From assembly GCF_004210375.1 (NCBI RefSeq), contig NC_134832.1, positions 152,889,592 through 152,953,591 on the forward strand: DNA of 64,000 nucleotides, in the 5' to 3' direction. Of the stretch, positions 1 through 64,000 are shown piece after piece; the stretch's first letter is position 1, and each line of letters opens with the position of its first letter. This DNA comes from Tachypleus tridentatus (lineage: Eukaryota > Arthropoda > Merostomata > Xiphosura > Limulidae). A program made the translations under genes and the position numbers. Below the pieces are notes generated by a model, which saw only the letters and a list, made by a program, of their open reading frames with translations, made no database searches and had not been told where the DNA came from.

Positions 1-589
1 TAATTATACATTTGTATTACAAGCCCACCAACAGCCACAACCACCTTGATTTTTACCTTCGGCCACCCACATGTACAATTTAAACTCCACACGTCACAGT
101 TCGCCCGTCTCCACCGTTTAATTACGCAGAATGAAATTGATTACCATTGTAGTGGTAATAACATGAAAACCTATATTTCTCCAAAGGTGGTTACCCAACC
201 AGTTGTTAAATATAATGAAAAATTCACTACCCCTTCTAACTCTCAAAATGCAAGCGCTCGTAACATTGCTGTTAAAAAACATATTTTTTGGTGAAGGATC
301 ATCTTGTATTTTAGATATTTTATAAATATCTCCACAACAATATTAGGAGTATCTCATAAATATTATATTAAAACATTACTCCATGAGATAAAGGCGATTG
401 TTCAAACTCATATTATAAATTTGTCTTATTTTAACTGGTAATTAAAATAATTTTCAACGTTAATATTTTCACAAAATCCAAGTACTTTGCTTTGTAACCA
501 TTCAACGAATAACACACATGGTGTACTAAACACATGTTCGCTAAATCTATTATACATACCGTTTGCTTATCTACATGTCTAACAATTTG
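1..589. other. Intergenic, nothing recognised
   Basis: AT-rich sequence. The open stretch at 46-294 has no ATG start, splice signals or family motif that I can identify. Confidence 0.5.
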
Positions 590-859
590 TTCCTTTTTAA
601 TTTTGCGCAAAGTTACACGAGGGCTATCTGCGTTAGCCGTCCCTAATTTAGCAGTGATAGATTGAATAGAAGAGCGATAGCTCGTCATCACCACCCACCG
701 CCAACTCTTGACCAACTCTTTCACCAACAATAGTGGAATCGACCGAACATCATAACGCTCCCACGGCTGAAAGGGCAAGCATGTTCGGTGTGACAGGAAT
801 TCGAACCCTCGACCCTCAGCTTGTGTGTTGAGTAACCTAGCCACCTGGTCATGCTGGAC
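590..859 (-). mobile_element. SINE family A (tRNA-Thr-like), full-length, diverged
   Basis: On the - strand it reads tRNA-like head (B box GGGTTCGAATTC-type), CCCTTTCAGCCGTGGG body, GGTGGTGATGA core, and a GCGCAAAATT tail. In better copies the head has anticodon-loop CTCGTAA and flanking sequence matching tRNA-Thr(CGT). Intergenic. Confidence 0.85.
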
Positions 860-963
860 AATTAACAGACATCGTCTTACTGTAAGTGTTATTATTTAGA
901 ATACATGTACAACACTTATGATTTGAAATACTATTCAACAAACATTACTCATTGTTATCATAG

Positions 964-1010
964 GTGTTTGTCTTCTTATAGCAAAGCCACATCGGGCTCT
1001 CTGCTGTGTT
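964..1010 (-). mobile_element. SINE family B 3' fragment
   Basis: TTCTTATAGCAAAGCCACAT and CGGGCTCTCTGCTG match, in reverse orientation, the tail of the second SINE family seen at 12231-12355. Confidence 0.6.
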
Positions 1011-1441
1011 ATCATAGGTTTGATACAGTCGAGCACATTTAAGTTTGTTTTTCAAAACCTGTGGTGTATGTTGGAGGAATTTATTCAATATTTTGACAAC
1101 ATGGTAAAAACAATGTGATCTTTACTCTCCATATTTCGTCCTTTTAATGCAGTTCAATGTTTCATCATTGCAACTTCATCGGGGCTAATGTCCCTGATGA
1201 AGCCACAGCAGTAATAACTGACTGATTTTGTTTTGACATTATCATCTTCAGTAAAGGTCGATTTTGGTTTACTTTATTGCCGAAATGTTCAAACCTGTAG
1301 TGTTACGTCAACCTTTACGTCATATTGTTTTAAGTGTAGTTTCAAAACGTGGTGTTTGTTTTGTTTTGGAATGTCGAACATCACGTCATATACAATAAAT
1401 GGAATGCTATACAGATGATGGAGGATTCAAAAGTAGCCTAG

Positions 1442-1491
1442 GTCCAACAAGGCCAAGCGTGTTAAGGCAGTCAACTCGTAACCTGAGGGTT
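1442..1491 (+). mobile_element. SINE family A head fragment
   Basis: GGCCAAGCGTGTTAAGGCAG and TCAACTCGTAACCTGAGGGTT match the tRNA-derived head only; the element breaks off before the B box. Confidence 0.6.
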
Positions 1492-1589
1492 ACAATCAAT
1501 CAAACAATCAAAAGTAGTCTGTTAATATATATCATATAAATGTATAGAAAGGAATATTATAAGTTCTTAATAGCACTCGTAAGTTGCAC

Positions 1590-1888
1590 TTGGATTAACA
1601 TTTGTTTGTTTTTTGAATTTCGCACAAAGCTACTCGAGGGCTATCTGTGTTAGCCGTCCCTAATTTAGCAGTGTAGGACTAGAGGGAAGGCAGCTAGTCA
1701 TCACCACCCACCGCCAACTCTTGGGCTACTCTTTTACCAACGAAAATTGGGATTAACCGTCACATAATAACGCCCCACGGCTGAAAGGGCGAGCATGTTT
1801 GGAGTTGAACCCACGACATTCAGATTACGTGTCGCACGCCTTAACACGCTTGGCCATGCCGGGCATAAAAATAAAGTTGGATTAACAT
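1590..1888 (-). mobile_element. SINE family A with 12-bp target duplication
   Basis: The element at 1602-1876 is flanked by identical TTGGATTAACAT at 1590-1601 and 1877-1888, as expected for LINE-mediated insertion. The - strand head lacks part of its B box (deletion near 1800). Confidence 0.92.
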
Positions 1889-3204
1889 GCATGGTACTAT
1901 TTTTATGTATCAAATATGGAAAATCCCAACAAAAGAACATTATGAATAACCATGATCTTTTAAACTCGAAGTCAGAATCCCATTATATATTGTATATCCC
2001 GTTTTTTCATTTATATGTATAAAACACCCAGGGAACTATCTACCTACACTCAACACGTCATAAGCTTCAGAAATTTGTCTAAATATGCGAGCACTGTTGG
2101 CGACATGATTTCTTTGTGGATGAAATTTTAGATCCAAATTCCTATACCTGAAATAATAAGGTATTATATGACACACAGTAATAGAACTAGCAGAAATCGT
2201 AAACTTAAAAGAGTTGTTTCATTAATATGAAGATTTGTAGCCAGAAATTTTCTAAGAATTATATTAATTACTTTAAATTGTTCACTACATACAGTGGCTT
2301 GTAACATAATTCTGGTGGAGGCATTTCGTATTGATTTGATACAAAAATGCATTTAAAATAACAAAAAGTACTATATTTCCATTTCACATAAAATATTCTT
2401 TCAACTTGCTTTATTTAATGCAATAAATTCAAGATTGTTTTTTGTTTCTTTTAACGTTCATGAAAGTTGCCGAACTGGCGAAGAATTAAAAACCTGTAGG
2501 CCTAACTTTCTAACAATGATCGCGTTAACGTTTAGTGTTCACATCCGTTAATTATTCAACTTAAGCTTTAAACATACGAAATACAAAACGTAGTCTCGTA
2601 AAGTTAATTTTGCAATATGATTCTCAACTTTTTGTCCCTTGTTTGAATAAATTTTATATAAGCTTTATTATATAAATATGGGTTCACTGTGGTGAATATA
2701 AAAGATCATATATATAATAAACAATTCACCAATATAAATAAACTAGTCCTGATTATTTCGAGTTGCCCTTGTAGAGGGAGGTAATATTTGTTGAAACAGT
2801 TAGAACTCAGTGACAAGTGGTGAATGGAATGAAAGATTTATATTTAGTAACATTTTGAGGCTGCCAACCTACAACATAACACCTACAGTCTGTCAGTACA
2901 TAACCAGGTACACTGACTCTTTAACAGGTAAAGATAGAAACCTATTCTCAACAGAGGTTCCGCTCAAAATGTAGTGTGGTGTTTAAAGAGAATTCTGACC
3001 TGAGTGAATCGAAGAAATGGAATGGACAAGAAATTTAACAGAAAGACGAAATTACTCAATACATCTGCAAGAAAATAACCCACCTAAGTGACTTTACTAA
3101 TTCATAGAACAAAGAACAGTAACCTTTCTTTCTTGAAGTGTTTGAAAGATCTATGATCTAGATAAGAATGAGATTATAAACTACAATGGTGAAATCTCTC
3201 AAAA
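1889..3204. other. Intergenic, nothing recognised
   Basis: AT-rich unique sequence between a SINE and the first MITE; only short random open frames. Confidence 0.5.
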
Positions 3205-3460
3205 TACAGGGTTGCCCGTAAGTCCCTACCCATCCATATGTCATTATGTTATAATTGTTATAACAACGTTATAATACTAATGATGAGTTGAAGGTAGCTG
3301 TTACCGCGGCATTTGGAACAATAACCCCTGCTATGTTGAGGAAAATGTCTCACAGAACATGGCGTCGCATAATATTATGCAGCGAGAATGAGGGACAGCA
3401 CACAGATACACTAGATACATAAGATATATGGATGGGTAGGGACTTACGAGCCACCCTGTA
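3205..3460. mobile_element. Tc1/mariner-like MITE, copy 1
   Basis: Inverted ends CAGGGTTGCCCGTAAGTCCC / GGGACTTACGAGCCACCCTG, extended by TACCCATCCATAT on each side, flanked by TA at 3205-3206 and 3459-3460. 252 bp with no coding capacity. Confidence 0.9.
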
Positions 3461-5841
3461 CATTTGTTACCCACATCACCTGGTCACCCCATACAAAAAA
3501 GTAAGGAAAGCAGTCCTATGGTATTTCTAAATATCTACAGTGTTTTCACGACGGATGTTACTAGATAAGATAAATCTACGAAATTATCCAGTGTTATATT
3601 TCTTGTGAAAGTACATCCAACACTTGAATTGAAAACTAATAAAGGACATACACTCAGTAAATAAGAGGTACGTGAACTTGGTTTCAAAAACTTTTATCAA
3701 TCATGAAACGGTTAAATGACGATACACGGAGCTACAACATACAGAATCTACGTGTTGATCAACAATCACTCAGTGAATTAACTATATCATGTGAATCAGT
3801 TTATTAATCGGTAGTAGAGAAATAAATGTTTATCTCTCTAAATTGCATTTTACTGTTGAAATTATTGCCTGAGAATTCCACTTGTTGATTTTATTTGTAC
3901 CCCAGACTTTTACATAACCGCACATGCACGTAACATTGTAAAGTTAACTCACTATAACAATATGCACAACTAGCAATCTGTTCAGCAAGGGTATGCTAAA
4001 TAACTTTCACAATATTAAAGCCAAGACCTCTGTTAATTAATGTTAAGTTTTCATTAATTAAGAATTTAAATGCAACACACTGCATATGTCAAATTTTTTA
4101 AAGAAAAAATCGCATATATGTGTTTAATAAAATACGATTCGAAATGTTAAGTGAATATGTTTGTTTTGGGACATTAGTATCCTAAACTAATATAAACGTC
4201 TGAATTAATTTCACATAAATAGTTAGGCCTACTGCGAGATCCTACTTAGCATCAAGTTAGTTATTCGAAACTTGTGTTTATTCTTGCACAATCTTAGGGG
4301 AAAAACGTTAACTTCTCGAGGCCTCTAAATTTATTATGTGGTTTTAATTTATTAAGACAAATTTTATATATTAGTTTGTTTGATTTTTGAGATAAACTCG
4401 TTCTCCTTATTAGTTTATCCATCTTTAATTGAATTCAAGTTTAGCCTAAATAAAATATGCTTAATTAAAATAAGTTCTATTTATTGTACCGTCATCGAGC
4501 ACTTACACTTTTCGGGGGCTTTGTGGAAGGTTGAGCCCCCCAAATATTGTTACCTACATATATTCATAAAATATGAAAAACACAATTGTCGTTGTTCCTT
4601 AACAATTAACATCAAAGAGACATAAATCTGTAGAAGTCAACGTCTTCATTAAGACGGAAGTATGTGTCATGCATCCCATAGCAACGTACTGAATGCAGTG
4701 AAACTCATGCGCTGTATTGCCGCTCCCTGTGTAATGCCATTCTATCTTGAGCTTTGACGAAGATTCGACAACCACGTTGATTTCAAGTTACAACAGATTA
4801 TCAGGGATTTTACTTGATAAACCAAAGGTTTCACAGGTATTTACCCATTAATTTCATTTGTATTTTATTAAAAAGTAAAACATAGCATGCATGTATAAGT
4901 GTATTGTGTATAGGTCAAAACTATGAAGCATTTAGCCGGTGTTGTGTCCTCTGTGAGATCATTTTGCATTGTGTATCAGCCATCTAATATTGTACTGATG
5001 ATTGTGGCATACACTTAAAATTGTGATTTACAATCAAAATAATGTTATACTTAGATTAGATAATAACCTTACATGTTAACTGACCAAATAATATTTCTAA
5101 ACAATTCATGAATGAATTTTGAAATTGTCATTGGACTATTTAGAAGTGCCTAATTTAATGTAATGTAGTAGTTACATTATTGTAACAGGTGCTTGTCACA
5201 CTTATGATAATAAGAACAATATCACAGTTTGACCTGTATGAATAATGTGAAGAAACCAGCCTTTCTGTGAAGGTCGACTGAAATTTAGACATTTTGTTTT
5301 GGTGTTATTATGACCATTCAATATCCAGGCTGTGGGTTTGCTTTGTTCGAGTGAGCGATTCCCGCCTAGAACGCCTTAAACGTATGATCACCGAGCCGCT
5401 GACCATGGTGTACACTCTGCGTACGGCTAACGATCGGCTCAGCCCGATCGAGATCCAGATGCTAGCTGCACGTCACACACACACACACCTCCTGCTCACT
5501 CCCATTAGCTGACCACAGTTTTACAACATGCCCTATTTGTAATAATGAATTATTAATCAGAGTATGAGTTTCCAATGAAAACTGCATTGAAAATGCAGTT
5601 CAAAATAGCACATCTTTCTGAAATGTACCTTGGTATTTACATTATTATAATTTATCATCTATACTTCATATTGATGGAATTTTGGGAAGCCCCTTCACAG
5701 TTTGCCTCAGCTTCCCCAACGAATATATCCTGGCGCCGCCACTGACACTTTTTTAATATCACTATCTGTCGCTGCACGTGTTACTCCTAATATTCCATAA
5801 TAATCTAATTCCATTTCATTAATCTTTGTCTTAATTCAACG
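3461..5841. other. Intergenic with a GC-rich island
   Basis: Mostly AT-rich. At 4640-4836 a GC-richer stretch includes an RFX X-box-like CATCCCATAGCAAC (4672-4685) and ends in TTTCACAG|GTATTT. At 5330-5490 there is a sharply GC-rich, CpG-rich island with an open frame, then a short CA run. Confidence 0.5.
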
Positions 5842-6082
5842 TACAGGGTGGCTCATAAGTCCCTACCCATCCATATATGTTATGTATCCAGTGTATCTGT
5901 GTGGTGTCACCAGTATTCTTCCGCTCGTGTACGCACGTTCTTGTCACAATACGCTCTTCAAGTGTAAATGGGTTTACATTGGCCATATTTCTCTAAAAAA
6001 AAGAAACAAATTTATAATACATTCGTAATTGAATATAACATAATAACATATGGATGGGTAGGGACTTACGGGCCACCTTGTA
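5842..6082. mobile_element. Tc1/mariner-like MITE, copy 2
   Basis: Inverted ends CAGGGTGGCTCATAAGTCCC / GGGACTTACGGGCCACCTTG with the same TACCCATCCATAT inner part as copy 1, TA-flanked. 237 bp, interior different in length from copy 1. Confidence 0.9.
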
Positions 6083-6471
6083 TATTATCTACAAATACGT
6101 TTTTAACAAGTATAAGCAAATTTCCACAATCGCCTAAATTTACCCTGAATTGGTCCAATCATGTTTATTACGTATAGTTGTGGCATTCTAAGCTTATGAC
6201 GTCATTTGGTTACTGTTCGCTAAGATTTATTTATTTTATAAAAAATATAAAACAAATAAATATAAAATCTATATGATATAGGTAGAGGCCCAGATGATGG
6301 AAAAGGAGACGATATTTAGAGAAAAGCATTAAGGGATATTACGCACGTAATTAATAATCTTTCTGACCAAATCTATATCATTTTTTAAGATATAGCTTTC
6401 ATAAAACTGTTGCAATTATTATAATTTTTCATTACACAAAAGAACAAGTACTGACTTATATCACGTCGCAA

Positions 6472-6745
6472 GACCCGGCATGGTCAGGTGGATTAAGACA
6501 TACGACTCGTAATCTGAAGGTCGCGGGTTCGAATCCCCGTCGCACCAAACATGTTCGCCCTTTCAGCCGTGGGGACGTTATAAGTTGACGGACAATCCCA
6601 CTATTCGTTGGTAAAAGAGTAGCCCAAGAGTTGGCTGTGGGTGGTGATGACTAGCTACCTTCCATCTAGTCTGACACTGCAGAATTAGGAACGGCTAGCG
6701 CAGATAGTCTTTGAGTAGCTTTCCATGAAATTCAAAACAAACACA
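6472..6745 (+). mobile_element. SINE family A, full length
   Basis: Head with ACTCGTAATCTGAAGGTCGC and GGGTTCGAATCCCCGTCGCA, body CCCTTTCAGCCGTGGGGACG, core GGGTGGTGATGACTAGCT, tail AAATTCAAAACAAAC. One inserted base (GGATTAAG) disturbs the A box. Confidence 0.92.
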
Positions 6746-8807
6746 TATGATGTCACTTTATTCACTTATTAGTTTTTTATTTTTAAATAAGCTGAAAATT
6801 TTGAACAAACACAAGAGCTAAACCAGTTTTGTTACGTCAGTCAATACTTGATCAATGATTTGTAACCATTAGACCAGTTACCAGGTGTGAAAGTTTAAAC
6901 GATATAATTACAATACAAAACTGACTGAGCTACTAATTCGATCTCTTATAAGTCTAATTCAAATGCATTTGAATATTTGCATATTTAACTTAAAAACTTA
7001 TTGAACTACGTGCCCATACGTATGTTCAGATTATTAAGTACATTCTGCAAAACTAATATTCATAAGTTTGGACAAAGTCACCCTTATGTATTACAAACAT
7101 GAATTAGAATACAATTAGTCACCAGTGCTCACCGCCTGAAGCAGCTACTTTTAACCGAACAGCGGGATTGACTGTCATCCTCTGTACACCTCCTGAATTC
7201 AACATTCGACCCTCCCTTGCTGTACATGTTGTTCTGGGGTTTGTCGATGTTTATTTTTTAGGGTGCTAGGTATGGATCTGAGAATCCAAAGATTGAGTTG
7301 CGATATGCTATTGAATATACTCTACACTTTCAGTTGTCGTAATCATGACACTTGTTCCCGCTATTTGGTTAAGAATATCTCTTTATTTGACAAACTCTAG
7401 AAATTAAACTTTTCTTTGGTTATAAAACAATTGTGGCTATATCTGAATGTTGAGATTTTTTATCTGGTCGTTCAGTCCATTTACTAGTGTGGTATAGATT
7501 TAAAATACCAACTACCTATTGTTTGTTATTTTTATAGGTTAAAAAAATTGCTTTTACGGGTGAAACGGGACTATGTGGTCAAAAGTAGATAAAGTTAAAG
7601 CCAAAGAAATTATATAAGTTAAACTGATCATCAGAAAAAGTTCCTATGCTAAATATATGTGTGTGACAAGCATAGAAAATTCACTATTTCATAATTCGTG
7701 ATAGAGAACAGTGTAGTTTCTTTTAATTACCACACTTAGGGTCAAACGTCAGAAGTGTTAGGAAGGCCAGAAAGATCAAGTAAAACTTCAAGAGAATCCT
7801 TCCAATATATCAAATAATTGTGGTGCTGCTAAGTATAATTTCAATTATTTGAGAATAGGAAATATACTACTGGCCCTAATGCGAAAGTAAACATTCAATA
7901 AAAATACCTTCTTTGCAAAAAGAGACGCCCTGTTGTCCTTACATAAAAGTTTATTAATTTCCATAAAGTTTAAACTAACATTCTCTAACGAAATTGGCAA
8001 TCTGCAGAAACCAGTTAATACATCCGAGATCATTTCAGCCAGAAACGTTTATCTACCATCTTCTGACGGCAATTAATAAAGCTTGGGGATCACGAACAAG
8101 AATTATATGTGTGGTCTGTGTGATTTGTGGTACTAGACTTGTTTCCTACCTTATGAAAGTAAGAGAGGAAACAGGTTCCTACCCCAGTCCATAGCTATTA
8201 TAATGTTCGTATTTCTATAATTTGGATATGACAGATGATCTTCAACGTCAACATTATTTTAAAAAGTGAGAAATTCGTGTAGGATGAATAAACAATTAGA
8301 ACAGTAAAATTAGGCCTATTACATTTGTAAACACTGCATTTTTATATTTAGCTCATTGTGGATTTTCATAAATTAGGGAAGTGTATCCAACCTTCTGAAT
8401 TTTGAACATCCTTACGGGACTAGATAAAGACTAAATGCAGTGTTCAGAATATAATAGGCCTAATACTGATGTCTTATGACAATCAGGACACACGTGTCGT
8501 GCAGCTAAAATAATCTGCAGGACACACTATGTATTATTAACAGAAGTGATAATTTAGTATGTTATTAACAGTTATGATAATTTAATGATTTTCCACTTCC
8601 TACAGCTCGGACTGTGATTATCCAATCTTTCACATATTTTCTGTGGTTGTGTTTTATCGGATTACATTCCATTAAGTCACACATTCACTTCTTATTTGGT
8701 TGTACTTTTTTCTTTTCACACCTAAAGTGTTTTTGATTAAATCATAATCGCACTTGATCAGCTTGTAAAAGGTTCCACAATATAACAATTATAATAGTAC
8801 AATGATC
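6746..8807. other. Intergenic, nothing recognised
   Basis: AT-rich unique sequence; a scrap resembling SINE body (AGCGGGATTGACTGTCAT) occurs at about 7162. Confidence 0.45.
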
Positions 8808-9235
8808 AAACACAAGTAACATAAACAATTACATTACATATTAAAATACGAACAGTGTAAACAATTACAACACTACATGTTAAAACACAAACAGCGTAAA
8901 GATTTACTACGTTACCAGTAAAATATTTCATCTTCAAACATAAGTATCGTACATAATTCCAACACTGTATACTAAAACACAAACACCAAACAATTAAGCT
9001 TGTGTTCAAACAGAAGCAGCATAAAGAATTATAATATTACCTATTTTACAATACTAATGCTGTAAACAATTATGACATTATCTATTACCACACTTGTACT
9101 GTAAAGAATTATAACATAACCTATTACAACACTAACGCTGTAAACAATTACAACATTACCTATTACAACACTAACGCTGTAAACAATTATAACATTACCT
9201 ATTACAACACTAATACTGTAAACAATTATGACATG
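8808..9235 (+). repeat. 39-bp degenerate minisatellite
   Basis: Unit GCTGTAAACAATTACAACAT plus TACCTATTACAACACTAAC. The last four to five copies (9050-9235) are well conserved; earlier copies from 8808 are increasingly diverged. Confidence 0.85.
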
Positions 9236-10387
9236 TTAATCGTAAGCTTGTGTAATATCCTATAAATCAAGAAAATCATGACAGTTAATACAAAGGCTTT
9301 CTTTTTAACATGGAATCATGAAAGGATATACAATTATATAATATTCTATGAACTACCAATTTAGGACAAGGAAAGATAAGAAGGCGTGGGACCCAAACGT
9401 TTAACCACAGAACACGGTATATAAAGATGTGATACTTAAAAGGCCAACCGGGTGGAAACTAGTCACAAATACCGGAAATTCACTGAAACGTTAACAGATA
9501 TGTGAATTCTCTGTCAGATATGACCAACTAGTTTTAAATTCGTACACCACTACAATGCAACCCTTACAGTTAAACATTAATTATACAAACACTGAAGCTT
9601 TATATTTTCTGTAGATAAATTTTTACACCACTGACTCTCAGGGGTTGTCACACTTTCTTGACGTTCATAGTAACTAGAACTCTGTAAGACAACTTATGCG
9701 CTCTTCAGTACTTAATATTCAAAAAAATATTTAAAATGTTTGGAGGCCTTTATTAATTCAGAAGATTCATGTACGTTATCAAACCTCGTTCTAACCAGGT
9801 GCTTAGCTAACCATATCATCAAATTACTCCACTTATTTTGATTTCACTGTCGACAATATCAGGTGTTACTACTAGGCTTTAAATTATATAACTGACAGAT
9901 TAACGTAATATTTCATATAGAAATTATATTTGCTGATTATAAACTTCCCTGGTTTGGGAATGAGGCTAACGTCGCCGTAAATTACGATAAGCTATTTTAT
10001 TAAGCATAACTCTTAGCTTTTTAGGATTACCAATACAACATCCATTAAAAACCATACCCGGCGATACTTGTATAATGTATACCTTAATTAAAGTATGTCG
10101 CGATACCCAAGTTGCTTTTCTTGTTGTTTTTACTGTTTAGTTACGGAGCAAACTGTTTCTGCAAGGGAGTCAATCCCTCATTCCGTAGGTAGATTTGTAG
10201 CTGCATCATGGCGTCTCATAGAACTGACCTGAGTTTGTTTGTTTTACAGCTACATACTTTTAGCTTATGGTTTCGTCATCTCTTTAATGATTTGATATAT
10301 AATTACAATTTTGAACCCAGAAGGTTAAAGCCTCTCTGTTAATGCATTTGACCACGCCTATGGTCTAATAGATTAATTTACTCTAAT
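9236..10387. other. Intergenic, nothing recognised
   Basis: AT-rich unique sequence without repeats or coding features. Confidence 0.45.
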
Positions 10388-10546
10388 CCCACGGTCAATC
10401 CCGCTATTTGTTGGTAAAAGAGTAGCCCAAGAGTTGATGGTGGGTGGTGATGACTAGTTGCGTTCCCTCTAGTCTTACACTGCTAAATTAGGAACGGCTA
10501 GCGCAGACAACCCTTGAGTAGCTTTGCGTAAAATTCAAAAACAAAC
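10388..10546 (+). mobile_element. SINE family A, 5'-truncated
   Basis: Contains only the 3' half, from CGGTCAATCCCGCTATT through GGTGGTGATGACTAG to the AAATTCAAAAACAAA tail; the tRNA head is absent. Confidence 0.88.
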
Positions 10547-11477
10547 CTTTTTTACAACCAAATTCAAGATAATAGGTAAATACTTATTTTGTAGAGTTCA
10601 GTAACTGGTGTACATCTACTGAATGACTTGGCTAAACTTTCTTAATTTTTATTTTAATTATAGATTTGTTTGCCATATGTTACTTACAATAACGAACAAG
10701 TTTGTTTAGATCCATTCACGACTCAATGAAGTTTGTTTTTTTTCCCTCTGCTAAAGCGCGTAAAACTTAGAAGTCTAATATCATACTAAACATTTAGTCG
10801 TAAAATAAATTTTACCATATAAGTAAAATAAAACTTGCTCTCTGTCGGTGTTTCATTACACAAACCAAAACCTGAATACACTCTTCGACTTCCAACAAGT
10901 TGGTACACATACTATCATGAAATACAAACAAGGCATACTTACACATACAAATACTTGTTTTCCTTCACTATAGAAATTTATGTTGCACTGTTTACTAACA
11001 GGTTGTGCACTAGAGGGAGATCCCATCTTGTTTTCTGTGTCCCTTCAAGTTTATTTTATGAAGACTCAAATTAAGTGCTTAACAATTATTTAAGGAATAG
11101 TTTAATCACATCCACCATATTTACTCACATTTATTTCTGCTCTTCTGCCTTCTTGCTTTCACAAGATCCCCTAAAATACCCCATTGTGGATTTTGTGATA
11201 ACTGAACGAGGCTGGTATTTTGGAGTTTATCAAACTCTCAACTCTGGTGCAGTTGTCAGCTTTTATTTTTCTTCTACTAGATTATTTTACCTTCAATTAA
11301 ACTAGGACTTTTCCATAACCACAGACATATTTAAAGTTAAAGTACGGCTATATGAGAAACATGTTTTTCAGCGAGATATTTCTGGATATCTGTGTTACCT
11401 ACACTAGAATATTAAGAATCTGTCCATTCTAAATTTAAGAGATATTCTTGTTTCTTTGGGAATATTCACGAAATATC
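10547..11477. other. Intergenic, nothing recognised
   Basis: AT-rich; two adjacent open frames (10835-11074 and 11075-11305) lack ATG context and any motif. Confidence 0.45.
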
Positions 11478-11570
11478 CCTAATTCTGAACTGATAATGAA
11501 GAGATAAGGCAACTAGTCAACAGCACCCACCATCAACTCTTGTTTGACTGAATAGTGAGATATGAGTACC
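11478..11570 (-). mobile_element. Degenerate SINE family A fragment
   Basis: AACTAGTCAACAGCACCCAC and CATCAACTCTTG correspond to the reverse-oriented core of family A with many substitutions. Confidence 0.5.
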
Positions 11571-11736
11571 ACCTTTACTCACTCACAACCCCAAAGTACA
11601 GTGTCAGTTGTCTCTGCAGTACGAGAATATGAATAGCAGACCTACAGTCTAAGCTCTAAGGACTATACCATGCTTAGCTTCCCATATCAGGATGAACATC
11701 AGTTTATCGTTTAGTGAACTATGTCTTCATGATGTC

Positions 11737-11832
11737 CAGCCCTCTAGTGGCACAATGGTTTGTATATGGAGTTACAACTATAGAAACAGATAGTTCATTG
11801 TGTAGCTTTGTACTTAACTTTAAAACAAACAT
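11737..11832 (+). mobile_element. SINE family C copy
   Basis: CAGCCCTCTAGTGGCACAAT head with later TTGTGTAGCTTTGTACTTAA and AAACAAACA tail. The same head layout (CCAGTGGTACGGCAATATGT) occurs at 56894, which defines a third short SINE family. Confidence 0.55.
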
Positions 11833-11969
11833 ACTTTACGTACTTCTTTCACATCAGAACTGGGTGTGTTATAATGTTTAGTAAATAGAGCCGAAAATCA
11901 AAGGGTCCGAGGTTGAAGATGTGATGTAGTCGAAAAACCTTTTGTTTTTAATTATGACCTTTGTAGTAT

Positions 11970-12085
11970 TGGATAATGCTGACTGGTTTTATTTTGCTTT
12001 GGCCAGTACTTAATAACTAAGGATATCTATTGGATGATGCTGACTGGTTTTATTTTGCTTTGGTTGGTACTTAATAAACAGGGAC
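11970..12085 (+). repeat. Two-copy direct repeat of about 63 bp
   Basis: The block GGAT(A/G)ATGCTGACTGGTTT, continuing TATTTTGCTTTGG and then GTACTTAATAA, occurs twice in succession with a few substitutions. Confidence 0.8.
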
Positions 12086-12230
12086 AACTATTTTTCATCT
12101 TAGGAGTCTCTGGACTGTATGGTATTTTTTTCTCACGAATTTGCATCAGAATAGTAAGTTATAATCCGTTAACTGAAGGTTGAAGAGATATGGAGAATGG
12201 ATCTGTTTATCTCTGAGTTCGTCAGGAAAA

Positions 12231-12355
12231 GCCCCCCGCTAGTACAACGGTAAGTCTACGGATTTAAAACACTAAAATCAGGGGTTCGATTCCTCCTAGT
12301 GAGCTCAGCAGAGAGCCCTATGTGACTTTGCTATAAGAAAAAGCACAAAGCACAA
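12231..12355 (+). mobile_element. SINE family B copy
   Basis: tRNA-like head GCCCCCCGCTAGTACAACGG with B box GGGGTTCGATTCCTC, then CTCAGCAGAGAGCCCTATGT and CTTTGCTATAAGAAAAAG tail. The - strand 78-codon frame here is a by-product. Confidence 0.85.
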
Positions 12356-13842
12356 AAACTCGTCAGAAAAACAATGACAATTCACGGAAAGAACACACGA
12401 TCTACTCTTATAACAACACAAATAAAACAGCAAAGAGCAAGAGGGTCTATGTTGAATCAGCAACAGGGAGAGAAAAGGAAAGTTAGACCTTTGTGGGCTT
12501 CTCTCTCTCACTAGTCCAGGGTGTGCCACCCTCTGCCCCACCTGTAAATTAAACTAGAATCATGTAATATTATATTAATCCCAAATTTAAGCTCAAGTAA
12601 AACAATGTATCTCACTATGAGTTGAAATAAAATTAGCTAAAAGAAAATAATAGTTATTACAAAAAATAAAATATTTATTTTCTGGATTTAAGAAAGAAAC
12701 TTGTCTAAATGTCAATCAACATTCAAGGAGGTCTTGAAACAATCTCTCAAGAAGCAAAGTTGAGAGATTATGTACTTGAATAACTAATTTTCGTGTTTAA
12801 AACTCTGAACTGGACAAAAATATAGAAATTTAAAAAATCCTGTGCCACCCTTGTCTATTTAGCCTATTGCCATATAAAGTACCATTGACCTTGAATATTC
12901 CAATTACTTTACCTGACTCTTTAGCTAAATAGCTGAAAGATTCAAAACATGTGAGTTTACCAGAAATTAGTAAACACTTTTCATGTGTTTCTACATGTTA
13001 CTTTTTTGCGTGATTAATTATGAGCAGCCACAATAATTACAAATATAAGTATATAATTTCTTTACTCTTCGACTTCATCATTTTCTTCAGTAACCAGTCA
13101 AATGAGTGCCATTGACCAGTATCTTATTTCATCTTTAACTCAGGTTGGTTATCTTCTATTCGGTAAGATCAGACTTACAGGACATGGCCTTCAATCTCTA
13201 AACTGTTCTTCCAATCAATCTTTAAGACACAGGATAGTAAGGAGCTGCCTTCGTCTTATCAAATAAAATACCTTCCACAACTCTTTGACAAAAGGCAGCC
13301 CACGAGATGCACATCACAGACATGAAAGATAAACACTGGGTCTCATGGTACTTTGAGCATCAAACTTAATGTGAAAGACATTATCATATGGAGGGATGAA
13401 TCCCATGGTTTATTTCTCTTTCTTCATATCAGTAAGTCAGAGATTGGCTACAGTCTAAAAAAGATTTGACGTACAACTGTGGCTCATAATTGTGAAGAGT
13501 AATCCAGGGTAATAAAGTAGGCTTGGTCTTTCTTTCTCTGTTTAAGCTTTTGTCCACGGATAGTAGTTAAGGAAGTTATGAACCTTTTGTCATATTGTAA
13601 TATTCTGAACAATTTCCTTAAGCACGAACATTTTTCATTTCCAAATTATGATCACCAATGGTTTCAGTCAAAGAAGTGTCCTTTAGTTATCTCAGAGCTT
13701 CTATTTAAATAACTGAACTGAAACATTTGGAGACATTCAACAGAAATTAAATATTGTTCATCTTTACTGAATGTATAACTGAACTTGAACGTTTGGATAT
13801 ATTTGACAGAAATTAAACACTATTCATCTTTACTAAACGAGC
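12356..13842. other. Intergenic, nothing recognised
   Basis: AT-rich sequence leading into the 48-bp array; the last 140 bp (from about 13700) contain a diverged near-duplicate (AACTGAAC, AAATTAAA(T/C)A, TTCATCTTTACT) of about 68 bp. Confidence 0.45.
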
Positions 13843-14415
13843 CAGTTAGTACTGTAAATGTTACCCATGATCATCATAAGTGCGAACATTCAGTTAGTAC
13901 TGTAAATGTTACCCATGGTCATCATAAGTGGGAACATCCAGTTGATACTGTAAATGTTACCCATGACCCTCATAAGTGCGAACGTCCAGTTAGTACTGTA
14001 AATGTTACCCATGACCATCATAAGTGCGAACATCCAGTTAGTACTGTAAATGTTACCCATGATCATCATAAGTGTGAACAACCAGTTAGTACTGTAAATG
14101 TTACCCATGATCATCATAAGTGCGAACATCCAGTTAGTACTGTAAATGTTACCCATGATCCATAAGTGTGAACAACCAGTTAGTACTGTAAATGTTACCC
14201 ATGACCCTCATAAGTGCGAACATCCAGTTAGTACTGTAAATGTTACCCATGACCCTCATAAGTGCGAACATCCAGTTAGTACTGTAAATGTTACCCATGA
14301 TCATCATAAGTGCGAACATTCAGTTATTACTGTAAATGTTACCCATGATCATCATAAGTGCGAACATTCAGTTATTACTGTAAATGTTAACCATGGTCAT
14401 CATAAGTGCGAACAT
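13843..14415 (+). repeat. 48-bp minisatellite, 12 units
   Basis: Unit GTTAGTACTGTAAATGTTAC followed by CCATGATCATCATAAGTGCGAACATCCA. Units start at 13845 and then every 48 bp, except that the seventh (14133) is 45 bp, which keeps the frame but creates a local change. The translated repeat (STVNVTHDHHKCEHPV) is open on + and partly on -; no start, domain or flanking exon supports it as coding. It is intergenic. Confidence 0.93.
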
Positions 14416-14562
14416 TTGTATATCTTTGTAACTATAACGATAGAGGTTTCGTAATTTTTTCAGGCTTTAATTGTCTGTTATAATTTATAACGTGTAGCTT
14501 GAGATTTCGAAACTTTTCCAAACAGGACTGAATTAAAAGGGTGGTCAAATAAGTACAACCGC

Positions 14563-14863
14563 CCTGGATTGTTCGACTGTTTTGTTTGTTTTCCTAAATT
14601 TGCGCAAAACTACACGAGGGCTATCTGCACTAGCCGTCCCTCATTTAGCAGTGTAAGACTAGAGGGAAGGCAGCTATTCATCACCCATTGCCAACTCTTG
14701 GGTTACTCTTTTACCAACGAATAGTGGAATTGACCGTTACACTATAGCGCCCCCACGCTGAAAAGGCAAGCACGTTTGGTATGACGGGGATTTGAACCCG
14801 CAACCCTCAGATTACGAGTCGAGTGCCTGAACCACCTGGCTATGCCGGGGCCCGACCTGGATT
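14563..14863 (-). mobile_element. SINE family A with 8-bp target duplication
   Basis: The element at 14571-14855 is flanked by CCTGGATT at 14563-14570 and 14856-14863. The - strand head reads GGCCCCGGCATAGCCAGGTG, with anticodon-loop CTCGTAA. Confidence 0.88.
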
Positions 14864-15361
14864 AAAGAGGCCCTTTGATTAAGAAAACATATTAAAAAGA
14901 TAATTAAAACTGGAAATCTTATTAAAACACATGTTTCCTATTGTTCATTATTATAACAGTAATCTTTGTCGTTTCTTACTGGATGCATTTTTTAAATTAT
15001 TTGCAGTGCGTTTTACAATAGTGAATTTAGTTATTTCTCAGATAAACGTTTAGAGCAGGTTACGTTCACACAGATTGTAGACCTCAGTCCATAAAAGCGT
15101 TTGAACAGAAATTCTGATACCAATGGTACACTTAACTCACAATACAAATCAGCTGACATGTATAATTCCAAAAATATATAAGCATTTAATATGGACAACA
15201 TCCACAGAAAGTGTAGGCCTAAATTCACACACACGCACACAAAACAAAAACGTTTGAACATAAACATCAAGACCTAACTTACAATACAAATTGATTATAT
15301 CAAGTTTAACATGTGGCCTTTCACAACGCCTGCGTAATTTTGGAGTTCATCCCTTCTTTTG

Positions 15362-15634
15362 GGGCCCGGCATGGCCAGGTGGTTAAGGCAGTCAACTTGT
15401 AATCCGAGGATTGCGGGCTCGTATCCCCGTCACACCAAACATGCTCGCCCTTTCAGCCATGGGGGCGTTATAATGTGACGGTCAATTCTACTATTCGTTG
15501 ATAAAAAAGTAGCCCAAGAGTTGGCGGTGGGTGGTGATGACTATCTTCCTTCCCTCTAGTTTTGCACTGCTAAATTAGAAACAGCTAGCGCAGATAGCCC
15601 TTGAGTAGCTTTGCGCGAAATTCAAAAACAAACA
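15362..15634 (+). mobile_element. SINE family A, full length
   Basis: Starts GGGCCCGGCATGGCCAGGTG, keeps GGTTAAGGCAG and CACACCAAACATGCTCGCCC, and ends AAATTCAAAAACAAACAAA. The anticodon loop has CTTGTAA, one change from the better copies. Confidence 0.93.
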
Positions 15635-15882
15635 AATCATCTGTTTTTCTTTCTAATGTTTTACCTCTTTCTTCTTGGCCCTCTTTAGTTGTTTCATCTC
15701 TAATAAAGCTTCGATCTCGCTTCGTGATGAGGTTGTCATGTTAAAATTTGTCAAAGTTCTATTCCATTTTCACCGAAATAATCCATTTCTGTCATCAATG
15801 TTGTAATATAGTCTATCATTGGGCGGGTTTTTGAATAATTAGGTGAAAATAATACGAAGTCTAGGCCACACAATGATAACGA

Positions 15883-15996
15883 GTGTGTTCTTATAACAAA
15901 GCTACATCAGGCTATCTGCTGAGTCCACCGAGGAGAATCGAACCCCTGATTTTAGCGTTGTAAATCCGTATACTTACCGCTGTATTAGCGGGAGGC
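15883..15996 (-). mobile_element. SINE family B copy
   Basis: Reverse-oriented family B: CAAAGCTACATCAGGCTATC, CTGCTGAGTCCACCGAGGAG, B-box complement AATCGAACCCCTG, and head complement CTTACCGCTGTATTAGCGGG. Confidence 0.85.
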
Positions 15997-16292
15997 ATTT
16001 GTAATGAAATTATTTATTTTTTCTATAATGTTTGCTACCTGCTGCATTAACGTTGATACAAATTGAAGGTCTAAGCTCCAAACAATATTTCAATAAAAAT
16101 TCCTCGGTAATGTTACCTAACTTAATTATCTGTGATCGATAATCAAATAGACATAGCTGTCAACACTGAACCGAAATACTCAGTGATTTTCTATTAGTTA
16201 TTAGTCACACTTATAATGTACCTATGTTTCTATGTAATTTATAGGTACTGAATAGTCACAAATATTCTACGTATTACATCATCATGATTTAG

Positions 16293-16360
16293 CAGGTCTC
16301 GAACCACTTATTTTAGCTTTATAAATATCCACAGACTTACCGCTGTACTAGTGGGGGATT
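16293..16360 (-). mobile_element. SINE family B head fragment
   Basis: TCGAACCACTTATTTTAGC and ACAGACTTACCGCTGTACTA match the reverse-oriented head of family B; the tail is missing. Confidence 0.7.
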
Positions 16361-16863
16361 CTCTCTTTATTAAATGAACACATAAACCAAAACACTAAAA
16401 ATACTATATAATGTATAACGTTATTATAAATAGTATAATTATATTCTGTATAATCTATCCATCGCTGTTGTTTGCTCAAATTAAGTTAATAAACAGCATT
16501 AAATTGTGTATGAGATACTTATAGAATTCAGTTATGAGAAATCCCACCCCTAAACAAATTGTTCATCATTCAAGAGAACGCCAACTTATGGTATTATTCG
16601 ACATTCAAATGTTTCTTACCCAACTTTCTCATGAGAAAACAATGGTAATTTCTCAGTCTTGTATATTATTCATTAAAGTTAAAAAATTTCTTTTTTTTCC
16701 TCTCTTCTGTCCCTGACGGGATATGTGTGTGTGCTTGAAATTAAGTGTTGTTTTTTCAAGTTGTTTGTCATTAGGTGCAAACCCACAAATTGATCTATCT
16801 TAGCTTTGCTAACAAGAATTCTTATTGTTATACATTATCAGACGTATCGTTCAGTTATTGTCA

Positions 16864-17160
16864 CAGTTTGTCAAGGCCCGTCATGGCCAAGCGTGTTAAG
16901 GTGTGCGACTCGTAATCTGAGGATCGCGAGTTCGCATCCCCGTCGTGCTAAACATGCTCGCCCTTTCAGCCGTGGGGGCGTTATAATGTGACGGTCAACC
17001 CCCCTATTCGTTGGTAAAAGAGTAGCCCAAGAGTTGGCGGTGAGTGGTGATGACTAGCTGCCTTCCCTCTAGTCTTACCTTGCTAAATTATGGACGGCTA
17101 GCACAGATAGCCCTCGAGTAGCTTTGTGCGAAATTACAAAAAAAGCAAACAGTTCGTCAA
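16864..17160 (+). mobile_element. SINE family A with 11-bp target duplication
   Basis: CAGTTTGTCAA (16864-16874) and CAGTTCGTCAA (17150-17160) bracket a full copy with CTCGTAA loop, CATCCCCGTCG and an A-rich tail. It sits about 400 bp upstream of the BNIP3 promoter. Confidence 0.92.
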
Positions 17161-17544
17161 CGATCAACTTCGTGCAGTAAAACCCACACATCTACTACAA
17201 TGTTTTGAGATTTAGTTTTCTCACCACATTTCAAAACATCATAACAATATAAAGTATAGATTTTAGTTTATCCATGACTACTGATGAAGTAATTTCCCCA
17301 GACTGGTATAACTCAATAACAAACGTAAAATCGAATAATATACGTGACTTCATACAGTTCAGTTAATTGATACAAAATAAAACTTTAAATATTATCTCCA
17401 ACACACGACAATTCGTACACTGAAACGATGCGGCTATATTTACATCGGCTTGACTTACTACTTGGAAATAACTTTACCAAAAGGAATATCAAACTACTTT
17501 CTTTGCCTGAAAGGGTTGGGCAAGCTGGTGTTTACAACATATGA

Positions 17545-17751
17545 TACATGACGTAACCATTAACTGCCAAATATACAAGAATCAGGCGAGCGCGTGTTTA
17601 TGTCACGTGATAAGTGACGTAAACGTCAAAGATACGGAGGGAGAAAGAAGTAACTTGCATATTATTTTCCTGGTTTTAAATTAATGGACAGTGAAAATTT
17701 AACTTTGAATTTTGTAATTTATATTTCTTAATTTAATATTTCAAGTTCACC
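17545..17751 (+). promoter_or_regulatory. Putative BNIP3 promoter and 5' UTR
   Basis: This segment just upstream of the ATG is locally richer in CpG than its surroundings. It holds two TGACGTAA CRE-like sites (17549-17556 and 17615-17622), an MiT/TFE-type E-box TCACGTGA (17603-17610), and GCGTG (17592-17596). TCACGTGA also contains the HIF core ACGTG. BNIP3 in vertebrates is a HIF-1 target, so these sites are suggestive. The transcription start is not determined; a further noncoding exon cannot be excluded. Confidence 0.5.
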
Positions 17752-17794
17752 ATGACTTCAACGCCAAGAAGTTTGGCAGAAGAATCACTGAATG
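17752..17794 (+). CDS. BNIP3: BNIP3-like coding exon 1
   Basis: Encodes 14 residues, MTSTPRSLAEESLN, plus one base of codon 15. The ATG follows CACC (good initiation context) and the donor is G|GTAAGC. Human BNIP3 likewise has a short leader with an EESL string just before its LC3-interacting motif, which supports both the start and the exon. No in-frame ATG upstream is needed to explain the family length. Confidence 0.85.
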
Positions 17795-20700
17795 GTAAGC
17801 AGTTACTACCTGCAATGATAGATATTAAGACATCGGAACCGTCAAAAGAATTGTAGATGCATAATGGCGACGTCGAAACATGGCATATTATACTTTTAAC
17901 AACATTTGTATTTGGATATTTAGTTATTCTCTGAGTCATTATTTGTAACAGTTTTACGAAATTATAAATGATACTTGAATATTTAATATGATGTACATTA
18001 GTGTCAAAGAAAATGACAAATACCAACTAACAGTAGTAAACTCCATTTATCCTTGTACAATAAATATAATTACACAAGTATGTATGAGTACAATAATTAT
18101 CCGTTTGTACAGTAACATATATTAATTTTAACAGATAATTTATTCTTTATAAGAAGCTTTCAAGTAAGGAGAAACATAGTTCTGTTAAGTGTACTTTGTG
18201 TGTTTTTTGAATTTCGCGCAAAGCTACTCGAGGGCTATCTGCGTTAGCCGTCTAATTTAGCAGTGTAAGACTAGTGGGAAGGCAGCTAGTCATCACCAAA
18301 CATGCTCGCCCTTCAACAGTGGGGACGTTATTATGTTATGGTCAATCTCACTATTCGTTGGTAAATGAGTACCCCAACAGTTGGCAGTGGGTCGAGTGCT
18401 TTAACCACCTGGCCATGCCAGGACGGTACTTGAATTTAAACAACTTGTGTGAACTTACTGTCAAACCAAACTGAGTTCCTTTCAGTTTTACTTGTGTACA
18501 AGTTCTACATGGATTGATAGACTTCAGTGTTACCCAGAAGTATGATATTTCTGTATTGTTGCAGTACAGTAAATGGATATAATTTATTTATGCTGTTTAC
18601 AAAATATGAACACACTCTAGATTATTTACTCTAGCTAATAAATTATAGCTAACTTAAAACATAAAATACTAGTATGATAATCTTGTAATAACAGTTTTGA
18701 ACTGAAAATAGAAGGATATTTTTAGACTTGGGGTGTAGACTGTCAAGACATCCTTGATCGACCATGTTTCTGTACTGTCTCACAAGTTATAAACAAATTT
18801 TTTCTACTCTGCTACTATCACTATTAGCTCTTATTAAATAGCTAGTCCATTATCAAAGGTAATAATATTATACTTATTACTAACACTACTGTTATTATTA
18901 TTAACTGATACTACTAGTAATAGTAATTTAGACCTAATTAGATTACTGAGTGTGGCACCATTTACAAAATCAATTACTTGTATACAATTGTGCCTTAGCT
19001 ACCTATAGGTTATATCACCTTATCTAACTTAAAAAATACTTTGATTTACCCATATGTTTTTACAACTTTCAAGTTCTAATTAGTTACATTTGTATCTGTA
19101 ATGTGAGAAGAAAAACACTGAAATAGTTAGGTGATATGGCTATTGGTTTAATGTGAGAAAAAAAACATCAAGATAGGTGATATAGTCATTGGTTTAATCA
19201 TAAATGTGAGAAGGAAGATGTTAAGAAATTGCTAATCTGTCATAATTGTCACTAATTTTGTGTTTCTGTGTGCTTCTGTAATCTTTTTTTAATGAATCTT
19301 GTGACTTATCTCTGTTGTGTAAGTTAGTAATAAATTCAGCTTATGTAAGTGTTGTATATTGGAACAAGCCAGTTAACTTTGGTTTATGGTTCTTGCTGGC
19401 TTTATACCAGTAACTTTACTGCTCATCTTATACTCTTGCACTTAATTTATTCAGAATCTCTATCTTTTCTTGGTAACATAATAATTTTCCTTGTTTAACT
19501 ATTTGTAGATGTTATAGTCTTATCAGTATATAGATAGTGTGATTTTGAAAGTTAATTTAATAAGACAACAAGGAACCATATAGTCCTTCAAACTTTTCCA
19601 CATGCACTCACCTCTGGCAAGCAATAAAAAAATTAAACTATATTCGTTTTTGGGAAAACATTTCCATCTGTAAGCTTTACTAAAGAGCCAGTTTCAACTG
19701 CTGTCAATAGCATCTTGCAACACAACCACATCAAAAAATAAAGCTGTCTTAATTGGAGTCAAGCTTGGCTTACACAAACCTTAAACATGTGTCTTCTTTT
19801 GAGAGTGTATTATAAATAAATCAGAGGCATTTATTCACTCAAACACTCTAATAAAATTGTAAACTTTCATAAGAACATATCAAAAATAAAATAAATATAT
19901 TTTAACCTTTTAATGTTATATAACTCTTCCATCTCATAATTATCCTATCAACCTTTCTCTGAACCATCTCTAATAAGTCAATATCCTAACTTAGATAAGA
20001 CAAACTATATCCAGTATTCCAAGTAACTAGTGTTTTGTGTACAGATAAAATATCATATTTTATACTGATATGTATAGATAAATCCTAAAATTCTATTTAC
20101 TTCAGTATTAACATTTTTAGCAGCTTGAATGATGTATGTGCAAGTACCACTATGTTACAGTCCTTTTCATCATATTTTAGTAATTTGAGTGACTTGCCTA
20201 CCAGTACCATTATGTCACATTTCTTATCATTACATTTTAGTAGTTTGAGTGACTTGCCTACCAGTACCACTATGTTACAGTCCTTATCATTACATTTTAG
20301 TAATTTGAGTGACACCAGTACCACTATGTGTAGTTTGAGTGACTTGCCTACCAGTACCACTATGTCACAGTCCTTATCATTACTTGCCTACCAGTTTGTC
20401 ACAGTCCTTATCATTACATTTTAGTAGTTTGAGTGACTTGCCTACCAGTACCACTCAGTCCTTATCATTACATTTTAGTAGTTTGAGTGACTTGCCTACC
20501 AGTACCACTATGTCACAGTCCTTATCATTACATTTTAGTAGTTTGACTTGCCTACCAGTACCACTATGTCATCCTTATCATTACATTTTAGTAATTTGAG
20601 TGATTGCCTACCAGTACCACTATGTATAGTTTGAGTGACTTGCCTACCAGTACCACTATGTCACAGTCCTTATCATCAGTGTATGTATGTTTACCACTAT

Positions 20701-23700
20701 GTCACAGTCCTTATCACTTGCATCAGTGTGTGTATGTATAGTTTGACTGAGTTTGTCATCATCATTACATTTTAGTAGTTTGAGTGACTTGCCTACCAGT
20801 ACCACTATGTCACAGTCCTTATCATTACATTTTAGTAGTTTGAGTGACTTGCTTACCAGTACCACTATGTCACAGTTCATCATTACATTTTAGTAGTTTG
20901 AGTGACTTGCCTACCAGTACCACTATGTCACAGTCCTTATCATTACATTTTAGTAGTTTGAGTGACTTGCCTACCAGTACCACTCACAGTCCTTATCATT
21001 ATGTTATAGTTTGAGTGACTTGCCTACCAGTACCACTATGTCACAGTCCTTATCATCAGTGTGTTGCCTATGTATGTCACAGTCCTTACATTACATACAT
21101 TTTAGAGTTTGTCATCAGTATATGTATAGTCCTTATCATTACATTTTAGTAGTTTGAGTGACTTGCCTACCAGTACCACTCAGTGTATGTATGTAGTTTG
21201 AGTGACTTGCCTACCAGTACAGTTTTAGTCATCAGTGTGTGTTTGAGTGTATGTTTGTCACTGAGTTTGTCATCAGTATATGTATATTTGCCTACCAGTA
21301 CCACTATGTCACAGTCCTTATCATTACATTTTATAGTTTAGTGACTTGCTTTACCACTATGTCACAGTTCAGTAGCCATCAGTTATGTTTACTTACAGTT
21401 TGTCACTCATCAGTGTGTATATGTATGTTTACTGAGTTTGTCATCAGTATATGTGTATATTTTTTACAGTTTGTCATCAGTATATGTATATTTCAGCCAG
21501 TTTCATCAGTGTATGTATGTTTACTTACAGTTTCACTCATCAGTGTGTGTATGTATGTTTACTGAGTTTGTCATCAGTATATGTATATTTACACACAGTT
21601 TCAGCCATCAGTGTATGTATGTTTACTTACAGTTTTAGTCATCAGTGTGTGTATGTATGTTTACTGAGTTTGTCATCAGTATATGTATATTTACACACAG
21701 TTTCAGCCATCAGTGTATGTATGTTTACTTACAGTTTCACTCATCAGTGTGTGTATGTATGTTTACTGAGTTTGTCATCAGTATATGTATATTTACACAC
21801 AGTTTCAGCCATCAGTGTATGTATGTTTACTTACAGTTTTAGTCATCAGTGGGCCCAGCATGGCCAGGTGGTTAAGGCACTCGACTTGTAATCTGAGGGT
21901 TGTGGGTTCAAACCCCCATTGCACCAAACATGCTCGCCCTTTTAGCCATGGGTGCATTATAATGTGACAATCAGTCCCACTATTCTTTGGTAAAAGAGTA
22001 GCCCAAGAGTTAGTAGTGGGTGGTGATGACTAGCTGCCTTCCCTCTAGTCTTACACTGCTAAGTTAGGGATGGCTAGTGCAGATAGCCCTCATGTAGCTT
22101 TGCACAAAATTCAAAATGAACCAAAACAATCATCAGTATATGTATGTTTACTTACAGTTTTAATCATCAGTGTATGTGTGTTTACTTAAAGCTTAAGTCA
22201 TCAATGTATGTTTACTTATAGTTTCTCATCAGTATAGGTATGTATGTTTTCTTGTATAGTTTGTCATCAGCAATATATATGTTTACTTAACAGTTGTTTA
22301 ATATAAACAGAGTTTAACCTTTTTTATTGGTGGATAAAATATAGCTTCATTATATTACATATAGTCACTATTATCTACTGGGATTTCTCTCTTATTTTGC
22401 ATTGCTGCGTTTTTATCAGTTTAACCTTGAAGATGTTCATGTTTTTGCTTGAGTTATATAATAGTATTTACAATTTATTTCTCTCACTTTTGTCCTTAAT
22501 TTGAAGTTTTATAACTTATGTATACAGTCTAATGTGATGTTACATAAAACACATGTAGTTATGCTTTGTTTTATTGAAACCATTAATTGTAGTTATGTAA
22601 AACATTTGTATTTGCTGTCACATGACTAGGTTTCATCAGTAGAGCTTTAACTTTTGTCTTTCCTGTACTTTAACAGATCATAACATTGTACATGCATGGA
22701 ATTAGATATTCATTGTATCAACCTGAGAGAAATTGTAACATTTAAAGGAATATTTTCAAGTAAATATGAAGAAATGTAACAAGTAGTTTTGGATGAACTT
22801 GAGTTACACAGATGTTTATTTGTTTTTGAATATTGTCCACAAAGAAGTTGAAGTACTTATACCAATATTTAATATAGAGTCATGGGTGGTGAAGTAATTA
22901 TACCCATATGTAATGTAGAGTCATGGGTTGTGAAGTAATTATACCCATATGCAATGTAGAGTCATGGGTGGTGAAATAATTATACCTGTATTTAACGTAG
23001 AGTCATGGGTGGTGAAATAATTATACCTGTATTTAATGTAGAGTCATGGGTGGTGAAATAATTATACCTATATTTAATGTTGAATCATGGGTGATGAAAT
23101 AATTATACCTATATTTAATGCAGAGTCATGGGTGGAACTAAACTTAGCAAGTGGAGAATGCACCCATGCCCGTTCTACTCCTGTTCCTTTTGGAGGATCC
23201 ATTTTGAATGGGAACATGGAGAATCTTCTATGGGAGGCACAACGAGAAAGTAATCGTTCCTCAGCTGTAGCAAGTGGAAAATCCTCTCATGGCAATAGGT
23301 ACTATTGGTACAATAGTTACTGTTCTTGCATGTATATTCTTATTCCAAGTAGGTGAATGAGTTACTATTAATACTACTGTTGTTCTTATGTATTTATAGG
23401 TATAAATGCACAAAACTATTAAGCATCCATTTTTACATTCATTCAGTGAAGGTTTCCATAGTTAACAAATGCTGTTATTTAAATTAGATTTCTGTGGAAA
23501 TATATACATATGTACATATATTCTGCATTGTGTAAACAGTGTTTTCTTGGATTAGAGTAATATATACAACGATCAAAATTGAAAATATGTTAAGTGCTGT
23601 AAGTTCTGTTTATCCAGATGTGCTTCAAAAATTAATTAGCAGACCTTATTAGGATAACATCTTTTTCTAGGAAAGAAATATGTGAACTTGTAATTTCATC

Positions 23701-26700
23701 CAAGATAATAGTTTTTATAATTATGGAATGAAATCAATTTAAACTAGACTTTGTATTTAATGATTTAGGTTTTAAAATGTATTACTTTGTTAAGAATGAG
23801 AGAAAATTGTGTTGTGTTTTAGGTTGAGAGATATAACTATGAAGTTACAGGTGTGGTGCTTGTATTCTTCACTTTTAACTTTCCAGCCTCAGCTGCTTGA
23901 TCAATGTTACTTCTTGATGACCTTGAAAGTTTGAAAACCTAGGAATCTTGTTTGTGAAAAACTTGTAAAACTTGTAAACTTGTTTGTAAAAAAGACTAAT
24001 GAAATAAGTGATAATTAGAAATAGCTATAAATTACAGCTCAGATTTAAGATAATTTTCAATATCTGTTATCATACTTTAGTTATTTAAGATAATCTAAAA
24101 TTTAACTGTTGATATGAGATTATCTAAAGGAATGAGTTAACAACAACAGAGCATGTGTAAGAGACTATTTTGTGTCACTACTGTAGTAAATATTAATGTA
24201 TATGTATCAGGGAATAACTTTTTGTGGAACTTTTGTTCCTGTCTCAAGTGGTAGGGCATTCCATTTTTTTTGTTTTTTGTATTGTGAATAAGTGTATATA
24301 AATCTCTTACAGAGTTTTCCAACACATTATTATGTATTGTTTGACGTTTTATTTATCTTTAAATGTTGAGCTACAGACTGTGATGACATGGGTGATGCTA
24401 AAGTAAACAAGTCACAGTTTACTAGTATAATAAACTTAACTATAATTGAAATACTTAGGTATCTTTGATATCTTATTCCTTTGACTACACTGTATGATAA
24501 GTCATTTAAAACCTTCTGTGCTAGGTAGTGCTAGTTCAGTTTAAACACATGTGAAACTTAATATGGTGGAAGTGATAGTGTATTGGCATTCTTTGAATAC
24601 TGTACAGAAAAGTTTGTTTTTTTTCGTTTTCAGTTTACTTAATACTGTACATTGTCAGGCTTACTTAGTGTTCTGTACATTCTGTTTTCTAAAAATATAG
24701 CTGACATGTTCTTGTATGTTAATCACTCATCTCTCTTCACTTCATGTGCTGAAAACTACAATGTTCTCTATACCATAGTAGTATATTTTGTCACATTTTT
24801 TCTGCATATTTGTTTTTGTAAAATAATATGAATCATGTTTTGTTGAGCTTTTCTAATAAAAAAATATATTCTACCAGTAAAGGTAATTATTGTTTTTGAA
24901 ATTATCTTTGTAGGTGTTGTTAATGAGAAATCACTTTATTGAATTTTCCACTCCACTTTAATTAGGGCCAGTTGTTTTAATTTTCAGAAAAACAACTTCA
25001 CTGGACTTTTTTTCATGCCCATGTACCCGTAGTTACCATTAACAATGTTGAAATTTATTTATGTAATAAAACATTTTCTGTTGTAAGAAACAGCAGCTAG
25101 TAATAAAAATTATTTTGCAGTAAAAGTAAACTATTACTGAAACTACTTGAGTAAATTTTTCTGTTTTTGTTTCTCTTTAAAACAGTTTCCATCAGAAATA
25201 GAAGAAACTGACGTTTAAACATGTTAGATACTGAATATGTCTGGTACAGTTATTAAAAATCAGAATAAAAGTATTTTACTGTTTGTTCCATTAACTTTTT
25301 AAAAATCTCTAATGATATTAAATTTTATTGAATAATATTCCTATGAGTTGTTATAAGCTCTTGTTGCATCTCCACTTCTCTATTTTTAGAATTATTCTGA
25401 GATGTAATTTTCTCTGTAAACATACATAACTGTGTGTAACTGCTGGCTTTTTAGGACAAAGTTCTCTACACAAAATTCAAAACAAACAATTAGAGCAACA
25501 TTAATTACTCTGTTGCCCCAAAACTGTTACAGGAATAACTTCAGCTTTAGGTTTCCATCACGTTTACAGTCTTTTGGTCCAGAACCATCACAGATTCATG
25601 TATATTATTCAGGAATAGCTTCAGCTTTAGGTTTTCATCATGTTTACAGTCTTTTGCTCCAGAACCATCACAGATTCATGTTTATTATACAGGAATAGCT
25701 TCAGCTTTAGGTTTTCATCACATTTACAGTCTTTTGCTCCAGAACCATCACAGATTCATGTGTATTATTCAGGAATAGCTTCAGCTTTAGGTTTTCATAA
25801 TGTTTACAGTCTTTTGCTCCAGAACCATCATAGATTCATGTGTATTATTCAGAACCATCATAGATTCATGTGTATTATTCAGGAATAACTTCAACTTTGT
25901 TCCTTTACCAAGTACTTATAATCTCTTGTCCCCAAACTATCACAGTTATTTTATATATACTGCAAACCATGGTATCTGTCCTAATGTTCATCTTTCTCCT
26001 GTTTAAATAGCTGTGCACACAAAAAAAATCTGAAGATTCATGTTTGAAATAATGGGAGAACAGACATGAATAATGTTGATGCCAAATTCTATTTCACAAG
26101 CAGGATATTCTACATTATGTTGTTGGGAATTAATCACAATATCATTCACAATTCTAAATAACTTAAATAATAAAACTATAGATTCACAGTATGTTATTAT
26201 TGAATGGCCCTCAGCATGACTGAAATGTCCAACAATTACTTTTCACAGTGAGTGGTATAAGTAGCTCAGAGCCTTAGTTCTCAGGGAAACCAAGAGTGTG
26301 ACACAACTAACCTTTGTAAAGTCCACAAAATTATTTAAGTTGCTAGATTAACTTAAATTATTCTTATCAGTAAGATGGATATTTTTGCTTATACACGAAC
26401 ATTCTTCAGAAATAACATCAGCTTTAGTCCATCAGGTTCACAGTCTCTCTTGCCCTCAAACCCTCACAAATACATGTATATTCTTAAGGAATAGTTTCAT
26501 TTTTAGACCTTCATCAGGTTCAAAATGTCAGCATTGCTGTAATTTAAATTTTCATGTATATTTTATTCAGAAGTTGTGTAGTAGTATAATTATTAAATAT
26601 TTATATTAGCATTGTTTTTGGTGAGTCAAATTAGTAGCCTATTGAGAACCAGAATTAGTTTACTGCTGAAATATATTATTTTAAATTAACAAATCATAAC

Positions 26701-29700
26701 TCAAAATGCTCTAATGTGTTTGAGAATAATTATTTTATGCTTTAATAATGCTGTGTTAGCTGTCTCTGTTTGTAGTCTAACTTATTAATAATACTTTTGT
26801 CAATGAGTCATTGTTGATTTATATATTACACAGCACTTTGGTTATACAGACTGTTTTGTTATATTTAGTTGTATCTCCTTGATGTAAGATTAAACTAGCA
26901 GTTTGATAATGTGTATATGTTTTTGAAGTTTTAAAAGCTAAGAAAATAACATTCTTTGTTTAAAATTATAAGTATCTTTTTATTCTCAGATGACCAGTGC
27001 ACAACCTATCCAGTATATGTTTCTGTTCTCCTAAGAAAATTAAAAAAATATGGTTATTATGTGTCTCAAAAATGGTTATTTCACCTTTTTTTTTCTAATT
27101 TTTGGCTATATTAGATCTTTCAAAATGTTTTGTTCATATTTTTTTCTAGCCCAAAGAGCCCTCACAGTCCAGTGAGTGAACAACCATCTAATCCTCATGA
27201 ATTACTGATCATTAATAGAGTAAGGTTTTGTTTTTGTGGACTTCTTTATAAAGTAATCTAACATTTTTCATGCATTTAATTCTTATAACATTATACGTAT
27301 GATTGGTGTGTGTATTTTATTTATCTTCGTATGAACACATTGTTAGAACAGCTTAGTTCACATTTGATATTACTGTTTTTACAGAGAACAAACTTAAAGT
27401 AATGGGAAGTTGCTAAGATATATAAATTGTTCATGTTTAGTTTTCTTGTTTCCATTTGGAGAGACACTTGCCTTAGTTAATGATTAAAATGGTCAGTGTA
27501 TACCTAGCTTAATATATATCACTAGCAAATTAATAAGAATAAAACATGTAGTTCACCCAGTCACTTGGGTAATGAAATATATGCAATATAATTGCCTAGT
27601 AGGCCATTTAAAACCATATTTTTTTCATTCTATGTGTTATTTCAGTAAGGAAGATTACATTGTATTTGTTTTTGAGCAAAAGAAACTGACTGCAGTGCAT
27701 TGTTAGTAAACATTTTGGGGTTCAGCTGCAAAAGATAGTTCCATCGCAATAGAGTGCTTAGGTTTGCCAAATAATTGCAAAGGTGATTTTCTCCTGAATG
27801 CCACTGTTCCTTGTCATTTTAATGAGTGCAAGAAAAGACTGAAATTCTTCACAGTTGTCGCTTCTGTAAGAAGTGTCAAAGGGAAGATATTCAAATCAAT
27901 TTATTCAACATGGTACAATAAAATCATGCATGTATGTTATACTGACATGAGAATGCTCTAATGAACTGAAGAACAATGAACCTATACTTAGAATTTATAT
28001 GTTTGTGGTGTTCATACTCCCCTCTTTAAATATCTGTTTCATTTGGTCAGTGGACGAAGTCCTGTTTTTCCCCCATGAGTTTCCATCACAGAAAGTAACA
28101 TTTTTGTTCTTAATAAGTTTTTTCTCAAATTGACAGTTCAGCATATATAAAGATTGACAAATTAATGTCAACAAAAAATTTTAGAAACAGAAAAGAACTG
28201 AGAAAGTGAACAATTTTCCTGTACTGTACTCTTGAAAAGAAATGTAATTTTTTCTAGTGTTAAATATTCAGACAGACATTTAGCTATTATATGTTTAAAA
28301 CCTTATTTACTCTGCCTGTTCTTTAATTGGAAATGTTTAGTTACTGAAGGTGATATGTCATCTTTTTTTACAGTTTAAAGAGAGTAGAAGGTATGTGAAG
28401 CAAATGAAAATAGATTGTATAAAGTCAAACACACATGATTCTATTATCCTGCCACTAAAATTAACTGGTAGAGTTGATTTATTTACATTTTTAGAGCTGA
28501 TAATATTAAACCACAATTGAAAGTGTAAGAAAAGTTCACTACATATATCAACTTCTACAAATTGTCATTTTGTGATAATGTTAATGCCATTCTTATAGTA
28601 GAAAGTGGTTGGACAGTATATTTTACATATTTTGATACAAACTCTTGTAGTTGTACCATTTAAGTTTAATTTTGATATAGTAATTTTTTATTTTTTTTTG
28701 CTTCACCTTATGCAGTTTCAAATACTTGAAAGTGGCTAGCCTCATGATTTATATTCAGGATATGTGTTTGTAGAACAGCATGGCCAGTTCATTGGGTTAT
28801 GACAAGAACAGTACTCGAATAGCACAAGAGGATTAGACTCACTGACAGGTTCAAATTACAGAACATAAATTTTTTACAAAGGTCATAACTTCTGTTCTTG
28901 CCATGTTACTAATCCTCTATAGTGAATTTTCCTACCTTTAATGCTATAAAAATTATGGTTAAAAAGTTGTTGAAACTTTCAACATATTAGTGTAATATTA
29001 TAATAAAACTAAATGTATAGTTAGTCTAATAAATGAAGCAATACATTCACAGACAAAAAGAGAGAGAGAATCAATTGACTCTGATAGAAAAACAACAAGA
29101 AATACCAATTATCACTGGTCATTTTGTGTTTTAGGAAGATCTGCTTGGTAAAGGAGGGCAAGCTGTTACTGACTGGATATGGGAGTGGAGTAGCAGACCC
29201 GATCAAAGACCTCCCAAGTTAGTTTTTCTATTCTATATATATCATAGAAAATTGAAACTGTGATTAATAATTATATTTATCATTAATTTAATTGTGGCTT
29301 TCCAATACTGATTCAAAGAAAATAAAATAATATATTAATTTCAGTAATAGTTTGTTTACTTGAAAGAAAAGTGTCTGTCTATGTAAGGAAAATAGAAACA
29401 ATATGAATTTGGGTTTTGAACCAAGAACATATTGTGTTTAGTTAAAATGTGTTCAGTTGTATCATAGAAAAACCTTAAGTTGTAATGAATGAATTAAAAA
29501 TGATTGGGTGCTGGAAGTTTGAACAAAATTACATAGATTTTTGTAAGGAGGAAAATAGACAATGTCCAAGTTATTACCAGCTAATATTATTTTACTTGTT
29601 AGGAAATATGTTTATAGAAATTCTACCAGGTCATTTAGAAAGGTATCATATTACTACAGATAGTTGGCATGTATTCAGAAAGGGGGACTAGTATTGTTAT

Positions 29701-32700
29701 TTGATAACGTTTGTTTCCCCCTTGGTGTGGATTTCTGCATGTGGTGAGGAGACCTCACAGAAAAGGTTCTGTTCTTTTGGTTTACCTTCTCTGGTATCTA
29801 AACATCCACCCACGTGTTTGCTGTGGGTGGTAACTTGTGAAGGAAAGGAGAGTATCTTGATGTTCAACCCTAATACACCACTTTGGCCTTACATTCCTGT
29901 AGATGAGCAGTCTAGAGGTGACCCCCCTCCAGGGTCATTCAGCTGGTTCACTAGGACTAGAGTCAGCCAAGTACCAGTGTTGGTGTTTGGGTATAGTGCT
30001 CACGGAACCCTGGTGTTGCTGTAATGTTTGGCATTGCAGTGCATCCCCTTGTAGGGTTCCATGGTTGGACAGTGAGTACTGAAATGATTTTATTATGGAT
30101 ACCCCCATTCATAAACAATAAATAGATAAAACTTAGAAAAAAAAATGATAATTGATAAACAATCATAAATGAATGAATGTTCAACAATCACCATCACAGT
30201 CGGATCCTGTACCTAGATTTCTCTTTTGCATTTGTTATCTGGTAAATCCTTAGGGCAGATGTCTCCCTTTTCATTCAGAATGGATTAGAGAGGTTTATTG
30301 GATCCCACAAGTCAGTAAGGAAGCTGTATTTAGGAGACATTTTGGTGGAAACATCTTCACCAAACTTATCTTGAAGTCGAGGGCCATGGAGGATATACCC
30401 ATCAAGATTACTCTCCATACAACTTTGAATTCTTTCAGGGGAGTTATAGTTGAGAAGGATTTAAAGAACGTTCCCTGGTTGGAGATCCTAGCTGATTTTT
30501 CCAGCTAAGGCGTTTTGCACTGTATCAAATCTCTGCTCACAAAGACGGAATTATGCTGTCTACTAATGTGCTGATTTTAATGCTTACATCACCACTTCTA
30601 CCTGCCACCATCAAAGCAGGATATCTGAACTGTAAGGTACAGCCATATATTTTTAATCCTCTCACATGATTCTAGTGTCAGCAGTTCAGTCATTTGAATA
30701 CATCATGTCGTGGATCTTTAACATATGCTCATTGTGGTGTCAAAGGCCATGACACCTGAATGTGAACTGGAATCACAATATATTGACTGTAGTAGTTCAC
30801 AACCCTCTTACTTTCATTTTTGCTCTAGGTGGGTGAAGGAAAAAGAGGTACAGCATTTGAAAATGGTTCACAATATTTCTTAGAATAGTTTTCCAATTAT
30901 GTGAAGAGTCTTTTACCCTCCTTGGTTGAGAGATGTGACAAGTAGACATCTACTTCCATCTTTGTCCCCACCACTCCTTCCAGTGACTCTTCATTTCCTT
31001 TGGCTCCAGGTTGTGGCATTTTCTTAGGTCAATCTTCTTTTCCAGCCCCTAGATGCAAAACAATAATCATTCACATCTTCGGTCACTGAAATTTTTGTCT
31101 ACTGACAGAGACCTGCCCACTCGATCCAGGGCGGGATACATGGAAGTCGATAGATCTTCTTCCAATAAAGAAAAACACATGGTTGAAAACAGAAGGTTTC
31201 TCTGCCCAATTTTCCTCCACTTGAGTAAAAATGGGTACTTTGATACAGTGGAGCTGTTGAGGTATTCATTTGAATATAGACAACATCAAAGATTTGATTT
31301 ATTCTTATCATCCTATGTATGTCTACTTACAAGAAACATTTCTTAAACTTGCTGATGCAGTCACCTTTTGCTCTCTCCTCTGGTCAGTCAATCCCACCAT
31401 AACCTATTACCATCCCCAAATGTGACATTTCTCTGAGTCATCTGAGGAAAGTGGGTACTCCCGCTTGAAGTACCATCTTCTATTTGCTGAACATCTTTCG
31501 ATCTATCCTTCCATTTCCGTTTATACAGATGGCTTAAAATCAAGTGACTCTGTGGGTTTTCCATGGTTTGTTGTAGTTTAGTGGTTGCACACAGGATTAC
31601 CTCTACAGCTTCTGTGTTCACTGCTGAATTGTAAGCCATTTCTCTTGTCCTGGATCATGTAGAAGCTATGCAGTACAAGAACTGAACTATTAATACCAAC
31701 TCGCTTATCTCTGTACTGGCTCTTGAATCATTACATGTTTATTCTCTTCCTGTTCTCGGTGATATTCAAAGCCGACTGGCCCATTTCTCTTTATCATCCA
31801 TTTGTATCCAGTTCTTCTGGATACCAGCCCACATTGGTATTTGCAGGAATGAACTTGCTGACACCTCAGCTAAGTCTGTCTCCTCTGTTGCTGTCATGGC
31901 AGTGCCTGTCCCATACATGGACTACTGTCCTGTATTCAAGGCTTGGCTCCATACCAGTTGGAGTAAGCAATCTGATGACAAGCTTTTCCAGATCAAACCT
32001 TTTGTTACTTGTTGGCCATCTTCCTTCTGTAAAGATCAGAAGGAAATTTTTTCTGGCTAGGCTATGCATTGGTCACAAGTTTTTAAGTAATCATTTTCTT
32101 TTATCTGGGACTGATGCACCAATGTGTGGTCTGTGTGACACACAAGTCACAATATCCCACATTTTACTATTGTGCCATTGTTATGAGCATGAGCAATGGC
32201 ACCCTTTTAGACATGTTTTACCATGGGTTCACCCTAATGCTGAACAGTGTCATTGGTAATGTTTTTAAATTTTTAAGGGCTATTTGGCCTTTTAATTCTG
32301 CTTAAGTTTTTAATTTGAAACCTGGCCTTTGTTTCAACATGATTCTTTCTTTACATATTTTAATAATTTTACTTTTATTTTTTATTTTTACCAGTTGTTT
32401 GGTGTAGATAGCCTAGTTGATTTATACCAATAAATGCCAAGCAACCAACCATTTGTTTCATTCTATCTAAACATGGGTAATGCAGTATATTTGAATATGT
32501 GGACATTTAGAAAGCTTTAATGGGATACTACTTAAAAGAATGTTTAAAATAGGTTATTTCTGTTGGGCAGGGGATAAATTAGTTATATGGTATAAGTGGA
32601 AGAAGAATCACAATGAATTGATGTTACAAATGATATACCACAGGAAGAATCACAATGAATTGATGTTACAAATGGTATACCATGGGAAGAATCACAATGA

Positions 32701-35700
32701 ATTGATGTTACAAATGGTATACCATGGGAAGAATCACAATGAATTGATGTTACAAATGATATACCACAGGAAGAATCACAATGAATTGATGTTACAAATG
32801 ATATACCACAGGAAGAATCACAATGAATTGATGTTACAAATGGTATACCATGGGAAGAATCACAATGAATTGATATTACAAATGATATACCACAGGAAGA
32901 ATCACAATGAATTGATGTTACAAATGGTATACCACAGGAAGAATCACAATGAATTGATGTTACAAATGGTATACCACAGGAAGAATCACAATGAATTGAT
33001 GTTACAAATGGTATACCACAGGAAGAATCACAATGAATTGATGTTACAAATGGTATACCACAGGAAGAATCACAATGAATTGATGTTACAAATGGTATAC
33101 CACAGGAAGAATCACAATGAATTGATGTTACAAATGATATACCACAGGAAGGATCACAATGAATTGTTGTTACAAATGGTATACCACGGGAAGAATCACA
33201 ATGAATTGATGTTACAAATGGTATACCATGGGAAGAATCACAATGAATTGATGTTACAAATGATATACCACAGGAAGAATCACAATGAATTGATGTTACA
33301 AATGATATACCACAGGAAGAATCACAATGAATTGATGTTACAAATGGTATACCATGGGAAGAATCACAATGAATTGATGTTACAAATGATATACCACAGG
33401 AAGAATCACAGTGAATTGATGTTACAAATGATATACCACAGGAAGAATCACAATGAATTGATGTTACAAATGGTATACCACAGGAAGAATCACAATGAAT
33501 TGATGTTACAAATGGTATACCACAGGAAGAATCACAATGAATTGATGTTACAAATGGTATACCACAGGAAGAATCACAATGAATTGATGTTACAAATGGT
33601 ATACCACAGGAAGAATCACAATGAATTGATGTTACAAATGGTATACCACAGGAAGAATCACAATGAATTGATGTTACAAATGGTATACCACAGGAAGAAT
33701 CACAATGAATTGATGTTACAAATGATATACCACAGGAAGGATCACAATGAATTGTTGTTACAAATGGTATACCACGGGAAGAATCACAATGAATTGATGT
33801 TACAAATGGTATACCACAGGAAGAATCACAATGAATTGATGTTACAAATGGTATACCACAGGAAGAATCACAATGAATTGATGTTACAAATGGTATACCA
33901 CAGGAAGAATCACAATGAATTGATGTTACAAATGATATACCACAGGAAGAATCACAATGAATTGATGTTACAAATAGTATACCACAGGATTCTATTCTAA
34001 AATTCTCACTATTTCTTATTTTAATCAAAGGCATTGATAATGGACTAAGCAGTGAATTTGCAAAAAATATTAAATTAATAGGTATTTCAGTCAAGATGCT
34101 GAATTTGTGCTGAAAGATTTGGACTCTTTGGTGAGCTGGACTAATACTGTCAGATTTCTTTAATGTTTTAATAAAAGAAGTTATGACAACATTAGTAAAT
34201 AGGCTTGCAAATTTATACTTCATGAACGTTGTTTTGGTTTTAATAATGGAATCTCCATAATCCAGCTATGCAGATTTTGAAAATAATATTCAATTTTTTT
34301 TGTGTCATGTAAGGATTTTTACAAATTTGGAAGAAAAAGATCTCTTTCTTAGATCAAATTATTATTTTGTTCATTGCAACATTTTTTAGTATTATGTTTG
34401 TTAACAAAAATACAGACAAATGCAATAAAAGGGAAGAACATTGATGTCAAATAAACATTAATTCTCTTTGTGTTTTTGTTTTTTTTGTGAAATCTATGTA
34501 TTGTGGTCTTTCCTTTATGTACTGCATCAAGAACATCTTGTTTGAATAACCATCAGTAATCAACCATCATGCTGATGTTCCACCTTCCCTGATGCCTTGA
34601 TGAAATCTTTCCGCTTGTTCTTCAGGAAAATAATCAATATGTGAATGTCAGAGATAAGCTTTCAAGCTCTTATTACAATCAACTCTTTATTGAACATTTT
34701 ATTGAAAATATTTGTCAATAAGTCAATTCACTCTTCTTATTCAGTTTTTCTCATTGACCTTTCAAAATTGTTTATCTGAAGTCTATTTCTAAGTTGTGGT
34801 TCATGAGACACTTCAGGTTGAAAACAATGTCTGTCATCATTTCTGTTGACATCAGGTTCAGAGCAGATTAAATTTTATCAATAAAGTGTGGTGAATTAGG
34901 TACAGGTACATCAGGTCCATGAGCAACAGGTCTTATAGGAGACTGAAGGTGAAGTAGGTACAGGTGCATCAGGTCTTATAGCAGACTGAAGGTTCAGATA
35001 AAAAAAATTCCTTTTTATTTTGAGTGTTGTATCCATGCATGTCATGTGAGCAAAAATAGTAGTCATCTCTTTGGAATTCCAAAAGGCATTTAGTCCATTG
35101 TCTCAACTCTTTGACACAAATGGTGCAAACTTTGTGTGGAGCCCATGATTTGTCTTTGGGCCCAAGTTTTATTTTCAAATGTGTGTAATTATGCTTTTTT
35201 GACAATTTCTGTAGTGTTTTGCCTTTGTTTCTTAACACCAGATTTACCCCAAATATAACATAATATGTTTGGGTTGTTCACGTAACTTCTTGTTACTGCA
35301 GCAGTAAACAAGTAATATAATGAAGAGAAAAATATAATGTAAAAGTATACAAACAAACAAATACCATCCAAAAATGATGCATCGTGTGGCCTATTAACTC
35401 TTGATATACTTGTAGTATGTTTCTAATGGGTTCTAGAACAATCAGTAAGATTCTCACATCATAATTGGTTTATAGAAATCTATAGCAACTGGTTGTCAGT
35501 TATTTAAGCATAACAAAATGTGACCTGATTTCAATGAAAATGATTCACTTATGTAAAAGTACATATGACAATTTTTGAAAAATTCATAGATGATGGAGAA
35601 AAATGGATATCATTTTTTGGAATTAGTGTACATGATTTACTATAGAACATATATAAATATCTAGAAAATAAAACTATTGCAGGCCTTCCGTATTATTGTG

Positions 35701-38700
35701 GGCTGGTCAAGGGAGCTCTTACATAGTATTAAAAAGGGAAAAAATCTGGTCTTCTTTTACTTTCTAAATCCTGCTACGTAACATGCATTTACTTAGAATA
35801 AAGCAAGTAGGATTTTTGATCATATAAGTAGATGTATTGAGTACAAGTCAACTTCTTGCTTACAGGTTAGGTATGCTTATCACAAGGTTTTGCAAACTAT
35901 CTGAAAACATTTTAACACAGAAAATCTGATTTTTACAAAGTGTTTCTGCATCACCTACTAACCCTCTCTGAATCTTGTATGTCACAATGTATCTTGAATG
36001 CAGCTTTAGTTCATATTAAATATTTATGGTGTCCAAAAACAAATTCTGTAGTTTTGTATAAATTAGGAACTAAAATTATCAATATTGACAAGCTAGAGCA
36101 TAAAGTAAGATTCTTCTACTGTTTCTGTTTTATGAGATATTAACATATTTATTGAATCAACCCAGGTGGCCCTGCCCAGCCTTTAAATTTATGAAAATAC
36201 TTGCTTATGTAGACTGACTTTGCCTATTGATGTGTGTATAACAAATTGAAAGCTCAGTGTCCCCTAGTGGCAAACCCTTTTTTTTCCTGCTACATTCCAA
36301 GCAGTAAGGTATCAGTGAGTTTGAAATTTCATATTTTTTTAGACCAAGTACAGCTTAGTTGCTAAACCTGATCAATTACAGTGAAATTCTGTGGTATTTT
36401 TGTTATTTAAAAATGCATATGTATAAAAAACAAAATATTTTGTTTTGCATGAGAAATTTAACAAGGCTTAACAAATTACAGCTAATGAGTACAAAGTTAG
36501 TAAGTGGAAAAGATCATTGTTGTCTACTCTTCTTTATTTACTATTATTCTATGTTTTAAGAAGAATAACTAAAAGTTTAGAACTTATTTGTAAATAGTAG
36601 TAATGTATATACATATGTAATGTCTTATAACTGAAATTTAACTATATTTTATAAACTACTAGTCCACTAGAAGAAATATAAGACAAGTCATGTTGTAAAG
36701 GCCAGTTTTATATTCTTGGATATGATGAGTGCACATGAACTATATCATTCAACTTTTGTAATTTTAGTCAGACTGGCTGACAGGTCAATATAATAAAAAT
36801 AATAAATTTTTATGTGTATAATGTTATAAGATTTAAGTTATTTAGGATAAACATTTATGGTTTTGTGTTGTTATATTTATTTTTAACCAAACTTGTACAG
36901 AGATACAGTAGTGAAAATAACAGGTAAAATATAAAGTGCTTTCAAAAGAAATGTTTCATGATTATCAGAAGGTTATGGATGTTTTCTGATTTATAAAAAT
37001 ATTTTTAATCTTAAAATCAAAACTACTTTATACTTTAGGTACTCACCATTTTAAAATTAAAAACCATGACAAAACATTAGTTTGAAATTTTAAAACATAA
37101 TAAAGGAATCTGATATTTTGTGTATGAAAACCTTGTAATGTTTACTGGTAGTCTGCAAACTTTTGTGAAGGTACACATACATTTTAAAAATATACAGAAT
37201 AACTGTTTTATAATTACTTTGGGGCTAGGTTGAATCATCCCCCCTTGCAGATTGGTGTAAAAATTCATCATCAAAAACGTTTTTTATTCTTATTGATGTT
37301 GCGTATTTTGTGTTATAGTGAATTGTAATAAACAACTTTGTGCTTTATATACTTGAAATTTCTCTCCTGTGATGGTGACTAAGAAATTTGTTATTATTAT
37401 TTTTATAAATGGTGTACATCACACTTTCTTACTAGAACTATCCCAAACAGTTCTCTTTCTTCCAGTTGGTTAGTTGTAAGCTTATGGACTTAAAACATTA
37501 TAATCTGAGATTGTTTTTTCCACATTAAACAAATAACTACAACCACTTTAGTGCCCTTTAGTCAAGTTTAGATATTCCATTCATGAAATTGGAAAATTCA
37601 CATTCAAATATTAGACATTGATGATTCCATACTTTCAGTTCTCAGATCATAGTATATGTATGTGGCATTTAGTAAAAGGGGTAGATGATCCAAGTGTGGA
37701 TCTGAGATTAATGATTTTATGCAGTATCTTAAGAACTGTCTTGAATAATATTATAGTGACACACCTGGTACAAGTTTCAGTAGCACATGGCACCTTAAAT
37801 TACTTTATTATTAATAACTTAAATCTCTGTAATGAAATTTTTCCAAATCTAAAACAAATTGTATTTTTTACTACTTTTAATGAAAAAGCTAATTTGAGGA
37901 GAGTCCAAGAAATCATGAAAGGTTTCCTAATTTTGTTTAAAGTACTGCTAAAAGTGGTTTTTTAGATAACTATGAGATACTGGTAGCAAGTGTCTTGACA
38001 TAGTATTGTGTGTATTATGTCTTACAGAAACAAAAAATGATGGAATCAATTGTTCCCTACATAATCCCATCTTTTCATTCTTATGTATTTAGTTAACCCT
38101 ATTTTCTAATTTCATTAGATGATTACTATTAAATGTAAATGGTTGAACCATTAATTACAAATATTCCAATAAATGCATTTCTGTTAAGGGAGACTAATTA
38201 GGAAATATAATTCATATAAATTTGATCTGTGTTATATTGTAGAATTTCTTTCTGAATATTTGTATAGGTGTGTTTTAATTCAACTGGTCTAGATTCAACT
38301 GTATTTTCAACGGTAATCTGTAGTTCTACTTTTATTAGTTTTAATGCCATGTATACTTATTTTGTAATACCCTTCACTGATCTAAAGAAACTCATAGTGC
38401 ATAATTTAAGTACAAATAATACCTCCATGTATGATAAAAACAATGGTGCACTTCTTATACAAAAATAAATTTTTTTCATTTCTTCAAGTTGTGAATCAAA
38501 ACTTATGATGTAGAAAGTCTAAGCTGATGAAGTGAATTTCTTTATACTGGAATCATGGTGCTAATTTTAGTGTCGTCTTTAGACAGTTATGAGGTAGCTG
38601 TATATCAAAAGAGATTTGTCCTGTTTTTAATTTTCTTATAATTAATTAGTACTGTTTATGCTTGAGAGTGATTATTACAATGTAGTCTACCATATACATT

Positions 38701-41700
38701 AGAAAGTGGGCATTCAAGCACCCTCAAAGAACTGGCCTGAGTTTGAGACACACAAAAGTGGCAAAACGAGGACTGTTCTCTACTGAGGTTATCTCTGTAT
38801 TAGTGTTCACTAATCTGCTGTCTCTCCTTTTGGGTGCTGGCATAGGGTAGGTACCATATTATTATTATGATATGGTAGATACTATATTATTATTGTAACA
38901 GGGTAGGTACAATATTATTCATGTCTTATGTGGTTCACACTTAGAACTTTAGTATGAAACTTATGTCTCCTATAATTCACCACCTGGTAGCACAGGGATA
39001 CGTCTGTGGACTTGTAATGCTAGAAATCAAGTTTCATTACCTGCATTGAGCACAGTACAAATAGACCATTGTACATCTTTGTGCTTAGCTACAAACAGAC
39101 CAATAATACAAAATCAACTGCCATTATTTTAGTATTATAAGGCACATGGTAACCACATTGACAAAATTATTTAAGAACATGTGTACTGTTTGTGTACATT
39201 GTTATCACTTGCTTAAATGATTGGATTTACACTAAAAGCTAAGCTATTGCACTGTTGTGATTAACAATTTACATTTCAGTGGTAGTATTAGATATGAATT
39301 TGTAACAGCTGACCAACATAAAATAAACCTTTAATTAAAAAACAAATAAGTTTATGATTTAATAACTTCATTAATATGGCTACTTACAGGTAAGTACATA
39401 GTAAATGAAACTGTTAGTACAAGGTTATATAGTGATACTAAGTTACCATTAAGCTTATTTAATGATAATTACATAGTAAATGAAACTGTTAGTACAAGAT
39501 TGTATAGTGATAGTAAGTTACCAATAAGCTTATTTAATGATAATTACATAGTAAGTAAAACTGTTAGTACAAGATTATATAGTGATACTAAGTTACCATT
39601 AAGCTTATTTAATGATAATTACATAGTAAATGAAACTGTTAGTACAAGATTAGTACTAAAAGCTAAGCTATTGCACTGTTGTGATTAACAATTTACATTT
39701 CAGTGGTAGTATTAGATATGAATTTGTAACAGCTGACCATCATAAAATAAACCTTTAATTAAAAAACAAATAAGTTTATGATTTAATAACTTCATTAATA
39801 TGGCTACTTACAGGTAAGTACATAGTAAATGAAACTGTTAGTACAAGGTTATATAGTGATACTAAGTTACCATTAAGCTTATTTAATGATAATTACATAG
39901 TAAGTAAAACTGTTAGTACAAGATTATATAGTGATACTAAGTTACCATTAACCTTATTTAATGATAATTACATAGTAAATGAAACTGTTAGTACAAGATT
40001 ATATCATGATACTAAGTTACCATTAAGCTTATTTAATGATAATTACATAGTAAATGAAACTGTTAGTACAAGATTATATAGTGATACTAAGTTACCATTA
40101 AGCTTATTTAATGATAATTACATAGTAAGTGAAACTGTTAGTACAAGATTATATAGTGATACTAAGTTACCATTAACCTTATTTAATGATAATTACATAG
40201 TAAATGAAACTGTTAGTACAAGATTATATAGTGATACTAAGTTACCATTAACCTTATTTAATGATAATTACATAGTAAATGAAACTGTTAGTACAAGATT
40301 ATATCATGATACTAAGTTACCATTAACCTTATTTAATGATAATTACATAGTAAGTGAAACTGTTAGTACAAGATTATATAGTGATACTAAGTTACCATTA
40401 ACCTTATTTAATGATAATTACATAGTAAGTGAAGCTGTTAGTACAAGATTATATAGTGATACTAAGTTACCATTAACCTTATTTAATGATAATTACATAG
40501 TAAGTGAAACTGTTAGTACAAGATTATATAGTGATACTAAGTTACCATTAACCTTATTTAATGATAATTACATAGTAAATGAAACTGTTAGTACAAGATT
40601 ATATCATGATACTAAGTTACCATTAACCTTATTTAATGATAATTACATATTAAGTGAAACTGTTAGTACAAGATTATATAGTGATACTAAGTTGCCATTA
40701 ACCTTATTTAATGATAATTACATAGTAAGTGAAACTGTTAGTACAAGATTATATAGTGATACTAAGTTACCATTAACCTTATTTAATGATAATTACATAG
40801 TAAATGAAACTGTTAGTACAAGATTATATCATGATACTAAATTACCATTAACCTTATTTAATGATAATTACATAGTAAATGAAACTGTTAGTGCAAAATT
40901 ATATAGTGATACTAAGTTACCATTAAGCTTATTTAATGATAATTACATAGTAAATGAAACTGTTAGTACAAGATTATATAGTGATACTAAGTTACCATTA
41001 AGCTTATTTAATGATAATTACATAGTAAGTGAAACTGTTAGTACAAGATTATATAGTGATACTAAGTTACCATTAACCTTATTTAATGATAATTACATAG
41101 TAAGTGAAACTGTTAGTACAAGATTATATAGTGATACTAAGTTACCATTAAGCTTATTTAATGATAATTACATAGTAAATGAAACTGTTAGTACAAGATT
41201 AGTACTAAAAGCTAAGCTATTGCACTGTTGTGATTAACAATTTACATTTCAGTGGTAGTATTAGATATGAATTTGTAACAGCTGACCAACATAAAATAAA
41301 CCTTTAATTAAAAAACAAATAAGTTTATGATTTAATAACTTCATTAATATGGCTACTTACAGGTAAGTACATAGTAAAGAAACTGTTAGTACAAGGTTAT
41401 ATAGTGATACTAAGTTACCATTAAGCTTATTTAATGATAATTACATAGTAAATGAAACTGTTAGTACAAGATTATATAGTGATAGTAAGTTACCAATAAG
41501 CTTATTAAATGATAATTACATAGTAAGTAAAACTGTTAGTACAAGATTATATAGTGATACTAAGTTACCATTAAGCTTATTTAATGATAATTACATAGTA
41601 AATGAAACTGTTAGTACAAGATTAGTACTAAAAGCTAAGCTATTGCACTGTTGTGATTAACAATTTACATTTCAGTGGTAGTATTAGATATGAATTTGTA

Positions 41701-44700
41701 ACAGCTGACCAACATAAAATAAACCTTTAATTAAAAAACAAATAAGTTTATGATTTAATAACTTCATTAATATGGCTACTTACAGGTAAGTACATAGTAA
41801 ATGAAACTGTTAGTACAAGGTTATATAGTGATACTAAGTTACCATTAAGCTTATTTAATGATAATTACATAGTAAGTAAAACTGTTAGTACAAGATTATA
41901 TAGTGATACTAAGTTACCATTAACCTTATTTAATGATAATTACATAGTAAATGAAACTGTTAGTACAAGATTATATCATGATACTAAGTTACCATTAAGC
42001 TTATTTAATGATAATTACATAGTAAATGAAACTGTTAGTACAAGATTATATAGTGATACTAAGTTACCATTAAGCTTATTTAATGATAATTACATAGTAA
42101 GTGAAACTGTTAGTACAAGATTATATAGTGATACTAAGTTACCATTAACCTTATTTAATGATAATTACATAGTAAATGAAACTGTTAGTACAAGATTATA
42201 TAGTGATACTAAGTTACCATTAACCTTATTTAATGATAATTACATAGTAAATGAAACTGTTAGTACAAGATTATATCATGATACTAAGTTACCATTAACC
42301 TTATTTAATGATAATTACATAGTAAGTGAAACTGTTAGTACAAGATTATATAGTGATACTAAGTTACCATTAACCTTATTTAATGATAATTACATAGTAA
42401 GTGAAACTGTTAGTACAAGATTATATAGTGATACTAAGTTACCATTAACCTTATTTAATGATAATTACATAGTAAGTGAAACTGTTAGTACAAGATTATA
42501 TAGTGATACTAAGTTACCATTAACCTTATTTAATGATAATTACATAGTAAATGAAACTGTTAGTACAAGATTATATCCTGATACTAAGTTACCATTAACC
42601 TTATTTAATGATAATTACATATTAAGTGAAACTGTTAGTACAAGATTATATAGTGATACTAAGTTGCCATTAACCTTATTTAATGATAATTACATAGTAA
42701 GTGAAACTGTTAGTACAAGATTATATAGTGATACTAAGTTACCATTAACCTTATTTAATGATAATTACATAGTAAATGAAACTGTTAGTACAAGATTATA
42801 TCATGATACTAAGTTACCATTAACCTTATTTAATGATAATTACATAGTAAATGAAACTGTTAGTGCAAAATTATATAGTGATACTAAGTTACCATTAAGC
42901 TTATTTAATGATAATTACATAGTAAATGAAACTGTTAGTACAAGATTATATAGTGATACTAAGTTACCATTAACCTTATTTAATGATAATTACATAGTAA
43001 GTGAAACTGTTAGTACAAGATTATATAGTGATACTGAGTTACCATTAAGCTTATTTAATGATAATTACATAGTAAGTGAAACTGTTAGTACAAGATTATA
43101 TAGTGATACTAAGTTGCCATTAACCTTATTTAATGATAATTACATAGTAAGTGAAACTGTTAGTACAAGATTATATAGTGATACTAAGTTGCCATTAACC
43201 TTATTTAATGATAATTACATAGTAAATGAAACTGTTAGTACAAGATTATATCATGATACTAAGTTACCATTAACCTTATTTAATGATAATTACATAGTAA
43301 ATGAAACTGTTAGTACAAGATTATATAGTGATACTAAGTTACCATTAACCTTATTTAATGATAATTACATAGTAAATGAAACTGTTAGTACAAGATTATA
43401 TAGTGATACTAAGTTACCATTAACCTTATTTAATGATAATTACATAGTAAATGAAACTGTTAGTGCAAAATTATATAGTGATACTAAGTTACCATTAAGC
43501 TTATTTAATGATAATTACATAGTAAATGAAACTGTTAGTACAAGATTATATAGTGATACTAAGTTACCATTAAGCTTATTTAATGATAATTACATAGTAA
43601 GTGAAACTGTTAGTACAAGATTATATAGTGATACTAAGTTGCCATTAACCTTATTTAATGATAATTACATAGTAAATGAAACTGTTAGTACAAGATTATA
43701 TCATGATACTAAGTTACCATTAACCTTATTTAATGATAATTACATAGTAAATGAAACTGTTAGTACAAGATTATATAGTGATACTAAGTTACCATTAACC
43801 TTATTTAATGATAATTACATAGTAAATGAAACTGTTAGTACAAGATTATATCATGATACTAAGTTACCATTAACCTTATTTAATGATAATTACTTAGTAA
43901 ATGAAACTGTTAGTGCAAAATTATATAGTGATACTAAGTTACCATTAAGCTTATTTAATGATAATTACATAGTAAATGAAACTGTTAGTACAAGATTATA
44001 TAGTGATACTAAGTTACCATTAAGCTTATTTAATGATAATTACATAGTAAGTGAAACTGTTAGTACAAGATTATATAGTGATACTAAGTTACCATTAACC
44101 TTATTTAATGATAATTACATAGTAAATGAAACTGTTAGTACAAGATTATATAGTGATAGTAAGTTACCAATAAGCTTATTTAATGATAATTACATAGTAA
44201 GTAAAACTGTTAGTACAAGATTATATAGTGATACTAAGTTACCATTAAGCTTATTTAATGATAATTACATAGTAAATGAAACTGTTAGTACAAGATTAGT
44301 ACTAAAAGCTAAGCTATTGCACTGTTGTGATTAACAATTTACATTTCAGTGGTAGTATTAGGTATGAATTTGTAACAGCTGACCAACATAAAATAAACCT
44401 TTAATTAAAAAACAAATAAGTTTATGATTTAATAACTTCATTAATATGGCTACTTACAGGTAAGTACATAGTAAATGAAACTGTTAGTACAAGGTTATAT
44501 AGTGATACTAAGTTACCATTAAGCTTATTTAATGATAATTACATAGTAAGTAAAACTGTTAGTACAAGATTATATAGTGATACTAAGTTACCATTAACCT
44601 TATTTAATGATAATTACATAGTAAATGAAACTGTTAGTACAAGATTATATCATGATACTAAGTTAACCTTATTTAATGATAATTACATAGTAAATGAAAC

Positions 44701-47700
44701 TGTTAGTACAAGATTATATCATGATACTAAGTTACCATTAAGCTTATTTAATGATAATTACATAGTAAATGAAACTGTTAGTACAAGATTATATAGTGAT
44801 ACTAAGTTACCATTAAGCTTATTTAATGATAATTACATAGTAAGTGAAACTGTTAGTACAAGATTATATAGTGATACTAAGTTACCATTAACCTTATTTA
44901 ATGATAATTACATAGTAAATGAAACTGTTAGTACAAGATTATATAGTGATACTAAGTTACCATTAACCTTATTTAATGATAATTACATAGTAAATGAAAC
45001 TGTTAGTACAAGATTATATCATGATACTAAGTTACCATTAACCTTATTTAATGATAATTACATAGTAAGTGAAACTGTTAGTACAAGATTATATAGTGAT
45101 ACTAAGTTGCCATTAACCTTATTTAATGATAATTACATAGTAAATGAAACTGTTAGTACAAGATTATATCATGATACTAAGTTACCATTAACCTTATTTA
45201 ATGATAATTACATAGTAAATGAAACTGTTAGTACAAGATTATATAGTGATACTAAGTTACCATTAACCTTATTTAATGATAATTACATAGTAAATGAAAC
45301 TGTTAGTACAAGATTATATCATGATACTAAGTTACCATTAACCTTATTTAATGATAATTACATAGTAAGTGAAACTGTTAGTACAAGATTATATAGTGAT
45401 ACTAAGTTGCCATTAACCTTATTTAATGATAATTACATAGTAAATGAAACTGTTAGTACAAGATTATATCATGATACTAAGTTACCATTAACCTTATTTA
45501 ATGATAATTACATAGTAAATGAAACTGTTAGTACAAGATTATATAGTGATACTAAGTTACCATTAACCTTATTTAATGACAATTACATAGTAAATGAAAC
45601 TGTTAGTACAAGATTATATCATGATACTAAGTTACCATTAACCTTATTTAATGATAATTACATAGTAAATGAAACTGTTAGTGCAAAATTATATAGTGAT
45701 ACTAAGTTACCATTAAGCTTATTTAATGATAATTACATAGTAAATGAAACTGTTAGTACAAGATTATATAGTGATACTAAGTTACCATTAAGCTTATTTA
45801 ATGATAATTACATAGTAAGTGAAACTGTTAGTACAAGATTATATAGTGATACTAAGTTACCATTAACCTTATTTAATGATAATTACATAGTAAGTGAAAC
45901 TGTTAGTACAAGATTATATAGTGATACTAAGTTACCATTAACCTTATTTAATGATAATTACATAGTAAATGAAACTGTTAATACAAGATTATATAGGGAT
46001 ACTAAGTTACCATTAACCTTATTTAATGATAATTACATATTAAATGAAACTGTTAGTACAAGATTATATCATGATACTAAGTTACCATTAACCTTATTTA
46101 ATGATAATTACATAGTAAATGAAACTGTTAGTGCAAAATTATATAGTGATACTAAGTTACCATTAAGCTTATTTAATGATAATTACATAGTAAGTGAAAC
46201 TGTTAGTACAAGATTATATAGTGATACTAAGTTACCATTAAGCTTATTTAATGATAATTACATAGTAAATGAAACTGTTAGTACGAGATTAGTACTAAAA
46301 GCTAAGCTATTGCACTGTTGTGATTAACAATTTACATTTCAGTGGTAGTATTAGATATGAATTTGTAACAGCTGACCAACATAAAATAAACCTTTAATTA
46401 AAAAACAAATAAGTTTATGATTTAATAACTTCATTAATATGGCTACTTACAGGTAAGTACATAGTAAAGAAACTGTTAGTACAAGGTTATATAGTGATAC
46501 TAAGTTACCATTAAGCTTATTTAATGATAATTACATAGTAAGTAAAACTGTTAGTACAAGATTATATAGTGATACTAAGTTACCATTAACCTTATTTAAT
46601 GATAATTACATAGTAAATGAAACTGTTAGTACAAGATTATATCATGATACTAAGTTAACCTTATTTAATGATAATTACATAGTAAATGAAACTGTTAGTA
46701 CAAGATTATATCATGATACTAAGTTACCATTAAGCTTATTTAATGATAATTACATAGTAAATGAAACTGTTAGTACAAGATTATATAGTGATACTAAGTT
46801 ACCATTAAGCTTATTTAATGATAATTACATAGTAAGTGAAACTGTTAGTACAAGATTATATAGTGATACTAAGTTACCATTAACCTTATTTAATGATAAT
46901 TACATAGTAAATGAAACTGTTAGTACAAGATTATATAGTGATACTAAGTTACCATTAACCTTATTTAATGATAATTACATAGTAAATGAAACTGTTAGTA
47001 CAAGATTATATCATGATACTAAGTTACCATTAACCTTATTTAATGATAATTACATAGTAAGTGAAACTGTTAGTACAAGATTATATAGTGATACTAAGTT
47101 GCCATTAACCTTATTTAATGATAATTACATAGTAAATGAAACTGTTAGTACAAGATTATATCATGATACTAAGTTACCATTAACCTTATTTAATGATAAT
47201 TACATAGTAAATGAAACTGTTAGTACAAGATTATATAGTGATACTAAGTTACCATTAACCTTATTTAATGATAATTACATAGTAAATGAAACTGTTAGTA
47301 CAAGATTATATCATGATACTAAGTTACCATTAACCTTATTTAATGATAATTACATAGTAAATGAAACTGTTAGTGCAAAATTATATAGTGATACTAAGTT
47401 ACCATTAAGCTTATTTAATGATAATTACATAGTAAATGAAACTGTTAGTACAAGATTATATAGTGATACTAAGTTACCATTAAGCTTATTTAATGATAAT
47501 TACATAGTAAGTGAAACTGTTAGTACAAGATTATATAGTGATACTAAGTTACTATTAACCTTATTTAATGATAATTACATAGTAAGTGAAACTGTTAGTA
47601 CAAGATTATATAGTGATACTAAGTTACCATTAACCTTATTTAATGATAATTACATAGTAAATGAAACTGTTAATACAAGATTATATAGGGATACTAAGTT

Positions 47701-49569
47701 ACCATTAAGCTTATTTAATGATAATTACATAGTAAGTGAAACTGTTAGTACAAGATTATATCATGATACTAAGTTACCATTAACCTTATTTAATGATAAT
47801 TACATAGTAAATGAAACTGTTAGTACAAGATTATATAGTGATACTAAGTTACCATTAACCTTATTTAATGATAATTACATAGTAAATGAAACTGTTAGTA
47901 CAAGATTATATCATGATACTAAGTTACCATTAACCTTATTTAATGATAATTACATAGTAAGTGAAACTGTTAGTACAAGATTATATAGTGATACTAAGTT
48001 GCCATTAACCTTATTTAATGATAATTACATAGTAAATGAAACTGTTAGTACAAGATTATATCATGATACTAAGTTACCATTAACCTTATTTAATGATAAT
48101 TACATAGTAAATGAAACTGTTAGTACAAGATTATATAGTGATACTAAGTTACCATTAACCTTATTTAATGACAATTACATAGTAAATGAAACTGTTAGTA
48201 CAAGATTATATCATGATACTAAGTTACCATTAACCTTATTTAATGATAATTACATAGTAAATGAAACTGTTAGTGCAAAATTATATAGTGATACTAAGTT
48301 ACCATTAAGCTTATTTAATGATAATTACATAGTAAATGAAACTGTTAGTACAAGATTATATAGTGATACTAAGTTACCATTAAGCTTATTTAATGATAAT
48401 TACATAGTAAGTGAAACTGTTAGTACAAGATTATATAGTGATACTAAGTTACCATTAACCTTATTTAATGATAATTACATAGTAAGTGAAACTGTTAGTA
48501 CAAGATTATATAGTGATACTAAGTTACCATTAACCTTATTTAATGATAATTACATAGTAAATGAAACTGTTAATACAAGATTATATAGGGATACTAAGTT
48601 ACCATTAACCTTATTTAATGATAATTACATATTAAATGAAACTGTTAGTACAAGATTATATCATGATACTAAGTTACCATTAACCTTATTTAATGATAAT
48701 TACATAGTAAATGAAACTGTTAGTGCAAGATTATATAGTGATACTAAGTTACCATTAAGCTTATTTAATGATAATTACATAGTAAATGAAACTGTTAGTA
48801 CAAGATTATATAGTGATACTAAGTTACCATTAAGCTTATTTAATGATAGTTAAGTCAGAAGGATATTAGATTTTCTAAATATAAAATCACATTTTACAGA
48901 TCATCTCTCAGTTTTCATATTTCATGCCTCCTTTAAAACTTATAAAACCTTTATTTTTGCTCCTTATCTCCTTTATCTGTGCTTAGAATTGTTTAAGAAG
49001 AACTGAAAGAAAAAACCTGTGTTTTTAACCTAAGATATTTCTGGCAAACTTTCAGTACTATAGTAATGGAATTGTCATAGCTATATAATAAAACTGTTAA
49101 ATATGAAGATTTTTCAACAATTGTTACACTGTGAGAATAATTCAAACACCATTATCAGAAATTACACAGTGGTATCTGTTGTCACATGCACAAATGGATT
49201 TTTTACATAACTTTTTTAGATGTGTATACAAGTTCTTGTTATTAGTCAAATATAAGTAGCTTGTATTTAACATTTTTGTGAAACAACAGTTTGCTTTTGT
49301 GTTTCTAGAAAACAAAAGAACCTAAAAAGCATATATTTTTGCATTGTCCCATTAGGAAACCTGCTGTTCTTTTATTACTAGATCTAATTTATAAGCATAA
49401 GGTTTCAAAGGATTAAAACTTCAGTATGTTTCCATAGTGATTTTAAAACTTAAATGTGCATCTCAAATTGACTTGTTCTTTTTCTTTCTTTCTTAGGCTA
49501 TTCATTGGATGTCGTATTGGAAACACCATATCAGGAACAGCCACAGATGTTTTAAAGTGTCAGAAATAA
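17752..49569 (+). CDS. BNIP3: BNIP3-like mitophagy receptor, six coding exons
   Basis: Coding exons are 17752-17794, 23124-23298, 27150-27219, 29135-29217, 38703-38846 and 49497-49569. They join into one 588-nt frame encoding 195 residues, close to the 194 of human BNIP3. All introns are GT-AG, with phases 1, 2, 0, 2, 2. Seen: an LC3-interacting motif ESWVEL (W17-L20), an NGNMENLLWEAQRES segment, an S/P-rich stretch (about 62-85), DWIWEWSSRPDQRPPK (109-124), FKHPQR (128-133), and one C-terminal membrane segment (about 153-176) rich in small residues (GAGIG), followed by a 19-residue tail. Family knowledge: BNIP3/NIX proteins sit in the outer mitochondrial membrane by a C-terminal anchor, dimerise through it, and recruit LC3/GABARAP for mitophagy; vertebrate BNIP3 is hypoxia-induced. 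The alignment runs the whole length, so family assignment is firm; BNIP3 versus NIX subtype is less certain because invertebrates usually have one gene. Confidence 0.93.
18191..18431 (-). mobile_element. Rearranged SINE family A with inverted centre
   Basis: 18201-18296 and 18392-18423 read as tail and head of a - strand copy. The segment between them (18297-18391, AAACATGCTCGCCC to GTTGGCAGTGGGT) is in + orientation, and about 40 bp of B-box region is missing. GTACTT at 18191 and 18426 may be the target duplication. BNIP3 intron 1. Confidence 0.85.
20110..21220 (+). repeat. 60-bp minisatellite, degenerate
   Basis: Unit TTTGAGTGACTTGCCTACCA, GTACCACTATGTCACAGTCC, TTATCATTACATTTTAGTAG. About 18 units with many internal deletions of 4-30 bp, so the array looks actively shuffled. 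It lies in BNIP3 intron 1; short open frames on both strands are by-products. Confidence 0.93.
21220..22290 (+). repeat. 34-bp / 102-bp minisatellite interrupted by a SINE
   Basis: A CATCAGT-containing unit of about 34 bp occurs in three variants (CATCAGTGTGTGTATGTATG, CATCAGTATATGTATATTTA, CATCAGTGTATGTATGTTTA) that repeat together at about 102 bp between 21530 and 21850. A SINE splits the array at 21851-22129, and degenerate units resume to about 22290. Confidence 0.9.
21843..22137 (+). mobile_element. SINE family A inserted in the intron 1 minisatellite
   Basis: Full copy 21851-22129 flanked by TCATCAGT on both sides (21843-21850, 22130-22137). That octamer is also part of the minisatellite unit, so it marks the site but is not independent proof of duplication. 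Many C-to-T and G-to-A differences at CpG positions suggest an older, methylated copy. Confidence 0.93.
22849..23135 (+). repeat. 41-bp tandem repeat spanning the exon 2 acceptor
   Basis: Copies start at 22878, 22919, 22960, 23001, 23042 and 23083, exactly 41 bp apart, and the seventh step lands on the first base of exon 2 (23124). A 29-bp partial copy precedes them. Each unit is AGTCATGGGTGGTGAA followed by AT-rich sequence ending TAATGTAG or similar. Five upstream copies keep AG before AGTCATGGG; the copy at 23083 has TTG instead. The last 12 bases of the unit homology are exon 2 codons for ESWV. The exon edge was probably the source of the array. Confidence 0.95.
23124..23298 (+). CDS. BNIP3: BNIP3-like coding exon 2 (LIR and conserved N-terminal block)
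   Basis: The acceptor is TTTAATGCAG|AGTCATGG and the donor is AATAG|GTACTA. The 175 nt encode residues 15-72: ESWVEL (LC3-interacting region, matching SWVEL of human BNIP3), a variable linker, then SILNGNMENLLWEAQRESNRS, which parallels the family SIYNGDMEKILLDAQHES block, and SGKSSHGN. The first 12 bases of this exon and its acceptor are copied in tandem just upstream (see the 41-bp repeat). An open frame continues from 23087 through the acceptor, so a plain ORF call would give a wrong N-terminus starting MGDEIIIP. Confidence 0.92.
23299..27149 (+). other. BNIP3 intron 2
   Basis: The 3.85 kb intron runs from GTACTA to a strong pyrimidine tract and CTAG. Apart from an 80-bp array at about 25480-25900 and a degenerate echo of it at about 26395-26530, it is AT-rich unique sequence with no recognisable gene. 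Confidence 0.75.
25480..25905 (+). repeat. 80-bp minisatellite
   Basis: Unit CTTTTGCTCCAGAACCATCA, CAGATTCATGTGTATTATTC, AGGAATAGCTTCAGCTTTAG, GTTTTCATCATGTTTACAGT; about five copies, the last with an internal 29-bp duplication near 25850. A diverged echo is at about 26395-26530. BNIP3 intron 2. Confidence 0.9.
27150..27219 (+). CDS. BNIP3: BNIP3-like coding exon 3 (Ser/Pro-rich)
   Basis: Acceptor TTTTTTTCTAG|CCCAAAG and donor AATAGA|GTAAGG bound 70 nt encoding residues 73-96, beginning SPKSPHSPVSEQPSNPHE. BNIP3 relatives carry an S/P-rich segment at this position, and phase 2 in and phase 0 out fits both neighbours. Sequence conservation is weak in this part of the family, so this exon rests more on splice sites and phase than on similarity. 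Confidence 0.78.
27220..29134 (+). other. BNIP3 intron 3
   Basis: The 1.9 kb AT-rich intron shows no repeat array. A 17-nt stretch at 28374-28390 is bracketed by TTTTTTTACAG and GTATGT, resembling a microexon, but including it would shift the frame ahead of the conserved DWIW block. A SINE-like scrap may lie near 28775-28830. Confidence 0.7.
29135..29217 (+). CDS. BNIP3: BNIP3-like coding exon 4 (DWIWEWSSRP block)
   Basis: Acceptor TTTTGTGTTTTAG|GAAGAT and donor CCCAA|GTTAGT bound 83 nt encoding residues 97-124. The string DWIWEWSSRPDQRPPK is the most diagnostic BNIP3/NIX signature (human DWIWDWSSRPENIPPK). The residues before it, EDLLGKGGQAV, fall in the region described as BH3-like in BNIP3 proteins; I see no strong BH3 consensus here. 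Confidence 0.94.
29700..32447 (+). mobile_element. Jockey-superfamily LINE, reverse transcriptase deleted
   Basis: In order: a GC-richer 5' region (29700-30160); ORF1 remains with a broken CCHC zinc-knuckle area (about 30590-30830, HCGVKGHDT visible); the start of the endonuclease (about 31260-31420, YLQETFLKLADAV); then, across a junction near 31440, RNase H pieces (YTDGLKSSDSVGF near 31530; ASVFTAEL near 31610; WIPAHIGICRNELADTSAKS near 31810-31880) and a CxxC region (MCGLCDTQVTISHILLLCH, about 32120-32180). The 3' end is a TAAATGCCAAGCAACCAACC tail. The whole reverse transcriptase and most of the endonuclease are absent, and stops and frameshifts are many. Inserted in BNIP3 intron 4 in gene orientation. 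Confidence 0.85.
32602..33987 (+). repeat. 42-bp minisatellite, 33 exact-length units
   Basis: Unit GAAGAATCACAATGAATTGA then TGTTACAAATGGTATACCACAG; 33 x 42 = 1386 bp with no length change. Variant units carrying GGATCACAATGAATTGTTG at 33151 and 33739 lie 588 bp (14 units) apart, indicating an internal block duplication. Both strands are open (486 and 546 codons) because 42 is a multiple of three; it is intronic and not a believable gene. Confidence 0.96.
34480..35265 (-). pseudogene. Broken copy of a repeated arthropod ORF
   Basis: The - strand encodes KLGPKDKSWAPHKVCTICVK and ELRQWTK...DDYYFCSHDMHGYN (35238-35010), an IRPVAHGPDVPVPNSP-like string (about 34930), and farther on HSHIDYFPEEQAERFHQGIR (about 34640-34580). 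Ordered fragments like these (SWAPHKVC, then CYFC, then RPV-PHGP, then E-ERFHQ) recur in a multi-copy gene-like sequence I remember from arthropod and cnidarian genomes, whose function I do not know. Stops and frame changes throughout; the middle is largely missing. Confidence 0.6.
34907..34990 (+). repeat. Short imperfect duplication
   Basis: TAGGTACAGGTACATCAGGT and TAGGTACAGGTGCATCAGGT, each followed by GTCTTATAG(G/C)AGACTGAAGG, form two imperfect copies about 55 bp apart inside the broken ORF copy. Confidence 0.7.
38703..38846 (+). CDS. BNIP3: BNIP3-like coding exon 5 (most of membrane anchor)
   Basis: Acceptor CATATACATTAG|AAAGTGG and donor GCATAGG|GTAGGT bound 144 nt encoding residues 125-171. 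Seen: KWAFKHPQR, a basic SLRHTKVAKRG stretch, GLFSTEVI, then a hydrophobic run TNLLSLLLGAGIG. This matches the human FLFKHPKR, GIFSAEF and LLLSHLLAIGLG order, including the small-residue face. The donor is followed by two further tandem copies of itself; reading through it hits TAG at 38848-38850. Confidence 0.93.
38844..38920 (+). repeat. 28-bp triplication of the exon 5 donor
   Basis: Three copies of AGGGTAGGTACCATATTATT-like sequence start at 38844, 38872 and 38900. Their GT dinucleotides are at 38847 (GTAGGT, the functional donor by frame), 38875 (GTAGAT) and 38903 (GTAGGT). Use of either downstream copy would insert an immediate TAG (38848-38850) after GAGIG. Confidence 0.85.
38981..39108 (+). 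mobile_element. SINE family C fragment
   Basis: CACCTGGTAGCACAGGGATA, CGTCTGTGGACTTGTAATGC and a GCTTAGCTACAAACAGACC tail share layout with the copy at 56894. BNIP3 intron 5, just after the donor repeats. Confidence 0.6.
39231..48852 (+). repeat. 75-bp higher-order satellite with six spacer copies
   Basis: A 75-bp unit (core TTATATAGTGATACTAAG, TTATTTAATGATAATTACAT, GAAACTGTTAGTACAAGA) repeats roughly 115 times with single-base variants. A spacer of about 160 bp starting ACTAAAAGCTAAGC recurs at 39231, 39655, 41204, 41628, 44301 and 46294. Spacings of 424, 1549, 424, 2673 and 1993 bp show that blocks of spacer plus units have themselves been duplicated. Because 75 is divisible by three, one frame stays open for up to 584 codons; it has no start context and lies within a BNIP3 intron, so I do not call it a protein. 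Confidence 0.97.
49497..49569 (+). CDS. BNIP3: BNIP3-like coding exon 6 (end of anchor and C-terminal tail)
   Basis: A strong polypyrimidine tract and TTTCTTTCTTTCTTAG|GCTATT precede 73 nt encoding residues 172-195. LFIGCRIG completes the membrane segment (human LGIYIGRRL), followed by a short Ser/Thr-containing tail ending KCQK and TAA at 49567-49569. The phase (GG|G) fits exon 5 exactly. The tail is longer than in vertebrate BNIP3, as in several invertebrate forms. Confidence 0.9.
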
Positions 49570-51320
49570 GTTGAGTTGCCTGAAGTTGTTGACTGACTAG
49601 AGCTGATATATGACAATTTTTACTTCGATTCACAAACTAGTTATACTCTAAAAAAAATTAACCTCACACACTTTATTTTGATTTGCTTAGATTGTGAACC
49701 AGGAATGATGACATAGTACAAGATAAAACCTATTATTATTTGTATGTTGCATATAATCTACCTTTACTGTAATAATTTAAAGTAAGTTAAGATGATTTTA
49801 GTTGAGGAGAAGTGAATGTTTCTACTCTCTGTTATCAGTTTCTATTATATTTTTTAAATTGACCAGTCATGATAGGAATGTTGTTTAATATGTGCTCAAG
49901 TGATCAGAAGAATCCATGCACAATATTATGAAGACACCTGGAGCTGTATTTGTTGTCCTTTACTCACCACATGTAACCTCAGTAAGATGTGACACATTCT
50001 ACAAGTTGAATGAGTCTCTTGTATCATTTTCACCAAACTTTGTGGGAAAGAAAATCAGACCCAAGAGTCAGTGTATGTTAAGGTTTTTAAACAACTTCTG
50101 TATGAGACACCTTTAATTGTTCAGTATGCACAGTTGAAATGTTTTGTAACTTGTGAATGATAAGTGTTGCTTTCAGCTCACTGTCTCATATTTATGTAAT
50201 AATCTCATTATTATATTCTTTGTACTGCTTGAAACCTATATGTTGTCTTTAGTTTGTTTGTTTTCTTGAATTTCACTCAGTTTTTAGTTGTAAATGTGCA
50301 TGTTGAAAGGAGATTTTTAATTTTAGTAAAACCCTGATATTATTCCTTCCTCCCATTTTAAAGGGTATATTCACCAAATTTTTACACTATTTGTTAGAAT
50401 TTACCAGACATAATATGTGAGGAAGTACAAACTCATTTTGACAGACTGTATCTTGACAAACTAAGTATATGGTTAGATAGAAATGTGTGTGAGACTACAT
50501 CCCTTCGTGCTGTAAATGTGAAATTGAAATAGACTTCATCTTCTTGTATGTTATCGTAAAGCTTGTATTTTTGAAATGTGTATAACTAACTTTACAGCTT
50601 ACACATAATACACTGATTATGTATTTTATCAGTCATTGAACCTTGGGGAAAGAGATTGCATTTGATATTAGAATATAGCTTAAAAAAATATATTTGATAA
50701 CTCTTGTGTTTCAATACCTGTAGTTAGTAGTACTAGATGTTATGAACTGCACTTCTAAAATGATTGGTAAAATCAAAGTATTTATAAAGAGCATACTGAT
50801 TCTTTATAGCTGTTTCATTGTTTTTGTTTTTGAGGGAGAAATTATAAACTTTTCTAGGAAAAATTATTTTGTAAATTAAAAAAAACTTTTGTACAACATA
50901 ACTTAAGTTGTAACTGTCTTGTAAATCTTTGATTAGGAATATACATTTATAATTATTGAATGTATTTTCCTAACAGAACACTGGTCAGTTTATTGAGAAG
51001 AATAACTGTAGCTTTTAAGACTATCAGCATAATGGTTATAATAATTATTGATTATATGTGCCAACTAGCACTAAAGTAAAATAATACGTATCAGAAATGT
51101 TACAAATACTACATGATACCAAAATACCAGGGATGTTACTGACATTTTTTTATGCTAAAAGTTATAGAGTAAGATTTTCAAGAAAGTATTTATTTTAGCT
51201 TTATACACCCATCTATATCTAAAGTTCTTTTACAATGTTATGTTCACCACTTGCTTTTATTGGCTTTATACTATGTACTGTTAGGTATTAAAATAAAAGG
51301 TACACTTTCAATCAGTTACT
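49570..51320 (+). other. Probable BNIP3 3' UTR
   Basis: AT-rich noncoding sequence follows the TAA. The first clear AATAAA downstream is at 51292-51297, followed shortly by T-rich sequence, which would give a 3' UTR of about 1.7 kb; further AATAAA hexamers lie near 51405 and 51530. No convincing coding sequence is seen; the 66-codon frame at 49916-50116 has no recognisable features. Confidence 0.45.
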
Positions 51321-53604
51321 GAGTCCATGTTGAACCAGTTAAATCTCAAACACTAACCTTGATATCTTTATTGGGAAAGCTTTTGTATGCAGTACTCTAC
51401 TGGTGAATAAACCCCATTCACACACACACAAATTTTTATATATTTATCTAACACAATTATGAACACCTAAGATCCTTATTTCAACTTTGTAAACACTTTT
51501 AAATGTGTTGGGATTTTTCTCCTTTATTTAAATAAAGTGAAAAAATTAGAATAAATGTAAGTAATTGTTTTAAATTTTTATAGTACAAAAAAGCACCAAA
51601 AGAAAAGTCAAACTATTCTCATATGTGAATTTTTTACAACCTAATCATCACATACACTTTATTTTATTGAGTGTTCTGTTATTTTCAGGTTTTTATTATT
51701 GTTATCTGGCTTAATTGTACATCTATATAAGTATTTTCAACCTGAATAACCTAGAGTAATGGTTCTCAATTATGTACCACACTGGGCCACTTGAGATCAT
51801 GACCAAAAGGCTTAGAACTGGGCTTAAACTTCTTGGGTATTACATCATTCAAAGATATGGTTTTTCTTTTACCTTAGAAATATCTGATAATTGTGAAAGC
51901 CATATTTCAAATTTTCAAAGTCCGATATGGTTCACAACTGCCTATTGGCCTAGAGTATACAAGAGACATATCAATGCATCACTCAAAATGATTCAACAAT
52001 GTATCATCATTTCACTAGTTAACATAACCGAGATAAATTGAAAAAGTTCAGTACAAAAACGTTAAGACCCATCTGAAAGATGTTGAAACTCTTCAGTACA
52101 AAAACGTTAAGACCCATCTGAAAGATGTTGAAACTCTTCAGTACAAAAACGTTAAGACCCATCTGAAAGATGTTGAAACTCTTCGGTACAAAAATATTGC
52201 GTTAAGACCCAACTAAAAGATGTTGAAACTCTTCAGTACAAAAACGTTAAGACCCATCTGAAAGATGTTGAATCTCTTCGATGTTGACAAAAAAGCGTTA
52301 AGACCCAACTAAAAGATGTTGAAACTCTTACTTGATATTTTCATCCTTCTGCAGAAATAAAAGTATTAAAATCAATTTTTAAAATAAACTATTATAATAG
52401 TGTAAGATTTACAAATAACATTATAGTTGCTCTTAGACAGTGTGAACTCAACACATCAGAACTCTTAACATATAGGGTGAATCTAAAAAGTACATATTGT
52501 ATGTATGTTCACAATGTTAACCTGATACAACAAATTTCCGTGTAATTTCTCAGTTGTATGCAATAACTTTAAATTCATGATACGTTTGTTAGTTTCAAAA
52601 ACTACATAATTTGTTAAGTTTTAGTTCACATTCACAAATTATTTAATTGTAATTTAAAATGTTTTATAAAAGTTCAATACTGACTTACTGCCACAGGTGA
52701 AAGAGAGTTTTCCCAATAGCTGACTGTAGCTTACCAACAAGTCTATTCTCAAACTCAACATAACATGAGCATCGACAGTAATGAACAAGAAAGCCCTTCA
52801 TTTATCACTGTGTTAGTCGGATGAACAGTGGTGGTCCTTGACCCTAAGCTTTTAATTAGGTAAAAATTTCAAATTTCTTGATTTATTTATGAAGAATGGA
52901 AAATTATCTAAACTATTTAAATGAGTTGTGGATTAAAGAAGTTGGATTACTTTGTTTCACAACCCAAGTACACTAGAAAATACTTCACTATTATATAAAA
53001 CAAGAAATTATCTACTTTTTATTCCACTACATTTCTTTTATAGAACTGTCGTTATTTTTGGTTGATATGGTGATAGTTTTATTTACATCAAACAGAGCAC
53101 GCCTATTCTTTCAAATAGCCAATCACAAGCAGTTGTATTACCTGTTCTGCAGCCATTTTAACAACTGATGTTGACTGTGACAACTTTGTTCCACTGTGAC
53201 CATCATATAATCGTTCTTGGTTTTATTTGAAAGACTTGTTTTTGCTGAAAATTTTAGAGTAATAAATAAAAAAGCTGAAATTGATAAAAATATTTAATAA
53301 AATGGTCATTAAATTAAATTAAATGTAATAGTGGTTATAGAAGTTTTATTATTTTTTGTTGATAAAGTGATACAAAATGAACTTATGTATAAAAGCTGAA
53401 AACTAATGTGATCAATATGCCTAAGTTGTACACAGGGGGTCAGAGTCCCCTTGGCCATGCCTCTGCAGATAGATCGAAGAAGTAATTCTATCAAAGCTTT
53501 GGGTGGTGTTTTACTGCAGAAAGTCATTTAATAACTAAGAAAGTAAAGGTTGTAACTGTTTCAGTCATTGATGTTTGAACCACATGACTCCTAGCTTGTG
53601 ATAA
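51321..53604. other. Intergenic between BNIP3 and CK1-alpha, part 1
   Basis: Apart from the 45-bp array, AT-rich sequence. On the - strand at 53156-53142 a short ATG GCT GCA GAA CAG|GTAATA unit looks like a tiny first coding exon (MAAEQ), but no following exon was found. Confidence 0.4.
52046..52330 (+). repeat. 45-bp minisatellite
   Basis: Unit AGTACAAAAACGTTAAGACC, CATCTGAAAGATGTTGAAAC, TCTTC; about six copies, the last ones diverged (AACTAAAAGATG). Between the BNIP3 and CK1-alpha genes. Confidence 0.92.
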
Positions 53605-53838
53605 TACAGGGTGTTTGGAAAGTCACTGTGCAGTTATATATGTTACTATATTTCAGATTTTGATCCCAATATGGTTTTAACAACTGAAGAACGTATATGG
53701 CTCATCGAACACGTATTCCGAGAAGGTGGAAGATACACAGATGTGGTATGACAGCGATTTGCTGAAAAATTCACAGATACACCTGTTCCACATCGCAATA
53801 AACATATAAATGCACAGTGACTTTCTGAACACCCTGTA
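53605..53838 (+). mobile_element. Internally deleted mariner-type element with transposase N-terminal remnant
   Basis: Inverted ends CAGGGTGTTTGGAAAGTCAC and GTGACTTTCTGAACACCCTG are TA-flanked (53605-53606, 53837-53838). Inside, from 53671, a frame starting MVLTTEERIWLIEHVFREGG resembles the helix-turn-helix N-terminus (the DUF4817 type) seen in arthropod mariner-like transposases. A TGA near 53749 interrupts it, the similarity then continues with RFAEKF to PVPHRN, and the catalytic domain is gone. Confidence 0.85.
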
Positions 53839-56395
53839 GATCAACTGATATCCTAGAAGAATATCTTATTTATTCAAAACTCTGATAAAGCTTAAAACAA
53901 AACTTGTTAATCCCTTTCAGTCATCACAATCATCAAATTGTCCAAGCTAATGATGACTAAACTATTTCATATTTGTGGAGATATCTCTTAGTGATACTCT
54001 ACTCAGAAAAGGGTAACAATGCTCCTTCAGCTGGTTTTTAATTTAAAATAGCTGCTACAAATTCTTAATCTATGAAAATTTGGTGTACCAGGTACCTCAT
54101 TGTCTCACTCCTGTCATCCTAACTTCTTATAATCTAGTAGAAGTCATAAAATGCAATCCATACATTTTGTCACACAGTATCTCAGAATGCCAGGAAGAAT
54201 AATTCCTATCAATTATTGGTATTCAACCATTGACCATTCTAGTTGTTTATAATCAGATGTAATCCTAGCCATGACAATTGGGAGATCATCATCTATGGTT
54301 TGGACAACAATCATAGGTGTTCTAGGTACAGAAATTCCTAATCTGGCCCCATGGATACAGCCACATAATTGCTATTATCCTTTTTTTCCTAGTCTGACAA
54401 AAATAAGACTATAGTCTAATTTACTAGTCTCTTCCTCTGATTGATGGTAAAACCAGTGCACTGGATATTCGTCAGTAATGCATCAAGGAAGCTGGTCAAT
54501 ATGTATTTCATGTTTTTGCACGTCTTTCGACCACTGTACTTGTACGTTAATTATTCAACACAAGAAAGTCTTATCCAGCAAACAGTCTGCTTTCATTCTG
54601 TGCCACAGGTTTCACGGTGGCATTCATTGCATTATCATAACCCATTTTCTTTTCTATGGCATATTTTCCTAAATGTTGGTACATTTGTTTGTATGCATTA
54701 CCAAATGAACACTTCACGTTCTTGTAAACATTACGAGATGTCTGCTTTAGGAGAGAGCCAAATATTACATACATGGGAAGCAAGACTTCTCTCCCAAACT
54801 TGTGAGTGTTCAGAAAACAACCTTTGCATGCCAACATTACACTTTGGCAAGTGTTCATTCCGATCCAGTTGATAAGAGTAACAAACGTGTTAAGCATATA
54901 ACTGGCAGTGTATATTATCTGTTCTGGTAAACCATCAGATCAAGAGTGACAATAGAAAGTGTATACTTTTACCAACACTTTTTGCAACCTACTTTGTTAA
55001 CCTAAAGATGATCTAAGAAGGTCAAAATGTTCTGTAATTTGTTTTAATAAAAGTTTTAATATCCATACCAGCTATTTTGATAATACATTTTTCCATCGTT
55101 ACTGTTGGTGGTCTTTACTCTGTTGCATGACAAGAAACATCTAAGTTCAGCTAAGGTCCTTTAACTGTTCTTCCCAGAGTACCTTGGTGATTAAGTGTGG
55201 CGTTCATCCATTATTTTAATCTCCTACTTTGTGGCTTGCATTGTTATGGTAGAAATGCTATGGTTTTAACTCCCACATGATGTCAAGGACCAGAATATTC
55301 TGCAAACAGACACGGTCTCAGTGTTTTACTCAATTCTGCAGCTGCAGACCAGCTTACCTAGATTTCTTTGCTGCCAGCACTCTTGTCAGAAAAAGTAATC
55401 TGACTGGCAGAGGTTATTTACCAATAGCATTTCTGGTCCTTCTTGGCTTGGTCATGAATGATCTTAACCAGAGATAGAGTCTCAAGTGGTCTCAGTCTCA
55501 CAAAAGGTCATTCCACCTTTTTAATACTCAGTCACCTTTACTTCCTGTGTACCAGTATAGGTACACCTAAATCTGTATGTATAGGCTGATTATTGTCAGG
55601 AATCTTTGCAGCTTCAAGAGAGGTATATCTCTCACACAACCATCTCCATCCAGTGGCAAACTCTTCCACTTGGTTAAGGGTACTTTTTCCTTGAAAACAT
55701 AGCACTGTTTATAGAAAACCGTTACAACAGAGTCAAGGTAATGTGTAAGGACCAGTACATATCTGTAAGGATCAGTACACATGTTAGTAAAGATATAAAG
55801 CTGCACAAAAGTCACATGGTTACGGTACCAAAGTTTCTTCTTCCTAACTTGTATTCTAAGGTGGAAATTAGTTTTCTCACGAATATTAAATAGAACTGTT
55901 TTATAATGGAAGAGTCAATCAGGAATATTGTGAAGAAATACTAATCTCAGATTTACTTCACTGGGTTTTAAGCTAAGAAAATAATTAGACTTAACACAAG
56001 CTTTAACGTGGAACACAACGTTTGTTATATACCTTGAAGCACAAAACAGCGTGTATAACTTTCACAGATGCTGGACAGTTACCTTTTACAGAATTAGTTA
56101 GCAGAGATTATTTCCTTGAGATGTTTTCCTGTCAACCAGTATAGGTTAGAAAGCTTGTAGATTGATGTGGATACAACGCTTCAACGGAGATTTTTGGAAT
56201 TACTCAGAATGACGCGCGTTAACAAATAACTGTTTTTTCTCATACAACGTTGTCAGAGCTATAAACCTCTAGACACTTCCTACTTGACCAATGAATGACA
56301 TCTAAATAGTTGACCAGCGCTACACAGTGTTTAAAATTACATTGACATACCAACATGTAAGTAAACATTTAAAGTAATCCTAGAAAATTCGATGC
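53839..56395. other. Intergenic between BNIP3 and CK1-alpha, part 2
   Basis: Somewhat GC-richer sequence at 54250-55850 with overlapping open frames on both strands (54441-54872 +, 54571-54897 -, 55567-55815 -). On the - strand near 54370-54230, LGISVPRTPMIVVQTIDDD and further residues look like worn-down coding sequence. I cannot name the source; an old retroelement is likely. Confidence 0.4.
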
Positions 56396-56632
56396 TAGCC
56401 GTCTGCGCTAGCTGTCCCTAATTACCGGGTAAGACTAGAGAGAGGCAGCTAGTCATCACCACCCACCACCAACTTTTGGGCTACTCTTTTACCAACGAAT
56501 AGTGGGATTGAACGTCACATTATAACGCCCCCACGGCTGAAATGGCGAGCATGTTTTGCGCGACCGGGATTCGAACTCGCGACCCTCGGATTACGAGTCA
56601 AACGCCTTAACGCACTTGGCTATGCTGGACCA
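56396..56632 (-). mobile_element. SINE family A
   Basis: Reverse-oriented copy from GCTAGCTGTCCCTAATT through CCACCCACCACCAACTT to the head complement CCTTAACGCACTTGGCTATG; the extreme tail is diverged. Confidence 0.9.
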
Positions 56633-56764
56633 TGAAAGATCAATGAAATGTTGTTCATGGATGTTATCGTCTTTTGTGGTACTTATAAAAAAACTGTAGG
56701 TTCTTCCAAGTTGTCAGTCCCGAAAATAATGCAACTAAATGAGATAAAATGTAAACCCAGTGAA

Positions 56765-57365
56765 GAACAATATAGGCGTCATGATTAGGACATTCGACTC
56801 GCAATTAGCAAACAGTCAGTAGGTGGTTTGAACCCTGTCGCTGAACATGCTCTCCTCTTCAGCTATGGGGACATTATAATGTGGGTCAGTCTCAACCCCC
56901 AGTGGTACGGCAATATGTCTGTGGACGTACAACACTACAAAATGTGTTTCGATACTCGTGGTGAGCAGAGCACAGCAGTCCCTTATGCAGTTTTGTGTTG
57001 AATAACAAACAACGGTCAGTCTCGTTGGGGCCAAACATGCTCGCCCTTTCAGCCGTTGAAGCGTTATAATGTTCAGTTAATCCCACTATTCGTTGGTAAA
57101 AGAGTAGCCCAAAGTTGGCGATGGCTAGCTGCTTTCCCTCTAGTCTCACACTGCTAAATTAGGGACGGCTGGCGCAGATAACTCTCGAGTAGCTTTGCGC
57201 GAAATCCAAACCAAACCAAACCCTATTCATTGGTAAAAAGTAGCCCAAGAGTTGTTAGTGGTTGGTGTTGACTTCCTTGTGGTGTATCACTGGTAAATTA
57301 AGAACAACTATCGCGGATATCCCTCCAGTAGCTTTGGGCGAAATTCAAACAAAACGAAAACAACA
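56765..57365 (+). mobile_element. SINE cluster: family C nested between family A pieces
   Basis: A damaged family A 5' half (56765-56893) is followed by a family C copy (56894-57011), then a family A body and tail (about 57032-57215), then another family A 3' part (about 57220-57360). The family C copy is bracketed by GGTCAGTCTC (56884-56893 and 57014-57023), a 10-bp target duplication. Confidence 0.82.
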
Positions 57366-57614
57366 GTGACAATATTGGGTTTCATTATATTTAAATTTTA
57401 CTTCTTCGTTGAAAAATAATGTTTGTGTTTTTTCACAAAAGATGTATATTTATTGCATTTCATTTTGAATAAAACTGCAGTTATTGACCTTAAAATGTAA
57501 TATAACACTTACCAATTTGAGGTTAAAGAAAAATTCGTAATATATAATAAAGACTGGCTTTTTTATTTTTTAAGGACAATCTATGAAATTTCAATGGTAA
57601 ATAGCCACAAAAGT

Positions 57615-57793
57615 AGATATCCCATAATGCCTTCTTAAAACTTGTTGTGACGTCATATATGATGATAATGGTGGCATCAGGGTTAGCTTAAACTAGGTTG
57701 AATTTGTTACTGCTTAGTAAGATTGTTGTTAAAGTTTTCTGTATTTCCAGAGTTAGAATTTGAGTTTTTGATTGATACATTTCGTGTGAGGAA
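57615..57793 (+). promoter_or_regulatory. Putative CK1-alpha promoter and 5' UTR
   Basis: A perfect CRE palindrome TGACGTCA lies at 57648-57655, about 140 bp before the ATG. CCCATAATGC at 57621-57630 matches the core of the ZNF143/Staf binding site found in many animal housekeeping promoters. No TATA box in a convincing place. The exact transcription start is not visible. Confidence 0.4.
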
Positions 57794-57919
57794 ATGGCGA
57801 GTGCAGGAAGTTCGTCAAGATCAGACTTTATTGTTGGAGCGAAGTACAGACTTATACGAAAGATAGGAAGTGGAAGTTTTGGGGATATTTATCTTGGCAT
57901 CAACATCACAAATGGCGAG
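57794..57919 (+). CDS. CSNK1A1: Casein kinase 1 alpha, first coding exon (gene continues beyond window)
   Basis: Encodes 42 residues: a Ser-rich leader [10 protein letters not shown], then [20 protein letters not shown] and [12 protein letters not shown]. This is the N-terminus of CK1-alpha: beta-strand 1 and the glycine-rich ATP-binding loop GSGSFG (residues 27-32). Human CK1-alpha reads [31 protein letters not shown], and the donor GAG|GTTAGG falls right after NGE, phase 0. CK1-alpha is a cytosolic and nuclear Ser/Thr kinase that primes beta-catenin phosphorylation and acts in Hedgehog and circadian pathways. The SGS leader favours alpha over the delta/epsilon isoforms. The next exon, with the catalytic lysine, is not seen in the remaining 6 kb, so intron 1 is longer than that. 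Confidence 0.93.
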
Positions 57920-60554
57920 GTTAGGTCTTATTATATCAGTTATATTCAACTGTAACAAAGGCTTTTAACATGCAAAATTTGGTGTTCTTGTTTTTGCTAA
58001 TTCTTCTTTTTGTGTTTGAATTTTTGGATATGGAAAGACTTGCTTTTCCAAGATAAAATCTGTAACTTTCACAAGTTACCGTAGCTGACCTAATTATTAT
58101 TAAAATATTATCACTGTGTAGAATATTGCTGATATAATTTAAGAATTAATATTAATGTTTAGATATATTTTTTATTTATTGTATATTGCTAGTAATCTAA
58201 TAAGGGACGAAAATCTTAAATTTTTAACAAGTCGTCATAATACTTTTAGGATTATTATGTAGAGTAAACATTCCATTAGCTGTTATTTAATAAACAAGAA
58301 GAAAGGAAGTTCTTACCTGTGCAAAGGTAAATTAGCTTTTCATTACCAGTTACACTTTCATCGAAGTTGAGCGGAAAATGACTCAAGTTAAAAGAAAGCT
58401 ATATTTTGAATGTTTTTTTAGATGTTTGTTATAATGTGATGTTTTAATTAATATATAACAGTTTTCACTTAATCACTGTGATATTAAAATGTCAGCTTAT
58501 TCCTGTTCATATGAAGTTAATTTACCTTTGTGCATTGATTGTGGTTCAGTCTTATTGTTACTGTTCAGATATTTTTGACATTTTCACAATTTTTTTTTAT
58601 CTGTTGTGAATGGCTGTTACTTTCTCCAAATACTCATGCTTTATTTTCTCCAGGTTATTCTGAATATCAGTGCTTTAACTATATGAATGACTACATTCCA
58701 AGATCATTCATATTTTTCTTGTAACTTGATACATAAATATTTTTGTTTTGTATGACCATAAAATTTATTCCTTATTTGATATTGTTTGATCTTAACAACA
58801 TTTTGAATTTATTTTATAATGACTGGTGGTGCTACAGGCAGTAATAAGACTGTTAGCTTATAACCTACAGAATCCTAAATAGTCTTTAGTATAAATTTCA
58901 AACAAGTAGCTGCTTTATACACATCTAAAGTTGTCAGACAGGAATATTGAATTTTAAATAGTCTTACATCTCTCATCATCTGGTGCTATGATCCGTGAAC
59001 TGTTTCAAATTTACTGGTTGAGTTTAAACCTTTTGTACATGTAGTGATCTCTCCACATGAGTGATTTTCAAACTTTTGTTTGTGAGGACTGCCTGAGTTG
59101 TTATTTTAGAGATTAACTATGGGATCTACATATTATGTTGATAATTCTCTTCTTTAATTATGTAGATTTTTCAAGTATTGCTTGAAAAGAGTTTATAAAC
59201 CATATATTGGGAACTGCTATTCTACCCAGAATATCTGTATTGGAATGATCTCATAGTTTAATGTGCATGTTTTATGATATCTTCAGTAATGTGCTGAAAC
59301 TTCACATCTAAAGTCCCTACAAACTTACTTTTCATCTTCTCTCTGGGAGATGTTCCTACAGTAGCCTGTGTGAGATGTCCTCTTATCTACAATTCAACAC
59401 TTGGTTCTGGTACAGGTTTAACAGTGCTTTCAGGTTACATCTGCTTCTCAGTTTGTGGATTTTTTTTGCTCTTTACTGTTCATCAAGTTGTCTTGGGTGT
59501 TGATGTCTTCCAGAAGTGTCTTTGTGGCCTAGTTTTAGTTTCATTCACATCTCATTATGAATTTTATAGTTGTGATGAGCCTTACAATATGAATTTTCTA
59601 AGGACATGTAATCACCATGATAAAATTGTCGTGTACTTTTCTACATGTAAAAGTTTACATATTTCTCCAGCTTCTTCCCTTCATGTTCTCAGGACTAAAT
59701 GAAAACTTGCAAATATTCCTTATCCCCTTATATTACGACTATGTACCATTTGGGAATAGATCAGCAAAAGTTGTTTTTTATCTTATAAAAGTACACTAAG
59801 TTATACCTAGTGGGACTTGAACATTATATAATTACTTGGTTCAGGCTAGTGAAGTATACTTTCTTTATTTGCTCATAAATAAACAAGTGTTGAAGACTGT
59901 TGATCAGTTTCAATGCTTTGACACATCTGGAGTATTCTTACCAAAACTAGCCAATGTCCAAGATATATGTAGTAGTTTTCTTTACAATATATGTACTCAT
60001 AATGAGAATGTACATGTATGAAACTCCTATGTTTTAATTAATCCATGAAATGTCTGGGATATTTGTAGAAGTAATGTTATTCTGAATAAGTCCTTTAGAT
60101 TTTCACACACATACACGTATGTATATATAAACATTACATATAACTTCTACTGATATACTTTATAATCCTGTCTGGAGATTTATAAGGCATTCTCACTCTC
60201 ATTAACTGTCAGGTTTGAGGTACAGTAAATAATTATTGACATGTACTTAACAGTTATTAATTTTCCTATTCTATTGAGTTTTAATATTTCTCATAAAGGT
60301 TTTTTTTTCATATATGACATTGAATATCTTGTGAAAGCTATGATATTTAAAATAGATTGTTCAACTTTTTGTTTTGCTCAGATTTTTTGCACTTGAACAT
60401 TTGCCTTAATCAGTATATGAAGCTTCATTAATGTAATGCTTATATCACTTTATATATTTAAAAATAAATTGAAGCATGTAGTTGAAAACATAATGTATTT
60501 AAGTATTGTTATTTATGATATACAGAAATGAGACGTCATACTATTCAAATCCAG

Positions 60555-61070
60555 TTTTGTTATATGGTTCTGGAGGTAAGATATGGAATTTTAAAATCAG
60601 TTTTGTTACATGATTCTAGAGGTAAGATTGACATTTTAAAATCAGTTTTGTTATATGATTCTGGAGGTAAGATGTCATATTTTAAAATCAGTTTTGTTAT
60701 ATGATTCTGGAGGTAAGATATGGAATTTTAAAATCAGTTTTGTTACATGATTCTAGAGGTAAGATTGACATTTTAAAATCAGTTTTGTTATATGATTCTG
60801 GAGGTAAGATTGACATTTTAAAATCAGTTTTGCTATATGATTCTGGAGGTAAGATGTCATATTTTAAAATCAGTTTTGTTATATGATTCTGGAGGTAAGA
60901 TATGGAATTTTAAAATCAGTTTTGTTACATGATTCTAGAGGTAAGATTGACATTTTAAAATCAGTTTTGTTATATGATTCTGGAGATAAGATTGACATTT
61001 TAAAATCAGTTTTGTTATATGATTCTGGAGGTAAGATGTCATATTTTAAAACCAGTTTTATGTAATTCCA
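60555..61070 (+). repeat. 45-bp minisatellite with GAGGTAAGA in each unit
   Basis: Eleven units of TATGATTCTGGAGGTAAGAT followed by TGACATTTTAAAATCAGTTTTGTTA or a variant. Ten units hold GAGGTAAGA, a strong 5' splice-site match; one (about 60982) has GAGATAAGA. CK1-alpha intron 1. Confidence 0.93.
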
Positions 61071-62493
61071 TAGGCAGGTGCGACACTCTTTAAAATCAAT
61101 TTTGTTACACTATTCTGGTGGTATCATGTAAATTCTTAACCATAAGTGCTTAAAAGTTTTCTTTTAATAGAAAATAACTTGTTTGCAGATAAAGTTGCTT
61201 TTTGGAATGTGGCTAGCATTCTGTGGAGGGAGAGGACATGTATTAATTGCTGTAAATCAATCTTCACACAGAAAACGGGGTATAACACAGTTTATCACTT
61301 TTCTCTATATTTAGCTCCATCATCATCACGTTTGGCAGTTGTTGCTTACTTGACTTGCTCTTAGTTCAAGTATGTAACAGTTGAAGCTTGAGAATTTTTG
61401 AAAACATTTTTGATTTTACCAGATTTATGTTATTTCTTATTTTGAATGATTTCCTTTGATTATTATGATTAAAAGTTTAAGGTGTACAGTAGACTTTTTA
61501 TCAATATACAGCTTGTTATCTGCATATGAACTCATTAAATACATATTGTTCTCATCAGTATATGTAAAAGATGTTTGGTTTTACATCACTGTATTAAATG
61601 GATGAGTGACTATTCACTCTACAAACAAGTATTAATAATATTGACTAACTGGAAATGACTTGTACATCCCTAAGGTACAAACTTTAATCTTCTACCTTCC
61701 CAGTCACACTCCTTTCTATTTGCCTTTTATATAGAAGATTTTAATGAGCTGTCATTTGATTTAGATGAGTTAAATCCATTTTAGTCCTGCAATTAACCCA
61801 GGATTCTGGGACAATACAGTAAACAGGGGTCTTTCCAAAATGTTAAAGTTTTAACATGCAGTTATAAAGAAAATAACAAGCTGGTTTACATAAATCACAG
61901 TTTTATTCATGGTTAAAAAGTACATTAAAATGTGTATCATAAAATTTATCATTATTTATAAATTCAATTCCAAATTATCAAAATGTTGACATTTAAAATA
62001 TTGTAACAAATTTCTAACATTATAAATTTATTTTGTATAAGTTTGTAATAAATTATCAGTTGAAATGCTGATATAAGGCAAGTGCATCTTTATTCCTATG
62101 TCAATTTTCCACTGGCTTTAAACATTTGGCATAGTTTCTGTAACTTTGCTTTTTCATTCATGTACCATGCTGTACAGTTTTATTTTTCTTTGTGTGTTGA
62201 ACCTCTTGAATGTTGTGTGACAGTTTGAATTATACATGTATTTTTGTTATTCAAATTTTAAATTTTGTTATGTATATATGCCATTCAATATTCATTACTT
62301 AAATAAGATTCTCTCTCTCTCTTTTTAAAGTTTTTGCAATTTGATTGTACTGTAAGTCCTGAGTTCAAAACATGTAAAATAGGTTAATTCTGAGACTTAC
62401 TTTGTCATAACTTCAACGACTGGATAAAGGTGTTAACTGTGAGACTTACTTTATGTGCTGGGTTCAACTACAGGAAAAAGATCATTCTCTAAA

Positions 62494-64000
62494 AGTTTAA
62501 AACAGTGCTGGTATGATTCATGTCTTGAAGCCCTACTCTCACAGTTTAAAACAGTTCTGGTATGATTCATGTGTTGAAGCCTTTCTCTCACAATTTTGAA
62601 CAGTACTGGTATGATTCATGTGTTCAAGCCCTTCTTTCACACTTTAAAACAGTACTAGTATGATTCATGTGTTGAAGCCCTTCTCTCACAGTTCAAAACA
62701 GCATTGGTATGATTCATGTGTTGAATTCCTTCTCTCACAGTTTAAAACAGTACTGGTATCATTCATGTGTTGAAGACCTTCTATCACAATTACAAACAGT
62801 ACTGGTATGATTCATTTGTTGAAGCCTTTCTCTCACAGATTTAGACAGTACTGGTATAATTCATGTGTTCAAGCCCTTCTTTCACACTTTAAAACAGTAC
62901 TAGTATGATTCATGTGTTCAAGCCCTTCTCTCACAGTTCAAAACAGCACTGGTATGATTCATGTGTTCAAGCCCTTCTCTCACAGTTCAAAACAGCACTG
63001 GTATGATTCATGTGTTCAAGCCCTTCTCTCACAGTTCAAAACAGCACTGGTATGATTCATGTGTTGAATTCCTTCTCTCACACTATAAAACAGTACCAAT
63101 ATGATTCATGTGTTGAAGCCCTTCTTTCACAATTTAAAACAGTACCAGTATGATTCATGTATTGAGGCTTTTCTCTCAGTTTAAAACAGTACTAGTATGA
63201 TTCATGTGTTGAAACCCTTCTCTCACATTTTAAAACGGTACTGGTATGTTTCATGTGTTGAATTCCTTCTCTAACTGTTTAAAACAGCACTGGTATGATT
63301 CATTTGTTGAAGCCTTTCATTTACAGTGTAATACAGTACTGGTAAGATTCATGTGTTCAATTCCTTCTCTCACAGTTTAAAACATTTCTGGTATGATTCA
63401 TGTGTTGAAGCCTCTTTCTCACAGTTTTAAACAGTACTGGTATGATTCATGTGTTGAAACCCTTCTCTCACATTTTAAAATGGTACTCATATGATTGATG
63501 TGTTGAATTCCTTCTCTTACTGTTTATAACAGTACTGGTGTGATTCGTGTGTTGAATTCCTCCTCTCACAGTTTAAAACAGTACTGGTATGATTGATGTG
63601 TTGAAGCCTTTCTCAAAGTTTTAAACAGTACAGTTATCATTCATGTGTTGAAGCCCTTCTCTCACTGTTGTTTATGAAACCCTTTCACAGTTCAAAACAG
63701 TACTGGTATGATTCATGTCTTGAAATCCTTCTCTCACAGTTTACAATGGTACTGGTATGATTCATTTGTTGAATTCCTTCTCTCACATTTTAAAATGGTA
63801 CTGGTATGATTCATGTGTTGAAGCCCTTCTCTCACAGTTTAAAACAGTAATAGTATGATTCATGTGTTGAGGTCCTTCTCTCACAGTTTAAAACAGTACT
63901 GTTATGATTCACTTCTTGAATTCCTTCTCTGATTGTTTAAAACAGTACTGGAATGATTCATGTGTTGAATTCCTTCTCTCACAGATTAAAACAGTATTGG
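62494..64000 (+). repeat. 49-bp minisatellite with CTTCTCTCACAG in most units
   Basis: Roughly 30 units of ACTGGTATGATTCATGTGTT, GAAGCCCTTCTCTCACAGTT, TAAAACAGT, still running at the window edge. Most units carry a pyrimidine run ending CACAG, an acceptor-like motif. CK1-alpha intron 1. Confidence 0.93.

Follow-up and report, generated by a model that had tools for sequence, protein, structure and literature searches.

Where each unit of a minisatellite repeats the end of an intron together with the first coding bases of the following exon, two questions arise: what sets the real acceptor apart from its copies, and do the copies affect the output of the gene? The horseshoe crab Tachypleus tridentatus provides such a case at the acceptor of exon 2 of a gene for a BNIP3-type mitophagy receptor. 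An initial annotation, made from the DNA letters, had drawn attention to this arrangement; here we analyze the array, its host gene and the paralogues of that gene.

The host gene and its relatives

The window, that is, the whole stretch of 64,000 nucleotides that was analyzed (C8:152889592-152953591), contains four recognizable exons of a BNIP3 gene, all on the plus strand: exon 2 (23124..23298, 175 nt, ESWVELNLASG...), exon 3 (27150..27219), exon 4 (29135..29217, DWIWEWSSRP) and exon 5, which encodes the membrane segment (38703..38846). Exon 2 was delimited by Pfam, the C7 paralogue and translation, exons 3 and 4 by the comparison of C7 with C8, translation and Pfam on the joined exons, with a family search in addition for exon 4, and exon 5 by the family search, translation and Pfam on the joined exons. 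Exon 2 alone matches the Pfam family PF06553 with an E-value of 1.9e-11, and the four exons joined match it with 6.7e-46 (156.7 bits against a cut-off of 26), which identifies the gene as BNIP3. The first base of exon 2 is taken to be 23124, not 23126, because exon 2 of the C7 paralogue begins at the homologous position, after ATGTAG. Exon 1 was not found: in the one comparison made between the C7 and C8 regions, nothing but dispersed repeats appeared upstream of exon 2. In a pattern scan for the last exon, there were two candidates, neither of them convincing.

The BNIP3 family of this genome comprises 11 matches; those above the cut-off lie on C8 (in both copies of the locus, see below) and C7, and those below it include two on C2 and one on C13, the latter with three stops. 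In the C7 paralogue, the acceptor and the intron end are ordinary, and there is no array at the exon edges, so that the array at the C8 gene is most simply viewed as derived. One of the sub-threshold exons on C2 (L022, C2:97837188-97837418) follows a 57-bp array and carries TGA in place of the W that its paralogues have in WIWDW or WIWEW. The species assignment of this 2.17-Gb genome, to T. tridentatus or a very close relative, agrees with its clotting proteins: the coagulin family, which is not known outside horseshoe crabs, gives 19 matches, and a 128-residue peptide assembled from three translated exons matches coagulogen of T. tridentatus (PDB 1aoc), the mismatches being confined to the exon joins, at which residues had been left out.

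Anatomy of the array

Tandem Repeats Finder (TRF) reports, at 22849-23135 on the plus strand, an array with a period of 41, 7.0 copies, 91% matches, 0% indels and a score of 441; with head-to-tail units of this length, within the range of about 10-100 bp, it is a minisatellite. The array takes in the 3' end of the intron as well as the opening 12 bases of exon 2, and its register with the exon edge is directly visible in the aligned units. Units 1 to 5 (22849..22889, 22890..22930, 22931..22971, 22972..23012 and 23013..23053) are decoy acceptors with would-be exon starts at 22878, 22919, 22960, 23001 and 23042, respectively. Units 1, 3, 4 and 5 read TAG followed by AGTCATGGGTGG, and unit 2 reads TAG followed by AGTCATGGGTTG, a GGGTTG variant. 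Unit 6 (23054..23094), TTGAATCATGGGTGA, has no acceptor: both AGs are lost (TTGAA), and the unit lacks any AG. Unit 7 (23095..23135) holds the real acceptor, GCAG followed by AGTCATGGGTGG, and runs on into the BNIP3 exon. All the exon starts proposed initially, including the real one at 23124, thus proved correct, as did the statement that five of six upstream units preserve AG and the copied exon edge, unit 6 being the exception. The description of the array as six units that end precisely where exon 2 begins needs a small correction: in register, the six upstream units are joined by a seventh, the real acceptor, and the array extends 12 bp into the exon (23124-23135).

Like other intronic minisatellites and VNTRs, this one consists of slightly diverged head-to-tail units the number of which differs between copies of the locus; unlike them, it has a unit that contains a complete 3' splice site along with coding bases. 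Close tandem acceptors of the NAGNAG type are similar in that potentially competing acceptors stand in series before one exon, but here the spacing is 41 nt rather than 3 nt, and the use of a decoy would truncate the protein.

A second copy of the locus

A nearly identical inverted stretch, C8:153840764-153887803, coincides exactly with a single contig of 47,040 bp that is flanked on either side by a 500-N gap. This contig aligns with the window from 18705 onward and, beyond the window end, to about 72,660, and is collinear with it except in the arrays. In blocks outside the main arrays, the two copies differ at 30 of 17,816 bases (0.17%). A close alignment of about 9.1 kb contains 15 substitutions and 13 indels, 12 of the latter in or beside single-base runs and the remaining one at the end of the stretch; in exon 4, the second copy has two extra C within a C run, and exons 2, 3 and 5 are identical in both. 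Since the contig is collinear end to end and stops at the 500-N gaps, and since the indels are mostly homopolymeric, the likeliest reading is that it represents the other haplotype, misplaced in scaffolding; a recent inverted duplication appears less likely. For comparison with the value of 0.17%, no figure for the heterozygosity of this animal was found, and the word does not occur in PMC7011531.

In the second copy, the 41-bp array has eight units, as opposed to seven in the window, the extra one being of the unit 4/5 type; hence the suggestion that the copy number varies is probably borne out, given that the second contig is probably the other haplotype. The presence of the array in two contigs also makes its collapse in assembly, which had been raised as an objection, an unlikely explanation. 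Altogether, the length is not the same in the two copies for eight array regions, namely 20143-21851 (pooled), 22849, 25530, 32602, 39391-48852 (by about 7 kb), 52047, 60547 and 62485; the array at 19099 differs by 3 bp, and those at 22128, 38842 and 55744 are of the same length in both.

Strength of the real acceptor and the decoys

To compare the units, we used a matrix built from 59 acceptors of this genome, obtained from 60 sampled myosin exon matches minus one duplicate. The edges of these exons were deduced from the protein match and the likeliest AG, so that single edges may be wrong, and the AG was picked automatically by a score favoring pyrimidines and C/T at position -3, toward which the matrix leans accordingly. 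The real site scores 2.61, which is the 17th percentile of the 59 acceptors; it is weak, and yet the best of the seven units. Decoys 1 to 5 score -0.83, -0.10, -1.02, 1.68 and 2.13, respectively, such that the real site stands 0.5 bit above the best decoy, and decoys 4 and 5 lie within 0.5-0.9 bit of it. Furthermore, of the 824 AGs in introns 2-4 of the BNIP3 gene, 28% equal or exceed the score of the real site. Because the real site is weak, and the best decoys and many intronic AGs are comparable to it, the core sequence does not explain the choice of the acceptor. Nor does the C at position -3 of the real site confer a clear advantage, as the 59 sampled acceptors have 28 C and 27 T there.

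The real site is distinguished by two features: it belongs to the only unit directly 5' of the true exon, and it is preceded by an AG-free zone of 78 nt (23044..23121, plus strand), compared to 22-37 nt at the five decoys and 15-33 nt at seven other acceptors of the BNIP3 family. In the myosin sample (n = 60), the median is 28 nt; two zones reach 78 nt, and one more sequence has no AG in its 200-bp flank. Of the AG-to-AG gaps in the window, 0.8% reach 78 nt, and these make up 4.5% of the bases. In unit 6, which lies within the zone, two of the three changes removed both AGs; the probability that three random substitutions clear every AG from a unit is 0.012. The AG-less unit 6 is also present in the second copy of the locus, so the loss counts as one event, not two. 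As a cause of site choice, the AG-free zone is a suggestive explanation, chosen post hoc, and long zones also arise by composition. Exons with AG exclusion zones resemble this case in having, before the acceptor in use, an AG-free stretch longer than those at neighboring sites; however, the available part of PMC1431707 builds its case for distant branch points on zones of 100 and 150 nt or more, longer than the 78 nt found here, and it states that an AG-less repeat can create a long zone unrelated to splicing.

What would the use of a decoy yield? Three-frame translation gives ESWVVK* from all five intact decoys and ESWVMK* from unit 6. The predicted product, N-E-S-W-V-V-K-stop, is thus recovered five times from E onward, with the preceding N left unestablished as exon 1 was not found, and each intact decoy would bring the premature stop that characterizes unproductive splicing. 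Since this stop would lie 5' of the later junctions, decay of such transcripts would be expected. The W-x-x-L motif, which we take to bind LC3-type proteins, would be lost. Some leakage to the decoys is plausible, given that decoys 4 and 5 come near the score of the real site and that decoys 1, 3, 4 and 5 share the same 12 downstream bases.

Origin and age of the array

The following scenario appears probable to us. A 41-bp segment, consisting of 29 bases of the intron end and 12 bases of exon 2, would have been duplicated head to tail across the intron-exon edge and would later have grown into a minisatellite, surrounded by many more such arrays: arrays with a period of at least 10 cover 32% of the surrounding 84-kb region, compared to 8.8% of the C7 region and 2.6% of the C2 region. 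Each unit but the sixth would then constitute a complete, albeit weak, 3' splice site, with a branch-like TAAT (picked out by eye only), a poor pyrimidine tract, YAG and 12 exon bases. Most likely, exon 1 is still spliced to the last unit, since this unit alone adjoins the true exon with its donor and sits behind the long AG-free zone, and the decoys would be rarely used and mostly silent.

The array is probably old. Its units differ from each other, on average, at 4.8 of 41 bases (11.6%), compared to 0.17% between the two copies of the locus, which suggests that the array predates the divergence of these copies by far, although this argument is rough, as arrays may mutate faster than their surroundings, which would inflate the divergence. 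Such an age suggests that the array has been tolerated for long; one that put the gene out of action would probably not have persisted. There is no sign of selection keeping the decoys in the unit alignment, where 3 of 12 exon-like columns and 10 of 29 intron-like columns are variable, which are similar proportions. Another array of the region, at 32602-33989 (42 bp, 33 copies), contains long open reading frames, of 501 and 560 aa, on both of its strands, as the unit is a whole number of codons long.

One duplication of this sort has been described before. In the potato RdRp gene PGSC0003DMG402000361, according to the available part of PMC4974935, one tandem duplication across the boundary of intron 1 and exon 2 copied the branch site, pyrimidine tract, AG and the start of exon 2, and gave rise to a new intron that is supported by RNA reads. 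The horseshoe crab array differs in comprising seven or eight units of 41 bp, in the probable variability of its copy number, and in offering, toward a new intron, only weak donor-like sites. Among the matches listed in a search of open-license papers, this was the one close precedent; no multi-unit, probably length-variable array of acceptors was recognized there, nor did any title among the matches listed for the horseshoe crab and BNIP3 concern this gene.

Arrays at other exon edges

The same gene carries a second array at an exon edge. A 28-bp array of 2.8 copies found by TRF (38842..38919, plus strand) starts within the 3'-terminal 5 bases of exon 5, the donor of which it repeats downstream, in the series ATAGG/GTAGGT, ATATG/GTAGAT, ACAGG/GTAGGT (the slash marks the exon-intron junction). 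Hence, two donor-like copies lie 3' of the real donor of exon 5, and that in unit 3 equals it in consensus score. The genes on C7 and C2 have no array at the position matching this donor. With random positions for the five arrays of the 22.0-39.3 kb interval, 0.04% of trials had two or more arrays with an edge in the terminal 14 bases, at either end, of one of the four exons, and 3.1% had at least one; the latter value is the fairer yardstick, because the gene was chosen for having one such array.

The habit of the genome at large was sampled in stretches, with 200-bp flanks, around 60 of 86 matches to the myosin head (two of these, L060 and L061, are near-identical). They contain seven TRF rows with a period of at least 10, in six loci, and no array copying exon bases was seen around the 60 sampled myosin exons. 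At L076, two overlapping rows begin about 10 bp or more past a donor. At L044 (C9:5680552-5681131, minus strand), a 21-bp array, the unit of which is free of AG, ends 8 bp 5' of the inferred start of a myosin exon and forms the region 5' of its acceptor. Elsewhere, a 37-bp array of six copies (L034, C11, minus strand) begins 22 bp beyond the end of a coagulogen exon.

Alternative interpretations

A functional role of the decoys is conceivable but, in our view, unlikely. Under this reading, the decoys would compete materially with the real site, the ESWVVK-stop transcripts would be degraded by nonsense-mediated decay, and the output of BNIP3 would fall with copy number, the array acting as a splicing rheostat. 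The identical early stop behind all five intact decoys, the near parity of the best of these with the real site, and the probable difference in copy number between haplotypes are all consistent with such a device; however, the array seems old, the two copies of the locus do not differ in exons 2, 3 and 5, there is no sign that the exon-like part of the unit is better kept than the intron-like part, and the C7 paralogue has no such array. An extended version, in which the copy-number-variable array of complete 3' splice sites would be a heritable rheostat on a mitophagy receptor, the loss of AGs in the exon-adjacent unit would protect the true site, and the array at the donor of exon 5 would serve as another device of this type, strikes us as distinctly improbable.

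The remaining readings have very little to recommend them. That the array could be an assembly artefact or part of a dead gene copy is brought to mind by the homopolymer indels of the second copy, including the two extra C in exon 4, which resemble those of an unpolished or broken copy; but exons 2-5 of the window are open and joinable, and both contigs contain the array, making this quite improbable. Hardly any credence can be given to nascent introns, with the copied acceptor and, as donor, the GT of the copied exon edge, such that micro-exons of 8 or 11 nt would be spliced between units, in the manner of potato RdRp. It is true that the donor-like sequences GTG/GTGAAA (units 3-5) and GTG/GTGAAG (unit 1) match five of nine consensus letters, equal to the real donor of exon 2, but such micro-exons would shift the frame. 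Moreover, an intron from one unit to the next would span about 30 nt; introns of about this length are too short, so that units would have to be skipped. The available part of PMC4974935 does provide a published precedent. Just as improbable is an alternative first exon starting inside the intron, whereby the ATG of unit 6 would start a reading frame that crosses unit 7 and continues as that of BNIP3 in exon 2 (MGDEIIIPIFNAESWVELNL...), yielding an unspliced N-terminus. The frame at 23087-23125 (MGDEIIIPIFNAESWVEL) is indeed without a stop, and this ATG is the only one in the array from which exon 2 is reached in the frame of BNIP3 without meeting a stop first; nevertheless, chance often produces open frames of 13 codons, and the corresponding frame of the C7 paralogue lacks an ATG before a stop.

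Implications

Taken together, these observations make it most likely that the decoys are old side products of the many repeats in this region and have mostly been tolerated. Whatever their effect, the array represents a natural experiment in cis-competition: six near-identical acceptors (seven in the second copy) reside in one intron, and one of them adjoins the real exon, so that existing RNA reads could reveal what, beyond the core site, selects an acceptor. With two such arrays in one gene, it also becomes testable whether repeat-rich regions often copy splice sites. The same reads could tell whether minisatellites at exon edges tune the output of genes or are simply tolerated; if the array does act as a rheostat, each extra unit would divert more of the BNIP3 pre-mRNA to a truncated, decayed transcript.
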